Positions 1 through 64,000 of a stretch of 64,000 nt of DNA are shown here, in pieces. Under the pieces are notes generated by a model. That model ran no database searches. It worked only from the letters and a program-made list of their open reading frames with translations, and was not told the origin of the DNA. Source of the DNA: a virus. Location of the stretch: the IMG/VR virus record IMGVR_UViG_3300022669_000027, positions 1 to 64,000 of that record, one strand, 5' to 3'. A program made the translations under genes and the position numbers. The first letter of the stretch is position 1. Every line of letters starts with the position of its first letter.

Positions 1-1
1 A

Positions 2-133
2 TCCTGTTTTGCAGTATACGTCCTTCCGGGCCATATCATTCTGGTAGAAAAACCTGTAAAAACAGAGGTTAAGGACGGTAAACTGGTAGATATTGAGTTT
101 GGATTATCTACGAGCAGAGGTGCGTACAAATGA
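2..133 (+). CDS. C-terminal end of an unidentified upstream protein (partial)
   Basis: An open frame enters from the left edge and stops at the TGA at 131-133, which overlaps the next start as ATGA. Forty-three C-terminal residues are visible, with a hydrophobic stretch followed by an alternating charged segment. ATGA overlaps are the rule in this region, so this is very likely the 3' end of a real gene of the same operon. The fragment is too short for a function to be assigned, and nothing in it resembles a Walker A motif. Confidence 0.7.
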   Translation, partial: SCFAVYVLPGHIILVEKPVKTEVKDGKLVDIEFGLSTSRGAYK

Positions 134-1041
134 AATTTCTATTAACCGGAGATTGGCATCTCACAGCGAAATCGCCTGAAAACAGATTGGACGACTACTG
201 GAATACCATACAGGACAAAGTAAACGAGGTGTTCCAAATAGCTAATGATCATAACGTAAAGGCTATATTACAGCCTGGAGATCTTTTTGATTCTGCATAT
301 GTGTCATACGGAGTATCTGGGTATCTTGGTTCCAGAATTTCTAATTTTTCGGGGGATTTTATTTCTGTTCCTGGGCAACATGATCTTCGTTTTCATAATT
401 CCGATAATCACAACACTCCTTTCCACATGTTGTGGAAATCCTCATTGATAGATATCCCTTTTGTTGAATACCCTGAAGAAAATATAGCCATATATGGAGC
501 CGGATGGGGGGAGAGTGTCCCGGCGATAAAAGATGGCCGGTGTCTCAATATATTATTGACCCATAGAATGATAATCCGTGACGAAAAAGGAAAGCTGTGG
601 GAAGGACAGGAAGAGTACGACGTTGCAGACAAGTTGCTACAGAGATCGGGGTTTGATCTTATCGTATCGGGGGATAATCATCAAAGTTTTTTGTCAAAAA
701 CAAAAAAAGGGATGTTGGTTAATTGCGGCTCCCTTCTTCGTTCTACTATATCGCAGAAAGACCATAAACCTGTTGTTTATATTTTCAATACGATAAATTG
801 TATTGCCAAAAAAATAGAATTAACAACAGAACCGTTTGATCATGTAATGGATTTGGAGAAGAGGGAGCGAAGTGAAAAAAGGGATGAAAAATTAAATCAC
901 TTCATTGAACAACTTCAGTCTACAGATACGGCGGACGTCAATTACAAAGACAATGTATGGAAACTGATCAAGGAAACGGAAAAGGCCGGAGAACCTGTCT
1001 CCGATGGTGTTATGAATATTATCGAACATATATTAGGATAG
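130..1041 (+). CDS. SbcD/Mre11-like recombination nuclease subunit
   Basis: This is a metallophosphoesterase of the SbcD/Mre11/T4 gp47 type, expected to pair with a Rad50/SbcC-type ATPase in processing DNA ends for recombination and repair. The conserved metal-binding motifs are in order: GDWHL (residues 7-11), GDLFD (50-54), GQHD in place of GNHD (82-85), THR (144-146) and GDNH (181-184). At 303 residues it is close to phage gp47-like proteins. The C-terminal third is charged and helical, as expected for a capping and Rad50-binding region. A candidate ATPase partner lies two ORFs downstream. The start overlaps the previous stop (ATGA). Confidence 0.88.
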   Translation: MKFLLTGDWHLTAKSPENRLDDYWNTIQDKVNEVFQIANDHNVKAILQPGDLFDSAYVSYGVSGYLGSRISNFSGDFISVPGQHDLRFHNSDNHNTPFHMLWKSSLIDIPFVEYPEENIAIYGAGWGESVPAIKDGRCLNILLTHRMIIRDEKGKLWEGQEEYDVADKLLQRSGFDLIVSGDNHQSFLSKTKKGMLVNCGSLLRSTISQKDHKPVVYIFNTINCIAKKIELTTEPFDHVMDLEKRERSEKRDEKLNHFIEQLQSTDTADVNYKDNVWKLIKETEKAGEPVSDGVMNIIEHILG

Positions 1042-1045
1042 TGAT

Positions 1046-1288
1046 ATGAGCGCAAAAGCAAGTAGGGATATCAAAAGACTGTTGAAAGAAATTGATTCTG
1101 CAAAACAAGAAGTAGCAGAGTCCAAAGGTCAACTGAAAGTAATCAAAAAAGACCTGAAAGAATTAACGGGGGCCGACGATCTTGAAGAAGTCAAGTCCAT
1201 AGTCAAATCATGGGAAACCGAAGTTTCTGAATTGGAAATGGATCTGGAAGAAATTTTAACAGAGTTAAAGAAAAATTATGACTGGTAA
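1046..1288 (+). CDS. Small coiled-coil protein next to the SbcC-like ATPase
   Basis: The predicted protein of 80 residues is almost entirely charged heptad-like helix and should form a coiled coil. It lies between the SbcD-like nuclease and the SbcC/Rad50-like ATPase half, so it may be a detached coiled-coil piece of that complex; this is inference from position. Its last 12 residues (EILTELKKNYDW) are repeated at the end of the next ORF because a 61-bp DNA repeat covers the gene end. The stop overlaps the next start within ATGACTGGTAA. Confidence 0.7.
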   Translation: MSAKASRDIKRLLKEIDSAKQEVAESKGQLKVIKKDLKELTGADDLEEVKSIVKSWETEVSELEMDLEEILTELKKNYDW

Positions 1289-1310
1289 TATATCGAAAGA
1301 AGAGTTGGAT
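1250..1310 (+). repeat. 61-bp direct repeat, copy 1
   Basis: Identical, base for base, to 1575-1635 (offset 325). It spans the end of the 80-residue coiled-coil gene and the start of the following ORF. Confidence 0.95.
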
Positions 1311-1613
1311 TTGTTGGAAGAAATTATAGAAGAACCTGTCGGTGAATATCTCTTCCGACCTCATGAATTAACTATTTTGAGAAAATTGATTAGAAAAGGA
1401 CTTATAAAAGTGGGGTATATGTATGGAATAAGGACTTACTTTATGTATGATGCAGAGGAAAAATATCAATCTGATTGTAAATCTTGTGGCAAGTCTCATT
1501 CTTTTTGCATCCTGTACGGAAACAGTCTTGTATATTTTTGCAAAGATTGCAAAACCAGAAATCAAATAAACCGCGAAATTTTAACAGAGTTAAAGAAAAA
1601 TTATGACTGGTAA
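1278..1613 (+). CDS. Chimeric zinc-ribbon ORF bounded by a 61-bp repeat
   Basis: This 111-residue ORF has a composite structure. Its first 11 residues (MTGNISKEELD) are identical to the start of the downstream ATPase half, and its last 12 (EILTELKKNYDW) to the end of the upstream coiled-coil protein. Only the middle is unique. That part has a helical region and then a CxxC...CxxC pattern (around KSCGKS and CKDCK) suggesting a zinc ribbon. The duplication places this ORF between two genes while keeping their start-stop coupling. Function is unknown; it may be a DNA-binding accessory of the neighbouring nuclease genes. Confidence 0.65.
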   Translation: MTGNISKEELDLLEEIIEEPVGEYLFRPHELTILRKLIRKGLIKVGYMYGIRTYFMYDAEEKYQSDCKSCGKSHSFCILYGNSLVYFCKDCKTRNQINREILTELKKNYDW

Positions 1614-1635
1614 TATATCGAAAGAAGAGTTGGAT
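1575..1635 (+). repeat. 61-bp direct repeat, copy 2
   Basis: Second perfect copy of 1250-1310. It spans the end of the zinc-ribbon ORF and the start of the ATPase half gene. Confidence 0.95.
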
Positions 1636-2220
1636 AAAATAAAGAAGCTCCGAGACCGCTTGACCAGAGAACAAGCCCAACGGGATATGGTACTTCAACA
1701 ACGAGACCGCGCTTTAAAAAATCTTAAAAAAGCGGAGCAATTTTATGAAGACGCATTAAAGGCCCGGTCTATCCTCCAGACAGCCGCTGAAAATACACAA
1801 AAGGTTATGGAAACTCAAATGTCCACTTTAGTTACATCTGCTTTGGAAGGAATTTTTCCTGATCCCTATCAATTTGTTGTAAGGTTTGTGCAGAGACGTA
1901 ATAAAACGGAATGCGATCTTCTTTTCAGTAAAAACGGAGAAGAATTCAAACCTGTAGAATCTTCCGGGGGAGGCCCCTTGGACATAGCCTCTTTCGCTCT
2001 CCGAGTCGCTTTTTGGTGTATTCAAAGTAACAGACCCACCATCATATTGGACGAACCTTTTAAATTTCTTTCTGTAGACCTTCAACCCAAAGCCGGAGAA
2101 TTATTAAAACGGTTATCCGAAGAACTTGGAATTCAATTCATTGTTATCACTCATTTGACAGAATTACTCCCTTACGGAGATAACGTCATCAAAATAAACA
2201 AAGGAAAGGTAGAAAAATGA
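1603..2220 (+). CDS. SbcC/Rad50-like ATPase C-terminal half without Walker A
   Basis: The protein (205 residues) has an N-terminal coiled coil (about 10-70) followed by the C-terminal ABC-ATPase half of the SMC/Rad50/SbcC family. A signature-like SSGGGPLDIASFALR (about 126-140) precedes a Walker B IILDEPFKF (about 150-158) and an H-loop-like ITHL (about 184-187). No Walker A/P-loop is present here or in the visible upstream ORFs, so it is either a half-ATPase needing another subunit or a reduced phage form. Its position two genes after the SbcD-like nuclease supports an SbcCD-like repair complex. The stop overlaps the next start (ATGA). Confidence 0.8.
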   Translation: MTGNISKEELDKIKKLRDRLTREQAQRDMVLQQRDRALKNLKKAEQFYEDALKARSILQTAAENTQKVMETQMSTLVTSALEGIFPDPYQFVVRFVQRRNKTECDLLFSKNGEEFKPVESSGGGPLDIASFALRVAFWCIQSNRPTIILDEPFKFLSVDLQPKAGELLKRLSEELGIQFIVITHLTELLPYGDNVIKINKGKVEK

Positions 2221-2471
2221 AATGTGGTAATTGTCAGGGCTTGTTATTTACCATAACAAAGAAGAAGAGCTGTCATGACTGTGTTTACAACGGTTTTTTT
2301 GATGAGGAAGCAGATGAATGGCAATTCGGTGAATTGCCATCAAACGATATAGAACGCACTATGGTAGAGGAGGAAGGAGAGTGTTTTCTCAACAGTGCCT
2401 ATGGGGAAGGGTGTTATCTTTTTATATGCAGTGAATGCAGCTCAAAAAGTAATGTGGCTTTAATTGGATAA
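2217..2471 (+). CDS. Small cysteine-rich (zinc-binding) hypothetical protein
   Basis: An 84-residue acidic protein with paired cysteines: CGNC at residues 3-6, CHDC near 19-22, and CSEC near the C-terminus. This is a likely structural zinc site. It is translationally coupled to the ATPase half (ATGA) and followed 5 nt later by the PD-(D/E)XK nuclease gene. I do not recognise a family. Confidence 0.7.
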   Translation: MKCGNCQGLLFTITKKKSCHDCVYNGFFDEEADEWQFGELPSNDIERTMVEEEGECFLNSAYGEGCYLFICSECSSKSNVALIG

Positions 2472-2476
2472 ATGAT

Positions 2477-3058
2477 ATGGCAAATAAATCATCTAAAGGA
2501 GGAGAATTTGAAAGGGAATTTTCAAAAATATTCTCTAAATATGTATCTAATGGAAAAAGAACTGATATTTTCTGGAGGACAGCTCAATCTGGGGGCCGTG
2601 CGACCCAAAGAGCCAAGCAAAATTTGAAAACGGAGGGCGCATATGGTGACATAACTTGTCTGGACAGCACCTATTCTTTCGTCACCGAAGCCTGTTGTTT
2701 TGAACTCAAAAGAGGATACAACAACACTAATTTTCAAGATATGGTGGACGGTACCAAAAAAGAACCGGAATTAAAAAAATTCTGGACTCAATGTGAAAGA
2801 GACAGGGAACTTGGAGGACGGCTTTTTTCTATTGTGGTGACGAAAAGGGATCGAAAAAAACCAATTATCACCATTCCCAGAAAATTACATTATCTTATTT
2901 CTCATAAAATAGGATTATGCTTGTATAATAGGATAGATATTTCTTATAAAGGAATGAGTACAACATCTATTCCTTTAGAAGAGTTTTTGGAAAACGTCCC
3001 CGCTTCTTCCTTTTTACGGATACTCAAAGAACAACTACGGAAACAAAAAGAAAGGTGA
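2477..3058 (+). CDS. PD-(D/E)XK-type nuclease, possibly a Holliday junction resolvase
   Basis: This 193-residue protein has the layout of a small restriction-like nuclease. An N-terminal helix carries a conserved glutamate region (GGEFEREFSKIF, about 8-19), followed by a WRTAQSGGR segment, then GDI (about 56-58), and FELKRG (about 75-80) supplying the ELK part of the motif. In this superfamily these residues bind Mg2+ and cleave DNA. In a phage recombination and repair operon, a branched-DNA or end-processing role is plausible, but the specificity cannot be read from sequence. The C-terminal tail is strongly basic. Confidence 0.65.
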   Translation: MANKSSKGGEFEREFSKIFSKYVSNGKRTDIFWRTAQSGGRATQRAKQNLKTEGAYGDITCLDSTYSFVTEACCFELKRGYNNTNFQDMVDGTKKEPELKKFWTQCERDRELGGRLFSIVVTKRDRKKPIITIPRKLHYLISHKIGLCLYNRIDISYKGMSTTSIPLEEFLENVPASSFLRILKEQLRKQKER

Positions 3059-3063
3059 ATCAT

Positions 3064-4434
3064 ATGCCGTTGTCATCTGTTTATAAAAAATTAATGGCCC
3101 TCAAAAAAGAACGATCTTCCAATGCGAAGATTGAGATTCTAAAAACGTATTTGGAAGATCCTATATTCGATGTGGTGGTGCGAATGGCACTTTCCCATGA
3201 TAAAATATACAACATCAAATCATTCGGAAAGTATGATCCAGAATCCAGAGGAGGATCTTTTAAAGAAATCATCAGATTTCTTCAAATGCTGGAAGAACAA
3301 GACGGAGTTACTAAAATTCAAAAAGAAGAACTTCGCCAACTGGCTTCCGGGAATCCTGAAACTTTTTATGTAGTAGAGAGAATTGTCAATAAGGATCTGC
3401 GTTGTGGAGTACAAGCTGCTTTAATAAATCAAGCGGTTCCTGATACTGTTTTTGTGGTGCCCTATATGCGTTGTTCCACAGAAAAGGTAGGGATCAAAAA
3501 TATTACATACGACGGTGGGGCTTTTTGTCAAAAAAAAGCTGATGGTGGATTTTGTTATGGATATAATGACAGTGAATCAGGAGAACCGTTATTGATGACC
3601 CGGAACGGTAAATACATGAACATGCATGGATTTTTCAATGAAGACATTCGTAAATTGAGAAAAACTGATGAAGTGATCACAATGGAGATGACGGCTGTAG
3701 ACAAACACGGCAACGATCTCCCAAGGGAAATAAGTAATGGCTTGGTCACCAAAGCTATACGGGGCACCATCACCAAAGAAGAGGCTGCGTTGTTCCGGGG
3801 ACAAGCTTGGGACATCATTCCCCAAAAAGATTTTTGGAACGGACTCTTCCCCACGCCATATGAATTGCGTTGGAGGAGGGTCACATCAGTGACCCGGAAT
3901 ATGGATTTAATCAGTAGAATTTATTCTAGGCGCGTGTATTCGGAAGAAGAAGCCCGTATATTTTTTTCTGAAATGAGAAAAAAAGGACTTGAAGGAGCCG
4001 TCCTCAAAAACAGAACTTCTCCTTGGAAATCTCACACCAGCCCTCATCAAGTAAAACTCAAAAGAAAACATTGCGCAGAATTCATCGTCACCGGATGGTA
4101 TTATGGCAAACCAGGCTGGAAATATGAAAAATGTTTAGGGGGTCTTAATTTTGAATCCGTAGACGGGTTGGTGAAGTGCAATACAGGTTCTGGATTTACT
4201 GACAATGACAGGGGATTTTTGGGATTTGATAAAGACATGAATCCTTTGATAGACGAACAGATTGTGTCTGATTTGGATAAATGGATAGGGCAGATTATAT
4301 CTGTAGAATTCGATTCTTTGATCAAAGACAAAAACAGAAAAGACGGAACATGGTCATTGTTTCTACCAATATTTGATAAGCCCCGCCCTGATAAAGTAAA
4401 AGCAGACAATTATGAATATTTAAGGAGTCTATAA
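3064..4434 (+). CDS. ATP-dependent DNA ligase
   Basis: Seals nicks in duplex DNA during phage replication and repair. The nucleotidyltransferase motif I (KADG, lysine near residue 158) gives the AMP-accepting lysine. Motif III lies around EMTAVD, motif IV is EGAVLK and motif V QVKLKRK, followed by an OB-fold-like C-terminal domain. At about 456 residues it matches T4-type phage ligases. The ATG at 3064 follows AAAGGTG at a good distance and is preferred over a GTG at 3055 that overlaps the preceding stop. The last 35 bp plus the junction (4402-4436) recur at 6800-6834. Confidence 0.88.
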   Translation: MPLSSVYKKLMALKKERSSNAKIEILKTYLEDPIFDVVVRMALSHDKIYNIKSFGKYDPESRGGSFKEIIRFLQMLEEQDGVTKIQKEELRQLASGNPETFYVVERIVNKDLRCGVQAALINQAVPDTVFVVPYMRCSTEKVGIKNITYDGGAFCQKKADGGFCYGYNDSESGEPLLMTRNGKYMNMHGFFNEDIRKLRKTDEVITMEMTAVDKHGNDLPREISNGLVTKAIRGTITKEEAALFRGQAWDIIPQKDFWNGLFPTPYELRWRRVTSVTRNMDLISRIYSRRVYSEEEARIFFSEMRKKGLEGAVLKNRTSPWKSHTSPHQVKLKRKHCAEFIVTGWYYGKPGWKYEKCLGGLNFESVDGLVKCNTGSGFTDNDRGFLGFDKDMNPLIDEQIVSDLDKWIGQIISVEFDSLIKDKNRKDGTWSLFLPIFDKPRPDKVKADNYEYLRSL

Positions 4435-5780
4435 TGGATTATGGGTCTTTTATATTAAATAAGCAATACCGAGTAAAAGGAGAAGGAATAAAGCCCTCTT
4501 TTTTGCCTGATTATTTATTTGATTTTCAAAAATATATAGTAGAAAAGAGTCTAGTCAACGGAAGATTCGCCGATTTCGCAGACTGTGGAATGGGGAAGAC
4601 TATTATGCAATTGGTATGGGCTGAAAATATAGTCAGACATACCAATAAACCTGTACTTGTTTTATCTCCATTATCCATCTCTCATCAAACAGTGAGAGAA
4701 GCTGAAAAATTTGGATTGGAAGCTGTCAACAGTAGGGATGGAAAAATAAAGAAAGGAATAATAACTGCTAATTATGAAAGATTAGAAAAATTTGATTTTT
4801 CGGTTTTTGGAGGCGTAGTGTGCGATGAGAGTTCCATTATAAAAAACGCAAAGGGTCAAATACGGAACGCTTTAACCAGTGCCATGAAAACGGTTCCCTA
4901 TCGACTTCTCTGTACAGCCACAGCCGCTCCCAATGATTTTATTGAATTGGGGACTTCTTCTGAGCTTTTGGGGTATTTGGGGTATGTGGACATGTTGAGT
5001 CATTTTTTTAAAAATGACGAAGATACTATATCCCCTGCATTTTACGGATCGAAGTGGAGATTCAAACATCATGCGGAAGTGCCTTTTTGGAAATGGCTAA
5101 GTACTTGGGCACTGGCTTGTAGAAAGCCTTCTGATCTTGGATTTAAAGACGGAGAGTTTGTTTTACCCGAATTGATAGAAGAAGATCACATTATAAAAAC
5201 TGAAAGAAAGAAAGGAGTATTGAGAAATCCTCCTGTAAAAGGATGGAGAGAAACGCGAGAGGACACAAAAGAGACCATAAAAGAAAGATGTGATAAAGCT
5301 GCAGAATTGTTACAAAAAGAGCAATGTGGGATAGCTTGGTGTAATTATAATTCAGAAAGTGAATATTTGAATTCCATTTTGAAAGACGGAGTTGAGGTCA
5401 CAGGATCAGATAGCGATGAGAAGAAAGAAGAAATATTTCAAGATTTTCAGAAAGGCGTTGTAAAATACCTTATAACCAAGCCCAAAATAGCAGGCTTTGG
5501 TATGAACTGGCAGCATTGTTCTACAATGACATATTTTACGGACTATAGCTATGAAAAGAAATACCAAAGTGTCCGAAGATGTTATCGTTTCGGACAAGAA
5601 AAAGAAGTCACAGTCCATAACATTACCACGGATCGTCAGCGTCATATTTTGGAAAGAGTAAAACAAAAAGAAGCTGACTGCGTACGTATGTTTGAAGAGA
5701 TCATTCAATATATGGAATCTAAGTATTTTCATAAACAAAACCGAATTAATTCAACCATAGAATTGCCAAAATGGATTTAA
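4434..5780 (+). CDS. SNF2-type superfamily 2 DNA helicase/translocase
   Basis: A 448-residue SF2 ATPase. The Walker A loop is CGMGKT (51-56), motif II is CDESS (DES at 131-133), motif III is the CTATAAPND segment, and motif VI is QSVRRCYRFGQ, the QxxRRxxRxGQ form typical of SNF2-like phage helicases. It probably translocates on or remodels DNA in replication or recombination. It starts one base inside the ligase stop (TAATG) and overlaps the next methyltransferase gene by 10 bp. Confidence 0.85.
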   Translation: MDYGSFILNKQYRVKGEGIKPSFLPDYLFDFQKYIVEKSLVNGRFADFADCGMGKTIMQLVWAENIVRHTNKPVLVLSPLSISHQTVREAEKFGLEAVNSRDGKIKKGIITANYERLEKFDFSVFGGVVCDESSIIKNAKGQIRNALTSAMKTVPYRLLCTATAAPNDFIELGTSSELLGYLGYVDMLSHFFKNDEDTISPAFYGSKWRFKHHAEVPFWKWLSTWALACRKPSDLGFKDGEFVLPELIEEDHIIKTERKKGVLRNPPVKGWRETREDTKETIKERCDKAAELLQKEQCGIAWCNYNSESEYLNSILKDGVEVTGSDSDEKKEEIFQDFQKGVVKYLITKPKIAGFGMNWQHCSTMTYFTDYSYEKKYQSVRRCYRFGQEKEVTVHNITTDRQRHILERVKQKEADCVRMFEEIIQYMESKYFHKQNRINSTIELPKWI

Positions 5781-6718
5781 TAAAAGACAAGTATGCGTTG
5801 TATAACGGGGATTGTGTAAAAGTAATGGAACAGTTCCCTAAAGAATGTATTGACTTTTCCATCTATTCCCCTCCTTTTTGCGGACTATACAATTATTCAT
5901 CTTCTGATTTAGATATGAGTAATTGTGATAGTTATGAATCTTTTTTTAATCATTACAAGTATTGTGTAGAACAAATATATAGATTATTGAAACCGGGAAG
6001 GCTTTGTGCAGTGCATTGCTGTGATATCCCTATACCGGGGCAGAAAAAAGGGTATTATGATTTACCTGGAAAAATAATACAATTACATCATGACATCGGC
6101 TTTAATTTTTTTGGCAGAATAGCGATATGGAAAGAGCCTTTGCGAGTAGCTATCCGTACACGCCTTCGTCATCTTACCCATAAACAAGTAACTTCCGATT
6201 CTTCCCAATGCACGGTCGCTTCAGGTGATTTTTTAGTGATATTCAAGAAGCCGGGGGAAACAGAAGTCCCTGTGGTACATCCTACTGGGTTTATGAACTA
6301 TGCAGGGGAGACGGAAGTTCCTTCAGATATACTTAAATATAGAGGACTGAGGACACAACAAAGAAACAAATACTCTCAATGGATATGGAGACGATATGCT
6401 TCCTGTTTTTGGGATGACATTCGAATAGACAATGTACTTCCATACAAATCAGCAAAAGAACCAGATGACGAAAAACATGTACATCCTCTCCAATTGGATG
6501 TTATAGAAAGAGCTTTAATGCTGTGGACTAATCCTGGTGAAATAGTACTGTCCCCATTTGATGGTGTAGGAAGCGAGGTGTGCGGAGCTTTGTTATGCGG
6601 AAGAAAAGGAATTGGAATAGAATTGAAGAAATCGTATCATAAACAGGCTCTTAAAAATGCAAAATCTATTGAATATGGCAAAAGATTAAAATATGACAGA
6701 AAAGGATTGAGAAAATGA
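5771..6718 (+). CDS. DNA methyltransferase (N4-cytosine or N6-adenine amino-methylase)
   Basis: A 315-residue AdoMet-dependent amino-methyltransferase of the beta-type motif order. The catalytic motif IV is SPPF (residues 33-36), near the N-terminus. The AdoMet-binding motif I is PFDGVGSE (about 263-270), near the C-terminus. SPP variants are common in N4-cytosine enzymes, but the modified base cannot be decided here. No restriction partner is visible, so self-protection against host restriction is likely. The stop overlaps the start of a truncated thyX copy (ATGA). Confidence 0.85.
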   Translation: MDLIKDKYALYNGDCVKVMEQFPKECIDFSIYSPPFCGLYNYSSSDLDMSNCDSYESFFNHYKYCVEQIYRLLKPGRLCAVHCCDIPIPGQKKGYYDLPGKIIQLHHDIGFNFFGRIAIWKEPLRVAIRTRLRHLTHKQVTSDSSQCTVASGDFLVIFKKPGETEVPVVHPTGFMNYAGETEVPSDILKYRGLRTQQRNKYSQWIWRRYASCFWDDIRIDNVLPYKSAKEPDDEKHVHPLQLDVIERALMLWTNPGEIVLSPFDGVGSEVCGALLCGRKGIGIELKKSYHKQALKNAKSIEYGKRLKYDRKGLRK

Positions 6719-6813
6719 AAGTTATAGAGCAATCAGCCCAGGTATGGGGAGAGACACCTTTGCAATTCCAACCCGCACTTGAGCGAATTGAACGAGCTGG
6801 CAGACAATTATGA
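6715..6813 (+). pseudogene. Truncated 5' copy of thyX
   Basis: Starting at the ATGA overlap with the methyltransferase stop, 32 codons reproduce the N-terminus of the thyX at 7396 with changes only at residues 3-4 and one synonymous change. The match ends within GCAGACAAT, where the sequence switches to a copy of the ligase end (4402-4436) and a stop follows at once. It is a non-functional remnant left by insertion of the dNMP kinase gene, although a short peptide could still be made. Confidence 0.9.
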
Positions 6814-6834
6814 ATATTTAAGGAGTCTATAATG
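6800..6834 (+). repeat. 35-bp copy of the ligase-helicase junction (4402-4436)
   Basis: Identical to 4402-4436, including the AAGGAG ribosome-binding site and the TATAATG start context. It supplies the translation signal of the dNMP kinase gene. The shared 9 bp GCAGACAAT with thyX marks the recombination joint. Confidence 0.92.
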
Positions 6835-7371
6835 CTGATTGGATTAACTGGACGGGCGGGAAGCGGAAAATCTTCCGTAAGCGGTTTTCTCGAAACTAAC
6901 TATGGTTTTCATAGAAAGGCTTTCGCAGATCCTGTAAAAAAGACTGTATCTGATCTTTTCAGAATACCTATTGATTGTTTTTATGATCCTGAAGAAAAAA
7001 TAAAAACAGATCCCATGTGGAATATAACCAGGAGAAAAATCTTACAGATATTCGGTACTGAATGTATCAGGAATCATTTCGGCGCAGATTTTTGGGTGAA
7101 GCTGATGGTACTGGATATCGCCGACCTTCGGCAACGGGAAGGGAGCGGTGTGGACATCGTTATAGATGATGTCCGGTTCCCAGAAGAAGCCCGTATGATA
7201 CACGATAACGGCGGCAAAATCATTTCAATAAAAAGACCTGACAACCCCTATGAGATAGACCAGACTCATATATCTGAAACATTCAAAACCATTCCTTTCG
7301 ATAAGGAGATTATCAATGATTACAGTCTCTTATCGTTATTTAATCAAGTTCATAACATATTCAAAGTTTAA
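6832..7371 (+). CDS. Deoxynucleoside monophosphate kinase
   Basis: Phosphorylates dNMPs to dNDPs for phage DNA synthesis. The protein (179 residues) starts with a P-loop GRAGSGKS (7-14). It carries the FADPVKK segment and the DDVRFPEEA motif (about 106-114) characteristic of phage dNMP kinases of the T4 gp1/T5-like group. It is followed 24 bp later by thyX, and with thyX, NrdJ and dCMP deaminase it forms a complete dNTP supply block. Its leader is a copy of the ligase-helicase junction, and the truncated thyX copy precedes it, so it looks like a late insertion into this operon. Confidence 0.85.
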   Translation: MLIGLTGRAGSGKSSVSGFLETNYGFHRKAFADPVKKTVSDLFRIPIDCFYDPEEKIKTDPMWNITRRKILQIFGTECIRNHFGADFWVKLMVLDIADLRQREGSGVDIVIDDVRFPEEARMIHDNGGKIISIKRPDNPYEIDQTHISETFKTIPFDKEIINDYSLLSLFNQVHNIFKV

Positions 7372-7395
7372 TTAACAATATTAAGGAGATTTCTA

Positions 7396-8244
7396 ATGAA
7401 AATCGCAGAGCAATCAGCCCAGGTATGGGGAGAGACACCTTTACAATTCCAACCCGCACTTGAGCGAATTGAACGAGCTGGCAGACAATGTTACCAGAGT
7501 CTGGACAAAATAGAAACAGGAACCGCCCGGCCTTTTTTGGAACGGGTACTCAAACCTGTTCCTGCTCATTTGTCAGTAACAGAGCACTCCAACATGGTAT
7601 TCCGTTCCAAAAAAGTAAAATTACCTTTAGAACTGGAACAACGTGTTAAAACCAAGATTTCTTCCAATTTCATATATACAGGAATCCACAGAGACCGTGT
7701 ATATATTTTCGGTAATTTCCGGGCCTGGTATGAAATGATGAAACCTGGTTCTTTTTTTGATCTTGAAGATTCCAACTATCTCTTGCACACGGGTGTTGAT
7801 TTTAAACGAGTTCTTGAAAATAAAAAACTTCCGCGCTTTGCGAAAGCTGTTACTGTGTTGTTTAAAACCGACAGGGCAGTCTCTCATGAAATAGTAAGAC
7901 ATAGACCATGCGCTCAGAGCCAGGAAAGTCAGCGATATGTCAAATACGACGGAGATATGGAATTCATTGCCCCTTCGTGGTACGATTCCGCAGACTCTGC
8001 TCAAAAAGCCGTATGGGAACAATCTATGTATCTGGCAGAACACAACTACAAAAGACTCCTCCAAGGAGGACTTAAAGCCCAGGATGCGCGGACTGTTTTG
8101 CCAAATTCCACAGCTACTTCTATTGTGACGACCGCTTATCTTCCTGAATGGGATCATATCTTTTATTTACGGACTTCTTCAGCGGCCTACCCATCCATGC
8201 GTTCTCTGATGGTTTCTGCTCAGAAACAAATGAAGCGTATATGA
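7396..8244 (+). CDS. thyX: FAD-dependent thymidylate synthase ThyX
   Basis: Converts dUMP to dTMP with methylene-tetrahydrofolate, FAD and NADPH. The ThyX signature RHRx7S is clear: RHR at 168-170 and S at 178, followed by QRY. The length (282) is typical for phage and bacterial ThyX. The start is preceded by AAGGAG. The stop overlaps the next small gene as ATGA. A truncated copy of its first 31 codons lies 681 bp upstream. Confidence 0.93.
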   Translation: MKIAEQSAQVWGETPLQFQPALERIERAGRQCYQSLDKIETGTARPFLERVLKPVPAHLSVTEHSNMVFRSKKVKLPLELEQRVKTKISSNFIYTGIHRDRVYIFGNFRAWYEMMKPGSFFDLEDSNYLLHTGVDFKRVLENKKLPRFAKAVTVLFKTDRAVSHEIVRHRPCAQSQESQRYVKYDGDMEFIAPSWYDSADSAQKAVWEQSMYLAEHNYKRLLQGGLKAQDARTVLPNSTATSIVTTAYLPEWDHIFYLRTSSAAYPSMRSLMVSAQKQMKRI

Positions 8245-8546
8245 CAATGGATAAATCAGAACGAAAAATTCCCAAAGGCTGTCCTGTATTAGGAGGGAGT
8301 TCCAAAATCAAGATAGTTAAGACAGCCTTTATTCGTGTATGCAAAGCCAAGCAATTCCCTAAAAGATCCAAAAAATCAATCGGTATTTATACTGGTATTT
8401 GTTCTAACGGTCTCATTGCTTGTAAACATTGCCCAATCGGATCTGAAGTAAATTCTGGAAAATTCAGAAGGCCGGTTCCGGGTCAGATGGAATTCATACA
8501 TCCGTATGATCTAATTCAACAAAACAACAAAGAGAATAAATTATGA
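8241..8546 (+). CDS. Small cysteine-containing hypothetical protein between thyX and nrdJ
   Basis: An open frame continues upstream into thyX, but the ATG at 8241 overlaps the thyX stop (ATGA) and is the likely start, giving 101 residues. It is basic, with CPVLGG near the N-terminus and a CKHCPIG motif in the C-terminal half, possibly metal-binding. Its stop in turn overlaps the nrdJ start (ATGA), so the three genes are translated as a coupled unit. I do not recognise a family. Confidence 0.7.
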   Translation: MTMDKSERKIPKGCPVLGGSSKIKIVKTAFIRVCKAKQFPKRSKKSIGIYTGICSNGLIACKHCPIGSEVNSGKFRRPVPGQMEFIHPYDLIQQNNKENKL

Positions 8547-10711
8547 ATACTGCCGTTAAAGCTCGAAAATTAACAGAAACTGCGGAAATCGTACTGGCAC
8601 GTCGTTATTATCTCAAGGACGGCAACGGCACTGTCCTGGAAAATTGGGAAACGCTCTGTCGGCGGGTTGCGGATGCCGTTGTAGAAGTGGACAGCGACCA
8701 GGAAGATTATCCTGCTCTGCGGGAGGCTTTCTTTGAGATGATCTATCGGCTCGATTTTCTGCCCAACTCACCCTGCCTTATGAATGCAGGCACAGATTTA
8801 GGGCAGCTTTCCGCCTGTTTTGTCCTGCCGGTGGAGGACTCTATGGACGGCATTTTCACCTCCATCCGTAACGGTGCGCTGGTGCATAAAACCGGCGGTG
8901 GAACCGGATATTCTTTTTCCCGCCTCCGCCCCAAGAATTCAGCTGTCCGTTCCACTCAAGGGGTTGCTTCCGGGCCGCTCAGTTTTGCTGCGGTCTTTGA
9001 TGCGGCCACCGAAACCATCAAGCAGGGAGGCAAACGGCGGGGGGCAAATATGGGCGTACTGCGGGTTGATCATCCGGATATCCTCGATTTCATCACGGCG
9101 AAGGAAGACCAGACCCGATTCACTAATTTCAATTTTTCCGTGGCCATCACCGATACCTTTATGGAGGCGGTGAAGAACAATCAGGAGTACGATTTGATTG
9201 ATCCCTCGATCCCTGAGGCAGTGGGCTCTTTGGACGCCAACGAAGTCTTTGACAAGATCGCCAGTAACGCATGGCATAACGGCGAGCCGGGTGTACTGTT
9301 TATCGATGAGGCCAACCGAGCCAATGCCACGCCCCAGCTTGGTGACTTCGAGGCAGTGAATCCCTGCGGCGAACAGTTTCTTTTACCTTATGAATCCTGC
9401 AACTTAGGCTCCATTAATCTTGCCAACTACTGGTTGGGTGAGGAGGTTGACTGGGACAGGCTGGCAGGCACCGTAAGCCTTGCTGTCCGGTTCCTCGACA
9501 ACGTGATCGACTGCAACCGATTTCCGATCCGAGAAATCGAAGAGACGACCCTGAGAACCCGGAAGATCGGCCTCGGCATCATGGGGCTGCACGATATGCT
9601 TATTCAGATGGGACGGTCCTATGGAAGCGAGGAGGGCAGGGAAGCCTCTGCGGAAGTGATACGCTTTATCAAGGACCAGGCAGAGGTTGCGTCTGCCCTA
9701 CTCGCTATGCGGAAAGGGTCATTTCCGGCATATGACCCGGAGGTCAATCTATATACGGCCCGCCGCAATGCCGCCTTGACATCTATCCAGCCCACAGGAA
9801 CCGTCTCCATGATCGCTGACTGTGCCTCCGGCTGTGAACCATATTTTTCCGTGGTGACGGAAAAAAATGTGATGGACGGCGACAAGTTTCTGATGGTCAA
9901 TAAGCATTTTGAAGCTGTTGCTCGGCGGGAGGGATTTTTTTCCGAAGCCCTGATGAAAAAAATCGCTCAGAGCGGCACCGTGCTGGGGCATGACGAAATT
10001 CCGAAGAAGTGGCAGGAGGTGTTCCGATCAGCTCAGGATATCGCCCCGGAGGACCACATTGCGATGCAGGCCGCACTCCAGACAAACGGCGTGGACTCTT
10101 CGATCAGCAAGACAGTCAACATGCCAGCGAATACCGTGGCTGAGGATGTAAAGGGGGCATACCTCCAGGCATGGGAGACCAAATGTAAGGGCCTGACAGT
10201 CTACCGGGACGGTTCCCGTGATGCCCAGGTCCTCAATACGGTGGGCACAGACAAGAAGATGGCTACAGTCTCTGGCCGGGGACTCCTGCACAAAACCGAG
10301 CTGCCCGATGTGCTCAGCGCTAAACGGTACCGCCTGAAGGACGTCAACGGCAATGCCATTTATATTATTGTCTGTTTTGCCGAAAATGAGACGCCGATGG
10401 AGGTTTTTGCCAAGTTTCCATTTGACAACCAGGTTGATCTGAAAGACAAGTCCACTATGTGGACAACCACCTGCCGTTTAGTATCTACGTCTTTACGATA
10501 TGAAATTCCTATGGAGGAGATAATCAAACAGCTTGACCGCTCCAGCGGACATATGCTTGACTTGCCCGCTCAATTGAGTAAACTGCTCAAGTCGTTCATG
10601 GCAGGAACCCGGAACGGATTTTCTTCTGCCTGCCCGGAATGTTCCGGAAAACTGGTTTTCGAGGAAGGCTGTGAGGCCTGCCGGGAATGCGGCTACTCCA
10701 AATGTTCTTGA
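8543..10711 (+). CDS. nrdJ: Class II (adenosylcobalamin-dependent) ribonucleotide reductase
   Basis: Reduces ribonucleotides to deoxyribonucleotides without oxygen dependence, using adenosylcobalamin. At 722 residues it contains the NrdJ hallmarks: SACFVLP with C92, KTGGGTG, GGKRRGANMG, the radical-cysteine motif NPCGE (273-277) and ESCNLGS. The C-terminus ends in a CPECSGK...CRECGYSKC zinc/redox tail. No intein interrupts it. The gene is visibly richer in G+C and more regular in codon use than the AT-rich genes around it, suggesting recent acquisition from a bacterial host. No small subunit is present, as expected for class II. Confidence 0.93.
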   Translation: MNTAVKARKLTETAEIVLARRYYLKDGNGTVLENWETLCRRVADAVVEVDSDQEDYPALREAFFEMIYRLDFLPNSPCLMNAGTDLGQLSACFVLPVEDSMDGIFTSIRNGALVHKTGGGTGYSFSRLRPKNSAVRSTQGVASGPLSFAAVFDAATETIKQGGKRRGANMGVLRVDHPDILDFITAKEDQTRFTNFNFSVAITDTFMEAVKNNQEYDLIDPSIPEAVGSLDANEVFDKIASNAWHNGEPGVLFIDEANRANATPQLGDFEAVNPCGEQFLLPYESCNLGSINLANYWLGEEVDWDRLAGTVSLAVRFLDNVIDCNRFPIREIEETTLRTRKIGLGIMGLHDMLIQMGRSYGSEEGREASAEVIRFIKDQAEVASALLAMRKGSFPAYDPEVNLYTARRNAALTSIQPTGTVSMIADCASGCEPYFSVVTEKNVMDGDKFLMVNKHFEAVARREGFFSEALMKKIAQSGTVLGHDEIPKKWQEVFRSAQDIAPEDHIAMQAALQTNGVDSSISKTVNMPANTVAEDVKGAYLQAWETKCKGLTVYRDGSRDAQVLNTVGTDKKMATVSGRGLLHKTELPDVLSAKRYRLKDVNGNAIYIIVCFAENETPMEVFAKFPFDNQVDLKDKSTMWTTTCRLVSTSLRYEIPMEEIIKQLDRSSGHMLDLPAQLSKLLKSFMAGTRNGFSSACPECSGKLVFEEGCEACRECGYSKCS

Positions 10712-10798
10712 TTTTATTGTATGATAGGGAACGGATGGACGATTGATATTATTGCTCATATTTTAAAAAACAGCATATATGCTAAAGGAGAAAAATAG

Positions 10799-11290
10799 AT
10801 GAGTACTTCTGACAAATACGTTCGGCCAGAATGGGATGAGTATTTTATGGAAATGACCAATACTGTTTCCAAACGAGCTACTTGTGACAGGGGGCGGAGC
10901 GGATGCGTAGTGGTCAAAGATTGTCAAATACTAGTCAGCGGATATGTGGGTTCCCCTCCGGGATTTCCTCATTGCGATGATGTAGGCCATCAATTTAAGC
11001 AAACAATCCATGAAGATGGCTCTGTATCAGATCATTGTGTACGTACAGTTCACGCAGAACAAAACGCCATTTGTCAAGCTGCAAAAAAGGGAATATCTTT
11101 GAACGGAGCCACCTTATATTGTAGAATGACTCCTTGCAGAATATGCGCAATGTTAATCATAAGCTGCGGCATATCACGGGTAGTTTGTGAAAATAGATAT
11201 CATGCAGGCAAAGAATCAGAAGAGATGTTTTCGGAAGCCGGTATAAAACTGGAAATCCAATCTGAAGACGTGCTTGTTTACAAAAAATAA
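10799..11290 (+). CDS. dCMP deaminase
   Basis: Deaminates dCMP to dUMP, the substrate of ThyX. The zinc-dependent cytidine/dCMP deaminase motifs are HAEQ (H85, E87) and PCRIC (C113 and C116). Between them an insertion with PPGFPHCDDVGH (about 52-63) is typical of the ComEB/phage dCMP deaminases and contributes a second zinc or allosteric site. Length 163 is normal. The start follows AAAGGAG after an 87-bp gap, the largest in this operon. Confidence 0.9.
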   Translation: MSTSDKYVRPEWDEYFMEMTNTVSKRATCDRGRSGCVVVKDCQILVSGYVGSPPGFPHCDDVGHQFKQTIHEDGSVSDHCVRTVHAEQNAICQAAKKGISLNGATLYCRMTPCRICAMLIISCGISRVVCENRYHAGKESEEMFSEAGIKLEIQSEDVLVYKK

Positions 11291-11304
11291 ATAGGAGATA
11301 CGAC

Positions 11305-11994
11305 ATGAAAGCGGTATATGCTATTCTGTTAGTCTGGTTAATTTCATTGACAGGCTGCGCTGACATAATGAAATTTGAACGTGCGGGATACAACGACGTC
11401 AGAATGGAACGAATCGCAACGGTGGCTATTCAGGAAGAACAAAAGACAGCAAGGGCCGCGTTGGGCTATTCTGAGGACAAAAATGGATTAATTCGTTCTT
11501 TAAAAGAGAATGGGCAAACTCCTTCCTGCAACCCATTCAATTACCCGGAGCCCACGGGAGATGCATTATTGATAAATAATCTGCTAAATGAGGCCGCCAC
11601 CCATGGATTGATTCCTCCCCGAAGCCTCGGAAATAAAAATGGAAATAATGTGTCTTTATTTTCAGGGCCTATAGTCAATAGTACCATCCAAATCAATACA
11701 GGAGCTGCCAGTAAACAAACAAAGGGATCGGGAGGAAAAGAATATTCATTGGGATCCATTGCTCAATCAGCAGTCAATCGGATAGGGAGGCCAGTCAAGA
11801 CTGATGCTGAGATTGGAATAGAAGCGGGGATGGGTGTGTTAAAAGCAGTGGCATATCCTTTTGCAGGCGCGTATGTGCTCAAAGAAGCGTTCCGGGCAGC
11901 GGGGAACAAAACACATCTTAATGACAGTATGAATCAGGATAATTCAGATAATTCTGTAGACAACAGTGTAAGTGAAGAGTCCACGGAAGAATAA
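11305..11994 (+). CDS. Lipoprotein of unknown function
   Basis: The N-terminus is a classical lipoprotein signal: positively charged start, hydrophobic core and lipobox LTGC with the acylated cysteine at 18. The mature part (about 211 residues) has helical and glycine-rich segments and an acidic Ser/Glu-rich tail. The frame stays open after the TAA at 11992-11994 for 17 further codons, equally acidic, until a TGA at 12046-12048 that overlaps the next ATG. The TAA may therefore be a recent nonsense change or a readthrough site. It lies just upstream of the lysin; a role in superinfection exclusion or lysis is possible but unproven. Confidence 0.75.
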   Translation: MKAVYAILLVWLISLTGCADIMKFERAGYNDVRMERIATVAIQEEQKTARAALGYSEDKNGLIRSLKENGQTPSCNPFNYPEPTGDALLINNLLNEAATHGLIPPRSLGNKNGNNVSLFSGPIVNSTIQINTGAASKQTKGSGGKEYSLGSIAQSAVNRIGRPVKTDAEIGIEAGMGVLKAVAYPFAGAYVLKEAFRAAGNKTHLNDSMNQDNSDNSVDNSVSEESTEE

Positions 11995-12044
11995 TCGGCT
12001 GGCAAAGAAGATATCGAAGAAATCAAAGAAGGGGAATCTGAATC

Positions 12045-12686
12045 ATGACCATCAACGAATTCATGATAATACTGTATTTGGCAATGAATATAGTTCATGA
12101 AGCTCCCAACGATCCCGTAAAAGCCCAAGAAGCGATTGCTCATGTTTTGTTAAACAGAAGCAATGTATGTAATCAAACTTCTATCGTGAATACACCCGAT
12201 CATATTTCCAATGAATTGCGCAGGAATAAGCAATTCAGTTGGACTAATAAAAAATCGGACGGGGAAAGGGACGCTTTTTATGTGCTGGATTTACTGGAAC
12301 CGGTATCTTTTGACTTGTTTTCTCAAGCTATGTATGCTGCGTCCAATGCTTTTGAGGAGCATAGAAAAAGGGAAGATCCTACGGGTGGGGCCTTATATTA
12401 CCATGCAAGAAAATTAAAACCTCTTCCTAAATGGACTTTACAAAAAACTGCTATTCCTTATAATTTCAAAGGAGGTCATATTTTCTATTTAGGAAATAAC
12501 GGAAAATTTGATTCAGAATTTTGCGAAAAGTCTTTGGTGTCCTTGAATCCGATAAAAAGGAAGGAATGTAAAAACACCCCTCCTTTAAAATGTCCTGAAT
12601 GCAAGCAAGAATCTGAGCCGCGCCCTGATCCTCGAATTGAATGGATCAAAACACAACTGTATTTAATCAGTCAACAATACCGATGA
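12045..12686 (+). CDS. SleB/CwlJ-type cell wall hydrolase (endolysin)
   Basis: A peptidoglycan hydrolase of the SleB/Hydrolase_2 type. The N-terminal half shows the family pattern: a helix with HEAP, then AIAHVLLNR, a phenylalanine-serine-tryptophan segment, and later GGALYYH followed by GGHIFY near residue 150. The 213-residue protein ends with a proline- and cysteine-containing tail (CPECKQES) and has no obvious signal peptide. It is the last gene of the rightward operon and faces a spanin-like gene on the other strand, supporting a lysis role. Confidence 0.72.
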   Translation: MTINEFMIILYLAMNIVHEAPNDPVKAQEAIAHVLLNRSNVCNQTSIVNTPDHISNELRRNKQFSWTNKKSDGERDAFYVLDLLEPVSFDLFSQAMYAASNAFEEHRKREDPTGGALYYHARKLKPLPKWTLQKTAIPYNFKGGHIFYLGNNGKFDSEFCEKSLVSLNPIKRKECKNTPPLKCPECKQESEPRPDPRIEWIKTQLYLISQQYR

Positions 12687-12699
12687 GGGGAGCATGTGT

Positions 12700-12760
12700 A
12701 CAGAAATCTGTGCAGGAACCCGTTAATTATCTAGTACAGATTTCTGTTGTGTATATTTTT
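12700..12760 (+). terminator. Rho-independent terminator between convergent operons
   Basis: Inverted repeat ACAGAAATCTGT (12700-12711) / ACAGATTTCTGT (12736-12747), followed by a T run near 12754-12760. It ends the rightward operon; the right arm lies inside the end of the convergent minus-strand gene. Confidence 0.6.
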
Positions 12761-13298
12761 TTCTTCGTTGTTTTATCGCCAGGAGTATTAATCCGGCTAT
12801 TACAGGACAAATAACACCGAAAAATCTGTTGACCCATATATTTATGGACTTGACTGCGTTAAGACTTATTTGCACCCCTTCCGATAAAAATGCGTTTGTT
12901 TTATCTTGACTTTCCATTTTACGCAATACCCAGTCTGTTTTTTCCTTGAGGATTGCCTGACGCTCTTTTATAACAATCTGTTCCCGTTGCAACAGACTGC
13001 GCTCGGAAGCTGCTTGGGTAACTTTGATTTCCAAATCATGGTTTTTTTCTTTGATGTCCCGGATATCATTAGTTATATCTTTGGCAGTGCCTAGTCCGTC
13101 TTCCGCTATTTTTTTGAGGTCATTGAGAATAACAACTGTTTGCTGTAGATGGCTTTCTGCGGTTTCTTTCGGATCTTTGAGATAGTACTCCTCACATAAT
13201 GGATCGTTATCGTCGCAATCAGGCACTCCACAAATACCAAGATCGCTACAGGAAAGGAATATGACACATGTGTATATTTTTAATGTATCTGATTTCAT
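12723..13298 (-). CDS. Candidate unimolecular spanin (lipoprotein, coiled coil, C-terminal membrane anchor)
   Basis: The preferred start is at 13298, preceded by AGAGG, giving 191 residues; a longer frame exists upstream. The N-terminus resembles a lipoprotein signal (MKSDTLKIYTCVIFLSC, cysteine 17; phenylalanine at -3 makes the lipobox imperfect). A long charged coiled coil follows (about 55-140). Near the C-terminus there is one transmembrane segment (about 160-180) with a short basic tail. This lipid anchor, periplasmic coil and inner-membrane anchor is the architecture of T1 gp11-type u-spanins. The lysin lies directly opposite. The function is inferred from architecture, not homology. 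Confidence 0.6.
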   Translation of the reverse strand: MKSDTLKIYTCVIFLSCSDLGICGVPDCDDNDPLCEEYYLKDPKETAESHLQQTVVILNDLKKIAEDGLGTAKDITNDIRDIKEKNHDLEIKVTQAASERSLLQREQIVIKERQAILKEKTDWVLRKMESQDKTNAFLSEGVQISLNAVKSINIWVNRFFGVICPVIAGLILLAIKQRRKKYTQQKSVLDN

Positions 13299-13329
13299 TT
13301 GCAAATGCCTCTGTTTGCGTCGATTATAA

Positions 13330-14043
13330 TCAGTATATATCGACCTCTTTTCCGTTAAAGACAGTCCAAGCAGGTCCACTCAATGGATCGTCGTTAATAT
13401 CGAGTAATGGAGTATGTTGTTCAAGATATGTTTTAATATTTTCGCCTTTATCTCCACACAATATGAGGGGCGTTCCTTCCAATGTGCATGGATCCGCGTA
13501 TAAAAATCTTAATTCTATCAATTTGTCGCTCGAAAAAGCCGGTATCGTGTCGGAAGTAGTTCGTATCGGAGCATTTGTTTTTTTGATTAAATCCTCCATA
13601 GAAGCATACTCATGTGTAATCACATCTTGTAATGACTGTGAAGTTTCTATCCATTTTTGGACTACAAAAATCAATTTGTTCGAAGAAGTCAATCTGACCT
13701 GTCTCGGAAACCGTACCTGTATATATGTCAAAAATATCATCCTGCCGGTATTGGGCGCGAAAGAAAATGTACTGTCATCTGGGTCTGTCCAAGTTGTGGA
13801 ATCTCCGAAATCATGAGTATTTATCCTGTTGTCAAATAATGCAACAGGCGCGTTCGCATAAGCCAGGGCCTTCACCACGTCCGGGTCAGAGGAATCCGCT
13901 TTGGCTCTCATCAATAAAGATTCTGATGCCTGAAGTGTCAATTCCACTATTTGAGAACTTATATTTTCATAAAAGAAGGGCAAGGCGCGTTCCCTTCTGT
14001 ATTTCAAAAATTGATCAGTGCTTACATCAATAACATGAGTCAT
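13330..14043 (-). CDS. Virion-associated protein of unknown function
   Basis: A 237-residue protein at the distal end of the leftward structural operon, after the tail genes. It has mixed helix and strand composition, with no signal peptide or membrane segment. It is probably a tail fibre accessory or chaperone-like protein by position. No family recognised. Confidence 0.65.
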   Translation of the reverse strand: MTHVIDVSTDQFLKYRRERALPFFYENISSQIVELTLQASESLLMRAKADSSDPDVVKALAYANAPVALFDNRINTHDFGDSTTWTDPDDSTFSFAPNTGRMIFLTYIQVRFPRQVRLTSSNKLIFVVQKWIETSQSLQDVITHEYASMEDLIKKTNAPIRTTSDTIPAFSSDKLIELRFLYADPCTLEGTPLILCGDKGENIKTYLEQHTPLLDINDDPLSGPAWTVFNGKEVDIY

Positions 14044-14062
14044 GTTGTGTCCTCATCTTGTG

Positions 14063-14956
14063 TTATGTCACCGGATAGTTACGATATCCAAAATAAATAA
14101 TCTCAAATAGACTCAATCCTGTGAGGTCATCTTTTACTTCCGCTTCTATTTTTGTGGTTGTCCCTCTTCCTATTCTGATCCCATTGGGCATGAAACGACT
14201 TATCGGAATAGCGACAGTGGTGGCGTCATCTCCGCTATCTGACCAATTGGTCAATTCCCATGATTTAGCCTCTGATCCGTAAGGTTCCGTCAATCCTGAC
14301 TGGGCTATAAGTTCTCCGCCCGTTCGTGCATTAGATATAATACATGAAGTCACGCCTTCGTCAATGGATCTTAAAGAGAATCCATTAACCAACGGATTCA
14401 ATTTCCCAAACAAATTATGGGAAACTGATAAATCTGCTAACACTATCGCGAAATGCATTATATGAAAATCAAAATCCGGTTGAGCATCCATGTAAAATAT
14501 TTGAGGAGTGACTGATCCATCGACATTCATGTTACTTCCTGCAGATCCGTAGGGCTGTGCTCCTGTAAGCGTAAGTACGCCAGAACAATATCTATGTATG
14601 TTAGGTGTTTCCGGTTCTGGTGGTGTGTTTACCACGTTTACGGATAACGGAGATTCCACACTCCCCAATGATCCCGGCTCTAAAGACAACACAGTGGAAT
14701 GGCGGACTTCTATGAATATTTGTAATGAATCTGTATTCGCCATTCCTGTTGTAGAAGTATTTAATGTCAATACATTACCTGACAGTGATCCCGATAAAGA
14801 AGATTCATTGAAAATATAAATAATCTGAGAAGTTGTGATATTGGTAATTACCAATATCTTTGATATATTTATAGGCCCCGCCTCGGAAGGCCACTCATTA
14901 AAGGTGACCGTCTTTGCAGAAACATCAAATGTATAATCTTCCAGCAAATATTTCAT
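14063..14956 (-). CDS. Probable tail fibre-associated structural protein
   Basis: A 297-residue, beta-rich, Ser/Thr/Gly-rich protein. The first 60 residues alternate strand-like segments (FDVSAKTVTF, ILVITNITTSQIIY), resembling small beta-sandwich domains at the start of phage tail proteins. A proline-rich hinge (TPPEPETP, about 110-117) separates it from a second domain. It overlaps the next gene by 1 bp. Assignment rests on composition and location. Confidence 0.65.
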   Translation of the reverse strand: MKYLLEDYTFDVSAKTVTFNEWPSEAGPINISKILVITNITTSQIIYIFNESSLSGSLSGNVLTLNTSTTGMANTDSLQIFIEVRHSTVLSLEPGSLGSVESPLSVNVVNTPPEPETPNIHRYCSGVLTLTGAQPYGSAGSNMNVDGSVTPQIFYMDAQPDFDFHIMHFAIVLADLSVSHNLFGKLNPLVNGFSLRSIDEGVTSCIISNARTGGELIAQSGLTEPYGSEAKSWELTNWSDSGDDATTVAIPISRFMPNGIRIGRGTTTKIEAEVKDDLTGLSLFEIIYFGYRNYPVT

Positions 14957-15213
14957 TATGACCCCAAAGCTATAATCAATGCTATTTCTTTGTCTTTCGG
15001 TCTATTCCTGCCGACTTTCGCTACCCACCTGGAAAAACCGCCTTGTCCTGTCGTAAGTATGGTGACATCATTTGCTGTATGAGGGTACCACGGTACAAAT
15101 TCATAATATGTCGCAGTCTCTTTCACATAGCAAACTTCGTGAGCCCTCCCGGTACTTTTTGCTTCGGACACAGTGTCAACTATAAAATCTCTAATATGTC
15201 TTTGTGACTGCAT
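14956..15213 (-). CDS. Small hypothetical tail-region protein
   Basis: 85 residues, no signal or membrane segment. Its start follows a GC-rich hairpin region (15251-15297) by about 40 bp. The stop overlaps the following gene start by one base. No family recognised; it is probably a structural or assembly component by position. Confidence 0.65.
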   Translation of the reverse strand: MQSQRHIRDFIVDTVSEAKSTGRAHEVCYVKETATYYEFVPWYPHTANDVTILTTGQGGFSRWVAKVGRNRPKDKEIALIIALGS

Positions 15214-15250
15214 CGCATTTCCCTTATTAGTCTCACTGTATCCAACCGGC

Positions 15251-15297
15251 GTGTCGCGCCACTCGGTTCACTGTATCCGACCAAAGTGGCGCGACAC
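15251..15297 (-). other. GC-rich 12-bp perfect hairpin in an intergenic gap
   Basis: GTGTCGCGCCAC (15251-15262) and GTGGCGCGACAC (15286-15297) are perfect complements with a 23-base loop. No T run follows in either direction, so it is not a typical terminator. Copies of CACTGTATCC-RACC lie beside it (15234-15247) and in its loop (15269-15282); another is upstream of the tail tube gene (40502-40515). It may be an mRNA stability or processing element. Confidence 0.7.
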
Positions 15298-15303
15298 TTG
15301 GGA

Positions 15304-16200
15304 TTATACTTCCTCAGCAACCTCCACCTCGAAAGAATCCCCTGGATCCAGGGCAAAGGTAAAATGAAACGTTGTGGAAGAGTCCCAAATTACCTCACTG
15401 CCTTTCGTCAACTGTTCCCCATTAACCCGGATACGGGAACGATTGTCATTGTTAAATGACGTGGCATTGGCCCCCAAAGAGGTAATAGTGTCCCCTGTCA
15501 CTGTAGACGCGCCTGTGGCGGCTCCGTCGCCAGTGGACAATGTGATAACTTCATCTTCATCGTAGAAGGATGTCACCAGATATTTACGAACCAAAGGCTC
15601 AGGAAGGGACGCCACCACCTCTTGCTCTACAGGCATACCTTGTTTCATGCCGTCCGGGGTATGTCGCTCCGCGTACAGTCGAGGATAACTGATTTCGATA
15701 TCGCCGGTAATGGATACAAGTGTATACGTCCCGTCCGCTGCCACCGATACAAAGGAAGCCTGTACGTTTTCGGAACTGACAGCTGCAATAGCATCCCCAT
15801 CAGTAACAGAAGAAGCCGCCTGGAATAAAGCATACACTCTTCGGCCATCTGCATCTACAAGAGGATCATGAGAGGCTGCATCTCTCAATTCGCACAAATT
15901 CACACACTGACTCAGTGAATTATACGTTGCGGAAGTCGCAGCTGTTCCTACAGCACCAACAAGCTGGGCAGCCACAACACCACCGTCTGTTCGATCAGAA
16001 TCGACTCCCAGAGCTATGTTTCCTGTCACATGAGAAGAATCAAGCAAAGTATATTGGCCATTTACCGTGATAGCTCCTTCCACATAGGCCCCTGGTTTGA
16101 CTTCAGTACGGTCAAGATATTCCTTTAAAGAATTATACAGACCACCGCCTTGAGCATCCCCAGCTCTGCTCGTATCTACGTGACGCGCGTTTTGCAACAT
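15304..16200 (-). CDS. Structural protein with a C-terminal domain shared with the next gene
   Basis: 298 residues, rich in Ala, Gly, Thr and Val, likely beta-sheet-rich and part of the virion. The last 40 residues (from RIRVNGEQL to DPGDSFEVEV) match the C-terminus of the neighbouring 16211-16735 protein: NGxxLxKGxxVxW...FxF.xDPGD. So the two share a small beta domain, perhaps for binding the same tail component. The start is preceded by AAGGAGATAACC. Confidence 0.72.
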   Translation of the reverse strand: MLQNARHVDTSRAGDAQGGGLYNSLKEYLDRTEVKPGAYVEGAITVNGQYTLLDSSHVTGNIALGVDSDRTDGGVVAAQLVGAVGTAATSATYNSLSQCVNLCELRDAASHDPLVDADGRRVYALFQAASSVTDGDAIAAVSSENVQASFVSVAADGTYTLVSITGDIEISYPRLYAERHTPDGMKQGMPVEQEVVASLPEPLVRKYLVTSFYDEDEVITLSTGDGAATGASTVTGDTITSLGANATSFNNDNRSRIRVNGEQLTKGSEVIWDSSTTFHFTFALDPGDSFEVEVAEEV

Positions 16201-16210
16201 GGTTATCTCC

Positions 16211-16735
16211 TTATGATGTTACTTTGATGTAGTCTCCGGGGTCTACGTCGAACCCGAATATAAAAGAATACATAGAGGTCCAAAGAACGGCCTCGCCTTT
16301 AATCAAATTGGACCCATTTAAATAAAATTGCACTGCTTCATCTTCTAAAAATACTTGTGCGGCTGGTCTAAGGTTGCCTATGTCCCTTTCAAAAGTATAG
16401 CACAGCCCTCCTGAATTAACAAAGAACTCGGCCCCAGACAGACATGATTTAGACACATATAAAATTGAAGTTCTGGTAGGGCCTGTCCCTACTTGAATTC
16501 CGGGCCAAGTGCCTACTTTTACTGCAATGGTTTGTTGTTTTATTAATGCGTTTATCTTGTTTTGTTTAAGAAGCGCATTGATTCTTTGTTCCGATACCGC
16601 CGCCTTGATCCGGTTCGCAGCAATGGTAGCATTGATAACAGGATGAGAGACGGAGGCTTTGACCGTAGGGTTCGATACCTTCGCCTTGACAATCGGATTA
16701 GAAACAACGGCCTGGATGCATTCACAGCTACTCAT
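16211..16735 (-). CDS. Repeat-containing structural protein with DPGD C-terminal domain
   Basis: 174 residues. Residues about 8-75 are degenerate repeats of about 10-12 residues with hydrophobic-x-[IV]-[KN]-A patterns (SNPIVKAKV, SNPTVKASV, SHPVINATI, QNKINALIK), suggesting a small beta-solenoid or fibrous stalk. The C-terminal 45 residues resemble the end of the 15304-16200 protein. It is ATGA-coupled to the upstream gene. Tail fibre or tip role inferred. Confidence 0.7.
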   Translation of the reverse strand: MSSCECIQAVVSNPIVKAKVSNPTVKASVSHPVINATIAANRIKAAVSEQRINALLKQNKINALIKQQTIAVKVGTWPGIQVGTGPTRTSILYVSKSCLSGAEFFVNSGGLCYTFERDIGNLRPAAQVFLEDEAVQFYLNGSNLIKGEAVLWTSMYSFIFGFDVDPGDYIKVTS

Positions 16736-17109
16736 GGCGTGTATGTACTCATATGGGTTGTATGGTCATATACCTCAACTGTTTCTTCCTCTCCGATTGT
16801 GGGGAGGACTGTTTTTACTTTGCCCGCTGTAGATATAAATTGAAAATCGTAATAATACTCACCAGGTTCTACCAGAGCCGTTTTTTCTGCCGGGATTTCC
16901 AAAGTCAGCAATCCCGTAGGATCGATTAAATCATCGTCGTCTCTATACGCGGTATGTTGAAGAACGCCTGGATCAGGATCTGTCTGACTTGTTTTAAGAG
17001 TAAAGGTCAAAGCCCCATTAGCGGGAATGGGCTGATCATTTTCATCTACTAATTGCAAAGTATAATCAATAGAATCTCCTTTCCTGATCGGATCTATTTC
17101 TGCTGCCAT
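16732..17109 (-). CDS. Ig-like/baseplate-type small structural protein
   Basis: 125 residues with the pattern of a phage beta-sandwich protein: KGDSIDYTLQLVDENDQPI near the start, then TFTLKTS, TLEIPAEKT, and GEYYYDFQFI before a C-terminal tail. Similar architecture occurs in upper-baseplate (BppU-like) N-domains. It overlaps both neighbours by 1-4 bp. Function inferred. Confidence 0.65.
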   Translation of the reverse strand: MAAEIDPIRKGDSIDYTLQLVDENDQPIPANGALTFTLKTSQTDPDPGVLQHTAYRDDDDLIDPTGLLTLEIPAEKTALVEPGEYYYDFQFISTAGKVKTVLPTIGEEETVEVYDHTTHMSTYTP

Positions 17110-17618
17110 TACACCACCCCCATGGATACGGATAGTTCCCCGGCTAAAGGCGCGTCATATGTAACTTTTGCTACATCTCCGCCGAATGTATCTATTACCA
17201 AGGCCGCTGCTTGATACCAACCATTACTGTCGGCCCCTGGTAACGCCGTCAACGTGGTACTTGCAACAGGAACCCATAAGCCGTTATTAGACTTGATCCA
17301 GATTTTGGCATTTACCTGGGACTGACTGGTGAAATAGGCAGCAACAATAATTTTCGACCGTCTTCTTACCGATACTTCAGCACTTTCACCTCCAGAAGAC
17401 GAAAATGAAGGTACTTCAGGGAACTCCAGCGGAGCAAAACACGTTGTAGTTGACTGGAGATAATCAGCATCGTAACCACGCAGACACGCAACAGGAACCG
17501 GATCACCGGAATCAGCATCTTTTACATTAATGTGATCCTCAGCCAAGGAACCGGTTATTGATGCTTGATATGCTGTAGTAGGATTCCATTCTGTATATAA
17601 AGTGTCTGCTATTTGCAT
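17109..17618 (-). CDS. Hypothetical tail-region structural protein
   Basis: 169 residues, Ser/Ala/Thr-rich, mostly beta by composition, without signal or membrane segments. It is tightly coupled to its neighbours by one-base overlaps (TAATG-type). No recognised family. Confidence 0.65.
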   Translation of the reverse strand: MQIADTLYTEWNPTTAYQASITGSLAEDHINVKDADSGDPVPVACLRGYDADYLQSTTTCFAPLEFPEVPSFSSSGGESAEVSVRRRSKIIVAAYFTSQSQVNAKIWIKSNNGLWVPVASTTLTALPGADSNGWYQAAALVIDTFGGDVAKVTYDAPLAGELSVSMGVV

Positions 17619-18241
17619 TATTCACTCAGCCTCTCAAACGTCTTTGGGGTGATAAGATTGTTAGTAAAGAGTAGGTTAATCCCTGCCTTACACTTCTTAG
17701 TCGTAGGATTAACCTTCTTCAAGCCATTTACGTAGTTGACGAATTCATCAACGTCTGGATTATCTGAAGAATCCACTACCTTCCACTCACGGTCTGTTAA
17801 CTGACCCCAAAAGTCGTCGGGAGTCATGTTCTTAGGTCTGCCAGGTTCTCCTCTAAAACTCATAAAGTTACCCTGAATTACCTCACCAACCCGACCAACC
17901 ACATTATTCAATCTGTATTCACTAAGACATGGATCGAATTCTTCTGCTGACTTTCCGATACGGCCAGACTTCGTGTGAGTGACTATGGTAACTATCTTAC
18001 CTTTGTTCTTTATTACAGCAATGCAGCCTCCCTGCTCTATAACCCTTCTGAACTCGTCTGCTCTATAAGGGTGCTTAAGCAGTTCTATGCCATTAACCAC
18101 TGGATTCTCCGCATCAAGAAGTTCCAGGGATATGTCTGCTTCCACCTCCGCAATGATCTGCTCTGTATTCACCACGGCTACCATATCCTCAAGTGTTTTC
18201 TTTGATGCTCTGAACTTACTCTTCAACTTATCTGCTATCAT
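17618..18241 (-). CDS. Hypothetical protein with DNA/host-takeover-like composition
   Basis: 207 residues from the ATG at 18241, which overlaps the previous stop as ATGA; a longer frame to 18259 exists but is less likely. Unlike its beta-rich neighbours it is basic, mixed alpha/beta and lysine-rich. It is probably not a fibre protein and could be an assembly chaperone or a gene inserted in the tail-fibre cluster. No family recognised. Confidence 0.6.
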   Translation of the reverse strand: MIADKLKSKFRASKKTLEDMVAVVNTEQIIAEVEADISLELLDAENPVVNGIELLKHPYRADEFRRVIEQGGCIAVIKNKGKIVTIVTHTKSGRIGKSAEEFDPCLSEYRLNNVVGRVGEVIQGNFMSFRGEPGRPKNMTPDDFWGQLTDREWKVVDSSDNPDVDEFVNYVNGLKKVNPTTKKCKAGINLLFTNNLITPKTFERLSE

Positions 18242-19491
18242 GGTGTGTCCTGTACGCAAAGGTTCTTAACTTCTTTATACAACCGAACTACATAAGGTGA
18301 ACTATCTAATGTATGTATAGTTGTGTCCGTGTCCTCATCAAAAACACTGGATGTATCATATACCTCCAATTCAAAGGGCTGACTTCTAACTACAGACCAA
18401 GTATTGGTGGCTATATCATAGCCGACAACCACATGTTTCATTGCAGGGTCATTTAGGTTGCCTTGATCTATACATATCAAAGACAGGGCTGTATCGTAAT
18501 AGATATGATATTTGATATAGCCTTCATAATCTGACGAGTAATCCGGAATGGTAGTGTTATCCCATGTATTTGCTACTGTATCATATATCAGACCCTTTAT
18601 ATCACCGGTGGTAGTACCTGTTCTATAGAACGCATATAGTTTAGTGCCTACACCGACTGTGCCCGCATTAATAATAGAAACTGGAAGATCGGCCTTTTGA
18701 ACGTATGCCGCAGAATTCGGAGTTGTGTAATCATCTAAGCTCCTATCATACTCATAAACAGATACACCTGAATTCTGACCTCCAAATATATAAGCCTTTC
18801 CGTTACAGAAACCTGCTGATCCTTTATACCCTTGATTTAACACTCCGGGAATGACAGTGGCCATCTCTTTATTAGTACCTGTAGACAGATTTACTTCAAT
18901 AGCTCTGCTGTAATACCTGTCGAAGATCATATACTGTGTGTCGCTAATCTTACAACCTGCTGTATAGTAAACATTGTTTACTAAATCCGTCAAGCGAACA
19001 CTTTCTCCTGTAGGAAGGTGTATCCTATACACGTACTTGTATTGTGACTCACCTCCTATAACATACAGGTAATTATTATATATTGCAAGGAGAGGGTAAT
19101 CCCTATATGGTGTGTCTCCTGATTTAAATATAGTTTCACTCCCATAACCTTTGGCTACGCTTGTAAACCCTGCAGGTACTGTACCTAAGACTTCCTTAAC
19201 TTCTAACGGAAATTCAGGTGTCTCTGTTAGGTCTGCTATAAACTGACACTGCCACACAAAAGTGCCTCCAGACACCATCGCAACTGTACGGTAACTATCT
19301 GTAGATGGACTGGGTGTATATCTTGCAATATAACAGTAAGATGGACCCCCATCAATAATTACATAACAGATGTCACCTTCCCTTACTGCAACATTCGATC
19401 CATCACTGAATATATCAGTGTGGCTCACGTCCTCTAAAGAGTCTGTACCCCCTGATAGGGAATCACAACTTATTATGCTGTTCTTAATCAT
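18238..19491 (-). CDS. Kelch-like beta-propeller tail protein, paralogue 3
   Basis: 417 residues. An N-terminal domain of about 120 residues (DGSNVAVREGD, WQCQF, VPAGFTSVAKGYG) is shared with the next two genes. It is followed by repeated blades with kelch-like features (YLYVIGGES, KAYIFGGQNS, YDTVANTWDN, YDIATNTWSV). Such propellers commonly bind surface glycans, so this is a good receptor-binding candidate. It is ATGA-coupled to the upstream paralogue. The N-domain probably docks on the tail and the propeller on the host. Confidence 0.72.
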   Translation of the reverse strand: MIKNSIISCDSLSGGTDSLEDVSHTDIFSDGSNVAVREGDICYVIIDGGPSYCYIARYTPSPSTDSYRTVAMVSGGTFVWQCQFIADLTETPEFPLEVKEVLGTVPAGFTSVAKGYGSETIFKSGDTPYRDYPLLAIYNNYLYVIGGESQYKYVYRIHLPTGESVRLTDLVNNVYYTAGCKISDTQYMIFDRYYSRAIEVNLSTGTNKEMATVIPGVLNQGYKGSAGFCNGKAYIFGGQNSGVSVYEYDRSLDDYTTPNSAAYVQKADLPVSIINAGTVGVGTKLYAFYRTGTTTGDIKGLIYDTVANTWDNTTIPDYSSDYEGYIKYHIYYDTALSLICIDQGNLNDPAMKHVVVGYDIATNTWSVVRSQPFELEVYDTSSVFDEDTDTTIHTLDSSPYVVRLYKEVKNLCVQDTP

Positions 19492-20714
19492 GTCTTTGTA
19501 ATCCTCACGGGGTTGTCTTTTCTCATAATAAAGTGGGATAAAGACGAGTCTTTATTAAAGTAACCAAAGGGGCATACCATTCCGAAGTCCTTATAATATA
19601 GAGGAATGCCGCCTTCTTCAGGACTCTCAGTGTAAGGATAAGAAGACCATGTGTTACTTACTATGTCGTAAATATGTGTCTGGTTATCTAAACCTGGGAG
19701 AATCAACTGACGTGTCTTTTGATCTATCCAACCCATATGCATCCACCATAAATCGGCTGGACTTGTTGCAAGATCTTCCCAACTGTCAGTATCTATTGAA
19801 TACCTCATAGTATGACAATCAGGCTTTTCACTAACATAATATATCTGATTGTACTCAAAATCAGGACACATACAACCATCTTTGGGAGCAAAAGGAAAGT
19901 CGGCTAATTTATAAACCTCTCCTGTTAAAATATTAACCTTCCCAAATCCTACATCTGGTGGGTACCTACACACATACATCCACTTCCCTATGCGCAAAGC
20001 CATGCGAGGAGTGGACTCACTACCAAACACGTCTGCCCAGCTTGTTGCAGGTGACACAAAGACAAACGGAATGTGAGACACGACACCTTCGTCTATTAAA
20101 AATCTTGAAAGTAATGCAAGATCATCTATGTCAGTTATCATGTTTTCTGATCCACCTTCTGGACTCTCAATGCAGTGAGTTGGACAGCCCCAGAACCCGT
20201 GTGTATTGGTTATGGCTGTATATGTGTACGTATTGGATACCAAATCCCAACGGTGATAATCTCCCTCAGTCACTACATGAAGTATGTTACCAAGAAGAGC
20301 ACAACCATAATAACCAGCTTCTGTCCCATCATAATATACATCCCAACTCATGAACGGTAACTCAGAATATGGTATTACGGCTCCTGTAAACCCACCGGGT
20401 GGAATCTCAGAACCGCTTAAAATATTGAACTGAGTTCCGGATGGTACATCTATGGTGTCTTTAGTAAATCCACAGCAAGACCAATAAAAGTCTCCAGGAT
20501 TGTTATTAGGAACTAAAATGAGAATACCACTGTCAGACTGACCTGCAGCTGACTTAAGAATGTAGAATGCTGTCTTTCCTGTTGCGTCTGCAACCACAGC
20601 CCTATCTCCTACTTCCAATGGAACATTAGACCCGTCTCCATAATAATCAAGAGGATCTATGTTCTTTAATGAAGAGTCATTACCGTCAAGTGTATCACAG
20701 AATAATAATCTCAT
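19488..20714 (-). CDS. Kelch-like beta-propeller tail protein, paralogue 2
   Basis: 408 residues with the same plan as its neighbours: an N-terminal domain (YYGDGSNVPLEVGD, FYWSCCGF, IPPGGFTGAV) and then propeller blades (HRWDLVSNTYTY, YSIDTDSWEDL, YDIVSNTWSS). Sequence divergence in the blades exceeds that in the N-domain motifs. It starts and ends with ATGA overlaps. Confidence 0.72.
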   Translation of the reverse strand: MRLLFCDTLDGNDSSLKNIDPLDYYGDGSNVPLEVGDRAVVADATGKTAFYILKSAAGQSDSGILILVPNNNPGDFYWSCCGFTKDTIDVPSGTQFNILSGSEIPPGGFTGAVIPYSELPFMSWDVYYDGTEAGYYGCALLGNILHVVTEGDYHRWDLVSNTYTYTAITNTHGFWGCPTHCIESPEGGSENMITDIDDLALLSRFLIDEGVVSHIPFVFVSPATSWADVFGSESTPRMALRIGKWMYVCRYPPDVGFGKVNILTGEVYKLADFPFAPKDGCMCPDFEYNQIYYVSEKPDCHTMRYSIDTDSWEDLATSPADLWWMHMGWIDQKTRQLILPGLDNQTHIYDIVSNTWSSYPYTESPEEGGIPLYYKDFGMVCPFGYFNKDSSLSHFIMRKDNPVRITKT

Positions 20715-21892
20715 GGGCGTTCCTTCTTATAAACAGAGTATGGGCTTACACTAATAAGTTTATAACCATCAATCTCTTCGTCATCCAGGAAGAAATTAAC
20801 ACCTTCTCCTAAATACACCGACATAGAATAACCTACAGCCCTATAAAGGATGTTCATATCAGTTAACAATCCTGTATCCCCTGTAAGAGGGTCATAGTAA
20901 ACATAGTCCTCATTATATGGAGAGTATAACCTGCCTGAGATAGGGTCCCAGAACAGTGCGGAAGGATGGTTATATGGTCTTGTGATTGTATTGAAGGCTG
21001 TAATGGAGTGCTTTAAAGTAAAGGATCCATCTGAGGAATCTAAAGTGTAAACTCCATTCCCATAGAGGCATACCAAGAACTTCCCAGGATTGTGTGGATC
21101 GGGTGCCCAGGAACATGGTTGTGCTGGACATACTCCCTTATGTGTCCAAGTATCTCCAGTTATGTCATATTCATAGATGTCATATGCTAAAGAAGAATAT
21201 CTATTGATGTAATATAACTTATTGTTCTCCTGAGATGCATCTATCATAAAGTTCTGATTCATTGCTACTGGATACGCTGCCTTAGCTGCATAACTCATGG
21301 TGGTAGTAGCTACATCAAACAAATGATGGTTACCTGCTGTGTCTATGATATGAATCTTATCCTCTGACTTGGAGTAACAACGTCCGTGCTCGCCAAGGGA
21401 TGACGTGCTGTCTGTCATAGTACCCACTAAATGAACGGCTGATGTTAGGTTATTTAGGTCTATCTCAATTATATTCTCAGATGTGACCCATACCTTACCG
21501 CTAACGTGTTCACATGACAACCCAGAATAATATGCGAACTCTTGCAAGTACGTGATGGTATATGCCAAAGGAGGTACTGAAGCTGAAGACCAACCTGATG
21601 GAATTGAACCACCGAACTTGCCGGTGGTTTCCAGTGAATTAGGTACTGCTCCATCAAAGAACCCATGAGAAACTTTATCCCATTGTATCTTACCATCATC
21701 TGATGATAAGCTTTCTGGCAAGGACTCGGTTGGAGAATCCGTTACTTGGGCTTGAAAAAACGCGCAATCGTCCCGGTTAACATCTCCGATCAAATGTACA
21801 TAATCTCCATTTGAAACAGACCTTAACGGATGGGGTTGTTTAATAGCTCTTAATTCTGCCAAAGAGCGCACTGTGTATATAGCAGTAGACAT
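20711..21892 (-). CDS. Kelch-like beta-propeller tail protein, paralogue 1
   Basis: The ATG at 21892 is preceded by GAGGTG and is preferred over a GTG at 21898, giving 393 residues. The N-domain differs most (ends SIPSGWSSASV), while the blades retain kelch-like signatures (YEYDITGDTWTHKG, TLDSSDGSFTL, YYDPLTGDTG). It is first of three tandem paralogues, after a 98-bp AT-rich gap that may hold a promoter. Receptor-binding role inferred. Confidence 0.72.
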   Translation of the reverse strand: MSTAIYTVRSLAELRAIKQPHPLRSVSNGDYVHLIGDVNRDDCAFFQAQVTDSPTESLPESLSSDDGKIQWDKVSHGFFDGAVPNSLETTGKFGGSIPSGWSSASVPPLAYTITYLQEFAYYSGLSCEHVSGKVWVTSENIIEIDLNNLTSAVHLVGTMTDSTSSLGEHGRCYSKSEDKIHIIDTAGNHHLFDVATTTMSYAAKAAYPVAMNQNFMIDASQENNKLYYINRYSSLAYDIYEYDITGDTWTHKGVCPAQPCSWAPDPHNPGKFLVCLYGNGVYTLDSSDGSFTLKHSITAFNTITRPYNHPSALFWDPISGRLYSPYNEDYVYYDPLTGDTGLLTDMNILYRAVGYSMSVYLGEGVNFFLDDEEIDGYKLISVSPYSVYKKERP

Positions 21893-21990
21893 GATCACCT
21901 CATTTTCATCAGCACTTTTATTGTATATATTCTACTATTTTTGAACTTATTGGTCTACCATTTAATTAAATCAGGATCTTATAAAAAGGT

Positions 21991-22536
21991 TTATGTACAA
22001 AAATCAACCAAAGATTCTCCAGGTTGTTGGACTCTCATTATCGGAAAAGTACGCTCGCTCTCATCGAACAAAGCTCTAAATTGAAACGTCAAAGACTTCC
22101 ATGAATTGGATATTAAAAGAAGTTTACTGGAAATTGATAATTCCACCGCAGGAAACTGTACGCATATAGCCGGGCCGTCGTATACATCGGGTACGAATTT
22201 CAAAGCTCGGACCACGGGAGTCAATTCGGACGTATATAATGGTTCTGTTCCTGCATCCGTATTATCCCCTAACCACCATATTTTTTGAAGCATATTCCGT
22301 GTCATTGATTCACACACAAAAGCTCCATTAAAGGAAGCACTGGTGATTATCCCTTTGGTGGAAGGCAAACGGATAAGCCGCCCGTTCGAGTCAGTATAGT
22401 ATTGATTGAAAAACTTCTGAACCACGTCCATTCCTATTTCCAAATCCATAGAATATCCGAGATCTTCATATGAACCGGAGTCAAATTGTTCTTTAAGGTG
22501 GACAACTCCCCCACCAAGGGATAATGTATCTATCAT
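21991..22536 (-). CDS. Hypothetical tail-region structural protein
   Basis: 181 residues, mixed alpha/beta, no signal or membrane segment. It lies between the CAP-domain/tail-tip genes and the receptor-binding genes and is ATGA-coupled to the preceding gene, so it is probably part of the distal tail. No family recognised. Confidence 0.65.
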   Translation of the reverse strand: MIDTLSLGGGVVHLKEQFDSGSYEDLGYSMDLEIGMDVVQKFFNQYYTDSNGRLIRLPSTKGIITSASFNGAFVCESMTRNMLQKIWWLGDNTDAGTEPLYTSELTPVVRALKFVPDVYDGPAICVQFPAVELSISSKLLLISNSWKSLTFQFRALFDESERTFPIMRVQQPGESLVDFCT

Positions 22537-22835
22537 TTTGTTACCTTAAATTCAAAAGCCAGACAGATTCCGCTTACATCCACAGACACAGTAGCCCCAG
22601 AACAAGTAGCCTGTTGACCAAGAGCCGCGAAACCGTGACGTGTAAATTTGTAATTGGTTCCTTGCGGTAGTTGGATGCCCAAAGCCATCATGGCTTTAAT
22701 GTTTCCGTGATCCACCGAAGGCCACAGGACATTCTGATCACCTTCTGTCACCATCTGTCCATTTTCGTACAGCACGGACCACGCTTTTATGTTGGGGAAT
22801 GATGGAACGGGTATTACGGACGTTATGGTCTCCAT
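22533..22835 (-). CDS. Small hypothetical tail-region protein
   Basis: 100 residues with a glycine-rich beta-like second half. Its first 98 bases overlap the end of the preceding ORF in another frame, unusually long for this genome. The start is preceded by GGAGATTAA. No family recognised. Confidence 0.6.
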   Translation of the reverse strand: METITSVIPVPSFPNIKAWSVLYENGQMVTEGDQNVLWPSVDHGNIKAMMALGIQLPQGTNYKFTRHGFAALGQQATCSGATVSVDVSGICLAFEFKVTK

Positions 22836-23103
22836 TATTTAATCTCCTGTCTATTGTGGATATGGCATCTAAAGAAGACGATAATTGTTTTATGATCCAT
22901 GCTCTATCTCCTGCTCCTTTTTCAATATAAGACATAGTATCTGATAAAGTTTTTTGGAATTGTTTTACCATTCCGGTACTTAAAGGAACAATGGCTTCTA
23001 TGAGTTCGGGAGGTAGATGTTTCAAAGATTCCAAATTTACTTTGATTGAAGGTCTCTCTTCCTTTACCGCGATACGTTTTGTTGTTTTGTTTTCTCTAGG
23101 CAT
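22738..23103 (-). CDS. Small helical hypothetical protein
   Basis: About 121 residues from the ATG at 23103, just after the CAP-domain gene stop. It is lysine-rich at the N-terminus, then helical with SLKHLPPELIEAIVP and a coiled segment. The last 98 bases are also coding for the next gene. The ribosome-binding site is weak. It fills an otherwise empty interval, which supports it being real. Confidence 0.5.
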   Translation of the reverse strand: MPRENKTTKRIAVKEERPSIKVNLESLKHLPPELIEAIVPLSTGMVKQFQKTLSDTMSYIEKGAGDRAWIIKQLSSSLDAISTIDRRLNNGDHNVRNTRSIIPQHKSVVRAVRKWTDGDRR

Positions 23104-23105
23104 AA

Positions 23106-26030
23106 TCAATTAAGTATTAAGGTATCACCTAAACTATCTCCGATGTTTAAAGGATAAGACAAAGGCTGGGGTCCGTTATGTTGGATATCAGTCAGGTCAA
23201 ACATTTGGATCTGTAGTCCAGATGTTCCATATTTATTAGTGAAATATGTACTTTCCGTCAATTCCATTTTATCCCCATATCCAAGTCGAGGACCAGCACT
23301 AAATTCTATCCAAGATGTCCTGCAACTAAAAATAGCCATTGATCCATCTTCTGTAATGGTCAAGTTAGGACAAAGTGGATGCACCCCATCAAAAGATATT
23401 TGATACGGGTTGTACATAGTCTGTTCTCCTTCGTATTGTACTATTTCTTGAAAAGTCTCAATCGGCTGTAACGGATCTGCGTCCAGTTCTTTTGCAGTGA
23501 TTGTTATTTCCGTATCTTCATCGGGATGGGCAGGACCAAATATGAAATGAATGGACCCAGCATCATAGTTAATCTCTGAGGAAGCCAATATCGTATCGAA
23601 CCCGTCTATTTGTTCGGGAATTTCATAAAATACACCGTTCCCGTCATCTTCCAAATAAAAATCTGTGCCGTTAACAGTACAATATACCTTGACCTCTTCC
23701 GGTAAAATACGTCCTTCGAATTGCACTGTATATTCCTGACCTCCGTGGGATTCATATACCTTTTCTTTGTAAAAGTATACACTGCTGTCGTTTGAAGAGT
23801 AGTCAGGAGGAGAGGCTTTCAATTTCCATCTGGCTATTACTATCCCATTCGGATCTATTATCGCTGCCCAAAATTCTGTCTTAAACCACCAATACAATTC
23901 TTTTACCCATTTACCTCCTTCTTCCTCTGGCTCATTCCATTCTCTAGCCGTCGTGTTCAACATTTTAGGCATTGTATAAGTAACAGCTGTGTATCCAGAA
24001 ACTGTGTAAAATACACTGCCTACCATTATATTTTGCCAAGGATTAAGGGTGGGGCCTTGTTGTAATCGAGAAGCCCTATCTATAAAAGTGAGTCCTATCC
24101 TCAATTCACAATCCCCAGGTGCTCCGTTATAAGGGAATTCTGGCTCATTTTCATCTTTTCCCAATAAAGGGGATTCCCTGAAATAATCTCTATTGCCGGG
24201 ATCTGGAATAGGGATAGGCCTGGTGGATCCCTGTACACCTTCTAAAATGACCCTGATATCTTTCCGATCAATGGGACTCACGTTGGTCCTAATATCCCTT
24301 TGTATCCAAAATTCAATAGAATTCCCTGCGTCAACAGGCCGAATAAATGCCCCTGTTGACAGCAGAGATCTTCCGTATTCATGGGGATAGTCAGTATTTA
24401 CATATTCAGAACCGCGATGAACTGTCCCCTCTTCGTCACGGTATATATTGTCTAATTTCCAATCGTAAGCATAGAAATCTTTTATTCTTACAGGTAAATA
24501 TTCCCCTAACAATAAAAAACTACCCTCAAACACAGGACGAAGTATACCTGATAAATAACAAGTTTCTTGAGGAGCAGTACACATTGCACGGATGCCAGAA
24601 CCACGGTACCTGACCACAGGATACCATTCAGGATTATCTGTTTTCCACACGTAAGGAGGCTCTTGATAATCAATTTTATATGATTCGTATTCTTCCGGGC
24701 CATCCTCCTCTTGGGTCATCACAACAGCACAGCCATACCAAGTACCGGAATCAGATCTAGCGAATCCGAAACCTGCCTGATAATATTTAACAGACACAAG
24801 AGCGTCATAATGAACCTCACTGGCCTTCCAAGCTTCCCATAAAGCGTCCACCGCGTAAGCATTTTCCGGCTCTCCTTCGGGCACTTCAAATCCCGATGCA
24901 GATGCCAGTGTCTCCGTCATAATTTCGTATGGAATTCCCGCTGTAGCCAGCCTGTCCTCCGCAGTTTCCCCTGTAAAAGGATCTGTATGGGCTATGAATT
25001 CATATTCTGCCATTTTTTCTGCATAGGATTGACATACAGCTCCAAGCTCTCCATTCCATTCTACTTTATCAACAATTTGTATACAATATCTGTCATGATT
25101 AAGATGCTGGAGGAACCGATTGTCCAGGTCCACAGTGTCCAGTACAAGATTATCACAGGGAATATTTTTATCGAACCCGTCAATCCAACGTATGCCCCTG
25201 TTTCCTTCCGTTCCTAAAAAAGACGGAAAGTCCCAAGCTGGACTGTCGAATAATTCCCAATCCGTGCCTTCAATTGCCGCTACCAATGCATCCTTAGTGA
25301 AAAAACAAACATCTCCTGCTGTAGCTACTCCCCCAAGTTTGGCCCCGGCCCCCATGGTTCCCTCATAATTATATCCGTAATGAGATATTGATACGAAATC
25401 GTCTGCAAAAAAATCTACAAAATAGTCTTCTTGGGTGCTGTTTATGAAGGGCATACAATTCCATAACTGGACATCCTGGGGAATTGCGTGTTTACGGACT
25501 CCATCTTCATAAGACCACCGAGAAGGCATGCAATTGGACTTGTAATCTTTTACTTGTATCCATTCCACATTACCTACTATTTCTATAATGCATTGGTTAT
25601 TTATGGAAGTTCCAAGGTATTGAACGTAGGATAGGGCCTTGTCATCGTAATTGGGTTTCAATAAATAGTACCCGGAAGGAGCTGCCATGACAAAACCACC
25701 TTCGGGATCACATGGATATTCTTCTTCGCTGGGAGAAGGGGCAACAGATACAATACTGATTTGATTAGATGGAGAGGCCGGTGACGGGGAATCTTCTGAC
25801 AAATTAAACCCGGAAGGACTCGATGGCAATGCGCCGCAGGATATATTGCTGTTATAAGGGGAACCTTTCGATGCGCTTTCCCCGGAGTCCAGTTCCCCCA
25901 CTTCGATAATATCCAGCGTAGAATTCACGGGAGCAGAAGGAGTTATAGAAACCCGGTTTCCTCTTCTGGAAGCACTGATTCCATTCTGTTCAGAGGTTGA
26001 AGATATTTTATATGTTTTAATATCCGTCAT
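23106..26030 (-). CDS. Large tail protein with an internal CAP (SCP/PR-1-like) domain
   Basis: 974 residues. A Ser/Pro-rich region (about 50-110) is followed by a large virion-type N-part. At about 310-460 lies a CAP-superfamily domain: an N-helix (HLNHDRYCIQIVDKV), helix (AEKMAEYEF), the conserved histidine in IAHTDPFTG, a possible glutamate in TETLAS, the second histidine helix (EVHYDALVS) and strand AGFGFARSDSG followed by WYGCAVVM. The remainder is beta-rich and Pro/Gly-rich. CAP domains act in secreted and surface proteins as binding or hydrolytic modules; in a phage tail this is uncommon. Probably a tail-tip or adhesin component. Confidence 0.68.
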   Translation of the reverse strand: MTDIKTYKISSTSEQNGISASRRGNRVSITPSAPVNSTLDIIEVGELDSGESASKGSPYNSNISCGALPSSPSGFNLSEDSPSPASPSNQISIVSVAPSPSEEEYPCDPEGGFVMAAPSGYYLLKPNYDDKALSYVQYLGTSINNQCIIEIVGNVEWIQVKDYKSNCMPSRWSYEDGVRKHAIPQDVQLWNCMPFINSTQEDYFVDFFADDFVSISHYGYNYEGTMGAGAKLGGVATAGDVCFFTKDALVAAIEGTDWELFDSPAWDFPSFLGTEGNRGIRWIDGFDKNIPCDNLVLDTVDLDNRFLQHLNHDRYCIQIVDKVEWNGELGAVCQSYAEKMAEYEFIAHTDPFTGETAEDRLATAGIPYEIMTETLASASGFEVPEGEPENAYAVDALWEAWKASEVHYDALVSVKYYQAGFGFARSDSGTWYGCAVVMTQEEDGPEEYESYKIDYQEPPYVWKTDNPEWYPVVRYRGSGIRAMCTAPQETCYLSGILRPVFEGSFLLLGEYLPVRIKDFYAYDWKLDNIYRDEEGTVHRGSEYVNTDYPHEYGRSLLSTGAFIRPVDAGNSIEFWIQRDIRTNVSPIDRKDIRVILEGVQGSTRPIPIPDPGNRDYFRESPLLGKDENEPEFPYNGAPGDCELRIGLTFIDRASRLQQGPTLNPWQNIMVGSVFYTVSGYTAVTYTMPKMLNTTAREWNEPEEEGGKWVKELYWWFKTEFWAAIIDPNGIVIARWKLKASPPDYSSNDSSVYFYKEKVYESHGGQEYTVQFEGRILPEEVKVYCTVNGTDFYLEDDGNGVFYEIPEQIDGFDTILASSEINYDAGSIHFIFGPAHPDEDTEITITAKELDADPLQPIETFQEIVQYEGEQTMYNPYQISFDGVHPLCPNLTITEDGSMAIFSCRTSWIEFSAGPRLGYGDKMELTESTYFTNKYGTSGLQIQMFDLTDIQHNGPQPLSYPLNIGDSLGDTLILN

Positions 26031-26206
26031 TATCTCGTTACTTTTCTGTGTCCGCTGTTTAATGTATAAATGGACGATCCTGTTTTTAATTTTTTGGGGT
26101 TCACCGTTTTATTCACAGATAAAACAGATAACCTCCCTCTGGACCCTCTGACTATTCCTATACCAGCTCCCTTATTGAATGTTTTTATAGTAGAAGTCCG
26201 TCTCAT
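26030..26206 (-). CDS. 58-residue basic peptide in the tail operon
   Basis: Reads MRRTSTIKTFNKGAGIGIV at the start and continues as an Arg/Lys/Ser-rich peptide. Its TAA overlaps the ATG of the CAP-domain gene, and it begins 5 bp after the preceding stop, so it fills the gap exactly as a coupled gene should. Function unknown. Confidence 0.6.
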   Translation of the reverse strand: MRRTSTIKTFNKGAGIGIVRGSRGRLSVLSVNKTVNPKKLKTGSSIYTLNSGHRKVTR

Positions 26207-26210
26207 TTTT

Positions 26211-28232
26211 TTACACCAATTGGCACATGGCTACCGAAATTTCAGGAACGGAACTCCCTTCCCAGTCCATGGTTAATCCGGTTATCCGGAAGGATCGAAT
26301 CGCCATAGCATCCTCAAGCATGGAATAATGCTGATCAATAGACTCCCTATCCTCTCCGATAATCATACCGGAATTAGGAGAAGAATCAAATGAAAATCTA
26401 ACCGATCCTCCTAATGCTCCCCTAACGTCCAAGTGACGAGAAGTAAAGGAGGCGTAATATGCAGATTTAGGATCCAGAACGTAATGATTTTTAAGATATT
26501 CCTCCAATTCTTCTAAAGTCAAAGATTCCACAGTCACATACAAAGTTCCCGTCGCGTATTCTTGATACGCTTCACCGTCTGATGGACCTGCCTCCACAGG
26601 AGGATTGGAAATAAGTAATTTATTACGAAGAACCTGATTACCTTCGGATGACGCTGAAACAGAAGTAGGACTAGGACCGGAAATCTGAGCTGAGACCATT
26701 TGGACAGAAACATCTGTAACGGACGTTTCCAATAAATTCTCAGCTTCCTCCCCGCCTCTGTATTTGGATACTACTGAAAATGTCATTTCAGAGGACAATT
26801 GATCAGATACTGGACTAATAATTCGATAAGTCTCTGTGACTGTGAATTCTTCTCCGTTCTGTACCACTTTTCGGGATCGTTCTCCGGTCAGATACCCTTC
26901 TTCCGAATACATAAACACTTCAGTCAAAGTAGTAGTCACTTCATCTCCTTCGGGAACCCCTCCTGGAAAATGGTATTCAACTCCATTGATAGTGAAATAA
27001 TTTTCCTGGACGGATCTTTCCACGGACACAACTTCCCGGCCCAATACCTGGATTCCGTCAGTAGTAAGTAAATATTCAGGGTGATGGTCTTCGTCTATTT
27101 TGACGCATCCCAAGTCCCTAGATATTTGTTGACGTGTGCCTGTTTGAGACTTGCTGAATAAATGATTGCCGGAAGGTTCAGAAAACCAAGGAACTGCTGA
27201 TTTTTCATAAGGAGGCCCTGTCATATATTTGTATTTTGTAGTAGTCTCGACTTCTGATGACTTGCCTTTGGTAAGATATACAGAATAAGAATCGCTGCCA
27301 GGATTAAGTCCTCCCCAATGATTGGCTATTTCAATAAGCGTGCTTTGGGACATAGACGCTGTTTCTTGTTGAGAAAGCAACAAACCCCCCAACGTGATTT
27401 TTTCTCCATTCAAAGTAGCGGAGATTTCTGTTACATCAGAATCCTCTTCTTCTATCGTAGATCCAGTGGAAGTATCATATGACTCTGTTTTAATCCCAAA
27501 TTCTTCGAGATGTTCCTCAGAGCGGAAAACCGCAGTCTCCGATTCTTCAATGTGTAATTTCTCCGGTAAATCCACATATACCTTTCTCACTGTCAAGTCA
27601 ATGGGTTTTACATCCGAAATACTGACAGTTGCTCCGCTGGAGCTGTCGAGGGGGGATGTAATGATTATATCTCCTGTAAATATATTCACATAAAAAGATA
27701 AGGACTGTCCCCATAAATCATTAGGGGTAAACATTCCCAATAATTCAGATAACTGTTCTATCAAAGAGCCATTAAGCGCAATGGCCGGATTGGCTTCCGT
27801 AACTACAGGATAATTAGATAATTGTCCCACATCCAGTCGTATATTCCATCCCGTTTTTGCTAACAGAGAATATACCGCTGTACCGAACGTTTCTGCAGTA
27901 ATAACATCCATATCCTCTATGTCTTCATAATCATCCTGTATTACAGACAAGGAAGGAGTTATAACAGAGGGCAAGTGGGATTTACTGATCTCACGGACGG
28001 ACAAAGGAACACCCTTTAAAAGCATACTTTTTTCATCATTTACCTGCGATTCTTCCACCCACAGATCGAGATCCACATACACATATTCGTTGACTTTTTG
28101 TTGGGTGAGAGGAACACTTGTCCTTATCACTCTTACATCCTGTGTGTATTGAGTGAAAGGAATAGTCCCACTCCAAGTAGGAGCAGAATTTGGCAATACC
28201 TGTAAACTTAAAGAATCAAATAAAGCGCTCAT
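26211..28232 (-). CDS. Tail structural protein (possible tail hub/tip)
   Basis: 673 residues from the ATG at 28232, which overlaps the preceding stop (ATGA). Ser/Thr/Glu-rich, largely beta-strand, with an acidic segment IEEEDSDVTEIS near the middle and no membrane segments. Its place between the giant repeat protein and the CAP-domain protein suggests a tail hub or tip component. No family recognised. Confidence 0.65.
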   Translation of the reverse strand: MSALFDSLSLQVLPNSAPTWSGTIPFTQYTQDVRVIRTSVPLTQQKVNEYVYVDLDLWVEESQVNDEKSMLLKGVPLSVREISKSHLPSVITPSLSVIQDDYEDIEDMDVITAETFGTAVYSLLAKTGWNIRLDVGQLSNYPVVTEANPAIALNGSLIEQLSELLGMFTPNDLWGQSLSFYVNIFTGDIIITSPLDSSSGATVSISDVKPIDLTVRKVYVDLPEKLHIEESETAVFRSEEHLEEFGIKTESYDTSTGSTIEEEDSDVTEISATLNGEKITLGGLLLSQQETASMSQSTLIEIANHWGGLNPGSDSYSVYLTKGKSSEVETTTKYKYMTGPPYEKSAVPWFSEPSGNHLFSKSQTGTRQQISRDLGCVKIDEDHHPEYLLTTDGIQVLGREVVSVERSVQENYFTINGVEYHFPGGVPEGDEVTTTLTEVFMYSEEGYLTGERSRKVVQNGEEFTVTETYRIISPVSDQLSSEMTFSVVSKYRGGEEAENLLETSVTDVSVQMVSAQISGPSPTSVSASSEGNQVLRNKLLISNPPVEAGPSDGEAYQEYATGTLYVTVESLTLEELEEYLKNHYVLDPKSAYYASFTSRHLDVRGALGGSVRFSFDSSPNSGMIIGEDRESIDQHYSMLEDAMAIRSFRITGLTMDWEGSSVPEISVAMCQLV

Positions 28233-31200
28233 ATGTTTGTTACCGCAGGCCCTCCCGTGGTAGTCATAATCCATGTTCTGGGTTTAGCCGATTCTGGATC
28301 TTCTATCAAAACAGGATCTGATTGCATAAAATATTGATATCTTCTTTTGTAAAATTGACTGTATCCGGGCTGAGGAGCATTCGGATAAAATTCATCGGGA
28401 TGCTTAGTCATCCCCACCTCTTCGTCTCTGGCAGTCAATCTGGGCGTGTCATTCATAGGTTGGTACGCCACCTCTTCGTCAATCGGCAGAAGAGTCGATT
28501 CATCCAAGATCACCATAGTAGTAACCCGGCCATCTCCGTAACGATTCCACCGTTCCGCTTGATGTCTTCGAAATTCACCGTACAACCTACGGTGAAAAAA
28601 AGAAGGCCGGCTGGAAGAATTCTTGTATACCAAAACTGTCCATTTTCCTTCTACATGATGATCTTTGACAATGGCCAAGGCCCCCGGAATTTCTTCGTAA
28701 CCGGTTCCGTCCAACCGTACTGCCATACCCATACAAGTGCCCGCCCTCGTTTTATGGACTCCAGACCAGTTCAGCCATGCGTGTGTGTCTGTGATTTCTT
28801 GTATCAAAATATCGCCTACAGAGTGTCCCGCCCACGGTAACTCCACTATCAACTCACTACTTGATGAGGACAAAGCATTGACCTTGTACAGTTTCACTGA
28901 ACTGAATTTGTAACCATATTTATCGTCCTGATAACCATGTTCCAGGGGGGTACCTATACCTCTGGTAGCATGAAATTGAGCCCAATTACATGAAGTTTCT
29001 GCTTTCTTTTGCGTTAATAGATAGTAAGTTCCATCTCTTTCTGTTAAATGCAAAATCACCTCGTCATCCGGCACGGCTTCTGGGACTGGTATCTTCCTCA
29101 AGTACTGAAGATTATAATCAAATACCAAGATATCCCTTACTTCATATGTATTGGGTTTCTGTTCGTAGTTCTCCAGGGTTTCCGTTTTATGCTGAATAAA
29201 ACGGTTATTTTCATCCGTTCCCGGTTCCTCCCAAGAATACCCATAAGGCTGCACATGATTCTCCATTGTCATAATGTAATCATAATGATTCCAAGGGGTA
29301 TAGTCCCTTGTATCCAATAACATCACATTATTGTCATCTGGCATCCATCCTCTCAAGTCAGGAGGACCAAAAGTGTAACTCGGAGAAGAATCATAAGGAT
29401 GATAAGCAATGTATAAATCCGGATAATCAGACAAAGCAGCTGATGAATTATCAACCGAAGGCATATCTGGCTCTGTTAAAAATTCATTAAGCTTATATGT
29501 ATATCCATCGTCAGGAAGTCTCACCCAAGGAGAAGATTGATTCATCACAAACGTCCTCATGCTTGTGTGAAAAAAATCAGGTCTTCCCAATGCCCGTATC
29601 ACATATAATTTTTTCTCAGTTGGAGAATGTCCAAAATATCTACATGTGACATACGGATCATATTCCTTTGTTGTATTATTTTTCAAAAATCCAGGAATGA
29701 TGACTGATTTAATAGGATCTTCATTAGGTCTGTTATATTTATGAAGAACTCCCCCTATCGGATAAGACACACATGCTGATTTATAAGGCTCGAACTCGAA
29801 TCCTAATTGATCCGGGTAAAGACGGGAACCTATATTGTCATGTCGATTAAACAAATAACCTGTCTCAGGCCCTCTAGTCATATACCAGTCGTAGTATCCA
29901 TGTATATCCCCGTCGATGTCTTGCATTTCTTGATAGCCGGACATCCATGTACGGCCTTCTGGTAGCCGAAATAAACCAAATAGTGCTTGATTATCATTGT
30001 CGGAGATAAACTGAATCGGTTGAGGGAAATTCTCATCATTGAAATAATCAAAAACACCCCGCGCCGGATCGAAATCATCATAGTATTTAGGTAATTTTGG
30101 CCTCCAACACAACGCTGGATTATGATATAATGCATCTCCTCCCCATTCTTCATATCCCGGTTCCGGGGTATAATATCCTGCTATTCCTTCTCTTGGATAA
30201 AGAAATCCCTTTCCGGTGGGATAACCGATCCCTATTTCCCAATAACGTACCCCATAAGGATATGTGCCTGTTTGCCCCGTTGGGTGAGATCTGTTATTGT
30301 CTCCTGCTCTGTTCTCAGAAAACATGTCAGCTGCTTCTACCAATGAGGAATTAGTAATCAGCACTATGTTCTCTGTATATCCTGCCGGACTGAGAATGGG
30401 ATCTGACAAAATCCCCCTGTCAGTAATTAATTCTGGATCTGACAAAATCCCCATGTCAGTAATTAATTCTGGATCTGACACCAACGGAGTAGACTGGCCG
30501 AAATACCTCAGTATGGGCTCGCTGATTATAAAATCAAAATAACCGTACGGTAGCAATGAAGGCTCCGAACTGATCGCTGCTATCTCTCCGCCCATGCTGA
30601 CACACAAAAAAGAGGTATGGGGTATGTCTGTGTAAAATTCTGCCTTACTGTTTAGATCCCTGTCTAAGATCTGGATTCTGTTATGGGGCTTTGTATAGTC
30701 TCCGGGAGTACGCAATACTTCGGAAGTGGTATCCCAAGGATAATGCCAAGTAGAATTATAACCATACTCCTGTCGAGGCTCATGTACTGTCGAGGCCAGC
30801 ATTTGGTCTGTCAGCCATACAATATGGTCTTCTACCAAATGGAACAGTCCGTTGAACGAGGTTTCGGAAGCGGCCAAATTCATAATACCTGTCCCTGCAA
30901 ACCATGACTGTCCAGACCTGTTTACTGTGGACAATACCTGTACGTATGGGTACGGATTCTCCCCCAAGGGAAGTTGCTCATAATCATATTGGACATCTTC
31001 TCCTTCCAGCCGATACTTCGGCAATATACAGGGCAACACTGCTTGTTTTTCAAATGAAAAATCCAACCTCATCAAAGTCATACATTTTACTTTAGGGCCT
31101 TCTATGTCGTGGATACTGTCATTTGTGAATTTAGGTAAATGACCGTCAAAAGTCGTTCTCCAATAGAAGTCCATAATGACTATGCCTAATTGATCATTCG

Positions 31201-32899
31201 CTTTGATACCTGCAGCAGCGGACGCATTCACACACTTATTCGCAGATATGGGCCACCTTGTGTCGGGATCAATTTCTGTAAATAAAGTTTTTGAAGACCG
31301 CCTTTGGGGATCTTCCTCATCAACATGTTCATTTTCCCACGGCCATGCGCCTCTATGTTTCACTGTTCCGAAAACCAACCGAGTCTCGGATGACACCAAA
31401 TGAGGAGCTGTGACCTGTCTTGTGTTAATTACCCTCTCGGAGGTAACGTGAGAAGTTTTCATTAAAGCGTTTTCATTTACCAAACGCTGGTCGGGCACAT
31501 AAAACAAATCATCCAATTCAAAATCACCGTCTTTGGCGGCTTTAAAATGCAAAGGATGACCGTAATATAAAGGTTCTGTTTCATGATATGGCATTTCATG
31601 TTGAGCTTCAGAAACTCTGACGGGCCATATTGGATTGTATATCCTATGGACATCATTTTCCAAATTGTAATAAGAAGGAAATAAATTCCGTTCGTCTGCC
31701 GCCCTGATACCTTCTGGAAAATGATATGCACTATTATATCCATACATTCTATGGAATGGAGCAACCTTGTGACTGGGTAATCTTAATTCTATACGTACTT
31801 CCGTCAATACAGGATCGGACACTATTCCGTAGGAATGAGGCAGCAACACAGGACTGGATTCTACAGACCGGACATCCGTTAAAACAGGATCAGTGACTAT
31901 CCATTCGTCATGTACCAAAGAAGGAGAAGAAGAAAGCCCGGCACGGCCTATAGGATAATCTAATACGGGTTTCGATTGCAAAGTAGTGCCTTCCTGAAAA
32001 AATACAGGAACCGAAGACACAAAAGTAGTGGAATGTTCTGTGTAAAATTCAGGATCGGATTCAATAGCATAAATGGTATCCAATACAGGAACAGAACGAA
32101 GTAATGCACCCTCGAAAAGTAACGGATTGGAAGAAAGAAAAGAAATAGAAGGTTCCAATTCAGGAGCAGATTCAAGGATTCTGTCTGTGTGAAATTCAGG
32201 ATTGGACTCCACAAACGTTTCCCACGTCATTTCAACAATGGTATGGTCTTCTATCCTTCTGCGTTCAATATTGAATCTATTTCCGCCATTGTGATTAGCA
32301 GATACCCATCTTAATAACCAATATGTTTCATTGTCGGAAGTTATTGTGATTACGTCTGCAAAAACATCAAGCCCTAAAATTTCCCGAAATAGGACATCTC
32401 CTTCATTGTTCAAAACCCTGACTAAACCCTGAACTGGATCTATGATAATTACTTTTGAATTATCAGGAGTGGTGGTGGATAAACTGTTACCTGTAACTGG
32501 TCCTGAATGCGACCGGGACGTTGTGCCTTTGTTACTTTCGATTTTCGGTAGTGGCCCATGTACCCGTCCATAATCTATGTCATTCTCAAATCTCCAGGGG
32601 TTTCCTATAACCTGCGAAACCTTTAAAAGCTCCATACCGGTAAAATGCCGATGAAACAGACACTTGAGGTATGGAGCTGAATTGACATCCCAATCATCGT
32701 AATCCTTTACATCAGGATCAGATTTCAGCAAATTATATGCATCTAAATCCGGGGTAGAGTCAACAGCTTCTCTACCAGTCCTGACAATGACTGGATTACT
32801 CTCAACCAAAGTCAGACCTTCTCCTTCCCAAAACACGGGATCGGAAGGCAGATAAGAGCGCGCTCTGCTGTCTCCAGTTTGAAATAGTAATACAGCCAA
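28229..32899 (-). CDS. 1556-residue tail protein with scattered SDPxL-type repeats
   Basis: The largest gene in the window. The N-terminal 350 residues and a segment near 850-930 carry more than twenty copies of a short degenerate motif, S-[DNSVE]-P-[VEL]-[LF], spaced roughly 12-25 residues apart (LPSDPVF, ESNPVI, SSNPLLF, ESDPEF, VSDPVL). Between and after these are long Tyr/Pro/Asp/Trp-rich beta-type regions. A DNA-level 36-bp tandem repeat (30399-30480) underlies three copies. It is probably a tail fibre or central tail-tip protein, with the motifs as turns in a beta-solenoid; that is inference. Confidence 0.7.
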   Translation of the reverse strand: MAVLLFQTGDSRARSYLPSDPVFWEGEGLTLVESNPVIVRTGREAVDSTPDLDAYNLLKSDPDVKDYDDWDVNSAPYLKCLFHRHFTGMELLKVSQVIGNPWRFENDIDYGRVHGPLPKIESNKGTTSRSHSGPVTGNSLSTTTPDNSKVIIIDPVQGLVRVLNNEGDVLFREILGLDVFADVITITSDNETYWLLRWVSANHNGGNRFNIERRRIEDHTIVEMTWETFVESNPEFHTDRILESAPELEPSISFLSSNPLLFEGALLRSVPVLDTIYAIESDPEFYTEHSTTFVSSVPVFFQEGTTLQSKPVLDYPIGRAGLSSSPSLVHDEWIVTDPVLTDVRSVESSPVLLPHSYGIVSDPVLTEVRIELRLPSHKVAPFHRMYGYNSAYHFPEGIRAADERNLFPSYYNLENDVHRIYNPIWPVRVSEAQHEMPYHETEPLYYGHPLHFKAAKDGDFELDDLFYVPDQRLVNENALMKTSHVTSERVINTRQVTAPHLVSSETRLVFGTVKHRGAWPWENEHVDEEDPQRRSSKTLFTEIDPDTRWPISANKCVNASAAAGIKANDQLGIVIMDFYWRTTFDGHLPKFTNDSIHDIEGPKVKCMTLMRLDFSFEKQAVLPCILPKYRLEGEDVQYDYEQLPLGENPYPYVQVLSTVNRSGQSWFAGTGIMNLAASETSFNGLFHLVEDHIVWLTDQMLASTVHEPRQEYGYNSTWHYPWDTTSEVLRTPGDYTKPHNRIQILDRDLNSKAEFYTDIPHTSFLCVSMGGEIAAISSEPSLLPYGYFDFIISEPILRYFGQSTPLVSDPELITDMGILSDPELITDRGILSDPILSPAGYTENIVLITNSSLVEAADMFSENRAGDNNRSHPTGQTGTYPYGVRYWEIGIGYPTGKGFLYPREGIAGYYTPEPGYEEWGGDALYHNPALCWRPKLPKYYDDFDPARGVFDYFNDENFPQPIQFISDNDNQALFGLFRLPEGRTWMSGYQEMQDIDGDIHGYYDWYMTRGPETGYLFNRHDNIGSRLYPDQLGFEFEPYKSACVSYPIGGVLHKYNRPNEDPIKSVIIPGFLKNNTTKEYDPYVTCRYFGHSPTEKKLYVIRALGRPDFFHTSMRTFVMNQSSPWVRLPDDGYTYKLNEFLTEPDMPSVDNSSAALSDYPDLYIAYHPYDSSPSYTFGPPDLRGWMPDDNNVMLLDTRDYTPWNHYDYIMTMENHVQPYGYSWEEPGTDENNRFIQHKTETLENYEQKPNTYEVRDILVFDYNLQYLRKIPVPEAVPDDEVILHLTERDGTYYLLTQKKAETSCNWAQFHATRGIGTPLEHGYQDDKYGYKFSSVKLYKVNALSSSSSELIVELPWAGHSVGDILIQEITDTHAWLNWSGVHKTRAGTCMGMAVRLDGTGYEEIPGALAIVKDHHVEGKWTVLVYKNSSSRPSFFHRRLYGEFRRHQAERWNRYGDGRVTTMVILDESTLLPIDEEVAYQPMNDTPRLTARDEEVGMTKHPDEFYPNAPQPGYSQFYKRRYQYFMQSDPVLIEDPESAKPRTWIMTTTGGPAVTNI
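30399..30480 (-). repeat. 36-bp tandem repeat inside the giant tail gene
   Basis: Two units (30399-30434, 30435-30470) differ at a single base and are followed by 10 bases of a third. They encode the 12-residue unit SDPELITDMGIL and its variants, so the repeat keeps frame and can expand or contract in tail-length steps. Confidence 0.9.
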
Positions 32900-32908
32900 A
32901 ATGACCTC

Positions 32909-33529
32909 CTATACGGCCCAAACTTCCCCGATATCTTGTACACCGGTCGGAGGCCTGTGTAAAGTGATGTTAGCAGGAGTGGAACCAGCGTCCGCAGGAT
33001 TAACTTTATTTCCACCTGTTCCGGGAGTGAGCGTAGTCCAAGAAGGAGTTCCATCAGAACCTCCGTCTTCATTATCATTCACTTCCCAGGTAATGATGGG
33101 GGCTGCACCTGGATAGTTGAATTCTATCATAAATACAGCAAATAAATCAGAAGGAATAGCCGCATCGGAAGGAATTTCCCAACACAAATTAAACATCACG
33201 CTTTCTCCGGCTGCAAGGGCGGCTGCAGACAAGTTCACATAACTGGTAGCTCCCTTTAACCGATTTATTGTGGCACCACCCGGAGTCGCGGATGCTGGTT
33301 TCCAAGAAGCAACAGGAGCACCGTCTGTAGTGGCCACAGCACTTATCATGGATTTATTACCATTACCTACAGTACCGCCGAATACTTCATGATCTGTAGT
33401 AGCGAAATTGTAATCATCATACGCCATTAATTTAGGTATGTCACTGGTAGCTTCCGAAAATGTCACCTTGATTACATTTTGGGCGGCGGAATCGTTCCCG
33501 GCCCCTACGATTTTGGTTGGGATTGTCAT
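32909..33529 (-). CDS. Virion structural protein (tail), Ala/Gly/Thr-rich
   Basis: 206 residues, strongly beta by composition, lacking signal and membrane segments. It lies between the putative membrane-associated tail protein and the giant fibre-like gene. The start is preceded by AAGGAGATAGAA. No family recognised. Confidence 0.65.
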   Translation of the reverse strand: MTIPTKIVGAGNDSAAQNVIKVTFSEATSDIPKLMAYDDYNFATTDHEVFGGTVGNGNKSMISAVATTDGAPVASWKPASATPGGATINRLKGATSYVNLSAAALAAGESVMFNLCWEIPSDAAIPSDLFAVFMIEFNYPGAAPIITWEVNDNEDGGSDGTPSWTTLTPGTGGNKVNPADAGSTPANITLHRPPTGVQDIGEVWAV

Positions 33530-33539
33530 TTCTATCTCC

Positions 33540-34232
33540 TTAGTTTGAAGACGGTATTTTTAAACCATCTCTCATTAAAATCCGAAGACCCATGAATTCG
33601 TAAAATTGTTTCTCCGTTATTTTTTCCCGGAAAACGTCATGCAACTGATCATATTGAACGTCATGATCTATACATAACTGGATGTCCAGTTCGGCTTTTT
33701 CAAAAACCTTTTCAAGATCAGTCAATTTTTTTCTGATCCCGCTCCCGGCTACATCATTGTTTCCTATAGGCTTGATGCGGTTTTCGTGAGAACCAATCAC
33801 AGTCAAAGGAACCTCCCCCAGTCTGCAGCTTCCGCGATTTACACCACCGCTGTCTATGGTGTATTCCAGACCTGGTGCCTTTTTGAACACATGTGAAAAC
33901 GGGTGTGTTATGAAATTATGAATGCGCTTTCTGAGCAAAACAGTCCAATAATTTGAATCCCCATCTCCAGTAGTCTGGTATTTTCCGATTCGATATCTAA
34001 CATTAGGAATATACCGGAATATTTTCCTGCCGTAAAGACCTATCGGAATTGAAGCCACTGATCCAACCAAACCCGCTATAACAAGGCCATAGCCGGTAGT
34101 TCCCAGATATACAGATCCTCCGTAAGCCGTGACGATGGGCCAGAAATAAGCATGTTCCCGTATTATTTCAGAACATATTTCAAAAGGATTCCTTTTTCTG
34201 GGTTTTTTCAAAATGGTGTCTAATTGTTGCAT
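33540..34232 (-). CDS. Tail-associated protein with two hydrophobic segments
   Basis: The ATG at 34232 has a GAGG six bases upstream and is favoured over a TTG at 34244, giving 230 residues. An amphipathic N-terminus is followed by two adjacent hydrophobic segments (about 35-70, rich in Gly: AYGGSVYLGTTGYGLVIAG), then a basic region and a helical C-terminus. Located just after the tape measure and its partner, it could insert in the host membrane during DNA delivery. Function inferred. Confidence 0.6.
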   Translation of the reverse strand: MQQLDTILKKPRKRNPFEICSEIIREHAYFWPIVTAYGGSVYLGTTGYGLVIAGLVGSVASIPIGLYGRKIFRYIPNVRYRIGKYQTTGDGDSNYWTVLLRKRIHNFITHPFSHVFKKAPGLEYTIDSGGVNRGSCRLGEVPLTVIGSHENRIKPIGNNDVAGSGIRKKLTDLEKVFEKAELDIQLCIDHDVQYDQLHDVFREKITEKQFYEFMGLRILMRDGLKIPSSN

Positions 34233-34240
34233 GTTGGGCC

Positions 34241-34654
34241 TCAACAGTTGATGTAAGAAATTTGACCTGTAACCGGATCATTTCCGGTTACAAGATCCCT
34301 GGCATAATGGATGGCCGTTAAAATCCCCGATACGAGTATTGTCTCAGGACAAGAAACACCTCCATACCTTAACCGGATTTCCGGTAGAGCTTCATTGGCA
34401 ATAAAAGATTCCAGGGCTGTTAATGTGGAAAGTGGAGCGTCGAATTTAAGTGAGCCACTTGTATAGCCCGATGACTTCTTTCCTTTTACTATGAAATAAG
34501 GATCACCATAAACAGGTTCCACAATCTCTACGTCAATTTCAGATATGGTTTTTTCAATCTTATCTCCGTCAATCAAATACACTAACCCTATAAGATCCCC
34601 AGAACTGTTAGTGAATCTGAGTTTTTCGTCATTGGCTAAAGCTTGAATAGGCAT
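34241..34654 (-). CDS. Small distal-tail protein
   Basis: 137 residues, mixed alpha/beta. It follows the tape measure gene with a one-base overlap, where distal tail or tape-measure-capping proteins commonly sit. No family recognised. Confidence 0.65.
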   Translation of the reverse strand: MPIQALANDEKLRFTNSSGDLIGLVYLIDGDKIEKTISEIDVEIVEPVYGDPYFIVKGKKSSGYTSGSLKFDAPLSTLTALESFIANEALPEIRLRYGGVSCPETILVSGILTAIHYARDLVTGNDPVTGQISYINC

Positions 34655-37600
34655 TATCTTCCATCCATTACAGCATCCATCAATTGCTGTGCTCTAGTTT
34701 TTACCTTTGTCCTGGCAGTGTAATCTATTCCATCCAATCGAACAACTGTTGAATTATTTGTTGTGGAATGGTTCGTAGTTGGACCGGGATTGACCGCGCT
34801 GTCTTTATGATTGTCTAGGGCTTCTTTAGGTACTTGCATGGCATTTAGTCTTTCGTACCTGTCGTCTCCATAAAAGTTCATGGCCTCTCTTCTAAGAATA
34901 CCTTCGCCTGCTTGTAGCCAGCTGGCTACGTTATCCCCGGCTGCGCCTCCGTTATCCGGGATTATTCCTGTTCTACGTAAAAACGGATTAGAATGATCAT
35001 AGACTATCTTCTGGAAAGCCTTCCCGGAACTACCAACCTTTCCACCATGGGAATGTGCTTCCACGGTCTGTTCGTGAACAGTGACGTAGGTATGGACTTC
35101 TTTGCCGTCTAGTTCGTTAAGTTTCGCAGTAATTTCCTCCAGTTCTAATTTGGCTTTTTCAATTTCTGAGGTGTCTACTTCGATTTGGGCCACAGTAAGA
35201 GTTTTTAACCTTTTGTTGATCTTATCTATCCGGTTTTGGGCCTCCTGGAGAGAAGCCTCCATTGATTTCTTCTCACTGTCTATGGCTTTCGCCGCGTCCT
35301 CGTGTTGTTTTTTGGTTTGGTCCAGTACGTCGTTGAGAATACCGTGAGACTCATTGATTTCTTTTATGGATTTATCAATGGATTGTGCTACCAGGGCCTC
35401 TGCTTCCGCCCTTTCTCTGGCCTCTCTTGCTTTCTTTGCATGATCAGTCTCATCTTTAGGTGGTTCCGTTTTTGGCGGTTCTGGTGCCCTTTGAGTAGAC
35501 TCTGCTAAAGCCATGGCCTGTTCCGCTAACTTTTTGGCCCTTTCCAGATCCCCTTCCGCTAAAGCTTCACGGGCCGCAGATTGTTTTTCGTTGATCTCCT
35601 TTACTCTATCTGCGTATTGCTCTTCTTCACTCATGCCTTTCCGCCGAAGATTCCTGATCTTATCTTCTACAGAAAGTTTAAGAGCGGCTTTTTCTTCTTC
35701 TGCAGCTCTGACAGCATCAAGATGGCGTTGTTCTTCTTGGATCATACTGTCTATCATGGAACGATAGCTGTTGATTGCTTCCTGATAAGAGGCTTTTCTT
35801 TTATTCAGTATGTCATTTTCAACTGTACTGCTGTCCAAATCAGAATTAGCATCCAAACGGGCCTGTCTTTCCTTTCTCAATAATTTCTCAGATGCTTCTA
35901 CGAAATTACGGATAACTTCTGCTTTTTTTCTGTAAGCATCTTTATATGCAGCGGCTTCCTTCTGGATCTGTTCCAAATCGGATACATCTGAATTACGAAT
36001 AGCTCTTATTCTAGCCTCCGTCACTTCATCTATCGCTGATATTTGAGAACGGGCGGATTCATTAATGGCAGTCGAAAGTTCCGAATATCCTTGTTCCATT
36101 TCTCTGAGATTTTGTTGAATGGAACGATTCGCCTCTTCTTGGACTTTATCAAGTTCTTTAATTGCTTTTTTCTGAGCCTCAACTTGTTCTTTCGTGGCCA
36201 CAGCTGTCCTTTCTGCTTGTTTCTCTACTTCTTCTGCTGCATGTTTAGCCTTTCCCGCTTTCCTGTTGGCCTCTTCTTGGACCTTTATCATTTCCCTGTA
36301 CGAATCTAATACTTCATCTTTTACCTTTCCAGATATCTGGGCTCTTTCCAGGATATTGGATAATTCGTCTACAGAGTATCCGGTCTTTAACGCTTCAGCT
36401 AAAAGTTTGTTCATGCCTGTAGCTGCAGTTTTATGAGCATCCGCCAATTCATGGGTTTTTGATATATTTTTATCGTATGTTCCCGTAGCTTTATTTAGAC
36501 CTCTCCAAAACCACTGAGAAGCCTGTCTGACTTTATTGTAACCTTCCGCTCCCTCTTCCTGAATACCATACCAATCCGATAAATGTTGTCTGTGATCATC
36601 TATGGCATCGGAAGCCGAAGAAGCGGCTTTGGCCTGGGCTTCTAATTGCAAAGCAAAATCCAACTCGTTCTGCTTATCTAATTCTGCTAAGTACTCCTGA
36701 AGGGCTTTCGTATTCTTTTGATACTCTGTCCCTATCTTAGCCAAAACCCTTCCGTGGTCATCTACAGACACACTGGCTGTAGGAAGAATTTCTGCAAGCC
36801 GTTCCTCAGCATTGATGTATTCTTCGGAACCTTCCTTGCTTTCCGAGAACACTTTTTGTAACGCCCGGAGTTCGTTGGCTTGGTCTGTGTATTCTTTTCT
36901 GTTTTGACCTATGGTGTCTGCAAGTTTTTGATGGGCCTTGGCTGCTTTCAGGGAAGAGTCCCCGAAGAGTTTGGCAGCAATTGTAAATGCAGTCAGGGCA
37001 GCTATTGCCACAGCGAGAACAGGGTTGGTAGCTGCCAAAGTAGCAGTCATGGCCCGTATTCCTGTGACTGCAAACTTAGCCACAGACAATAAAGCGGTGA
37101 TTCCGGCAGACATAGTACTGAATCCCGATACCACAGCAGAAAAATTAAAAGCCCCTAACATCCCGATGAATCCAATGCCCTTAGCGGCTAACACAGCCTT
37201 GTGAGCAGCCCCCAATGCGTAAATACCCACAGTTAAAGCAGCAATGGACGCTATGAGCTGAGCATTCTCCCCTACGAATTTAGCAATAGACACTCCCCAT
37301 GAAAGAAAAACCGCCGCGATATCTACAATCGTAGATATCAATCCAGTGACTTCATCCTTTGTAGAAGTCAGGGCATTGATGAGTTGTTCTAAGAACTCTA
37401 TGACTTTCCCTTCAGTAGCCCTGCCTATATTTTTTATATACTCACTCCATGCGGAAGAAGTACGACGCAAAGCTCCCCCCAAACCAGCTTCCATTTCTTC
37501 TGATACTCGTTTGGCAGTGCCCGCCGACATATCAAGAGTCTCATTAAGATCATTGATACTATTCTCCCCTATGGATATAAGAGCTGCCATGCCCGGACCT

Positions 37601-38691
37601 GCTACTTTTCCAAACAACGTCAAAGTATCGGAAGCATTAACCCCCGCTTTGGAAAGAAGTCCTACAATTTCGGACATAGACTTCAGGGAACCATCCGAAT
37701 TTTTAACATTTACATTCAGTTCCTTAAGTTTATTAGATACTTTAGGGGTTTCATTAAGTAGATTAGACAAAGCCCCCCGTAATACAGTGCCTCCTTTGGA
37801 TCCCTGATATCCGGCGTCTGCAAGTCTGCCTAATAGAGCAGCAGTTTCATTGAATTCATACCCTGCTGCTTTAGCGATAGGTCCCACATATTGGAAAGCA
37901 GTGCCTAATTGAGATAAACTTGTATTAGAATTAGTGAAAGTAGCAACAAGAGTATCGTTTACTTTTCCGAGATCCTCAATCTCTAATCCGTATCCCGTGA
38001 GAACATTGGAAACTATATCAGCCGCCCTGCCAATATCCATCATACCAGCAGAAGCAAGATTCAATACGTCAGGTAAGGCCGCAATGGATTCCTGTACAGA
38101 GAATCCCGCCATAGATAACATCTGTAAAGCTTCTGCTGCCTGGGTGGCTGTATAGCGGGTAGTCTCGCCCATGTTACGGGCCGCTTCTTCCATGAGGGCC
38201 AACTCAGCAGACGATGCTTTGGCGGTCGCTCCGGCTGCCCGAAGGGTATCATCAAACTGAGCGGTATCTTGTATTACCTGATATAAAGCGAATCCGGCCC
38301 CAGCGACTGCCAGTACAGATTGAAGGGAGGTGGCCCTTGAAATGAGAGACCTCATAGGCTTGAGGCCTGCGTACAATTCCTTATTGAGAAGGGCTATTTC
38401 TCTGGCGGCTTTTCGATGAGCTTCTGCTATCTGAGTAGCAGAACGGGTTCCTGAATTTTTGTATTCATTAAACCCGCGTTTTACTCTGTTGATGTCTGCT
38501 AAGATATCTTTGGCGTTACGAAATCGAACATTGGAAATATTACCAGTGAGGGACTTGATAGTCTGATCGGCTTTTTTAACACCCCTGTCCATCCGGTCAA
38601 ACAGGTCTACCGTGTTGTCAATAGCACCGCCTGTTTTGTCGGCTACAGTAAGGACGATTTCGACTATGCGTGATAAAGTACCAGCGGCCAT
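34654..38691 (-). CDS. Tail tape measure protein (TP901 family)
   Basis: 1345 residues. Residues about 143-345 contain the TP901-type tape measure core (FDDTLRAAGATAKAS, TRYTATQAAEALQMLSMAG, GYGLEIEDLG, SKGGTVLRGALSNLL). Hydrophobic helices follow at about 455-610, then a long coiled coil rich in Lys/Glu/Ala (about 750-1200). Tape measure length sets tail length; at about 0.15 nm per residue the tail would be near 200 nm. It overlaps the chaperone gene upstream by one base. Confidence 0.92.
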   Translation of the reverse strand: MAAGTLSRIVEIVLTVADKTGGAIDNTVDLFDRMDRGVKKADQTIKSLTGNISNVRFRNAKDILADINRVKRGFNEYKNSGTRSATQIAEAHRKAAREIALLNKELYAGLKPMRSLISRATSLQSVLAVAGAGFALYQVIQDTAQFDDTLRAAGATAKASSAELALMEEAARNMGETTRYTATQAAEALQMLSMAGFSVQESIAALPDVLNLASAGMMDIGRAADIVSNVLTGYGLEIEDLGKVNDTLVATFTNSNTSLSQLGTAFQYVGPIAKAAGYEFNETAALLGRLADAGYQGSKGGTVLRGALSNLLNETPKVSNKLKELNVNVKNSDGSLKSMSEIVGLLSKAGVNASDTLTLFGKVAGPGMAALISIGENSINDLNETLDMSAGTAKRVSEEMEAGLGGALRRTSSAWSEYIKNIGRATEGKVIEFLEQLINALTSTKDEVTGLISTIVDIAAVFLSWGVSIAKFVGENAQLIASIAALTVGIYALGAAHKAVLAAKGIGFIGMLGAFNFSAVVSGFSTMSAGITALLSVAKFAVTGIRAMTATLAATNPVLAVAIAALTAFTIAAKLFGDSSLKAAKAHQKLADTIGQNRKEYTDQANELRALQKVFSESKEGSEEYINAEERLAEILPTASVSVDDHGRVLAKIGTEYQKNTKALQEYLAELDKQNELDFALQLEAQAKAASSASDAIDDHRQHLSDWYGIQEEGAEGYNKVRQASQWFWRGLNKATGTYDKNISKTHELADAHKTAATGMNKLLAEALKTGYSVDELSNILERAQISGKVKDEVLDSYREMIKVQEEANRKAGKAKHAAEEVEKQAERTAVATKEQVEAQKKAIKELDKVQEEANRSIQQNLREMEQGYSELSTAINESARSQISAIDEVTEARIRAIRNSDVSDLEQIQKEAAAYKDAYRKKAEVIRNFVEASEKLLRKERQARLDANSDLDSSTVENDILNKRKASYQEAINSYRSMIDSMIQEEQRHLDAVRAAEEEKAALKLSVEDKIRNLRRKGMSEEEQYADRVKEINEKQSAAREALAEGDLERAKKLAEQAMALAESTQRAPEPPKTEPPKDETDHAKKAREARERAEAEALVAQSIDKSIKEINESHGILNDVLDQTKKQHEDAAKAIDSEKKSMEASLQEAQNRIDKINKRLKTLTVAQIEVDTSEIEKAKLELEEITAKLNELDGKEVHTYVTVHEQTVEAHSHGGKVGSSGKAFQKIVYDHSNPFLRRTGIIPDNGGAAGDNVASWLQAGEGILRREAMNFYGDDRYERLNAMQVPKEALDNHKDSAVNPGPTTNHSTTNNSTVVRLDGIDYTARTKVKTRAQQLMDAVMDGR

Positions 38692-39077
38692 TATAAAGCT
38701 CCCAATGCTCTCCCGAATTTAAGCCAATTGCCACGTACTTCGTTAGAGCTTATTTTTTTCTTTTTTCTTCTGTCCGAATCGGCCCCGGCTTCCTTTTCCA
38801 AAGCTTTCGTGTATTCTACAAAACCCTCATCTTTGTATAGTGCACTGGCCCGTATAGTATGGGCTAACAACACATGACTCGCCAGTAACTCTTTATTTTT
38901 ACTTAACTGGTGTCTTTTTGCTGCCCTAACATAGACAGCAAAAAGACCCGGATGATACTCCATTATCTCTGAATGAGTATGGCCTTGACGAATTAACGCT
39001 GCGAAGAGGTCTCCGATATCTTCTTGAGGAATCCCAGATTCTTCATTTTGCTGATTGTTTTCGCCAAGGCTACCCAA
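38691..39077 (-). CDS. Tail assembly chaperone, downstream (T) frame made by -1 frameshift
   Basis: This open frame has only a TTG at its beginning, with no good ribosome-binding site, and overlaps the upstream chaperone by 85 bases in the -1 frame. The frame is entered at the slippery site 39077-39083, giving a fusion of 121 + 128 residues. Residues form a helical protein with a basic KKKKISSNE segment near the end. Position directly before the tape measure is the classic place for lambda G/GT-type chaperones. Confidence 0.8.
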   Translation of the reverse strand: MGSLGENNQQNEESGIPQEDIGDLFAALIRQGHTHSEIMEYHPGLFAVYVRAAKRHQLSKNKELLASHVLLAHTIRASALYKDEGFVEYTKALEKEAGADSDRRKKKKISSNEVRGNWLKFGRALGAL

Positions 39078-39439
39078 TTTTTTGAGAAACCTTCCTGAGA
39101 CACTATATTGACATAAATAACAGCCTCAATTAACTCCATATGGATAACTGGAGAATTGATCTTGAGCAAGGAAGTTCTGTTTATTCCAGTCAACAATTCA
39201 TACAATCCTATGGCTTCATCAACCATAGCTTCTATGATCATATCCATATGTTCCGCGTAATTGTTGAGAGTAATTCCGTTTTCCCTCAATTTATCAAACA
39301 GTTTCGCGATTTGAGGGGCTATTCTGGGAATCATTGTCAACGAAGGCGGTTTGATGACCACAGCGGTCTTCCCGATCATCACAGTTTTTTCGCAAGCATA
39401 TTGCGCAAGATCACTCTCCGGTATATCTATGAACGTCAT
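38993..39439 (-). CDS. Tail assembly chaperone, upstream (G) frame
   Basis: 148 residues, mainly helical, between the tail tube and tape measure genes. It carries the slippery heptamer near its end and is made alone or as a fusion with the downstream frame. In lambda-like phages, G and GT bind the tape measure and recruit tube subunits. Confidence 0.82.
   Translation of the reverse strand: MTFIDIPESDLAQYACEKTVMIGKTAVVIKPPSLTMIPRIAPQIAKLFDKLRENGITLNNYAEHMDMIIEAMVDEAIGLYELLTGINRTSLLKINSPVIHMELIEAVIYVNIVSQEGFSKNWVALAKTISKMKNLGFLKKISETSSQR
39077..39083 (-). promoter_or_regulatory. Programmed -1 ribosomal frameshift site A_AAA_AAT
   Basis: On the minus strand the G frame reads tcA AAA AAT. Slipping back one base makes the next codons TTG GGT AGC, exactly the T frame. 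The heptamer fits X_XXY_YYZ and sits at the start of the 85-base overlap. Confidence 0.8.
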
Positions 39440-39464
39440 GATTTATATCCTGCTGAAATTAATA

Positions 39465-40478
39465 TTACTGTTCAATGATCATGTCAATGTAAGGACTATC
39501 AGGATGATCCGTCAAATCCGCCAGAAGCTCGAACTGCAAAGAAATCTCCGTCAGAGCATCCCCGATGTATGCCCGGTCCCCCTGCGGAGTAATAGAAGCT
39601 CTGTGAGCAACAAATTCCGCATCCGGCCCAATGGCATTGTCGGAAACGAACCGGAACCGGCCTTCCACGTCGATATTGGTGAAGAAAGTAATGAGAGAAT
39701 AGGTTGACTCTGCATAATTCACCCTGACATTGACGGTATCACCGTCCCCGATGGAAGATCCTGTGGCAGGAATAAGAAATCGCCCGACTTTTTCATCTTT
39801 CAAAGATGTATCTACTTTATAATCGGTATTAGCGACATAAGTGGTGGTATCACCTGAATCTTTTACATTGATAAGACCCGCTTGAAATGATTCTGGTGTG
39901 TCCACAAGAGCGTCCCCTGCTACACTTCCTGTAATGGCCTCGTCAGCCACAAAGGTGCCGCTGGTAAGCATAATCACTAATGTTCCTGCATTAGCGTCCC
40001 CTACAACAGCAATGACTTCCCCTGTAGCTCCACCAGCACTGGTAACAATCTCGTCTTCTGCAAAAAGAGCAGGGGCTCCAGAAGCTTTGTACACAAGATG
40101 ATACAACCCTATGTTTCGTTTACCGAGAACGGTTCTCAATCCTGTTTCTGCAATGAAACTGGTATCAAGATACCCCGCGTCTTGAGTCTCTGTAGAAAGA
40201 GTTCCGAGCGCAGCCAGTACCTGATTATCTTCCGTAATTTCATCAAGGGTAGCCGTGAGAGTAGGAGTGATCTCGATGGGTTTATTGAGATCACGGTTGC
40301 GCAATCCTGATCGACTCGAATAATGAGTCAAATACTCAATCGCCACATTAGATGCGAGAGCCGGGATGTTTCCCAAATCTCGTTCACCGTGATATATTCC
40401 AGTAGTTGGATCTTTCACCGCAAAATATCCTACGCCCTTTCCGAGTTGATAGTTGTCTGTATTTGGTGTTGTAGCCAT
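39465..40478 (-). CDS. Major tail tube protein
   Basis: 337 residues. Its location directly upstream of the chaperone pair and tape measure, and its beta-rich sequence, match siphovirus tail tube proteins. The N-terminus (LGKGVGYFAV...YHGERDLGNIPALASNVAIEYL) and the C-terminal SLQFELLADLTDHPDSP are conserved-looking. A Gly/Ala/Thr-rich insert (about 140-185, GDANAGTLVIMLTSGTF) looks like an extra surface domain. Start preceded by AAAGGAG. Confidence 0.8.
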   Translation of the reverse strand: MATTPNTDNYQLGKGVGYFAVKDPTTGIYHGERDLGNIPALASNVAIEYLTHYSSRSGLRNRDLNKPIEITPTLTATLDEITEDNQVLAALGTLSTETQDAGYLDTSFIAETGLRTVLGKRNIGLYHLVYKASGAPALFAEDEIVTSAGGATGEVIAVVGDANAGTLVIMLTSGTFVADEAITGSVAGDALVDTPESFQAGLINVKDSGDTTTYVANTDYKVDTSLKDEKVGRFLIPATGSSIGDGDTVNVRVNYAESTYSLITFFTNIDVEGRFRFVSDNAIGPDAEFVAHRASITPQGDRAYIGDALTEISLQFELLADLTDHPDSPYIDMIIEQ

Positions 40479-40587
40479 TATGTTACTCCTTTCAAAATAT
40501 TCACTGTACCCAACCGGAAGGGCCGCCTGTTTTGTCCTGCCGGAACATCACATCACTTTTTCTCATCCCAATTACATAGGATATGAT

Positions 40588-41007
40588 TTATAAACCGGGA
40601 TCCATGTACGTCATAGCGAGAATTAACTGCATACCTACCACATCCGAAAGAGTACGATAACTCATAGGCCCTATGGCCCGGACTTCTCTGACTACGCAGT
40701 TATCTGCCAATTTAGGATCAACCAAAACTTTTTTACGAAATTGAATAAAAAAAGCCCGGATATCGAAAGAGGAAACATGAATCAATTCAAAAACAATCTC
40801 CACTTCCCTTTTGGCCGGATATCCAAGCCAGCTTCGAGACGAAGGCTTCACCACCCGATCCGTCCCCTCAGTCATAAAAACACATAAAAGATCGTCCTGT
40901 TCCACTGGTTGTGAGGGAGTCCGGCGAAATGTCTTTATATCCAGTTCTATTCTGGAATTCTTGACCCTGTTATATAATTCCTGAAGAGCCTCTTCCCGAT
41001 TTTCCAT
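40588..41007 (-). CDS. Probable tail terminator/completion protein
   Basis: 139 residues, mixed alpha/beta, immediately upstream of the tail tube gene, after the gp10-like protein. That is the standard place of the gpU-type tail terminator. Identification is mainly from gene order; the sequence itself shows no decisive motif. Confidence 0.62.
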   Translation of the reverse strand: MENREEALQELYNRVKNSRIELDIKTFRRTPSQPVEQDDLLCVFMTEGTDRVVKPSSRSWLGYPAKREVEIVFELIHVSSFDIRAFFIQFRKKVLVDPKLADNCVVREVRAIGPMSYRTLSDVVGMQLILAMTYMDPGL

Positions 41008-41012
41008 AAGAG

Positions 41013-41432
41013 TTATCCAAACACAAAATCATTGATTTGGCTTTGCAGTTTATCCGCGAAACCCCCTTCATCTCCAAGAACCGGACCAGCCACACCTCCC
41101 ACTGCCTGTGTTGACCAGATTCGCCCGTCCAACTCTATTGTTTTTTCTCCGGCAGCAGCCCAGGGAGCTTCCCCTACAGGAGAACCATATTCAAGCACCA
41201 CTGCATAGGGCATCCGGTTAAATACGGACACTGATGCTATCTCGCCTCTAGAAAGAGGCTCTTCTTTAAAATCCCACTCTGCACGAAATACTCCGCTATC
41301 CACCGGGGAATTATCAGTCAAAGCAGCTATCAAATCAAGAGCGGCTTTATTAAGGGCTATATCTGCGAGTCCTTTTATTTCATCCCTATCCGGCAATATA
41401 TCATCATGTTTTACTGATATACGGAAAGACAT
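41013..41432 (-). CDS. HK97 gp10-like head-tail joining/tail protein
   Basis: 139 residues. The segment SPVDSGVFRAEW and PYAVVLEYGSP form the typical core of the HK97-gp10/gpZ-like family, which acts at the head-tail joint. It overlaps the preceding stopper-like gene by one base. Confidence 0.75.
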   Translation of the reverse strand: MSFRISVKHDDILPDRDEIKGLADIALNKAALDLIAALTDNSPVDSGVFRAEWDFKEEPLSRGEIASVSVFNRMPYAVVLEYGSPVGEAPWAAAGEKTIELDGRIWSTQAVGGVAGPVLGDEGGFADKLQSQINDFVFG

Positions 41433-41791
41433 TATACCTTCCTCAAAAGCAACACGTACATGGCATCTGCTGCATCAATAAACTTTTCCTTTATTTCATA
41501 AACCTGCCCGTCTTCCCTTCTTATCTGTCCTTTATTTCCGATAGGGACAGAAATAGACAAAGACGGAATCAACCCTTTTATATCTTTCTTTTTAAAAACA
41601 TAAGTCCAGCCATAATAATCAAGATCCTTGGCTGTAAATTCGTCACATATAATTTGACATGTGTTTTCTGTACTGACGGGATCGTCGAAACCATTGTCCT
41701 CAGTCTCAATGTAAGTAGCGGGCCGGGGAATATCGCCAGTGATTTTAAAAGCCGCCATAGCGGCTTTCTGAAAAACATTTCTCATTCCCAT
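41432..41791 (-). CDS. Head closure (stopper)-like protein
   Basis: 119 residues, beta-rich with a basic centre. Gene order (adaptor, this, gp10-like, terminator, tube) matches the head-closure/stopper position of siphoviruses. Start at 41791 follows GGTGGTGAT. Assignment from order and size. Confidence 0.65.
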   Translation of the reverse strand: MGMRNVFQKAAMAAFKITGDIPRPATYIETEDNGFDDPVSTENTCQIICDEFTAKDLDYYGWTYVFKKKDIKGLIPSLSISVPIGNKGQIRREDGQVYEIKEKFIDAADAMYVLLLRKV

Positions 41792-41792
41792 A

Positions 41793-42284
41793 TCACCACC
41801 TCACCACACGCGCCTGGGAAACTGCAGGTTGTCTTCCGTATTCCGCGATTGCCTTCCAGACCGCCTCCGGGATAGTCCGGGCTTTCGTTTTAGGATCAGC
41901 CACAATTTGCAATGAACCTACTTTCAATGAATGATATCCTGCCATATCGTCGGTAGCGGTCAAATCTTCTTCAAGCATTACGTAGGCCATCTCACAAGTG
42001 GCCTCCTTGACCGCTACCGGGATAATATGGTTAGGGATAAAGTAACCGTCACGATCCACCGCGCCGTCCGCAGGCCAATGGAGGGCCTGTGTTCCAGTCT
42101 TCTTGATTCCTTGCCATTTTACCCATCTTTCTAATAAACGGGTAGCCGTTATCAACGCGGCTTTTTTGTCTGCAAAAGGACCCCAAAGACTTGAGTGTAG
42201 TCTAGTCTTGAAATAGGCTTTCGCCTCCTCCAATGTTACATAAGTATCGGAACTAGACCCACCGGGAGTAGCATCAAATGACAT
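41793..42284 (-). CDS. Head-tail connector adaptor (gp6/DnaT-like fold)
   Basis: 163 residues. The N-terminal pattern DTYVTLEEAKAYFKTRL, followed by KKAALITATRLLERWVKWQG and PVAVKEATCEMAYVML, is typical of phage adaptor proteins annotated as DnaT-like. They dock on the portal below the head. It is the first connector gene after the capsid. Confidence 0.78.
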   Translation of the reverse strand: MSFDATPGGSSSDTYVTLEEAKAYFKTRLHSSLWGPFADKKAALITATRLLERWVKWQGIKKTGTQALHWPADGAVDRDGYFIPNHIIPVAVKEATCEMAYVMLEEDLTATDDMAGYHSLKVGSLQIVADPKTKARTIPEAVWKAIAEYGRQPAVSQARVVRW

Positions 42285-42295
42285 GATACATTATC

Positions 42296-42499
42296 CTATT
42301 TCTTGGTTGCGGCCCGCTTTCTTACTGCGGCCCGTTTGGGAGCAGACTCTTTGACTTCGCCAGAATCTGTACCAGAGGATTCCGGTTTCTTGTCTGACTT
42401 TTCTGCTTCATAAAGCTCGTGCTTGTCAGGGTCAAAGTCCCGCTCATTGATCAGGCACGATCCTTCGCCGCGCCTGATCTTGACTGTCTTCAGTTTCAT
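42296..42499 (-). CDS. Small Lys/Ala-rich capsid-region protein
   Basis: 67 residues from the ATG at 42499, which has GGAGG at a good distance. Strand-like N-terminus followed by a low-complexity Lys/Glu/Ser/Ala tail (PKRAAVRKRAATKK at the end), similar to small acidic/basic accessory proteins found after many coat genes. Function unknown. Confidence 0.65.
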   Translation of the reverse strand: MKLKTVKIRRGEGSCLINERDFDPDKHELYEAEKSDKKPESSGTDSGEVKESAPKRAAVRKRAATKK

Positions 42500-42536
42500 G
42501 GGAACCTCCATACACTGAATATTTACATATTACGGA

Positions 42537-43673
42537 TTAGCCCAGCAGACGACAACCCAGATCAGCCCGTACCATCTCGCCGCCGAACAGAATATCATAA
42601 CTGAATCGTGTCCGTTTATGCTCGCGAGAAACTTCCAAACGCAGGGCAAGCCCGGAGACCGGATCAACAGCAGACTGAATAAGGTTACCCAGACCCTGAG
42701 TATTATCAGTCAAGGGGCGAGTAGCGAACGCGATACAATCACGATGAAAAGCCAGATTCACAACATGGTCTGCCAATACGGAAACGGCGGCTGTATCAGA
42801 CAGGTCTTCTGCGATCTTAGTAGTCATTGTGACATTCGCATTACTGGAAGCACCAATAGTTACATCTTCCAGTACCGCATACGGAATATCAGAACCTGCA
42901 AATTCAAGAATGTCCCCGGCCAGCAACGTGCCTCCTGCAGTGGAAGCAATATTAACCACATACACCGGATTGGCAGGATCAACGACAACATCTCCATTCA
43001 CGGTTCCGTCCGTCAGGGTACCGGCTTTATGGGAAGGAATGTTCTGATCCATATGCCATACAAAACCCAGTTTGGGAGTAAGGATACCGGATTGAATAAC
43101 TGTAGGATCACCGGCCCAGGAAGTATCCTGGAAAGCTCGCAGGTTCAGGGCATTGGCTTCCGCATCCGGATCAAGAACGGCCCGACGATCCGCCAGAGGA
43201 GCGAGCTGCTTGTTCAGTACTTTTCGGGCATCAGTCGCATCAGTGGTATTACTTGCGAGCGGAGTAACGCCGGGGGCACCTGCATACGCCGGGATCTTCT
43301 TGTATTTAGACAAGAGAAATTTATCCACTTCATTGCCCAGGGCTTTAATGGCCTCGGAGGCCTGCATCGGAATAACGCCGGAAACAATTTCCACCATGTC
43401 CTTATCGGTCAGATAAAAAGGAGCTTCCTTCCACTGGTCCAACGGAATATTAACATTGGTAGGTTTGACATCGCCTGTACTGGGAGCATTAGCCGCCGGG
43501 GTAACGTCCTGTGCCTGGATGGCAGACGGAATGGGAACATCAATGGAGGCTCCTTTTTGGGCTGCAATGGCATCGTAATCGGAATTTACCAGCCGGGGCA
43601 TAACGCAATTTTCGCGAAGTGCCAGAAGTCCCTGCGCCAGTAACTGGGGGATGACCTTTGTGAGATCGTTCAT
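42537..43673 (-). CDS. Major capsid protein, P22 coat-like
   Basis: 378 residues. The N-terminus (TKVIPQLLAQGLLALREN, then MPRLVN) and the body resemble the P22 coat/gp5 family, an HK97-fold protein that assembles around a scaffold. An insertion with GGTLLAGDILEFAGSDI (about 245-262) corresponds to the I-domain region. It follows the scaffold gene and a 160-bp structured leader, and precedes the connectors. G+C is higher than in accessory genes, as usual for highly expressed structural genes. Confidence 0.85.
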   Translation of the reverse strand: MNDLTKVIPQLLAQGLLALRENCVMPRLVNSDYDAIAAQKGASIDVPIPSAIQAQDVTPAANAPSTGDVKPTNVNIPLDQWKEAPFYLTDKDMVEIVSGVIPMQASEAIKALGNEVDKFLLSKYKKIPAYAGAPGVTPLASNTTDATDARKVLNKQLAPLADRRAVLDPDAEANALNLRAFQDTSWAGDPTVIQSGILTPKLGFVWHMDQNIPSHKAGTLTDGTVNGDVVVDPANPVYVVNIASTAGGTLLAGDILEFAGSDIPYAVLEDVTIGASSNANVTMTTKIAEDLSDTAAVSVLADHVVNLAFHRDCIAFATRPLTDNTQGLGNLIQSAVDPVSGLALRLEVSREHKRTRFSYDILFGGEMVRADLGCRLLG

Positions 43674-43706
43674 TTCTATACTCCTTGTTTTGATTCATGT
43701 AGTCAC

Positions 43707-43803
43707 AAAAAAACCTTCCGCACAGTGATTAGGCAGAATGGTCGTAAGCAGTGAATTTTTAAATTCCCACCGGGAACCAAACCGCCTGCACCGCAGGAAG
43801 GTT
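43707..43803 (-). promoter_or_regulatory. Structured leader/terminator before the major capsid gene
   Basis: On the minus strand an outer stem (AACCTTCC at 43803-43796 with GGAAGGTT at 43719-43712) encloses smaller hairpins: CCTGC-GGT-GCAGG, TTCCC-GGT-GGGAA and GAATTT-AA-AAATTC. Seven T residues directly follow the outer stem (43713-43707). The T run makes it terminator-like; the nested, partly exclusive hairpins could instead tune expression of the capsid gene relative to the scaffold. Confidence 0.55.
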
Positions 43804-43832
43804 CGTAATGTGAAACTACAACTTATTGTCCG

Positions 43833-44609
43833 TTACTGGACAGTTGCTTTACCGGATGCAATAGCCTCCAGATTATTACCGAAGGCCACAGGATCGTTCG
43901 GCGCGATACGTTTTGAAGGCTGCTGTGTCCCACCGGAACGATTTCCGGGACTCCCGCCCCCGGAAGCAGTCTCAAATAAGAAACCAGCTGTTTCCTGAAG
44001 ACCGTTAGCCCATTCTACAAACGTCATAGGGGCCTTTCCATCTTTACCGAAAATAGGATTACCGTCAGGGCCTATGGGCGTAGGCTTGCCGTCCATCAAT
44101 TTGAATAAAGAACGGCCTCGATTCATGATATCTTCCATTGCCCCCTGTCTGGGCTTGCCAACTTCATTGATGGCTTGCTGGATCTGAGAATCAATCAGTA
44201 CAGTGGAAAGTTGAGCTGACAAGGAATTTCTTTCTGTGTCCAGTTCCTCCACTTTGGCTTGAAGAGCCTTGGTCTGGCCTTCAAAATCCTGTTTCATACG
44301 TTCCACACGAGTATTGACGAGTTTATCGACTTCGCCAGCCTCCAGGAGTTTTTTATCAGCAGCCTCCTGTTTCAACTTCATGGCCTGTTTATATTCAGTC
44401 AGATCAACGCCGTCGAACTGTTTCAATTTCTTTTCCAGTTCTTCCTTGACCTTCATTAACTGAATATTGTTGTCCCGAAATTCTCCAAGCTGAGTTTTAG
44501 GCACAACATCGTCATCGAGCTTCAGACAGAGTTTTCCGTTTTTCTCTTCATAGGCAGAAGCGAACCCCTCCGGGATTTGATCTGCACTATCGACAACCAA
44601 TTTCAACAT
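43833..44609 (-). CDS. Capsid scaffolding protein
   Basis: 258 residues from the ATG at 44609 (GGAGGTG upstream). The centre is a long Lys/Glu/Gln coiled coil (about 55-160). The second half has MTFVEWANGLQETAGFLF and a Gly/Ser-rich linker (SGGGSPGNRSGG), as in gp20-like phage scaffolds. It is the first gene of a leftward unit, about 55 bp from a promoter at 44664-44692, and directly precedes the capsid gene. Confidence 0.8.
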   Translation of the reverse strand: MLKLVVDSADQIPEGFASAYEEKNGKLCLKLDDDVVPKTQLGEFRDNNIQLMKVKEELEKKLKQFDGVDLTEYKQAMKLKQEAADKKLLEAGEVDKLVNTRVERMKQDFEGQTKALQAKVEELDTERNSLSAQLSTVLIDSQIQQAINEVGKPRQGAMEDIMNRGRSLFKLMDGKPTPIGPDGNPIFGKDGKAPMTFVEWANGLQETAGFLFETASGGGSPGNRSGGTQQPSKRIAPNDPVAFGNNLEAIASGKATVQ

Positions 44610-44663
44610 TGAGCACCTCCGGTACACAGTTGTTTAAATAAAAAATAAACCTTCGATATTCAA

Positions 44664-44692
44664 TTTATACGAAATAATGATGAAAAAGTAAA
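44664..44692 (-). promoter_or_regulatory. Leftward promoter TTTACT-N17-TATAAA for scaffold and capsid
   Basis: On the minus strand, TTTACT (44692-44687) and TATAAA (44669-44664) are 17 bp apart, placing a start site near 44657, about 50 bp before the scaffold ATG. It has the same -35 and spacing as the promoters at 44765 and 52651. Confidence 0.7.
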
Positions 44693-44764
44693 GAAAATTT
44701 TTAACAGAAAAATAAAAAAAACAGGAACTTACTTTCGATTCTTTCTTTTCTTTCGATTTTTTCC

Positions 44765-44793
44765 TTTACTTTCTTTTTGAATCAGAATATACT
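44765..44793 (+). promoter_or_regulatory. Rightward promoter TTTACT-N17-TATACT of the moron
   Basis: TTTACT at 44765-44770 and TATACT at 44788-44793. The 33 bp from 44781 to 44813, including the -10 and 20 bp beyond it, are identical to the leftward promoter region at 52631-52663. It is divergent with the scaffold promoter. Confidence 0.75.
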
Positions 44794-44856
44794 GTACTTG
44801 AAGGTAAGGGAAAGCCCCTACGAACTATATAATTCATCACCTCAAGGAGATAAAAG

Positions 44857-44991
44857 ATGAAAAACATAATGTACACAATTAAACAATTGATAGTAAACAC
44901 AATTGGAAATCATCCACTAGTCGTTCTGTTAATCGGATTTGTAATGATGATGACAAGCGGAATCTATCATCTATTACTCAACTTGATGTAA
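44857..44991 (+). CDS. 44-residue membrane peptide of the moron
   Basis: The ATG follows AAGGAG at an ideal distance and about 57 bp after the promoter start. The peptide (MKNIMYTIKQLIVNTIGNHP...) has one transmembrane segment (about 20-40). A membrane-acting role, such as superinfection exclusion or toxicity control, is possible but unproven. Confidence 0.7.
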   Translation: MKNIMYTIKQLIVNTIGNHPLVVLLIGFVMMMTSGIYHLLLNLM

Positions 44992-45113
44992 CAAGACCCA
45001 GCAATGACAAAAAATCAACCGCTGGAATTAAGGCAGCAAAAATGCTGATGAACGGAGCATCAGCGGCTCAGGTGTCTGATATATTATACAACTGGGTATA
45101 ACCAACCACAATC

Positions 45114-45136
45114 GCCCCTCAAATAAAATGAGGGGC
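45114..45136 (+). other. Hairpin overlapping the leader of the 89-residue moron gene
   Basis: GCCCCTC (45114-45120) and GAGGGGC (45130-45136) pair perfectly around a 9-base A-rich loop, ending just before the ribosome-binding region. The upstream flank GGTATAACCA..CAATCGCCCC (45095-45118) recurs after the gene (45434-45453). Confidence 0.65.
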
Positions 45137-45148
45137 AAGGAAGAAAAA

Positions 45149-45418
45149 ATGAATACAATAAGCGTAGTAATCAAGGACGGAGACAACATCTCTGAGATGG
45201 AACTTCAAACCGGCGATGTTTTAACTGTAAATGTTACCGATAACGGGGTAAACATTTCTCAGTATGGGGGCAGTGGGGAATGTAATATTGCTCAGGGGGC
45301 GGGAGCTGTGGGCAAGGTCGTGAACAGGACAACGGTAAGCCAGCAGACGATTAGAGGCAACGGAAACGTGTCTTCCGGCTCTGGAAGCGTCTTTGTTAAC
45401 CATTTCACGAAAAAATAA
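45149..45418 (+). CDS. Gly/Ser/Asn-rich beta-type moron protein
   Basis: 89 residues from the ATG at 45149 (AAGGAAG upstream). The first half looks like a small acidic beta domain. The second half (about 45-85) is Gly/Ser/Asn/Val-rich with alternating strand-like units (NRTTVSQQTIRGNGNVSSGSG). It is the only rightward gene apart from the 44-residue peptide within the leftward structural region, and is bounded by a promoter, hairpins and a short direct repeat. Function unknown. Confidence 0.68.
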   Translation: MNTISVVIKDGDNISEMELQTGDVLTVNVTDNGVNISQYGGSGECNIAQGAGAVGKVVNRTTVSQQTIRGNGNVSSGSGSVFVNHFTKK

Positions 45419-45447
45419 CAAAGCCGAATCGAAGGTATAACCACAAT

Positions 45448-45510
45448 CGCCCCGGTAGCGGGGCGAGGAGAACAGAAACGAAGTGGAAACCCGCCCCTTT
45501 AGGGGTGGGT
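45448..45510 (+). terminator. Double hairpin terminator region between convergent genes
   Basis: Two GC-rich stems in tandem: CGCCCCG-GTAG-CGGGGCG (45448-45465) and ACCCGCCCC-TTTA-GGGGTGGGT (45489-45510). They lie between the moron gene and the convergent end of the MuF gene. T-rich sequence follows only loosely, so efficiency is uncertain; they may act in both directions. Confidence 0.55.
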
Positions 45511-45553
45511 CGTAATTGGATGTTGTATTTTCTGGATATTAGTTTGTTATATG

Positions 45554-47830
45554 TTAAAGTAGCCGTCCTGTAATAGGATCTGCCAAAGTTCCTGAAGATA
45601 TAGCCTTCAATAAATCTTTGACCGTGAGAAAATTACCATGCTGGTCCAATAATTGGACCATACTTGTTATTTTCCCGGCCCTGAATAAATCAGCCCGCTT
45701 TGGTCCAAGAATGCTGTTTTGCATAGAATCGGATTGATTTTTAAGCCAGTCAGTGTACTTCCAATCTTTGGGAACTTTGCCATCCATAGATGCCCTAGTC
45801 TGAGGGGGAATAGGCTCTAATAAATCCTTGCGTTTCCTTTTATCCCCCTTGTACTGAGCACGTAACTCCGCCCAAGACTTAGTTAGGGGAGACAATACCG
45901 ACCTGCAATTATGTACCACAAATCCTTTTACTACATAACTTTCATCTTCTTCTACTGAAAAATTATAAAGAATTTTTGGTTTTTTCGGAGTCCATGATTT
46001 GTTTGCCGTGACTTCTACATCCATAAACTCAAACATCCCTTCGTGATTATTCAATATGCGATTTATGCAGTAATATAATTCTCTTTGATTTTTAGCCGTT
46101 TTTTCATCTATATGAAATACATCCCATCCCTCTTTTTTCAAGAAAAAATCTCTTGTGGCCTCCCTTTCTTTATCAGTATGCCAATAGTCCCCATCTATTT
46201 CCAGAACTATTTTCAAGCTAGGAATAGCAAAATCCGCAAAATAAGGCCCTATCGGAAATTGAGCCTCATAGCATATCCCCTGTCTGTCTAATGCTCTTGC
46301 TGCGTTTTTCTCTAAAGAAGACATAAATCCCTTCTTAGCCATGATCCTGTTAGGATGCAAATCTGGATTCTCCGCCAATCTTTTCTTTGTGGAATCCGAT
46401 ATTTTTTTTCTAACTTCTGGATCAAATGTAGGATTATTTTCTTTCATTCTTTTGGAAATAAACTTTCTTTGTTCTTCCGTAAAATCCGCTCCCGTAAATC
46501 TTCTGTCTCCCAAATTTTCTCCAGAAAAAGGATGAACTCCGTCTTGGATCATCTGTCTAGTTTTCTCATTCGCTTTTCTGGTGATCGCATAAGGATCTCG
46601 GATCCCCTTTTCATATTCCCGGCGCAACTGCTCAGAAGCTCTTTTTGATGCAGCTTTCCTTTTTTTTGGGTCTTTTGCCCAATTTCCCCCATAATGAGAA
46701 GTGCCACATGATCTTCTACAGTACTTCAGCCAATACGGTTTTAATTCCCCACACGAGCACCTGTCTGCCATCAACAATACACTGTCTCCCACCCTTATGT
46801 CCTTAATAGGAACCCAATGACTCTTCCCATCGCGCTTCACTAATACAGGATGCTCTTCTGTAGCCGTCAATGAAATATTTTTTTTAACATCAAAATTAAG
46901 AGTATAGACTACAGGAGTCTGTTTATACTGCCTTAACAATTCTGTGACAGGCCGGAATCTTCCTTGATGAGTAAGAACCATGTCCCCGACTTTGATCTTT
47001 CCGATGGGCTTATATCCTTTGTCTGTGTATACCGGAATCTGAGGATCTATAAAACACTGCCAATGATTAGGAGGAGGAGATACCCAGCGTGGTCCCTTAG
47101 CTACTTTGTGATTTTTCTTGAATACAGTTCCGTCCGCTGCCTTACAATAAGGAGTGGTGCGTCCATCCAGTGTGGCCACATACTTGTAGCCCTTGATCAA
47201 ATCCCCCATCTGATCGTAAGACTCCCGACGTGACTCATTCAAAACAGCCATCACCGAAGTACGGGCAAGAGCTTCCGCGTTCCTTCTGGATACGGGCATG
47301 ACATTCTTTCGTATCCTTCTGGAAAGATCCCCGATAGTCTCAGCTCTCTGCATCCCCATTCGCATTTCTCTTGCAAATTTATCCTGAATAGCTTGGGTTT
47401 GCTTCTTCCACCACTGAGAAGGGAATGCGCCCTCTACCAAGGTGTTGCGAGCCAGTGCCTTGAGACGAGAAGGGGACATTGCAACAGACACAACCTTTGC
47501 TCCGAGGGCCGCAGTCATGGCTCCTGATACAAAAGCAGCTTCCGCCGCCGCCAAAGTTATCAGATCGGCATCCACGGCACCAGACACCTTATCCATATGT
47601 GTTTTTATTGTGTCTTGAGTTTGTTTCAATAAAGCCTGTAGACGTTTCGTTTGGTGGACTGTTCTTTTGGGTGCTGTGGGATCTATGGTGGCCAAATCAG
47701 AAACCAAATCGCGTTCCAGATCCTTGAGCATTTTGAGAACCTTACGCCGTTCTGACGCCTCTACCCTCATCAAGTCCACTGCGGAATGATGGATGATCTG
47801 ATCTTGTAATATCTCGTTTACTGTACTCAT
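45554..47830 (-). CDS. SPP1 gp7/MuF-type minor head protein interrupted by an intein
   Basis: 758 residues as encoded, 375 after splicing. The extein has helical N-terminal regions and the MuF domain: RRNAEALARTSVMAVLNESRR (quoted in part), YVATLDGRTTPYC, and PPPNHWQ joined to CRSVLSP. The intein (residues 259-641) separates HWQ from CRS, the most conserved MuF motif. MuF proteins sit at the portal and are often injected or help assembly. The gene follows the portal-region genes in the leftward unit. Confidence 0.88.
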   Translation of the reverse strand: MSTVNEILQDQIIHHSAVDLMRVEASERRKVLKMLKDLERDLVSDLATIDPTAPKRTVHQTKRLQALLKQTQDTIKTHMDKVSGAVDADLITLAAAEAAFVSGAMTAALGAKVVSVAMSPSRLKALARNTLVEGAFPSQWWKKQTQAIQDKFAREMRMGMQRAETIGDLSRRIRKNVMPVSRRNAEALARTSVMAVLNESRRESYDQMGDLIKGYKYVATLDGRTTPYCKAADGTVFKKNHKVAKGPRWVSPPPNHWQCFIDPQIPVYTDKGYKPIGKIKVGDMVLTHQGRFRPVTELLRQYKQTPVVYTLNFDVKKNISLTATEEHPVLVKRDGKSHWVPIKDIRVGDSVLLMADRCSCGELKPYWLKYCRRSCGTSHYGGNWAKDPKKRKAASKRASEQLRREYEKGIRDPYAITRKANEKTRQMIQDGVHPFSGENLGDRRFTGADFTEEQRKFISKRMKENNPTFDPEVRKKISDSTKKRLAENPDLHPNRIMAKKGFMSSLEKNAARALDRQGICYEAQFPIGPYFADFAIPSLKIVLEIDGDYWHTDKEREATRDFFLKKEGWDVFHIDEKTAKNQRELYYCINRILNNHEGMFEFMDVEVTANKSWTPKKPKILYNFSVEEDESYVVKGFVVHNCRSVLSPLTKSWAELRAQYKGDKRKRKDLLEPIPPQTRASMDGKVPKDWKYTDWLKNQSDSMQNSILGPKRADLFRAGKITSMVQLLDQHGNFLTVKDLLKAISSGTLADPITGRLL
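45908..47056 (-). mobile_element. Intein in the MuF gene with Vsr/DUF559-like endonuclease
   Basis: 383 residues, starting CFIDPQIPVYTDKG and ending VVKGFVVHN before a cysteine. Block A: IGKIKVGDMVLT; block B: TATEEHPVLV; blocks F/G: YNFSVEEDESYVVKGFVVHN. Between them are a cysteine cluster (CSCGELKPYWLKYC), NUMOD3-like helices (HPFSGENLG, PEVRKKISDSTKKRL) and a PD-(D/E)XK domain of the Vsr/DUF559 type (SLEKNAARAL, YFADFAI, KIVLEIDGDYWH, GWDVFHIDE). The endonuclease is in frame, as usual. Splicing residues C1, N383 and C+1 are intact. Confidence 0.85.
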
Positions 47831-48062
47831 TATATTTGCTACCTAATGATGGATGCACGGAATTTCCCGTGTACTACCGCCTCTTTTCGACCGGAAAAAA
47901 GCAAGAATCAGAGTAACTGTCCTATTATAATTCTGCTTGAACTTACTTATTTCTTTCTGAATCTCAAACCCATGTTAAAATATCAAAATACGTTATTTTT
48001 CCTCTGCTTCCTTTTCCGGGGGAGGCTCTTTTTAAATTCCCTTTGAAACTCCTGTAAAAGAT

Positions 48063-48317
48063 CTAATTCTTGATCTTTTTCCCAGACGGCAGAAAAGTAA
48101 ATTTAGACAACCGATTATAGCATTGCCATATCGAAAAAAGCAATCGAAAAGACATTGCCTTTTTCTGACCGCACACTTTCAATTTCTCTCTGATGTGTCG
48201 ATTAAATTCCACTGACCATATAGCCCAATCCTCTGCATTAACAGACTTGTTTTTGGATTTTGTATATTCCTGTTTCAACAACTTGTAACATTCATTCGGA
48301 TCGCTGGGAAAACTCAT
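48063..48317 (-). CDS. Small hypothetical protein
   Basis: 84 residues, basic, helical, with DWAIWSVEFNRHIREKLK in the middle. ATG overlaps the preceding stop (ATGA). Nothing identifies a function. The 230 bp after it up to the MuF gene hold no convincing gene. Confidence 0.6.
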   Translation of the reverse strand: MSFPSDPNECYKLLKQEYTKSKNKSVNAEDWAIWSVEFNRHIREKLKVCGQKKAMSFRLLFSIWQCYNRLSKFTFLPSGKKIKN

Positions 48318-48526
48318 TTGTCATCCTTTGATTGAGTTTCATTATCAAAACCTTCTTTCCTAGAATATCCCGGACAACGAAGTAAATTGCACTGTCCGTC
48401 CGAAGATCTGCTATGATCGCATTCAGAAACCGCAGGGGGAGTGGCGAGAAAACGGCCCCTGGTTCCTGTCCATTCCTCCCATGTTCCGATAAAATGCATA
48501 CACCCCTTTCCAAAATAAAAAGCCAT
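48314..48526 (-). CDS. Small Cys-containing protein carrying the EEWTGTRGR repeat
   Basis: 70 residues. A different, overlapping frame (48292-48564) is also open, but this one is coupled to the next gene by ATGA and has AAGG upstream. It contains FIGTWEEWTGTRGRFLA and a CNLLRCPGY segment. The DNA coding for EEWTGTRGR (48453-48479) recurs at 58600-58626. Confidence 0.55.
   Translation of the reverse strand: MAFYFGKGCMHFIGTWEEWTGTRGRFLATPPAVSECDHSRSSDGQCNLLRCPGYSRKEGFDNETQSKDDK
48453..48479 (-). repeat. 27-bp repeat shared with 58600-58626
   Basis: Identical 27 bp in the same orientation 10 kb apart. Here it codes for EEWTGTRGR; at the second site no long frame continues. Confidence 0.9.
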
Positions 48527-48693
48527 ACATATACCTTAACCCATAATAACAGTGAAAGGGCCAAGAAGGCCCTGCAAAATTAATTCTTCGCCGACCTCAG
48601 ATCATTATTTCTTTTTCTTTTTCTGAGTTGGTCGTTTCCGGGCTTCTTTTTGAAGTTCTTATGCCCAAACCATGACAGGTCTCCTCATATGAT

Positions 48694-50169
48694 TTACTTT
48701 TCAGAACCTTCTTCAGGCTCTTCCTCTTCCAATTCTTCGTCTATAATTTCCCCTTCTCCGGGAACTGCGGCTGTGTAAGAACGAGCGTCCAATGGAACTT
48801 CCTCTTCAATTCTTTGACGTTCCTCTTCCATGTCTATATCATCTGGATATATCTCCCCGCGCTTATAATTGAAAAATAAAACCTCCCAGGACATCGCACC
48901 GCCTTGCCAAGATTCCATCAGTTTAGCAACTTGCTCAGGAGAAAGTCTGTCATTTATAAAATCAGTATTTAATAATACATTGATTTCTTTGGTCATTCCT
49001 CTCCACTCCATCAACCATGTGAAAGCGACACTCAAAGCAGAAGATACTGTTTTGGAAATTGAAGACAGTATATTATTCTCCCCCCTGAACCGTGTAGTAA
49101 GAGTGCTGTCAGATTCGACAGCCTTCTTGGGATCTTCCAGCATCCGCGCTCCCAGTACCGCCATCATCTCTTGTTTTTCCTTCAAAGCATTTTCAAGAGA
49201 TTGCAGACCTTGACCCGTAAATTCCAAAAAACCTGCATGTGCGTCTGGTTGATCCGAGACCCATGCGACCTGAGAACCAATCCTGAAAATCTCTTCTTTT
49301 TCAAAACCTGCAACCCAGGCTGTAGGAAGGCCCGTAAAATGTCTACCATGCTCCAGATCCGCAGAAGAGCGATAGTGAGAAAGGTTCACATTGGCGAGTG
49401 CCAATATAGGAGAGTCATATATTCGAGATGTGTTATCCACCGGATTGACGAATATGAACGGAATATAGGAAAGAGACTGGTTCCCCACTGTAGGCACAAC
49501 CGTGAAGTCTGGATCTTCTTCATATTCTACTACAGTCTTCCCTTTTCCTTCAGAATGATCGTTCGGGCGGAATACTCGTTGACGGTAAGTTCCTTCAAAC
49601 AATTCCAGTACACGGTATTGTTTTTTAGTTTTTTGAACAAACTCATCTTCAGTAGGTTCCTCAAAATCCTCCTCCAACACTACCAATGATAATTGAAGAC
49701 CGTCTCCGTTGTCTGCGTACCTCCAATTAATAATTGCCTCTGTTTGGTACAAAGCTATATACGCGGGGCCTTGTATACCGTTGTCCCTATTTGAAGGAGC
49801 GTCCACTAATATCCCCAACCGGCCTGTTACTATGATTTCATGTACTACCGAAGATGCAAAATTATCGCAATCTTGGTAATCTTGAGTAACTGAAGAGAGC
49901 TCTTTTTTGACCCGGCCTTCCTTTTCCTGGATGAGCGGGGGTTTGCGGAAAATAGCACCCTGCAACCCTTCTACAGTTCTGCCGGTCGCCCCATAAAACA
50001 AAGCCCGTTCTTTGTATGCACTATATTCGTTGGGGGACTGTTCTGTAAGGGCGGGGAGAAATCGTACACCTGCGTCTTTGACGGCTTCCTCCCCGCCAGC
50101 CACCGTTCTGCATTTAAACCAACTTTCTTTATTTTTGTTGTATTCTTTACAAGGGGTATTTACAGGCAT
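48694..50169 (-). CDS. Portal protein (DUF4055-like)
   Basis: 491 residues from the ATG at 50169 (AAGGAGG upstream). The N-terminal region NEYSAYKERALFYGATGRT and EGLQGAIFRKPP, and the body with RLGILVDAP, IINWRY, and RHFTGLPTAWVAGF, match the DUF4055 portal family. The portal forms the dodecameric DNA gate at one capsid vertex. The C-terminus is very acidic (EELEEEEPEEGSEK). Located between terminase and MuF genes as expected. Confidence 0.8.
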   Translation of the reverse strand: MPVNTPCKEYNKNKESWFKCRTVAGGEEAVKDAGVRFLPALTEQSPNEYSAYKERALFYGATGRTVEGLQGAIFRKPPLIQEKEGRVKKELSSVTQDYQDCDNFASSVVHEIIVTGRLGILVDAPSNRDNGIQGPAYIALYQTEAIINWRYADNGDGLQLSLVVLEEDFEEPTEDEFVQKTKKQYRVLELFEGTYRQRVFRPNDHSEGKGKTVVEYEEDPDFTVVPTVGNQSLSYIPFIFVNPVDNTSRIYDSPILALANVNLSHYRSSADLEHGRHFTGLPTAWVAGFEKEEIFRIGSQVAWVSDQPDAHAGFLEFTGQGLQSLENALKEKQEMMAVLGARMLEDPKKAVESDSTLTTRFRGENNILSSISKTVSSALSVAFTWLMEWRGMTKEINVLLNTDFINDRLSPEQVAKLMESWQGGAMSWEVLFFNYKRGEIYPDDIDMEEERQRIEEEVPLDARSYTAAVPGEGEIIDEELEEEEPEEGSEK

Positions 50170-50237
50170 GGAATAACCTCCTTTCTTTTCATTAATCAAT
50201 AACTGAGATTATTATACGATAAAAATAAATAAATATC

Positions 50238-50534
50238 TTATAAAAAATCAACGCCGCAATTAGGGCAGTACATTCCCTCCTGCATAACATGAAGTAGATC
50301 ATTCCCACAATCACAAGTTAGATGAGGGCCTTCCCGCAGGACCAAGTACTTAAAATGCCCTTTATAACAATTGCATTTCGGACATTGTAACTGGATCGTT
50401 CCAACCGGAGCTATCCCGGTCCACTCGTGACCACATCCGATGCAATGACATTCTCCACCTATATGGGGATCATATCTTTCCGACTCTGATTTGATCTCTT
50501 TACCGGTACAAAAATCGATCATTTTACCTGACAT
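50238..50534 (-). CDS. Triple zinc-ribbon small protein
   Basis: 98 residues with five CxxC-type pairs or half-pairs: CHCIGC, CPKC, CDC, and CPNC near the end, consistent with two to three zinc ribbons. Likely nucleic acid- or protein-binding; the exact role is unknown. The intergenic region behind it (50211-50216 on the minus strand) contains a TATAAT that may be a promoter -10 for the portal gene, though the -35 is poor. Confidence 0.7.
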   Translation of the reverse strand: MSGKMIDFCTGKEIKSESERYDPHIGGECHCIGCGHEWTGIAPVGTIQLQCPKCNCYKGHFKYLVLREGPHLTCDCGNDLLHVMQEGMYCPNCGVDFL

Positions 50535-50871
50535 GTGTATATCCTTCTCTTGATAAAAAACGAACTACTTCATTCAAATCAACAATAACCCTGGGCCATT
50601 TATTAATTGTTCCTCCGCATATACAAAAAGAGCGACTCTTTTCAGTAATGATATTGAAAGACGGATTTTCCAAAAGACTGCATATACTATAGGTCTCAAA
50701 TCCTGTAGGGCCTCCAACGAACTCGATTAAATCTTCTTCTCCTTTCCTTTCTATGACTTCCATTCGTATCGTTTTCTCCCGGCTCCTCTTTTCTACATTT
50801 ATGTATTCCCCCAAAGTTCTGTCCCATGTTCCTATAGACATCTCCCACTTCGAATTGATTTCCTTTTTCAT
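50524..50871 (-). CDS. Hypothetical protein
   Basis: 115 residues, mixed alpha/beta, with CICGG (about 83-87) as the only motif. It overlaps both neighbours by 4-11 bases and so belongs to the same accessory operon. No family recognised. Confidence 0.62.
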   Translation of the reverse strand: MKKEINSKWEMSIGTWDRTLGEYINVEKRSREKTIRMEVIERKGEEDLIEFVGGPTGFETYSICSLLENPSFNIITEKSRSFCICGGTINKWPRVIVDLNEVVRFLSREGYTHVR

Positions 50872-51059
50872 TTCCTTCTCCCTTTTCTTGTTATTTTTCT
50901 CTGATCTTCTGTCACTAAACGAGTCAAATATTCTGCAACCTTTGACTCCATGGATGAACTAACAACCGGGGCCATAGAAGAACTATTAAGATCTATGATC
51001 TGAAATATAACAATCCCGGTACATGAACTTTCTTGAATCTGCGCTTTCAATCCTTCCAT
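50868..51059 (-). CDS. Small hypothetical protein
   Basis: 63 residues from the ATG at 51059, which has GGAGG upstream; the frame is open further upstream but lacks a better start. Ser/Val-rich middle and a very basic end (RKITRKGRRK). It overlaps the preceding gene by 13 bases and the next by ATGA. Function unknown. Confidence 0.58.
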   Translation of the reverse strand: MEGLKAQIQESSCTGIVIFQIIDLNSSSMAPVVSSSMESKVAEYLTRLVTEDQRKITRKGRRK

Positions 51060-51619
51060 TGGGTTCCCTCCAGTTCTTTCATTGTTTGCAAAAACAATTC
51101 CCATGAACCGATTGCCTTGATAAACAGCAATGCGCTAAAAAGAAACCGTACCACAAAAGATACCTTGCCTAATATTTTCCATGTAGACACTGTAGATTGG
51201 GGGATACCAGTTACTTCGCAGAATTTACTTTGAGGAGCCTTTATCCCGAACAACCTCACCATTCCGGTATGGACTCCGATCCCGTCCATAAACGCGGAAC
51301 TGTGAGCTTTTCTCACAGTCAATATCCTCTGTATGAAACCGTCCACCGCCTGTAATTGGGCACAAATCGCCTCATTGGGATCTGTAAAAGATCCCGACAC
51401 GTACCAAAATAACTCCCCAGCCTCTTCTCCCGTGGAACTGCATAATACTGTAAATTCATCCGTCACAGGACATCTGGTCAATGTCATGCCTTGCTTAAAC
51501 AAAGAAACATGCCATCCCAGATTTTGGGATATTCGAATATCCCAACCCTCCGGGTCATGAAGTAAGTCGAGTCCTGCTTTCCCGGCTTCCTGAGCTTCTT
51601 TTTTTGACAAATAGGCCAC
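51047..51619 (-). CDS. Hypothetical protein with a possible HTH and membrane segment
   Basis: 190 residues. Residues about 130-150 (GIKAPQSKFCEVTGIPQSTV) resemble a helix-turn-helix turn, and about 150-175 form a hydrophobic helix. This combination could be a membrane-linked regulator, but neither feature is strong. Start preceded by GGAGGTGATTTTGT. Confidence 0.6.
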   Translation of the reverse strand: MAYLSKKEAQEAGKAGLDLLHDPEGWDIRISQNLGWHVSLFKQGMTLTRCPVTDEFTVLCSSTGEEAGELFWYVSGSFTDPNEAICAQLQAVDGFIQRILTVRKAHSSAFMDGIGVHTGMVRLFGIKAPQSKFCEVTGIPQSTVSTWKILGKVSFVVRFLFSALLFIKAIGSWELFLQTMKELEGTQWKD

Positions 51620-51623
51620 AAAA

Positions 51624-51791
51624 TCACCTCCTTGATTTTAAGTAACGGTTCCAGTCTACGGCTTCCGTAAAACTATCAAATTCTTCTTTGATTTTTTCTC
51701 TTTCTTCTTTGATTTCTTCGAGAGAAGGCGGGACATATCCCACAGACGGAGCGTTGATGAATTCCTTCGCTGTAATGATTTCATGTTGCAT
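51624..51791 (-). CDS. 55-residue acidic helical peptide
   Basis: The ATG at 51791 follows AAGGAGAAAGG; a longer frame to 51902 is open but has no such signal. Rich in Glu/Lys (LEEIKEEREKIKEEFDSF), so probably one amphipathic helix. Function unknown. Confidence 0.6.
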   Translation of the reverse strand: MQHEIITAKEFINAPSVGYVPPSLEEIKEEREKIKEEFDSFTEAVDWNRYLKSRR

Positions 51792-51807
51792 GTGCCTTTC
51801 TCCTTTA

Positions 51808-51912
51808 TTATATAATCGTAAAAGGTTTGATATCCACGTACACATATTTCCATTCCACTGTGTACTTGAACATAGCGCGAAGATCTCCTTCCTTGTATAC
51901 AATTGCGTTCAT
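51808..51912 (-). CDS. 34-residue peptide
   Basis: Preceded by AGGAGATCAATCC before its ATG at 51912. Reads MNAIVYKEGDLRAMFKYTVE and continues with aromatic strand-like residues. Supported by its ribosome-binding site and by fitting between two genes; no function known. Confidence 0.5.
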   Translation of the reverse strand: MNAIVYKEGDLRAMFKYTVEWKYVYVDIKPFTII

Positions 51913-51984
51913 GGATTGATCTCCTGTTGTGTTGGGTTATTCCCGGCCTTGTGACCGGGAGGGTATATTTATTTATATTCCTGC

Positions 51985-52602
51985 CTATATCAAAGAACCG
52001 TTGCTCATTTCTTCTATCCACTCTGCCTGGTGGTATCCTTCAGGCACCAGAGAATTTACTTTTATTTGGAAGTGGAGCATTGCAGAGCCTTCGAACCTGA
52101 TAGAGTTTGTAACCCGAAGGCATCTACAATCGGATTCTGTAAGTTCAGGAAAATCTTTTTTTGCCTCAAGATAAAGTTCTTTATATAGCCGTAGGTCGGT
52201 TCCGTAACAATCTGGAATAATAACGCAGTTCCATATTTCACCATTAGTCCGTACCATCTTTGTTGTGTTCATGGTTGTTTTTCTGGCAGACTTAGGAGCA
52301 GGCTTTATTATCTCCGATTGAATTTCCATATCTTCGATTTTAGAAAAACCGTACCAGTCCGTGTTGTTCGCTACCGGAGCCGCGCTTTCTTCCCATCCCA
52401 TTTTCTTAAAAAGCTGGACAGAAGAATCTGAAAAAGAATCAGAAGTCGCTAACAAGTGTAGATGCCCGCTGATTTCGTCCACTATCTTCGCTTTGGACTG
52501 TGTTGTATCAATGCCTACTGCGAGGTCACCATTCATTTCCTCAGCGGCTTCCATGATTACTTCCCGGCGTACTGTTTTGATGATTGTTGTCCGTGCTTGC
52601 AT
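51985..52602 (-). CDS. First gene of a leftward accessory operon, hypothetical
   Basis: 205 residues from the ATG at 52602 (AGGAG upstream), about 40 bp after the promoter at 52651-52679. Upstream codons of the same frame are open but lie in the promoter and terminator. The protein is mixed alpha/beta with a helical N-terminus, GIDTTQSKAKIVDEISGHLH near 30-50, and a Ser/Asp-rich middle. No family recognised. Its strong promoter, shared with the moron, suggests expression separate from the structural genes. Confidence 0.68.
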   Translation of the reverse strand: MQARTTIIKTVRREVIMEAAEEMNGDLAVGIDTTQSKAKIVDEISGHLHLLATSDSFSDSSVQLFKKMGWEESAAPVANNTDWYGFSKIEDMEIQSEIIKPAPKSARKTTMNTTKMVRTNGEIWNCVIIPDCYGTDLRLYKELYLEAKKDFPELTESDCRCLRVTNSIRFEGSAMLHFQIKVNSLVPEGYHQAEWIEEMSNGSLI

Positions 52603-52650
52603 TTTGTTCTCCTGGTTGATTTGTATACCGTTTCCCTTACCTTCAAGTAC

Positions 52651-52679
52651 AGTATATTCTGATACGGAAAGAAAGTAAA
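52651..52679 (-). promoter_or_regulatory. Leftward promoter TTTACT-N17-TATACT
   Basis: On the minus strand, TTTACT (52679-52674) and TATACT (52656-52651), 17 bp apart. Identical to the moron promoter over 33 bp (52631-52663), including 20 bp beyond the -10, which suggests a shared operator as well as RNA polymerase contacts. Confidence 0.75.
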
Positions 52680-52718
52680 GAAAAAAATAACGTATTTCGA
52701 TATTTTTTTCTCGCCAAC

Positions 52719-52756
52719 AAAAAGCCCCTCTCTTTCTTGTCGGTGAAGAGAGGGGC
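52719..52756 (-). terminator. Rho-independent terminator upstream of the 52.65-kb promoter
   Basis: GCCCCTCTC (52724-52732) and GAGAGGGGC (52748-52756) form a 9-bp stem. On the minus strand the stem is followed by five T residues (52723-52719). It insulates the accessory operon from terL transcription. Confidence 0.8.
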
Positions 52757-52905
52757 AAAAGGAGGGTAAGCGGAGAACAGAATAATAAAAAACGCTTACT
52801 AACAACGGACAACACTAATGCTTCGGGAAAGAAGCACAACCACTGGAACCCTTACTTGGCCCTCTCGATTTAGGAATATCCGTTACTAAATTATTATACA
52901 ACGGA

Positions 52906-52936
52906 AAAAAGAAAAAGGGGAAATAAATATTTCCCC
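52906..52936 (-). terminator. Rho-independent terminator after terL
   Basis: GGGGAAATA (52917-52925) and TATTTCCCC (52928-52936) form a 9-bp stem with a 2-base loop; the minus strand continues with a run of T residues (52916-52906). It lies about 45 bp past the terL stop. Confidence 0.75.
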
Positions 52937-52982
52937 CCGATCCATGTAACCGATAACTGTACCTACTGCATACAACAATAAT

Positions 52983-55784
52983 TTATAAACCGGAAAGCCG
53001 CGTCTGTTCTAATACCCTTTTCTTAATAGGGAATTGACCGTGTATGTAGTATCCACCGGCATCGCAATTGGACACTATCGGACTATGCTTAGTTAATTTA
53101 AAATACCCATAATCAGGCACCGTCAAACAATATACGTCCTGGTCTTCTTCTGGATTCATGGTAACAAGTTCTACTGCAGTATTTTGCAGGGGGAAGGTAT
53201 CTGTCCCTTTTAAATACCTCTCCACAATATTGACAAGTATACTGGACAGCATCCACTCCCGACTTTCTTCTGGCCGCCGCTGTACACGCCTTTGAACAAT
53301 ACTTATTGCGCTTTTGAATTTCCGCTTCATACTCCTTTTCACAGTGGGAGCAAGTAAACCTGCCTCGTTTGTGGAGTTTATGTTTGACTTTTTGGTAATT
53401 TTCACGAGCCTGTTTTCGTCCTTCCTCTGATTGATGCCAAGCCCGTGCCTTCTTTTGGCTGTCCCCGTCAGAAGTGAAACTGCCCCTCTGAAACCCGTTC
53501 CGTACCCGTTCTTCCAGATGGTATTTTGCATGATCGGAACAAGACACAAGTTCCAGATTCTCAATTTCGTTATTGTCCGGATCATGGTCTTTATGATGGA
53601 TGACATACCCCTTTGGAATTGGGACCACCTTGTCTTTATAGATTTCCCTATGTAATAACCTAACGCCTTTACTGCCAAGGAAACACTGCCAATATCCCCC
53701 GTGTTTAACATAGGTATTTCCGTTATAAACTTCTGTCCTTTGTTGGCCTTTCCTATTTCTACCCATTGCAAATCCTCCGTCAAAAATAAATGATCAGGTG
53801 TAGCTATTATATAATAGCTACGTGCATCAGGTAAAGAAAAAACGTACTTGTATACTTTCTGTTGTTTCTTTTTTATACCTCCCTTAACATAGGAACTCCA
53901 ATCCTCATTACTCACCCTTACCTTGCCCGTGCGCGGAATGTCCTTAAATCTGAAAATCCCCTTATCTGTTTCTACTAATTGATCCCCTCCGAAACAAATA
54001 TCATCTCCCTTCCCCTCTCCTTTTTCCGGGAGACCATTCGCATCATAGGCCTGCTGTTCCAGAGAATCCGTATAAAACGGACACTCTGATGTATTGACCT
54101 TGTACCGACGTTCTCCTTGAGAATTGCAGAACATACCGTTCATAGAGGCAATCCTGTCTTTAGGAACTGGGTTGCGGCTTCTCCTTTTTATTCGCCATCG
54201 TTCATCTTTAAGCAATTGTAGATCAGACTCAGTAGCATTCTGACTTTTTCTATTTTTTGAAGTAGCATCAGGATACACTGTGATGGGCCAACCATGATAT
54301 CTGCTGTTGAGTACCCGAATTGTATCAGGAGTATCGAAACTGTTAACAACTTCATCCACAGCTATCGGTGACCCATCCCTCAATACATGAACTACTGCAC
54401 AGCCTCTCCCTACATTAAAGTCCATTCCTATATGAAGAGGCTCTTTCTGACGGGGATCTATTCTCACATCAGAATGATTATGCTTCCTACTGAACATATG
54501 GTATACAGTACCGGACGTAAGATTGGTGAAAATCCCTTCTACATACGCCTCTAACAAATTCTCATCATAATTACCTTTCAAACTGTCCACATAATCCTCT
54601 GGGAGATTCGCCTGATTGGAATATGTAGAGGCCCTGACATATATATGTTCTTTTGAGGGGTTCTTTTCCCACCTGTTATACACGAAGTTAAACCCCTCTG
54701 GGGTAGTATATGCGCATACCTGGTTCGTTGGACTGCCCGGTAATTTCTGGCGATTTCTTGCTATGATCTTATTCCATGCGTTCTGGGCATTCTTGAATTT
54801 CAGGGTATCTATCTCATCAACATGACTTCTGAACGCTTCGTACCCGATAATACGATTGGGCTTATCCAATGTCCTTATGACAAACATACCTCTGTTCAAA
54901 AGGTAGATAACATTTTCAGACTTATTGTGGAGGTAGGGGACATTGGCTGTATCAAGGAGTTCCAAAAGGCGAGGGATAAGAATGAGACGTGCAAGATCAT
55001 ACGTAGGTTCGTACAAAGCTACTGTAGACCTGGGCCACATGAATTTATCTCGGATTGCCCTGGCCAATAATGTCTGTGTCTTGCCGCTATTATGATGAAT
55101 ATGTCCATATTCATCCACATAATTATTTGTATTTAGTACCTGTATATCCCAATAAACCTCCTTCACTTCCTTTACCGAAACCTTTATTATATCCGTAATA
55201 GACAAATCACTATTCTTCAAAGAGACAGGGTGGGATTTTAGAACATCGTTTGATAATGAGTGACATGCTCCAGCGTCCTCTCCTCCCTGAAGAAATTGTT
55301 GACCATATTGACGGGATAACTCTCCATAATTCACCAAAGAATCTACGTCTTTTTGAGAATAATGCCCTTCATCTGAAAACAACAATTTCAAATCAGATCC
55401 CGAAGTGGTCTTTGGAAGGTCTCTGTTCAATCGATAAAGGCCGGAGGAGTATCCCAATTCAGAAATCTGTTGATAAGTACCGTGAGATGAAAGAGAGTGG
55501 TGATGCCCGCTTGATACAAATTCTCCGTGCTGCGATTGAACTCGGAACAGATAGTCCTTACCTTTTGGGAACGCACCACTGGTTGGAGAAAGCACGAATT
55601 GATTACAGTTCTGATCATAACTTAAAACGCGCTCTCCTGGCAATATATCGCAAATATTCTTGAGCCCATTCTCTGTCCATATGCGGGTATCTGCCCGCAT
55701 ACAACCGAAGCCTCCAACGAAAGCTGGGTACTTGCAATCTAACCAGAAGAAGTCAGATTGAGGTTGTGTTAAATCCCATCCCAT
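52983..55784 (-). CDS. terL: Terminase large subunit interrupted by two inteins
   Basis: 933 residues as encoded, 418 after removal of two inteins (residues 28-232 and 597-906). Extein motifs: Walker A GGFG joined to SGKTQ, Walker B with VDEID (about 322-326), coupling motif TTPEG (about 360-364), and the RNase H-like nuclease with GMDFN (D455), VYPDATS (D506) and GDDI joined to CDAGGY (D595). It translocates and cuts concatemeric DNA into proheads. Intein 1 splits the P-loop, intein 2 splits the nuclease active site, so splicing is needed for both activities. Start preceded by AAAAGGACATAG. Confidence 0.92.
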   Translation of the reverse strand: MGWDLTQPQSDFFWLDCKYPAFVGGFGCMRADTRIWTENGLKNICDILPGERVLSYDQNCNQFVLSPTSGAFPKGKDYLFRVQSQHGEFVSSGHHHSLSSHGTYQQISELGYSSGLYRLNRDLPKTTSGSDLKLLFSDEGHYSQKDVDSLVNYGELSRQYGQQFLQGGEDAGACHSLSNDVLKSHPVSLKNSDLSITDIIKVSVKEVKEVYWDIQVLNTNNYVDEYGHIHHNSGKTQTLLARAIRDKFMWPRSTVALYEPTYDLARLILIPRLLELLDTANVPYLHNKSENVIYLLNRGMFVIRTLDKPNRIIGYEAFRSHVDEIDTLKFKNAQNAWNKIIARNRQKLPGSPTNQVCAYTTPEGFNFVYNRWEKNPSKEHIYVRASTYSNQANLPEDYVDSLKGNYDENLLEAYVEGIFTNLTSGTVYHMFSRKHNHSDVRIDPRQKEPLHIGMDFNVGRGCAVVHVLRDGSPIAVDEVVNSFDTPDTIRVLNSRYHGWPITVYPDATSKNRKSQNATESDLQLLKDERWRIKRRSRNPVPKDRIASMNGMFCNSQGERRYKVNTSECPFYTDSLEQQAYDANGLPEKGEGKGDDICFGGDQLVETDKGIFRFKDIPRTGKVRVSNEDWSSYVKGGIKKKQQKVYKYVFSLPDARSYYIIATPDHLFLTEDLQWVEIGKANKGQKFITEIPMLNTGDIGSVSLAVKALGYYIGKSIKTRWSQFQRGMSSIIKTMIRTITKLRIWNLCLVPIMQNTIWKNGYGTGFRGAVSLLTGTAKRRHGLGINQRKDENRLVKITKKSNINSTNEAGLLAPTVKRSMKRKFKSAISIVQRRVQRRPEESREWMLSSILVNIVERYLKGTDTFPLQNTAVELVTMNPEEDQDVYCLTVPDYGYFKLTKHSPIVSNCDAGGYYIHGQFPIKKRVLEQTRLSGL
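53067..53996 (-). mobile_element. TerL intein 2, in the nuclease active site
   Basis: 310 residues, starting CFGGDQLVETDKG after GDDI and ending KLTKHSPIVSN before C907. Block B is YIIATPDHLFLTEDLQW; block F is VYCLTVPDYGYF. C1, N310 and C+1 are intact. The linker between blocks B and F has no recognisable endonuclease in the intein frame; its translation is basic and unusual. The same DNA encodes a full HNH protein in another frame (53113-53766). Confidence 0.85.
53113..53766 (-). CDS. HNH homing endonuclease in an alternative frame of TerL intein 2
   Basis: 217 residues with its own ATG preceded by GGAGG seven bases upstream. HNH core: GYVIHHKDHDPDNNEIENL (about 53-71) then DHAKYHL. C-terminal zinc motifs: FTCSHCEKEY...KYCSKAC and YTCQYCGEVF...KYCSRTC. 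The frame differs from TerL by two bases, so this is a nested gene, not an intein domain. It begins in the codons after intein block B and ends inside block F. HNH enzymes of this type cut intein- or intron-less alleles to drive homing. Translation from an internal site on the terL mRNA is inferred. Confidence 0.85.
   Translation of the reverse strand: MGRNRKGQQRTEVYNGNTYVKHGGYWQCFLGSKGVRLLHREIYKDKVVPIPKGYVIHHKDHDPDNNEIENLELVSCSDHAKYHLEERVRNGFQRGSFTSDGDSQKKARAWHQSEEGRKQARENYQKVKHKLHKRGRFTCSHCEKEYEAEIQKRNKYCSKACTAAARRKSGVDAVQYTCQYCGEVFKRDRYLPPAKYCSRTCYHESRRRPGRILFDGA
55089..55703 (-). mobile_element. TerL intein 1, in the Walker A loop
   Basis: 205 residues, starting CMRADTRIWTENGLKNI after GGFG and ending VDEYGHIHHN before S233 (SGKTQ). 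Block A includes ILPGERVLSYD; block B is EFVSSGHHHSLSSHG; blocks F/G are VYWDIQVLNTNNYVDEYG and HHN. The linker (about residues 120-200) is not endonuclease-like in this frame. Its complementary strand encodes an HNH protein (55202-55663). Confidence 0.85.
55250..55663 (+). CDS. HNH endonuclease encoded antisense to TerL intein 1
   Basis: The only rightward gene in this region. The open frame runs from 55202; candidate starts are TTG 55250 and ATG 55256. The HNH module is unmistakable: EHRLIMSDMLQRPLLPEEIV (55241 on), DHIDG, HNSPKNLRLFENNALHL and PKWSLEG. It matches the common phage family with EHRLVM...LGRPLLP.EVVHHIDG. The core (55241-55420) is opposite the intein linker; the C-terminal part runs opposite blocks A and B. 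The start codon is uncertain because part of the HNH-family N-terminus lies before the first ATG and no strong ribosome-binding site is seen. It may be a functional antisense homing endonuclease or a decaying one. Confidence 0.7.
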   Translation: MIMSDMLQRPLLPEEIVDHIDGITLHNSPKNLRLFENNALHLKTTISNQIPKWSLEGLCSIDKGRRSIPIQKSVDKYREMKESGDARLIQILRAAIELGTDSPYLLGTHHWLEKARIDYSSDHNLKRALLAIYRKYS

Positions 55785-55817
55785 ATCTATGTCCTTTTAA
55801 ATTTTTCAAACAACACT

Positions 55818-56174
55818 TCAATCATATTGTTCCTGTTCATTTCCTAATTCCCATGGGAATTGGTCCCAGTTGAAAAAATGAAACTGTATAAGATCGAAGA
55901 GAAGCGATACATACTCCGTATCTAAAAGTTGATCCTGATGAAAATGATCGAACCAACTATCAACAAACATGTCTGAGAAAGGACTGTGTTTGGCGAGAAT
56001 CTTACTAGCTATCCAATTTGATTTCACTAATAGAAACTTCTCCTCGTTACTCCAACTTTCAGGAAGAGATGATGTAATACATACATCCTTTTTCAAAGAA
56101 TATAGATGCAGATAAACTTCAACTCGCTCTCCCTTCAAGGAAATGCTCCCCATCGTTTGGATCCCATCTTTCAT
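55818..56174 (-). CDS. Hypothetical protein upstream of terL
   Basis: 118 residues, acidic and aromatic-rich (FDHFHQ, FHFFNWDQFPWELG near the end). Start at 56174 follows AAGGAAGGGG. It is immediately upstream of terL with a 33-bp gap. No family recognised. Confidence 0.65.
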   Translation of the reverse strand: MKDGIQTMGSISLKGERVEVYLHLYSLKKDVCITSSLPESWSNEEKFLLVKSNWIASKILAKHSPFSDMFVDSWFDHFHQDQLLDTEYVSLLFDLIQFHFFNWDQFPWELGNEQEQYD

Positions 56175-56189
56175 TTATTTCCCCTTCCT

Positions 56190-56447
56190 TCAATTATTCA
56201 AACACCATTCCGACATAGAATGAATTGCAATTACAATATCCCCCGAACCCTTCCCGTCCAAGACAATGTTACCTGGCTGCTTTCCATGACCACAACAACT
56301 GGTCAGAGTCTTCAAACCTCCCGCGTTAAGAGCAGCTACAATATGAGATATGCAAAAATCAATAATATGAACCCTCCCATTTAAAGGCATAGGGACCGAA
56401 CATTCATAAGATCCCCGCTCACAACAGCTTTCAGGTTTCTTTATCAT
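56190..56447 (-). CDS. Small conserved phage-type CCGHG protein
   Basis: 85 residues. The pattern ISHIVAALNAGGLKTLTSCCGHG (quoted here in part: LKTLTSCCGHGKQPG) recurs in many phage hypothetical proteins. Cysteine-histidine cluster may bind metal. It overlaps the next upstream gene by 17 bp. Function unknown. Confidence 0.68.
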   Translation of the reverse strand: MIKKPESCCERGSYECSVPMPLNGRVHIIDFCISHIVAALNAGGLKTLTSCCGHGKQPGNIVLDGKGSGDIVIAIHSMSEWCLNN

Positions 56448-56814
56448 CTCTCAGCATCTCCATAAATTGAATTTCTGATATTATATGAATACCTATGTCT
56501 TTGCATTCTTGTAAAATAGGATCGTTATCGATATTGTATCCTTTAACAAGATGAGTTGTATTTTCATCCAACTTATCCTGAATTTTCGGAGTCGTTCGAC
56601 CCATGTAATACTTGAGTTTGCCTATGCTCAGAAACCTGAAATCTCCCCTGAACAAAAATATACAATCTTTCAAACGGGTATTTTCTGAATGATCTTGAGG
56701 AATATCATTAATAACCACAATAATTTCCCATTCATTATCCCCATTGTGCTGAGATACAATAGGAACCTCCGCCCCTGCCTGCGTAATCACTTTTACTGTT
56801 TGGTGGAATCCCAT
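56431..56814 (-). CDS. Small protein with a BRCT-like C-terminal domain
   Basis: 127 residues. Residues about 65-122 have the shape of a single BRCT domain: a KLKYYMGRTTPKIQDKL strand-loop-helix, TTHLVKGYN strand, a helix ending CKDIGIHIISE and the final FMEML helix. BRCT domains bind phosphopeptides or DNA ends and occur in NAD-ligases and repair proteins. A free-standing BRCT protein in a phage would be unusual. Coupled to its neighbours. Confidence 0.5.
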   Translation of the reverse strand: MGFHQTVKVITQAGAEVPIVSQHNGDNEWEIIVVINDIPQDHSENTRLKDCIFLFRGDFRFLSIGKLKYYMGRTTPKIQDKLDENTTHLVKGYNIDNDPILQECKDIGIHIISEIQFMEMLRDDKET

Positions 56815-56815
56815 C

Positions 56816-57175
56816 CTACTCTCCTATCAAAGCATGTCTGATAGAAAAGAAAGCCTCTATACGTTCCTTACAATCCGCACATCGTGATTTCAGATCCGCC
56901 AAAGACTTTTCCCTGTCCACTTCCCAATCAGATAAATCACCGTATGATACTAAGCTAGGCATCACATACGGGGATTTATGGGTATATCCTCTGCGCAACA
57001 TTTCTGTTACTAATTCATCATGCCTATGTTTCATCTCCAAAGGAACAATCTGGCCTTTTCGCCCGGATATCTTGTGTCCTTTTACAAAGTTATGACGAAA
57101 CTTATGTATTTCCCCATGCTCTCCTATCAGATGACGTACACAGAGACAACGAGGATTTACCATCCACATTCTCAT
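56816..57175 (-). CDS. Pyrimidine dimer glycosylase-like protein (endonuclease V type)
   Basis: 119 residues. The N-terminal MRMWMVNPRCLCVRHLIGEH, and the later KHRHDELVTEMLRRGY and HKSPY segments, match short phage proteins of the pyrimidine dimer DNA glycosylase group, in which the N-terminus is catalytic. C-terminal CADCKERI may be extra. A DNA repair role is likely, but the family match is from memory of the pattern, so moderate confidence. Confidence 0.55.
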   Translation of the reverse strand: MRMWMVNPRCLCVRHLIGEHGEIHKFRHNFVKGHKISGRKGQIVPLEMKHRHDELVTEMLRRGYTHKSPYVMPSLVSYGDLSDWEVDREKSLADLKSRCADCKERIEAFFSIRHALIGE

Positions 57176-57180
57176 GGCAG

Positions 57181-57399
57181 TTACTTTCCCTCCATTAAGT
57201 CAGCTATTCTTCTCAAACAACCAGAACAGCTTTTGAATTCATCTCCTCCACCATAAATATCAATTATCAATACATTAGGTTTTCCACAACCGTCGCACAG
57301 TTCTTCTTTATGGACGGTTCCTACTTCCTCCTTGTAACCACCATGTGCGTCCCTTACGATACTGAACACACCGTGCATTTTCACGCTGCTGAAAGACAT
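57181..57399 (-). CDS. Small zinc-ribbon protein, first gene of an operon
   Basis: 72 residues. Two cysteine pairs (CDGCGK, CSGC) give a likely zinc ribbon. It is preceded by a promoter-like sequence at 57442-57471 and AGGGAG before the start. Function unknown. Confidence 0.65.
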   Translation of the reverse strand: MSFSSVKMHGVFSIVRDAHGGYKEEVGTVHKEELCDGCGKPNVLIIDIYGGGDEFKSCSGCLRRIADLMEGK

Positions 57400-57441
57400 A
57401 TCAAATTCTCCCTGTTATTTAATAAATATTCAAGTTATCCT

Positions 57442-57471
57442 ATTATACGTGAAAAAGGATCTTTGAGTCTA
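57442..57471 (-). promoter_or_regulatory. Putative leftward promoter TAGACT-N18-TATAAT
   Basis: On the minus strand, TATAAT (57447-57442) is preceded at 18 bp by TAGACT (57471-57466). About 45 bp upstream of the 57399 start. Confidence 0.5.
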
Positions 57472-57885
57472 TCACATCCATCTCCTTCTCCGGCGTTTCT
57501 GGGCTGGTCGTGGAGTATCATCCTGATCAGGTTCCCATTGAAAACCTGATTCAAAAATCTGCTCTCCTGTATTAGGTACTACCTGAACAACCCGATCATC
57601 CCAAAGCTCGGTCATATACATATCCTTCAAACAAGTAATAGGCAGAGTAAACCCTAAATGCTTTTCCAGCCACTTGCCTATTACCCTTCTACTTTTATCT
57701 GAATGGGTATTTCCGAGATGGACTCGCGCCGTGAATATCTTTACATTCTTACCTTCTTCGATCCAAGCAAGTATCCTTTCAACCATTTTAGGAACAGGAG
57801 GGCCAATATGCTCATATCCTTCCCATCCGTGATACTCTGCAAGAGTCCCGTCAAGGTCTACGCCTATCCAACTTCTATTTTTCAT
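57472..57885 (-). CDS. HAD-superfamily phosphatase-like protein
   Basis: 137 residues from the ATG at 57885 (AGAGGAAATT upstream). The HAD nucleophile motif VDLDGTLAEY (D10, D12) and motif II IFTARV are clear, and LWDDRVVQV supplies the downstream aspartates. Small HADs of this type occur in many phages, possibly acting on nucleotides or sugars. The C-terminus is Pro/Arg-rich (KRRRRRWM). Confidence 0.78.
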   Translation of the reverse strand: MKNRSWIGVDLDGTLAEYHGWEGYEHIGPPVPKMVERILAWIEEGKNVKIFTARVHLGNTHSDKSRRVIGKWLEKHLGFTLPITCLKDMYMTELWDDRVVQVVPNTGEQIFESGFQWEPDQDDTPRPAQKRRRRRWM

Positions 57886-57893
57886 AATTTCCT

Positions 57894-58127
57894 CTATTGG
57901 CAAAAATAAACAATACAATGATATGCAAACATACTGATACTGAATACAAATACATTCCTAACCAGTACTGAATACGAATACAATGCTAACCGGTACCGAG
58001 ACCGTAAACACTGCATATACATCGTCGTACCAGAACTTGAGAATCTAATAAAGAGTAGATATACCCAAATACAACCTGTAACAACACTGATTATTGCGTA
58101 CAGGACACATAGAAAGGCCAAGATCAT
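57894..58127 (-). CDS. Small membrane protein, possible lysis or accessory
   Basis: 77 residues, ATGA-coupled to the upstream gene. The first 27 residues form a transmembrane segment containing VVTGC, which could be a lipobox. The C-terminal half is coded over a 28-bp tandem repeat (57938-57993), so part of the frame may not be under coding selection. If real, with 58124-58360 it could be an inner/outer spanin-like pair; this is speculative. Confidence 0.4.
   Translation of the reverse strand: MILAFLCVLYAIISVVTGCIWVYLLFIRFSSSGTTMYMQCLRSRYRLALYSYSVLVRNVFVFSISMFAYHCIVYFCQ
57938..57993 (-). repeat. 28-bp tandem repeat, two units
   Basis: Units 57938-57965 and 57966-57993 differ at four or so positions and start TACTGAATACRAATAC. 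It may be an operator or part of the gene it overlaps. Confidence 0.75.
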
Positions 58128-58360
58128 TCTGTAACCCCTTTATCGTCGCTCAATATATAAGTACCTATCTCATCATCTTCGAGCACAGCCAGACATGCAT
58201 TAAGATCTTTTTCCGCCCGGAGTTTTTCTTCTGTCCTTTCCTGAAGTACCTTCTTGCAAACTGGTATTATACGATGTTTTGTGTATATATGCCCAGCCAG
58301 AACTCCCAGCGCAAAAAGGAATCCACAAAACAGGGCTTTGGTCAATGCAGATAATTTCAT
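58124..58360 (-). CDS. Membrane-anchored coiled-coil protein
   Basis: 78 residues from the ATG at 58360, which follows GGGAG; the same frame is open a further 46 codons but that part is basic and lacks a better start. A signal-anchor (ALFCGFLFALGVLAGHIYT, about 8-27) is followed by a charged coil. This is the architecture of an i-spanin or a small phage envelope protein. It is coupled to the next small membrane protein. Confidence 0.55.
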   Translation of the reverse strand: MKLSALTKALFCGFLFALGVLAGHIYTKHRIIPVCKKVLQERTEEKLRAEKDLNACLAVLEDDEIGTYILSDDKGVTE

Positions 58361-58507
58361 TTCAATACTCCCTTTTCTGATCAATCTTCTGACGAAAACA
58401 ACCAACCGTCTTCGGAAAGGTGTCCGAATGGGAAGAGTTCCGCCTGCTCCAATACTTTTCGCAATCAACAACTGTTTTCTCATTTTTCTATATCTCATAA
58501 TAAACTA

Positions 58508-58565
58508 ACAGGGAAGGCCGGATGAGGCGAATTGCCCGAAAATTGTTGTGCTGGGCCTTCCCTGT
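58508..58565 (-). terminator. 12-bp perfect hairpin, possible leftward terminator
   Basis: ACAGGGAAGGCC (58508-58519) pairs perfectly with GGCCTTCCCTGT (58554-58565). On the minus strand it is followed by TTAGTTTATTATG, only moderately T-rich. It ends the GC-rich structured interval upstream of the membrane genes. Confidence 0.5.
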
Positions 58566-58594
58566 ACATAAGTTACCAAGCCGCTTTTATGTTC

Positions 58595-58782
58595 GCCCCC
58601 GGCCCCTGGTTCCTGTCCATTCCTCCAGGAGGGCTTTAAACAACACCCGTACCAGAACCTCTGTCGGGGGCCGTTCGAGTTATGTAACCGGTCTTACGGA
58701 GTGGGCTGTATAGGGCCGGAACCTCTCTGGCCCGGATCAGGTATACAGACTCACTCTCAGGACGGACAGGAACCGGTTGTCG
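58595..58782. other. GC-rich, structure-prone interval without a gene (candidate ncRNA)
   Basis: Between 58361 and 58798 I see no convincing gene. This part is much richer in G+C than its surroundings and contains long-range complementarity: GGTTCCTGTCC (58608-58618) with GGACAGGAACC (58772-58782), GCCCCCG (58595-58601) with CGGGGGC (58665-58671), and local hairpins such as CCTCC-A-GGAGG. The 27-bp repeat shared with 48453-48479 lies inside (58600-58626). It could be a structured RNA or packaging/recombination site. Confidence 0.4.
58600..58626 (-). repeat. 27-bp repeat shared with 48453-48479
   Basis: Identical copy in the same orientation. In the corresponding frame a stop follows after a few codons, so here it is not part of a long gene. 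Confidence 0.9.
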
Positions 58783-58798
58783 ATAATTGAATAGCATC

Positions 58799-58963
58799 CT
58801 ACCTTCGATCCTCCCTGCTCCTCATTTCTTCAAGATCTGCATCCCGCGCATCCAGGTCTCTCACATAATCTTCTGCCATTTTGTCCTGCTGGACGTCCGT
58901 AGATCTTTGATACACGGGAGAATCCTTCAATACTTCATGAGCCGCCTCAATTGTATTTGCCAT
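58799..58963 (-). CDS. 54-residue acidic helical peptide
   Basis: ATG at 58963 follows GGAAAGG. Reads MANTIEAAHEVLKDSPVYQR, then a Glu/Asp/Arg-rich helix. Last gene of the small-gene cluster before the GC-rich interval. Function unknown. Confidence 0.55.
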   Translation of the reverse strand: MANTIEAAHEVLKDSPVYQRSTDVQQDKMAEDYVRDLDARDADLEEMRSREDRR

Positions 58964-58980
58964 TGCCTTTCCTGATTACA

Positions 58981-59064
58981 TTAATACCCAGCGGATAAAG
59001 AGTACAACACACACAAAATATATCCGATAGCTATCATACAGATCATGTCCAACACTTCCTTCAT
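58981..59064 (-). CDS. 27-residue membrane peptide (duplication copy A)
   Basis: ATG preceded by GGGAG, nine bases upstream. Reads MKEVLDMICMIAIGYILCVL; one transmembrane segment. A diverged counterpart is at 59675-59782. It lies downstream of a promoter-like TTGGAT-N16-TATAAT. Confidence 0.5.
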   Translation of the reverse strand: MKEVLDMICMIAIGYILCVLYSLSAGY

Positions 59065-59115
59065 GGCCTTATCTCCCGTTTCCTTTTAATTGTTGTGAAG
59101 TTTTTGTTTCAGTTA

Positions 59116-59143
59116 ATTATACAACAGTTTTCTCTGAATCCAA
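59116..59143 (-). promoter_or_regulatory. Putative leftward promoter TTGGAT-N16-TATAAT
   Basis: On the minus strand TATAAT (59121-59116), preceded by TTGGAT (59143-59138). The GTTGTATAAT context recurs near 59823 before the copy B membrane peptide and near 52890. Confidence 0.4.
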
Positions 59144-59413
59144 CTGAGACGCCACAGTGCTTTTCTTCTGCTCAAGTAACTGAAACACTGCATAAGGTCT
59201 TATCCCTCTGTCTGACAATTCGGCAAATACCTTTGCAACATAATAAATATCTGTTGCTGTAATGGAATGAACATACATTACTTCCGAAAGCCTATCCCTA
59301 CAATCCTGAAGATCATAAACAGGCTCCTGTTCCACTTCTTCAAGCACTTGCTTCACACATTTAGAAACACAAGCATCTATTCCGTACTTTTTAAGATATT
59401 CTGAATGTTTCAT
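59117..59413 (-). CDS. KKYG-family small protein, copy A
   Basis: 98 residues from the ATG giving MKHSEYLKKYGI; upstream codons overlap the preceding small gene and are unlikely. Helical, acidic middle, then VMYVHSITATDIYYVAKVFAELSD. It is a clear paralogue of 59841-60122 (MEHAEYLKKYGV...YTHNISARDIMLVLDVFVRLAD). Function unknown; the pair arose in a tandem duplication. Confidence 0.65.
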   Translation of the reverse strand: MKHSEYLKKYGIDACVSKCVKQVLEEVEQEPVYDLQDCRDRLSEVMYVHSITATDIYYVAKVFAELSDRGIRPYAVFQLLEQKKSTVASQLDSEKTVV

Positions 59414-59414
59414 T

Positions 59415-59594
59415 TCACCACTCATGTACTGGTATTTCTCTTTCCGATGCGTATTTTTCCGCATACGCCCTCGCTTCCTCTTCCGACTCAAAAAATCTCA
59501 AGCAATCGTACAAGTCTTTGTTTATGATACCTAATATCCACCATTGACTGAGACCTACTTTTTTAATAACAATTGATGTGTATGTGTACTCCAT
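59415..59594 (-). CDS. FESEE-family small protein, copy A (intact)
   Basis: 59 residues from the ATG at 59594, with a stop two bases before the next ATG. Contains INKDLYDCLRFFESEEEARA then AEKYASE, a short pattern common in small phage proteins. Its paralogue in copy B (60124-60302) is frameshifted. Function unknown. Confidence 0.58.
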   Translation of the reverse strand: MEYTYTSIVIKKVGLSQWWILGIINKDLYDCLRFFESEEEARAYAEKYASEREIPVHEW

Positions 59595-59614
59595 GGTTTC
59601 TCCTATTCAGCGAT

Positions 59615-59662
59615 TTATTCTGATTCTTCCCCATACAAAGGATGGTCCACACGGGAATACAT
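59615..59662 (-). pseudogene. Remnant of the 3' end of the putative small terminase gene
   Basis: Encodes DHPLYGEESE and a stop. The intact gene at 60321-61220 ends DHPLYGEKDPEEISE, and 21 bp of DNA are identical. It marks the edge of the tandem duplication. Confidence 0.75.
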
Positions 59663-59674
59663 GCGCCTGATCAT

Positions 59675-59782
59675 TCATGGAATTGTCTTTTTATTAGTTA
59701 AGCTGAAAATATAAAAGTATATGAAATACAAACACAATATATCCAATGGCTTCATACAGATTATATTTAGAAGATCCCTCAT
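59675..59782 (-). CDS. 35-residue membrane peptide (duplication copy B)
   Basis: ATG at 59782 follows GGAGGAGG. Starts MRDLLNIICMKPLDILCLYF; hydrophobic. DNA aligns with 58981-59064 but with one-base gaps, so the second halves are in different frames. Confidence 0.45.
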   Translation of the reverse strand: MRDLLNIICMKPLDILCLYFIYFYIFSLTNKKTIP

Positions 59783-59840
59783 AACCTCCTCCGTTCTGTT
59801 TGTTGTAGAGTCTTCTTGCCCTCTATTATACAACGGTTAT

Positions 59841-60122
59841 TTATTTCCCCCTATTTTCATTGTGCTCCCTTTTATAAAATAACCGTAATACATTCTCAGG
59901 CCGAACTCCTCTATCGGCAAGTCTCACAAACACATCTAGCACCAACATAATATCCCTTGCAGAAATATTATGCGTATAAACAAGAGCCGGAATAGAATCT
60001 CTCAAAGTTTGAATATCCTGCCGCCAAGAATCTTCATGCATTACTTCCTGAATAACCTCTTGGATGATTTTATGCAATTGCGATTCTACTCCGTATTTCT
60101 TCAAATATTCCGCATGTTCCAT
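59841..60122 (-). CDS. KKYG-family small protein, copy B
   Basis: 93 residues from MEHAEYLKKYGV; a longer frame to 60200 overlaps the preceding small gene and is unlikely. Paralogue of 59117-59413 with about half of the residues matching in the aligned part. Function unknown. Confidence 0.65.
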   Translation of the reverse strand: MEHAEYLKKYGVESQLHKIIQEVIQEVMHEDSWRQDIQTLRDSIPALVYTHNISARDIMLVLDVFVRLADRGVRPENVLRLFYKREHNENRGK

Positions 60123-60123
60123 T

Positions 60124-60302
60124 TCATATCCTCTGAACCAGCATATTTTTATCCTTGGCATATTGTTCTGCATACCCACGGGCATCTTCTTCAGACTCAA
60201 AATACCTCAAACAATCCTGAATATTTTTATTCAAATACCCAATTTCCCGATCCAATTGGTCAAGTGATGTTTAGCATAATCTTCCGGTTTGATTTTTAAC
60301 AT
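60124..60302 (-). pseudogene. FESEE-family small protein, copy B, frameshifted
   Basis: From the ATG at 60302 the frame stops after 23 codons. Another frame continues as DREIGYLNKNIQDCLRYF and ESEEDARGYAEQYAKDK up to the stop that precedes the copy B KKYG gene. A single-base change near 60260 would join the two into a protein of the same length as copy A. It is either a recent frameshift or translated from a TTG. Confidence 0.6.
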
Positions 60303-60320
60303 CCGCACGATAAAGTCTCC

Positions 60321-61220
60321 TTATTCTGAAATTTCCTCTGGGTCCTTCTCCCCATACAAAGGATGGTCCACAGAGGGAGGAAGAACATTGAAAGTAAATG
60401 GATTAACTTCTGTGTCCATATCTTCCTGAGCTTTGAGAATCGTTATCCTGGCAGTCTCCATATTTGTGACTAATTTCTGAAGATGGGCAATGTCCTTTAG
60501 ATAATCCCTTCTGCGTTTTATAGTCTTTGAATTGGAAACAATTACTCTGCCGTCTTCATCAACAGTTTCTGCGACCTCTTTACTGAATATCACAAATCCT
60601 TTTTCAACACTCCCTTCGGCTTGAGCCTGTATGTATAGCATTTGATTTTCAAGGGCATCCCGTAGAAGCATTCGAGTAACTCTTATATCATCATCAATAT
60701 CCCCCACCGGTGCAGACTTAAACAACTCCCTTTGTTCCTTGGTAAGGAAGGCTCCCCCATAAAACCCATATACCTCCCCGTCCGCTACCTCTACAATCCT
60801 TTCATTATCTGCTGTAGCCAGGTATCCGTCATAGGGCTTGTGTTGTTTAGGGAAAGCGGCTCCTGCAAGATTTGGATCTAAATGTTTATCCTTCTTTTGC
60901 CGTCTGTCCTTTCTCCACTGTCTTCTTTCTTGAGGTGTTGCATGTGCCCAACAGACATTCCGTCCTTGCAGTACCCTACCTTGACATTGCTTTCCATTCC
61001 TGTATTGAAAACGACAAGGTACTTTTGCATCAAGGGAATTATCTGTAGGGTGTATCCCTTTCTTTATACGTTCATACTGTCTTCTTTCTTCAGGAGTCTG
61101 ATGATGGTAACATGTCTGAAAACTGTTTATGCGAACGCCCTTACATCTTTGTCCATCAGGTTTAACAAATGTACACCGCTTTGCTTCATATTCTTCATCG
61201 GAATCAAATAAATGACGCAT
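60321..61220 (-). CDS. Putative terminase small subunit with twin Cys-His motifs
   Basis: 299 residues. Two zinc-binding repeats near the N-terminus share the spacing C-x9-C-x10-C-x2-H (from C17 to CYHH, and from about C69 to CWAH), each followed by TPxERRQ. A long helical C-terminal region (DDIRVTRMLLRDALENQML, KTIKRRRDYLKDIAHLQKL) resembles terminase small subunits of the type with N-terminal zinc motifs. It is upstream of terL in the same direction but separated by accessory genes, which is why confidence is moderate. Promoter and dyads lie at 61268-61370. Confidence 0.55.
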   Translation of the reverse strand: MRHLFDSDEEYEAKRCTFVKPDGQRCKGVRINSFQTCYHHQTPEERRQYERIKKGIHPTDNSLDAKVPCRFQYRNGKQCQGRVLQGRNVCWAHATPQERRQWRKDRRQKKDKHLDPNLAGAAFPKQHKPYDGYLATADNERIVEVADGEVYGFYGGAFLTKEQRELFKSAPVGDIDDDIRVTRMLLRDALENQMLYIQAQAEGSVEKGFVIFSKEVAETVDEDGRVIVSNSKTIKRRRDYLKDIAHLQKLVTNMETARITILKAQEDMDTEVNPFTFNVLPPSVDHPLYGEKDPEEISE

Positions 61221-61267
61221 TTCTTTCAGGCCCCGAATAAGTTAGTTTCACAGTTAATATGTCTGGG

Positions 61268-61370
61268 GAGTATACCGGTAGGGATATGGGACAGGAACTG
61301 GTATACTCCAGATAAAAAGATTTTTATCTATATCCCTACCTATGTTAACTGATTTAGACCTGGAAGTAAA
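61268..61370 (-). promoter_or_regulatory. Leftward promoter with interleaved dyads (operator)
   Basis: On the minus strand, TTTACT (61370-61365) and TAACAT (61347-61342) are 17 bp apart. Adjacent are two interleaved inverted repeats: GAGTATACC (61268-61276) with GGTATACTC (61300-61308), and GGTAGGGATAT (61277-61287) with ATATCCCTACC (61330-61340). Both arms lie around the expected start site of the small terminase gene, as expected for a repressor-controlled promoter. Confidence 0.6.
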
Positions 61371-61441
61371 GAGCAGGAATTGTTACTGAGAAAATCTACA
61401 CGACACTGATCCACGTCCCATTCCGAAAGATTTAAAGAAAA

Positions 61442-61780
61442 CTATCTACTATCCTTATGTAATTCTGCATCCTTTGTAAAAGTCTTCAATTCTAAATCCT
61501 CCTCCCACCTTCCCGGCTGAGACATATTACAACGTTCACATTCTCTCACGCACCACTTATTAGGGAACTCTGAAGGACTATAGGGTTTTTTATGTGTTCC
61601 TTCCACGGTTCCAGTATCTTTTGGAGCTGTCCCTAATTCCTCATCGCTCAAATACTCCCAATCATCTTCTCCGAAACCTGTGCGTCTTCTTGCCCTGCTG
61701 TTGTTGCCCCAAGCTTTAGAGCAACAACCGTCACAATTAACCTTCGCTTTCTGTCCCAGGTACTGAATAATCATTTCCAT
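61442..61780 (-). CDS. Hypothetical Cys-rich acidic protein (EDDW family)
   Basis: 112 residues from the ATG at 61780. NCDGCCSKAWGNNSRARRR near the start, then GEDDWEYLSDEELGTAP, and CVRECERC near the C-terminus. Probably zinc-binding. A fragment with DEDDWGYLSDEEL occurs at 62233-62316. Function unknown. Confidence 0.6.
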   Translation of the reverse strand: MEMIIQYLGQKAKVNCDGCCSKAWGNNSRARRRTGFGEDDWEYLSDEELGTAPKDTGTVEGTHKKPYSPSEFPNKWCVRECERCNMSQPGRWEEDLELKTFTKDAELHKDSR

Positions 61781-61832
61781 GGTATTTCTTCCCTTATGAT
61801 GTTTTTCCGGTGAGTTTATTTGTTTTGGTTTT

Positions 61833-61910
61833 CTAATGCAGGCTGTAAGCCAAGGCCAGTTCAATACGTTTTTTTTTCAGCTGCAGTGATTGTGTGATAG
61901 GTAATTTCAT
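61833..61910 (-). CDS. 25-residue basic peptide
   Basis: ATG overlaps the previous stop (ATGA). MKLPITQSLQLKKKRIELAL, then a short tail. Its coupling is the main support. Confidence 0.4.
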   Translation of the reverse strand: MKLPITQSLQLKKKRIELALAYSLH

Positions 61911-62209
61911 GCTATCGCCTCCAATTCTGCCATTTTACGGGTAAGATCATATTTTTCTTCCTCCACCCTTTTCCACCGTTGTCGCATTAAGCTTTTTGTT
62001 GTCGGTATCTCGCTGATTCGAGTTGCATAATTCCCTTCCTTCAAATCATAGTCATAACACCATACTGTTGTAACCGCGCCCTGTTCGTGTTCCCACAGAG
62101 GCGGTATTTCGATGTCAATAGAACGCCTTCCCTGTTTCTGCCAGCGGATTAACGCCGCAAGAAAACGAGGGGTGATCTGTTCAGGTTTGATTTCGTGAGA
62201 CATGTTCAT
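61907..62209 (-). CDS. Hypothetical helical protein
   Basis: 100 residues from the ATG at 62209 (AGGAGGTTATC upstream). Starts MNMSHEIKPEQITPRFLAAL, later Arg/Glu-rich helices. No family recognised. First gene of this group after the junction with the GC-rich module. Confidence 0.6.
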   Translation of the reverse strand: MNMSHEIKPEQITPRFLAALIRWQKQGRRSIDIEIPPLWEHEQGAVTTVWCYDYDLKEGNYATRISEIPTTKSLMRQRWKRVEEEKYDLTRKMAELEAIA

Positions 62210-62232
62210 GATAACCTCCTGTGCTATCATTT

Positions 62233-62316
62233 TTAGAGATCCGGAGCAGCTAGAGCAAATTCCAATTCCTCATCGCTCAAATACCCCCAATCATCCTCAT
62301 CTGGACTTGTGAGTGT
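62233..62316 (-). pseudogene. 3' fragment of an EDDW-family gene at the module boundary
   Basis: Open for 27 codons after a stop: encodes SPDEDDWGYLSDEELEFALA and a stop. DNA at 62264-62296 matches 61635-61667 with two differences. Sequence character changes to GC-rich just beyond it, marking a recombination boundary. Confidence 0.7.
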
Positions 62317-62404
62317 TTACCGTTATGCGGCGTGCCATTTTACTCCGATCACCGTCATGCTGCCACCGCAACCAGCCCCTCCGCACCGGAAATCCATTCT
62401 TTCT

Positions 62405-63691
62405 TCATTTCTGCCTCAAGCGGAGAAATTTCTGTTTGTTTTTGTACTCGGTCTGCTCGTCAACAAAAACCAGTCCGTTTTTGATCAGATGGGCATTCAG
62501 AAAGGTTCTGTTTTTCAGGTATAAATAGCAGAGGAGGTTGTTGTCTTTATCGTGTTTGTCCCGGTCGAACCGCATGTACACCTTCTGGTTTTTGTTTTCC
62601 TCTGCAGAAATGCAACCGCATCCTGATTGCAGGCTGCGTCTTCTTTTATACCGATCAGCCGGACTGTCAGGCCGTTACCGAGCTGAACAAGTTCCGGAGT
62701 AAGGACTGTTTTCACACTGTGATACTCTTCTCTTTGGCCGGAATCCCTGTTGATTTTTGAACCGAACTGCAGTTTTTCCGGATCGATTTTTTTATCAAAG
62801 GCATGAGGGTCTTTGAAAACATACGGGAGCCTGCTGATTTCCTCGGCAAAATCAACATCTAACTTGCCCTGTTCAGTAAACTCGTATTCCGCCCCCAATA
62901 TTTCCACCTGATTGATCTGGAGCTTCTTTTTAATAAAGGGTATAAATTCAGCATTTATTTCATAGCCGACTGAATTTCTGCCGTTATTCTTTGCCGCCAG
63001 GGTTGTTGTACCGCTGCCGAGGAACGGATCAAGGACAGTATCACCGACAAAGGAGAACATCTTGATCAGTCTTTTCGGCAGCTCTTCCGGAAACATGGCA
63101 ATATGGCCGTCCTGCTTTGCCCCGCGAAAATTCCAATGCCCGGCAAAGTACACCTTCCATTCCTCCTTGGTCATTTTGGATAATTCTTTTATCTCTTTGG
63201 TCGCCTTTTTCGGGGTACCGAGCTTCTTGAAAAGGAGAATAAATTCATAATCAATAGAGAGAATACCATTGCGGGGATGAGGAAAACTGCCCATGATGCT
63301 GGCCCCGCCTGTGGTATTAGTGGTTGTTTTTTTGCCATATCACCGCCCCCATGTAGTCAAATCCGATGCTCTCACAGAACTTGATGATTTCCGTCCGGAT
63401 CGGAATGACTTTATAGCGGCCGTAATAGACCGAACGGGCGAACTGATCCCCGATATTGATACAGAGCCTGCAGCCGTTATCGAGCACCCTGTGACATTCA
63501 TTCCAGACAAGATTCAACTGGTTGATATAGCTTTCGTAGCTGTCATTGAAGCCTATCTGGTCATCTGTGCCGTAATCCTTCAGCTGCCAGTACGGCGGCG
63601 AGGTGATGACGAGATGAACGGACCTGTCGGCCAGTTCGCTCATTTTTCTGCTGTCGCCGCAGATAATCGTATGGTGTGTTGTCGTGTTCAT
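62405..63691 (-). pseudogene. DNA methyltransferase broken by two homopolymer frameshifts
   Basis: Motif IV SPPYW (N-terminal frame, 63317-63691) and motif I DPFLGSGTTTLAAK (62515-63294) belong to one beta-type amino-methyltransferase. The frame breaks in a run of seven T residues (63327-63333; six would restore WQKTTTNTTGGASIMGSF). A second break in a run of five T residues (62589-62593) switches to a frame reading NQKVYMRFDRDKHD and NNLLCYLYLKN up to a stop at 62405, a segment resembling SNase-like or related C-terminal domains. It is either a pseudogene, a phase-variable gene or a sequence with homopolymer errors. G+C is higher than in neighbouring genes, suggesting transfer. Confidence 0.75.
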
Positions 63692-63712
63692 GTGATCTGT
63701 GATTTTGCCTTT

Positions 63713-63870
63713 TCAGTCTGCCTTTTTCAGTCCAGCAGCCCGCTTCTCTGCCCGATAAAACAGAGCAGAAAGCCGATCGCCATTGCCAGTATCATTGAGG
63801 ATCATTACGGCAAGGGCATGTACACCGTATGGGCGAGCCTCAGTCTGTCGAGTTCTTCGCTTTGTCTCAT
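63713..63870 (-). pseudogene. Small gene upstream of the methyltransferase, frameshifted
   Basis: ATG at 63870 (GGAG upstream) reads MRQSEELDRLRLAH; one missing C in the GCCC run near 63832 separates it from a continuing frame PYGVHALAVMILNDTGNGDR up to a stop at 63713. The product would be 53 residues. A third homopolymer break in 1.5 kb. Confidence 0.5.
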
Positions 63871-63957
63871 TTGTCCGCTCCTTTGTGATTAATACATTCC
63901 GAATAAATACCGAAGGTATACTCTATAATACAACAACTCTGACCAAAACGTTCTCAT

Positions 63958-63987
63958 AAAAAAACTGGAACCCCAAAAAGGTTCCAG
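63958..63987 (-). terminator. Rho-independent terminator at the right edge
   Basis: CTGGAACC (63965-63972) and GGTTCCAG (63980-63987) form an 8-bp stem. On the minus strand it is followed by seven T residues (63964-63958). It would end a leftward transcript entering from beyond the window. Confidence 0.8.
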
Positions 63988-64000
63988 TTTGAATACACGA

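Follow-up and report, generated by a model that had tools for sequence, protein, structure and literature searches.

The large terminase subunit (TerL) of the virus studied here very probably contains two mobile inteins, each encoding its splicing protein and a homing endonuclease in different frames of the same DNA. One nuclease gene is antisense to its intein and the other lies out of frame on the same strand, and the two layouts are conserved features of two large phage intein families. The window, that is, the whole stretch of DNA analysed, comprises 64,000 bases of the 67,301-base IMG/VR virus record IMGVR_UViG_3300022669_000027. The features discussed below are as follows.

52983..55784, minus strand: TerL precursor, one continuous 933-codon ORF with two inteins
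55089..55703, minus strand: intein 1, 205 aa, in the Walker A loop of TerL (GGFG|C...HHN|SGKT)
55250..55663, plus strand: antisense HNH ORF (HNH1) inside intein 1, N-terminally truncated, frame open from 55202
53067..53996, minus strand: intein 2, 310 aa, in the TerL nuclease motif GDDI|CDAGG (GDDI|C...VSN|CDAGG)
53113..53766, minus strand: out-of-frame HNH endonuclease gene (HNH2), 217 aa, nested in the linker of intein 2 (HNH_3, E 7.3e-13)
45554..47830, minus strand: MuF-like head morphogenesis protein precursor, one 758-codon ORF with one intein
45908..47056, minus strand: intein 3, 383 aa, in the MuF motif (HWQ|C...VHN|CRS)

Inteins in the TerL and MuF genes

The TerL ORF matches Pfam Terminase_6N/6C and the PHROG terminase, and the MuF-like ORF matches Phage_Mu_F (E 8.2e-13) and TIGR01641. 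All three inserts lie in frame between extein halves and contain Hint blocks A, B, F and G, and each has a nucleophile at position 1, the block B His, a C-terminal Asn and a nucleophile at +1. Against Pfam Intein_splicing, inteins 1 and 2 fell under the curated cut-off (E 3.6e-4 and 8.8e-6, respectively) and intein 3 came just above it (E 7.9e-9). Profile searches with both TerL intein families recovered solved inteins (7cfv and 1mi8; gp41-1, DnaB and DnaE); for intein 2, in which the Hint blocks are present, family alignment A4 matches solved inteins. When both inteins were removed, the window TerL aligned with the intein-free TerL of Salmonella phage Shemara at 48% identity, ungapped at both junctions, and this clean exclusion was counted in favour of the mobile-intein explanation for TerL. 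The MuF junction, HWQ|CRS, is the counterpart of HPNCRS in Shemara. The original prediction, made from the sequence of the window, placed two inteins in TerL and one in MuF, all at conserved motifs, and this is borne out by the Hint and Pfam matches and, for TerL, by the Shemara alignment.

The same prediction held that all splice residues are intact. This is true of C1, the block B His and the terminal Asn in all three inteins, but intein 2 has Ser in place of the penultimate His, the only one of the three to lack that residue, and at the block F position where Asp is usual, intein 2 has Cys and intein 3 Asn. These non-usual residues were also seen in relatives. From the conserved residues we infer that the window inteins undergo protein splicing. 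Neither TerL intein is split between separate ORFs, the window TerL being one continuous ORF, and neither inteins 1 and 2 nor the relatives examined have an in-frame endonuclease. Intein 3 does have one, a DUF559/Vsr-like nuclease (DUF559, E 5.3e-10) between the Hint parts, and it is a conventional large intein. A relative at the homologous MuF site in locus L260 is 39% identical to it over the whole length, and loci L258 and L259 match it as well as L260 does. The predicted trio of nuclease arrangements (antisense HNH, out-of-frame HNH and in-frame Vsr-like) was thus recovered, with the correction that the antisense HNH in the window is truncated and startless.

Several other features of the region were observed. 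About 2.8 kb of small ORFs separate TerL from the portal gene (window 50200-52982), compared with several relatives in which TerL and portal adjoin, and none of the small ORFs tested there gave a Pfam or PHROG match. A 58-nt inverted repeat, 93% complementary (window 44756-44813 and 52631-52688), has arms that flank the MuF-portal-TerL region and may represent a repeated regulatory element. An exact direct repeat of 27 nt occurs at window 48453-48479 and 58600-58626, with approximately 10 kb between copies. A plus-strand block at window 3055-10711, running opposite to the structural genes, encodes an ATP-dependent DNA ligase, a helicase, a DNA methylase, a ThyX-like thymidylate synthase and a ribonucleotide reductase.

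Two families of TerL inteins and their nuclease genes

The antisense HNH ORF of the window is 52.6% identical to the HNH of Pseudoalteromonas phage PHS3 (E 4e-39), and the intein 1 frame is less conserved (approximately 41%, E 3e-15). Its match to Pfam HNH_3 (E 6.2e-5) is marginal, just below the cut-off, and the ORF is truncated. Full-length antisense HNH proteins were found in PHS3 (236 aa) and in Pectobacterium phages such as Taid (232 aa), and these lie wholly inside P-loop inteins of 300 and 288 aa, respectively. The family was searched with HNH peptides only, so that the presence of an intein was no precondition for recovering a relative. In all 83 relatives sampled (the best 80 of 117 viral-contig relatives plus three isolated phages), the antisense HNH is fully covered by an opposite-strand TerL-intein ORF that ends in the intein C-terminus HN|(S/T)(G/T)K(S/T), and the two frames stand in a single phase, with antisense codon position 1 paired with HNH position 1. 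This sample holds 64 non-redundant HNH sequences, and the best-matching relatives used for both TerL families include near-copies. The antisense layout was likewise present in all six of the genome-collection matches checked, including Enterobacter cloacae DSM 26481 and an Acinetobacter, and no in-frame HNH fusion was seen among the antisense-family relatives examined. The Taid and Amona records have no HNH gene at this position, and the PHS3 record has no intein. At locus L261 (2556-4838), an antisense-family P-loop intein has Cys at +1 (HN|CGKS), not Ser or Thr.

In the second family, the intein frame is +1 relative to the HNH2 frame. HNH2 is complete in the window, with its HNH residues, CxxC pairs as DNA-binding elements and a GGAGG 7 nt upstream of the ATG, and the nuclease-site intein looks competent for homing. 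A tblastn search of phages with the whole of intein 2 gave no match, and its relatives were reached via the HNH frame; for both TerL families they come mostly from metagenomic contigs. The layout of intein 2 is repeated in the TerL of Acinetobacter phage Highwayman, Tetrasphaera phage TJE1 and Rhodobacteraceae phage LS06-2018-MD07. We classified 86 HNH2 relatives, none of them an in-frame HNH fusion. Continuous inteins enclose 51 of these HNH genes, the two halves of an intein flank another 11, no intein parts were found near 22, and contig ends truncate the remaining 2. Hint blocks are present in the continuous inteins, whose ends fall at the TerL nuclease motif, and every one of the 51 uses the phase seen in the window.

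The 11 loci with an HNH2-family gene between intein halves in different ORFs (L101, L116, L120, L125, L128, L133, L136, L141, L144, L145 and L149) are candidate natural split TerL inteins. On the HNH protein tree the continuous, split and free-standing states are interspersed, so the link between HNH and intein has changed repeatedly; the label "continuous" takes 11 changes, of which well-supported branches force at least 5. Locus L102 (1710-2126 and 4001-4522) carries antisense HNH1-family and out-of-frame HNH2-family genes together, as the window does, and a 1539-codon TerL ORF in L134 (138-4754) contains a nuclease-site intein and apparently another Cys-initial insert at the P-loop.

That the inteins arrived by independent invasions, as originally proposed, is supported by the three unrelated nucleases, by separate relatives for each site and by a survey of insertion sites in related phages, where inteins occur in varying combinations. 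In loci L122 and L126 the nuclease-site intein is present and the P-loop is empty, the reverse holds for Pectobacterium phages, and L086 has the P-loop intein together with a nuclease-site intein that lacks an HNH. Such combinations fit independent arrival.

Coding in both frames and competing explanations

Three lines of evidence, namely synonymous shuffles, codon-position rates and SD motifs, indicate that both frames are real. HNH codons were permuted among synonymous positions and stops were counted in each phase. The intein phase was the only stop-free phase in either family: it was open in 39 of 39 antisense-family sequences, where 0.03 were expected, and in 49 of 49 out-of-frame sequences, where 7.8 were expected. 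For the window itself, none of 5000 shuffles of the antisense ORF was stop-free, and the stop-free intein phase of HNH2 had a chance probability of 0.0046. In free-standing HNH relatives, the intein phase contains 6.3 stops on average. In each family the phase used is one left comparatively open by HNH codon composition, which may explain why a single phase recurs.

The substitution pattern was examined in 444 pairs of family 1 (antisense) relatives; since these pairs are non-independent, it is given as a pattern with no p-value. Differences at HNH third positions fall from 0.455 per site over the linker to 0.203 over the N-terminal Hint domain, and those at HNH second positions, which are the intein wobble positions, rise from 0.131 over the linker to 0.171 over the Hint domain. 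Beyond the overlap, the intein has a third-position bias of its own, with 0.44-0.54 at third versus 0.04-0.08 at second positions. The C-terminal part of the HNH and the N-terminal splicing domain of the intein thus appear to be constrained on the same DNA. SD-like motifs precede 53 of 62 antisense HNH starts and 18 of 47 (38%) out-of-frame HNH starts, compared with approximately 12% of random starts.

These data bear directly on the explanation that one of the overlapping frames is a chance shadow ORF, leaving ordinary mini-inteins or ordinary HNH genes. Long shadow ORFs are known opposite genes of biased composition, and in family 2 (out-of-frame) the phase is already fairly open from HNH composition alone (2.0 stops on average after shuffling). 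Against this, the two frames have independent homology, with Hint blocks in one and HNH_3 in the other, the stop-free phase is the intein phase only and in family 1 lies far beyond the shuffled expectation, and substitution rates show both frames constrained in the N-Hint overlap. A chance origin was therefore rejected on the shuffles, the codon-position rates and the SD motifs, and we regard it as highly improbable. That the inserts are not spliced as proteins, being RNA introns or insertions kept in the mature protein, is in our judgement extremely improbable. Out-of-frame HNH insertions with no splicing domain do exist, as in phages ShiLan and Pacc40 (PMC11855218), but here the Hint blocks and terminal splice residues are conserved, the frames stay open, and one insert sits in the ATP-binding loop, where retention should be lethal. 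Group I introns were rejected, since no Rfam match to a conserved catalytic RNA core reached the gathering threshold in the window and no Rfam intron was found in 20 HNH2 relatives without a continuous intein.

The original prediction also raised a coupling of packaging to splicing. Domesticated inteins might regulate packaging, for example through redox-sensitive splicing, given that all three are Cys-initial and interrupt motifs that the host protein cannot do without, which should leave the unspliced precursor inactive. However, the inteins are patchy among relatives, close TerL homologues lack them, the HNH genes have SD motifs and inteins persist with truncated HNH. These facts all fit selfish homing, our analysis found no evidence for regulation of packaging, and we consider this role very unlikely; the proposed coupling is left unsupported.

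Proposed homing, probable nuclease decay and relation to known inteins

In the selfish-homing model that we favour, the long TerL frame would be translated through the intein, whose N- and C-terminal Hint parts would fold and then splice. Translation of the HNH would be separate and begin at its own start codon, which lies on the opposite strand for the P-loop family and in an overlapping same-strand frame for the nuclease-site family. The enzyme would cut intein-free terL at the insertion site, where repair would copy the intein in. In the linker, amino-acid constraint would fall mainly on the HNH frame and the intein frame would need only to remain free of stops; over the stretch shared by the antisense HNH and the N-terminal Hint domain, the same bases would constrain both proteins. 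The window would then hold a nuclease-site intein that appears able to home, a probably dead P-loop HNH and a conventional MuF intein.

The P-loop HNH of the window lacks roughly 80-97 N-terminal residues relative to its family, and no ATG, GTG or TTG lies upstream of the first HNH histidine (EHR motif). It is probably a decaying remnant, and its truncation makes it probably inactive in this phage. Shortened P-loop inteins of 173-226 aa were also found at L178, L183/L184, L192/L193, L194, L206 and L210, with HNH remnants that vary in length; the antisense HNH of L210 is heavily eroded, and the 197-aa intein of L214 has no HNH. The splicing frame persists in every one of these shortened inteins, and the HNH loss is mostly from the linker-encoded N-terminal end. 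The homing cycle includes a decay phase, which these inteins fit (PMC3229294). One tentative and rather doubtful reading is that dual coding protects the nuclease of the antisense inteins: the C-terminal part of the HNH shares bases with the splicing domain of the essential TerL, so that many mutations ruining the HNH would also ruin TerL, and a nuclease shielded in this way would decay mainly from the N-terminal end that the linker encodes.

On the usual understanding, an intein is a single polypeptide whose splicing and endonuclease parts share a frame. Inteins with an in-frame endonuclease, such as those of DnaB, RecA and Cdc21, share with the window inteins the Hint N and C parts, canonical splice residues, insertion at conserved motifs and a homing-type nuclease carried inside the element. 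Intein 3 is an ordinary representative of this group, while inteins 1 and 2 differ in encoding the nuclease out of frame. According to published work, nested HEN domains share a single conserved site within inteins (PMC6801210), in contrast to the antisense HNH, which overlaps the N-Hint domain itself. For some mycobacteriophage TerL inteins, both splicing and endonuclease activity have been shown (PMC5050341). The mycobacteriophage inteins share with the window the TerL host protein and insertion at the P-loop, but all of them lie in the ATPase domain, and none is known to carry an antisense or out-of-frame nuclease.

The nearest precedent found is the out-of-frame HNH insertion of ShiLan. 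In ShiLan and Pacc40, hidden out-of-frame HNH insertions in phage methylases were described in 2025, with an HNH-type nuclease off the host frame, a host frame that stays open and a patchy distribution suggesting homing (PMC11855218). They differ from the window in that no splicing domain was detected, so that the insertion is thought to stay in the protein, and in that antisense coding was not described (PMC11855218). Intein 2 has a comparable out-of-frame HNH, but its splicing domain is present and the insert is an intein. Among open-licence PMC papers, we found no earlier account of an intein whose nuclease is antisense or out of frame. The split inteins in fractured genes of Dassa et al. 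(2009) reportedly carry a nuclease gene between two intein halves. This layout is shared by the 11 split HNH2 relatives, whereas in the window and the 51 continuous relatives the intein frame runs uninterrupted through the nuclease gene. The free-standing HNH genes beside terL in Shemara, PAE1 and EauM-23 belong to the HNH2 family (35-38% identity to the window HNH2) but, unlike the window gene, have no intein parts nearby.

Two widespread phage families encode splicing and nuclease functions in frames that overlap, in one family on opposite strands, so that the two proteins of a mobile element share the same bases. As a natural example of long antiparallel dual coding of two recognisable domains, the antisense family is unusually clean. 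Standard annotation overlooks one of the two overlapping proteins, as in the Taid, Amona and PHS3 records. Our findings connect free-standing HNH genes, split inteins and continuous inteins at a single target site, and they yield a testable scheme for the gain and loss of homing endonuclease genes by inteins.

Follow-up and report, generated by a model that had tools for sequence, protein, structure and literature searches.

Several described systems come close to the arrangement reported here, and the account of them follows the available parts of the cited papers. The dCTP deaminase intein of cyanophage CL131 combines a HintN domain with an in-frame HNH_3 domain (PMC6293099). Inteins have also been described at the P-loop of mycobacteriophage TerL, in a paper whose available text contains 0 occurrences of 'antisense' and 'opposite strand' (PMC5050341). 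The ShiLan domain is a hidden out-of-frame HNH in a phage methylase, in which the authors found no intein or intron (PMC11855218). The homing endonuclease gene of I-DsqI from Didymium squamulosum lies antisense in a nuclear group I intron, and its own transcription has been proposed (PMC9548176). The sequence-only reading of the present locus held that an intein with an endonuclease on its opposite strand had no described example; full-text literature searches, covering some sources in part, agree with this in giving no such description, though an earlier one is possible, e.g. in 10.1101/2025.01.02.630785 or in Gorbalenya 1998 'Non-canonical inteins'.

The terL locus of the window

The window, i.e. 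the whole stretch of 64,000 nucleotides that was analysed, carries on its minus strand a terL ORF that forms a single uninterrupted frame of 933 aa and runs open across two inteins. Its parts, and the elements on the opposite strand, are as follows.

52983-55784, minus strand: terL ORF, large terminase with two inteins (Terminase_6N, 7.4e-08; Terminase_6C, 2.7e-04)
55704-55784, minus strand: N-extein, ending at GGFG of Walker A
55089-55703, minus strand: intein 1, 205 aa, Cys1...HHN with Ser at +1, within Walker A; predicted Hint fold
55202-55660, plus strand: probable antisense HNH remnant, 153 open codons; PHROG 10730 match
55241-55378, plus strand: HNH core (EHRL...VDHIDG...LHN...NLR...NALHLK), facing the intein linker; HNH_3 at residues 28-53
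55162-55190, plus strand: putative degenerate promoter remnant TTCACT-17-TATTAT, weak, with 4/6 and 5/6 agreement to the TTGACA-17-TAnAAT of relatives at the same place
53997-55088, minus strand: middle extein of TerL, from SGKT onward
53067-53996, minus strand: intein 2, 310 aa, near the nuclease-domain DAGGY motif
53113-53766, minus strand: second HNH gene, nested in intein 2 on the TerL strand in a different frame (PHROG 15471, 7.4e-27)
52983-53066, minus strand: C-terminal extein

The boundaries of intein 1 are exact, the insertion being at GGFG^SGKT of Walker A. Its model displays a Hint fold (pLDDT 82.9, pTM 0.80) in which the splicing halves are confident and the linker is loose, with pLDDT <50 at residues 141-162. 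Among solved structures, Foldseek matched it to the Ssp DnaB mini-intein (E 2e-8) and also to RecA and DnaE inteins. A group I intron with an antisense endonuclease gene was ruled out, as no Rfam match was recorded within 52500-56500. The arrangement of intein 2 with its nested same-strand HNH is different from that of intein 1; GGAGG stands 7 nt upstream of the ATG of this second HNH gene, and a single-sequence scan with it as the query gave no loci.

An HNH module opposite intein 1, claimed earlier from the letters alone, is confirmed by the profile search of the plus frame 55202-55660, which matched PHROG 10730 at 2.9e-44 over profile positions 83-234 of 234; the claim that the intein frame stays open also held, with 0 stops opposite the HNH. 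The match to Pfam HNH_3 (5.4e-5, 23.2 bits) is slightly below the cut-off of 24.8, whereas full-length members of the family exceed it in 3/3 scanned. The module was said to be full, and this stands for the core, since EHRL, VDHIDG, LHN, NLR and the last His are retained; it does not stand for the whole gene, which lacks the first ~83 family residues, the ATG and the Shine-Dalgarno, with no in-frame ATG ahead of EHRL. The loss of ~83 codons, start codon and ribosome site suggests that the window copy is probably a decayed remnant, and the 5' truncation without a credible start therefore makes it probable that the window phage produces no enzyme now. A fragment still produced and functional, whether translation began at TTG 55250, at an internal ATG or without a leader, would agree with the intact core residues and C-terminal part and with the 153 codons that remain open; but the start codon, Shine-Dalgarno and ~83 codons are absent, the promoter is degenerate and a start at TTG 55250 would omit EHR, so that we regard this as unlikely.

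Shortened HNH copies occur in the window, in L044/L045 and in L018, and the missing parts all faced the linker and none faced blocks A-B. If splicing constrains the overlap, loss should be confined to linker-facing parts, and these few cases fit that prediction. The window copy would thus represent a late stage, in which the 5' part of the HNH has been deleted and the splicing frame survives.

A family of TerL inteins and its probable mobility

The family was surveyed with HNH peptides alone, without regard to the TerL frame. HNH-guided scans covered 80 viral loci (the best 80 of 117) and 8 genome loci, and a later scan the best 80 of 266 relatives; a single-sequence scan with the window HNH as the query gave one locus only. 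The HNH lies antisense within an open TerL frame, in a constant register, in 104/106 distinct loci, counted once per contig among the best-ranked relatives. In this register, HNH codon position 3 is opposite intein codon position 2. The first locus set, window included, has 0 TerL-frame stops opposite the HNH in 91/92, the exception being L092, and the second in 20/20 rows, 7 of which are re-fetched contigs. L093, below the cut of the first set, has no open frame opposite its HNH, and L091 counts for little, as its remaining antisense frames carry only 2 and 1 stops. Free-standing HNH relatives display 5-23 stops in the same register (5/5). By tblastn, nine phages gave strong HNH matches; in the four inspected, Pseudoalteromonas phage PHS3 and three Pectobacterium/Dickeya phages, the HNH gene is full-length (232-236 aa) and lies entirely within the open TerL frame. 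The idea of an antisense HNH gene is thus strongly supported for the family, full-length members having their own start region, but is not supported for the window copy as an intact gene. The canonical bifunctional intein with an in-frame endonuclease is ruled out by the antisense position in the same 104/106 loci.

Further analysis was based on 51 non-redundant members (HNH identity <95%) drawn from 79 parsed, L001 having been left out before counting as a copy of the window. The HNH usually faces intein residues 10-15 to ~246 of ~290, and therefore covers block B, the post-block-A region and the linker; in one member of the 51 (L055) the HNH frame extends 14 residues beyond the intein start. 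The core was placed opposite the linker in the sequence-only reading, and is indeed there; the HNH is not confined to it, as its C-terminal part overlaps blocks A-B of the intein. D113, H114, N126, N133 and H136 are invariant in 48 rows of the HNH alignment. A model of the HNH gave no Foldseek match among solved structures at E 0.001, and with pTM 0.45 and uncertain domain packing it is weak evidence; a profile search of solved structures with the HNH returned no HNH chain.

On the intein strand, a first residue C and a terminal HHN are found in 51/51 members, the +1 residue being S in 48, T in 2 and C in 1. The block B His (H68) is invariant across 49 aligned intein rows, and L090 ends in NHN rather than HHN. 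The family inteins are predicted to undergo protein splicing.

These observations are best explained by a mobile intein in Walker A of TerL that relies for homing on an endonuclease encoded by a distinct antisense gene, a reading to which we assign a probability of about 0.8. The intein would be translated as part of TerL and excised through its Hint domain. The HNH would be expressed in the opposite direction from signals of its own, namely a sigma70-like promoter, Shine-Dalgarno and ATG, which lie within codons of the C-terminal part of the intein. Its product would cleave, at the P-loop codons, a terL allele without the intein; repair of the break would then copy intein and HNH jointly.

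An exact occupied/empty pair is available in E. coli, where MEI003 has an open frame of 802 aa that includes a 336-aa intein and ET729 has the uninterrupted GFG^SGKT. In RefSeq, terL of MEI003 is labelled an incomplete pseudogene and the HNH is annotated on the opposite strand, though the terL frame is open. A plasmid search yielded 3 partial matches of <=39% cover for one query and no match for a second.

Averaged over the 51 members, identity is 0.56 in both the HNH and the intein halves and 0.35 in the extein (minimum 0.11), and wobble divergence is lower in the HNH than in the extein in 20/23 pairs. Dual coding may account for the lower HNH value in part, yet the non-overlapped C-terminal part of the intein is also lower in most pairs. 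This pattern fits joint movement of intein and HNH into divergent TerLs. HNH and extein distances correlate (r 0.86), and much of the inheritance may therefore be vertical; no pair with HNH identity >0.7 and extein identity <0.45 was found among the 51 members. Cutting of the empty site and homing are suggested only by the distribution.

HNH genes commonly adjoin terminase genes, and HK97 gp74 is an HNH protein of that type. The present HNH could accordingly be a packaging accessory of TerL, residing in the intein by history and not by homing; its tie to TerL in the 104/106 loci would be expected. Against this, 782 of 5426 E. coli genomes match the terL region, but coverage of the insert-spanning query reaches >=80% in only 1 of them, and two other matches inspected are without the insert and its HNH. 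The HNH also accompanies the intein across very different TerLs, with extein identity down to 0.11. An accessory role is improbable.

Expression signals and coding on both strands

Start signals of the HNH gene within the intein were compared with suitable backgrounds, and since the members are related and their sequences not independent, the Shine-Dalgarno and promoter contrasts are inflated. A Shine-Dalgarno of >=5 nt precedes 33/51 HNH starts against 59/656 other ATGs on the same strand of the inteins. The best upstream promoter score is 9.33, as compared to 8.26 after synonymous recoding of the intein. A sigma70-like site whose -10 hexamer begins between -37 and -32, a criterion set after a first look at the promoter scores, is present in 28/51 members (mean 5.9 and maximum 12 in 200 recodings); such a site is absent in 23/51, Enterobacter and Acinetobacter members included. 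The orientation of these promoter-like sites against terL would also suit an antisense transcript that chiefly regulates terL, the HNH protein being secondary. However, a regulatory RNA would not require the codon-level conservation of the HNH opposite the free-running linker described below, which makes this very improbable.

When the HNH of the 51 members was recoded synonymously, ~353 intein-frame stops were expected opposite it, and 0 are observed; the other antisense frames carry 554 and 465. For the window HNH alone, a mean of 8.4 antisense stops is expected against 0 observed, 0/2000 recodings reached 0, and 7 and 8 stops occur in the two remaining antisense frames. Long antisense ORFs do arise singly, but a real HNH with a fortuitously open opposite strand, or a real intein with an HNH-like one, is practically negligible as an explanation and chance overlap is ruled out by these counts, the PHROG match at 2.9e-44 and the constraint on both strands.

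This constraint has been elucidated by monitoring codon positions in 16 disjoint non-redundant pairs. The codon tests left out the window, L044, L045 (no start), L017, L018, L090, L091 and L092, and also five loci whose intein start was missed by the search pattern. The 1040 HNH codons opposite blocks A-B show 74/113/112 differences at positions 1/2/3, and the 1697 opposite the linker show 290/205/702. The bootstrap ratio of position 3 to 2 is 0.73-1.34 opposite blocks A-B and 2.73-4.40 opposite the linker. An earlier count on 23 pairs, some of them near-duplicates, gives the same picture, and the C-exteins display an ordinary pattern (1345/835/4262 differences in 9129 codons).

Identity of one protein given the other was compared in 150 pairs. 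The observed/expected identity of the intein frame given the HNH protein is 2.5-3.3 at residues 10-80, 1.6-1.8 at residues 80-140 and 1.02-1.17 at residues 140-247, and that of the HNH given the intein frame is 1.8-3.4 everywhere. In the overlap with blocks A-B both proteins are conserved beyond the demand of the other strand as judged from these patterns, and in the linker overlap only the HNH is. The codon-position and identity patterns therefore point to an N-terminal splicing half coded on both strands and to a linker that largely reflects the HNH opposite it and stays free of stops. In mechanistic terms, the register pairs the wobble base of each strand with a second codon position on its partner strand; both proteins are kept where the overlap includes blocks A-B, and opposite the linker the intein frame needs little beyond freedom from stops.

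Both strands of one DNA stretch thus appear to be kept as protein code, as the two-strand constraint proposed from the sequence had anticipated. That proposal had named two outcomes that would speak against it, a missing HNH profile match and selection on the intein strand only, and neither was obtained. To our knowledge, bacteria and phages offer few documented long antisense gene pairs in which selection acts on both proteins, and proposed cases often concern few genomes. With 51 non-redundant members, a fixed register and the contrast between splicing blocks and linker, dual selection becomes directly measurable here.

Relation to known systems

The family may, more tentatively, exemplify a widespread class of two-strand mobile element, with the splicing catalyst on one strand, the homing nuclease on the other, and the nuclease promoter and ribosome site inside intein codons. 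If so, sharing DNA with the splicing blocks would protect the nuclease tail from loss at that end; the opposed promoters would separate nuclease and terminase expression in time; and decay would start at the nuclease head, as in the window copy. An antisense HNH alters the view of the possible links between an intein and its endonuclease. It also causes gene calling to fail, as in MEI003.

As far as the available parts of the sources go, the canonical bifunctional inteins are alike in having a splicing domain and an intein-tied HNH endonuclease, but in them the endonuclease belongs to the intein polypeptide as an in-frame domain, whereas in the TerL family it is a separate opposite-strand gene with its own start (PMC6293099). 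The mycobacteriophage inteins share the position in the Walker A region of TerL (PMC5050341). The actinobacteriophage inteins of 'non-canonical architecture' (Gosselin et al., 10.1101/2025.01.02.630785) possibly have an HNH in other frames, and they may overlap with the TerL family.

The nearest described kinds, in the portions of the papers at hand, are the methylase with its hidden same-strand HNH (PMC11855218) and group I introns that carry an endonuclease gene in antisense (PMC9548176). ShiLan is likewise an HNH homing element in a host frame that is also open, and its HNH region is a distant relative of the TerL-intein HNH (tblastn 9e-8). It lies on the host-gene strand with no splicing element, while the TerL-intein HNH is antisense and has a splicing domain present, by which a hidden HNH of the ShiLan type was rejected (PMC11855218). 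In I-DsqI-type introns the endonuclease gene is, as here, antisense to a self-splicing host element (PMC9548176). That element is RNA, and the opposite strand therefore need not code for protein, whereas in the TerL family both strands are protein code.

N-terminal part and short forms of the antisense HNH

Residues 1-45 of the full-length antisense HNH appear to resemble a helix-turn-helix. The N-terminal part of the HNH of L023, a full-length member, gave weak matches to Pfam helix-turn-helix families, and the structure model of the HNH places N-terminal helices at residues 3-11, 18-25 and 29-38. This part has been lost from the copy in the window.

Two distant members were also observed, L090 and L091, in a Methylomonas MAG and another bacterium. 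Their antisense HNH is shorter, lacking the C-terminal part, and lies within TerL inteins in the same register as at the remaining antisense-HNH loci. The short HNH may perhaps represent an earlier form, overlapping mainly with the linker.

terL of E. coli MEI003

Coordinates at the MEI003 locus (L100)
2763-3758, (+)
1471-2775, (-)

RefSeq records terL of MEI003 as an incomplete pseudogene with the antisense HNH annotated in its place, although the terL frame is open over 802 aa. The C-terminal part of this TerL carries a direct repeat of ∼29 residues (VVVNSSNPP...NGERR, twice), which comparison of the two TerLs showed to be absent from ET729, an E. coli genome with intein-less terL.

A second HNH gene within intein 2

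53113-53766, (-), second HNH gene, within intein 2 (53067-53996), overlapping TerL on the same strand in a different frame

A GGAGG precedes its ATG with a spacing of 7 nt. Among 80 viral relatives, 19 have no longer same-strand frame at the same offset; the other 61 are nested in such a frame with identical offset, mostly with an intein-like C-terminus. The offset relative to TerL is likewise identical in the TerLs of three named phages.

Follow-up and report, generated by a model that had tools for sequence, protein, structure and literature searches.

Can one stretch of phage DNA be read both as the linker of a splicing intein and, in a different reading frame, as a free homing endonuclease? 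This question is raised by the large terminase gene (terL) in the window that we analyzed, i.e., 64,000 nucleotides of viral DNA (positions 1 to 64,000 of IMG/VR record IMGVR_UViG_3300022669_000027). A sequence-only reading had proposed that a 217-codon HNH endonuclease gene, with its own ribosome-binding site, lies within the second TerL intein, two bases out of frame with TerL. We found that this observation is correct base for base and that it is not a one-off. The features of the locus are as follows:

52983 to 55784, minus strand: terL, the large terminase gene, one open frame of 933 codons carrying two inteins
53067 to 53996, minus strand: intein 2 (310 aa), at the last-Asp motif of the TerL RuvC-like nuclease domain, DDI|C...N|CDAGGYY
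53113 to 53766, minus strand: nested HNH endonuclease gene (217 aa), 2 bases out of frame with TerL
53774 to 53778, minus strand: Shine-Dalgarno GGAGG, 7 nt upstream of the HNH ATG, inside the IntN coding sequence
53518 to 53598, minus strand: HNH catalytic segment H57-H58...N66...H79...H83 (HHKDHDPDNNEIENL)
53164 to 53352, minus strand: two zinc-ribbon-like CxxC...CxxxC motifs of the HNH protein
55089 to 55703, minus strand: intein 1 (205 aa), in the TerL Walker A motif, GGFG|C...HHN|SGKT
55205 to 55663, plus strand: antisense HNH reading frame inside intein 1, lacking about 80 N-terminal residues of its family, with a possible TTG start at 55250

The terL frame matched Terminase_6N at 7e-8, phrog_38319 at 1e-44, and phrog_2 at 1e-26, and it was the only terL copy found in the 67 kb record. 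Intein 2 has a complete splicing domain with extein junctions DDI|CFGG...VSN|CDAGGYY, and the junction DDI-CDAGGYY continues the alignment with terminases lacking this intein. The nested ORF, whose ATG is preceded by ttttgacGGAGGatttgca, starts just after intein block B (TPDHLFLT) and stops inside block F (VYCLTVPDYGY). Its translation matched HNH_3 at 7e-13 and phrog_15471 at 7e-27 over residues 20-202, whereas the TerL-frame translation of the same DNA matched only Intein_splicing, at the two ends, with no nuclease. In structure predictions with AF2, the Hint halves of the intein (residues 1-90 and 281-310) modeled mostly at pLDDT 93-98, with Foldseek best hits that were nearly all inteins or Hint domains (gp41-1, NrdJ-1), while the linker between them (residues 101-270) was mostly below 55. 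The same DNA read in the HNH frame modeled at a mean pLDDT of 90, with the homing enzyme I-HmuI as the best fold match (prob 0.99, E 3.7e-3).

To see whether this arrangement recurs, we searched named phages by tblastn and found the same HNH family inside the annotated terL of Acinetobacter phage Highwayman, Tetrasphaera phage TJE1, and Rhodobacteraceae phage LS06. In each of these, the TerL frame reads through an intein whose middle is not a nuclease, and the HNH lies in the same relative frame as in the window. A scan of IMG/VR with the single HNH protein of the window found nothing, but a profile built from eight relatives gave 80 more loci (the best 80 of at least 538 relatives). In total, 52 loci, this window included, have the HNH nested in a same-strand ORF of about 400-1,400 codons, always with the host frame equal to the HNH frame +1 and never in the other frame. 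All 52 show intein blocks on both sides, with Cys1 in 52 of 52, a final Asn in 52 of 52, and Cys (47) or Ser (5) at the +1 position; Pfam found Intein_splicing in 43 and terminase families in many. The HNH residues H39, H57, H58, H79, C139, C142, C157, and C161 were present in 52 of 52 nested loci and N66 in 51 of 52, and in a 75-row alignment C139, C142, C157, C161, C178, C181, and C197 were invariant, with C201 at least 90%. Two outcomes that would have spoken against the sequence-only reading were looked for, and neither refuted it: No relative had the HNH in frame with the intein (0 of about 80), and the intein frame stayed open in 52 of the 64 loci where an HNH sits between both intein halves on the same strand, while in the other 12 TerL is split there.

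Is the open intein frame a matter of chance? In the window alone, the intein frame has 0 stops against 3.2 expected by synonymous shuffling (P = 0.013). Over all 52 loci, shuffling synonymous codons within each nested HNH gene predicted 112 stops in the intein frame, against 0 observed, whereas the third frame was not depleted (897 observed against 912 expected), nor were the split relatives (83 against 91) or the free-standing relatives (157 against 155). Because the nested loci were picked by having a long spanning ORF, the absence of stops is partly by construction. A fairer statement is that, of the 64 loci with both intein halves around a same-strand HNH, 52 keep the whole frame open, where codon shuffling would leave about 7 of the 52 open. 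Codon usage taken from the upstream part of each gene predicted 196 stops over 50 loci, against 0 observed, and about 2 open frames in 50. Notably, the HNH amino acid sequence is affected as well: Met followed by K, N, T, I, or M, which would force a TGA in the intein frame, occurred 0 times in 50 nested genes and 28 times in 34 controls. The controls, this Met signature, and the 64-locus count do not rest on the choice of loci alone.

The two frames are, however, constrained very differently. We looked for protein-level selection on the intein-frame linker and did not find it: At equal HNH identity, intein-frame identity was about the same in the nested, split, and free sets, and the HNH third codon position (the second position of the intein frame) was just as variable. 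Hence, the HNH keeps its sequence, while the intein frame keeps only its openness. This refines the sequence-only reading, in that the linker is a spacer under selection only for the absence of stops and not a second functional domain. The constant relative frame has a simple cause, as these hydrophilic proteins put about 17 stops per gene into the other frame and only a few into this one, such that it is the only one of the two alternatives that can practically be kept stop-free.

These data are consistent with a cis-splicing TerL intein whose homing endonuclease is not a domain of the intein but a complete HNH gene overprinted on the intein's linker in the -1 (+2) frame, an explanation in which we have high confidence although splicing, internal initiation, and site-specific cutting are inferred from sequence. 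In this picture, ribosomes that start at the terL start make one long precursor consisting of IntN, a roughly 170-residue unstructured spacer (the HNH gene read out of frame), and IntC, after which IntN and IntC fold together, excise themselves, and restore TerL. Ribosomes that start at the internal ATG (53766), using the GGAGG in IntN, make the free HNH enzyme from the same message. All 52 nested loci have a start codon near the HNH start (48 ATG, 4 GTG), and 26 of 52 have a Shine-Dalgarno against a 14% background, although half of the nested loci thus lack a clear one. The enzyme is inferred to cut intein-free terL alleles at the insertion site in co-infecting phages, so that repair copies the intein plus gene as one unit. 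In line with this, HNH and splicing-domain identities covaried (Mantel r 0.52, p 0.0005), and several pairs of loci share HNH and intein at about 50% with exteins near 20% (in one pair, HNH 54%, splicing domain 46%, extein 20%), which suggests transfer of the unit into TerLs that are otherwise very diverged. Yet, HNH identity correlated as strongly with extein identity (r 0.52), so much of the inheritance is vertical. No intein-minus sister allele of this phage was found, and the TerL of Acinetobacter phage BP10 was too distant from that of Highwayman (27%) to serve as an empty-site allele.

We considered other explanations. It is possible, but unlikely, that the HNH is a packaging nuclease that assists TerL (HK97 gp74-like) and sits here because of its link to terminase. 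Relatives of the same HNH family indeed stand free next to terL or terS in Shemara, Sphaerotilus phage SN1, and Acinetobacter phage BP10, and HNH genes by terminase have been noted as possibly serving packaging (PMC10448857). However, the position at the canonical endonuclease insertion point of an intein, which is normally a homing arrangement, the fold match to I-HmuI, and the patchy presence in very diverged TerLs speak against this, although the two roles are not exclusive. Similarly, the open TerL frame might be incidental, with these loci functioning as split inteins around a free HNH and the linker-containing precursor not splicing in cis, as twelve relatives are truly split. We regard this as very unlikely, since strong stop depletion occurred only in the nested loci and only in the host frame, and since the linker lies where inteins tolerate large insertions and the Hint halves model well.

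Programmed -1 frameshifting that yields an IntN-HNH fusion would fit the fact that the HNH frame is always the -1 frame of TerL, but the uniform frame is explained by the stop load described above. Moreover, the HNH frame is closed a median of 14 codons upstream of the HNH domain, and only 1 of 52 loci has an in-phase XXXYYYZ slippery heptamer there, so internal initiation is favored and frameshifting appears highly improbable. A sequencing or assembly indel that shifted an HNH that is really in frame, as in the usual layout of inteins with endonuclease domains, is refuted by comparison: Both frames run open through the whole region, which one indel cannot give, and 51 other loci, including genomes of named phages, show the same frame relation. 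A search for a group I or II intron with Rfam at E up to 1 gave only two weak sRNA matches, outside terL.

Interestingly, intein 1 of the same gene also hides an HNH, on the opposite strand, which the sequence-only reading did not report. Intein 1 matched Intein_splicing at 3.6e-4 and aligned with 10 relatives at the same site, and the antisense frame matched phrog_10730 at 2.9e-44 (profile residues 83-234 of 234), with 48% identity to the full-length antisense HNH in the terL of Pectobacterium phage Sabo. Full-length versions lie antisense in the same intein of Pectobacterium phage Sabo, of Pseudoalteromonas phage PHS3, and of IMG/VR loci, and seven near-identical Pectobacterium and Dickeya phages carry the same HNH. 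In ten such loci, the intein frame had 0 stops against 71 expected, with no depletion in the other two antisense frames; this, too, is a conserved class. The copy in the window lacks about 80 N-terminal residues and may be decaying; a shortened form was also seen in one other locus.

In the twelve split relatives, TerL-IntN ends in a stop, the HNH follows, and IntC-TerL starts anew, sometimes with a start that overlaps the HNH stop, and the frames of the pieces vary. One locus has the HNH antisense between split halves. On the HNH tree, the nested state was strongly clustered but changed at least four times on supported branches, which argues against a single origin, although the tree is weakly resolved and the row of the window is a long branch. 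Nested and split inteins therefore appear to interconvert.

How does this arrangement compare with known systems? The closest precedent is the ShiLan domain (Arsenault, Gosselin, Gogarten 2025, PMC11855218), where an HNH endonuclease gene with zinc fingers sits out of frame inside a mycobacteriophage methylase gene, the host frame stays open through it, and it is thought to home. Its authors found no intein or intron there, and the insert stays in the methylase, whereas here the out-of-frame HNH sits inside a complete splicing intein domain, in an essential gene, with a Shine-Dalgarno, and stop avoidance is demonstrated across 52 loci. In fractured genes (Dassa et al. 2009, cited in PMC10448857 and PMC6892783), a free-standing endonuclease gene lies between IntN and IntC at the canonical insertion point, as in the twelve split relatives, but the host gene is broken into two ORFs, while in the window the host frame reads through the endonuclease gene and the intein is contiguous. 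Conventional bifunctional inteins, e.g., the TerL inteins of mycobacteriophages (PMC5050341), share the residence in the terminase large subunit, the mobility through a nuclease, and the endonuclease insertion between blocks B and F. Here, however, the nuclease is a separate protein in another frame (or strand), and intein 2 is inserted in the nuclease domain, whereas the mycobacteriophage TerL inteins lie in the ATPase domain. I-HmuI (PDB 1u3e) is likewise an HNH homing enzyme, but one apparently encoded in a group I intron, and the window protein has an added zinc-ribbon-like C-terminal part. In the literature searched, we found no paper that describes an out-of-frame or antisense nuclease inside a splicing intein, although prior description in a recent preprint on the "Non-canonical architecture" of actinobacteriophage inteins (Gosselin et al. 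2025, bioRxiv) cannot be excluded.

Taken more broadly, phage terminases probably host a widespread, previously unrecognized class of mobile inteins in which the homing endonuclease gene is overprinted on the splicing element's own linker, either out of frame on the same strand or antisense, with the splicing frame kept only stop-free while the nuclease keeps its sequence; interconversion with split inteins bearing a free nuclease gene would make this state the missing step between fused and split inteins. Practically, gene annotation drops one of the two proteins: In Pseudoalteromonas phage PHS3, the antisense HNH is annotated and TerL is annotated without its N-terminal part and Walker A motif, while in Tetrasphaera phage TJE1, terL is annotated and the HNH is missed. 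The arrangement is also a clean natural example of overlapping genes in which one frame is selected for sequence and the other only for the absence of stops. Besides fusion in frame and separation into a split gene, overprinting, in both strand orientations and in an essential gene, is a third way for a splicing element and its homing nuclease to live together, and it offers a concrete route by which contiguous inteins could become split inteins, since a stop codon in the spacer frame plus a start before IntC would be enough.

Beyond the same-strand nested arrangement, we noted features elsewhere in the window and among the loci compared (numbered L), which lie at the following positions:
Window 50238-52839 (-), region between the portal gene and terL
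Window 55205-55663 (+), antisense HNH frame inside intein 1
L023 3055-5145, HNH antisense between the two halves of a split TerL intein
L046 1-4254, TerL frame holding the nested HNH intein
L075 3483-4106, HNH reading frame in two pieces
Pseudoalteromonas phage PHS3 (KX912252) 1703-3826, TerL frame and antisense HNH

In the window, the region between the portal gene (phrog_145, 8e-118) and terL contains ORFs of 98, 190, and 284 codons, none of which gave a PHROG match. Among the other loci, we observed split TerL inteins in which the HNH gene lies between IntN and IntC (L018, L022, L032, L037, L041, L042, L045, L048, L055, L057, L058, and L059), and in three of these (L032, L037, and L058), the start of IntC overlaps the stop of the HNH gene. 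In L075, the HNH reading frame is broken into two pieces downstream of an IntN, which perhaps represents a decaying copy. The TerL frame of L046 is 1,418 codons long, and one member of the nested set, probably this one, matches LAGLIDADG_3, Hom_end, and Hom_end_hint, suggesting the presence of a second, conventional intein.

Interestingly, an HNH can also lie on the opposite strand. In L023, an HNH of the same family is found antisense between the two halves of a split TerL intein. In Pseudoalteromonas phage PHS3, the record annotates the antisense HNH together with a TerL that lacks its N-terminal part, while the true TerL frame runs for 708 codons through the intein, with GGAGC...HHN|SGKS; the record is likely misannotated. 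Within the window itself, the Walker A intein (intein 1) carries an antisense HNH frame, although this copy is N-terminally truncated, and a shortened one was likewise observed in L099. Notably, the antisense HNH frames within the Walker A intein constitute a conserved class of their own, where the host frame showed 0 stops against 71 expected over ten loci.
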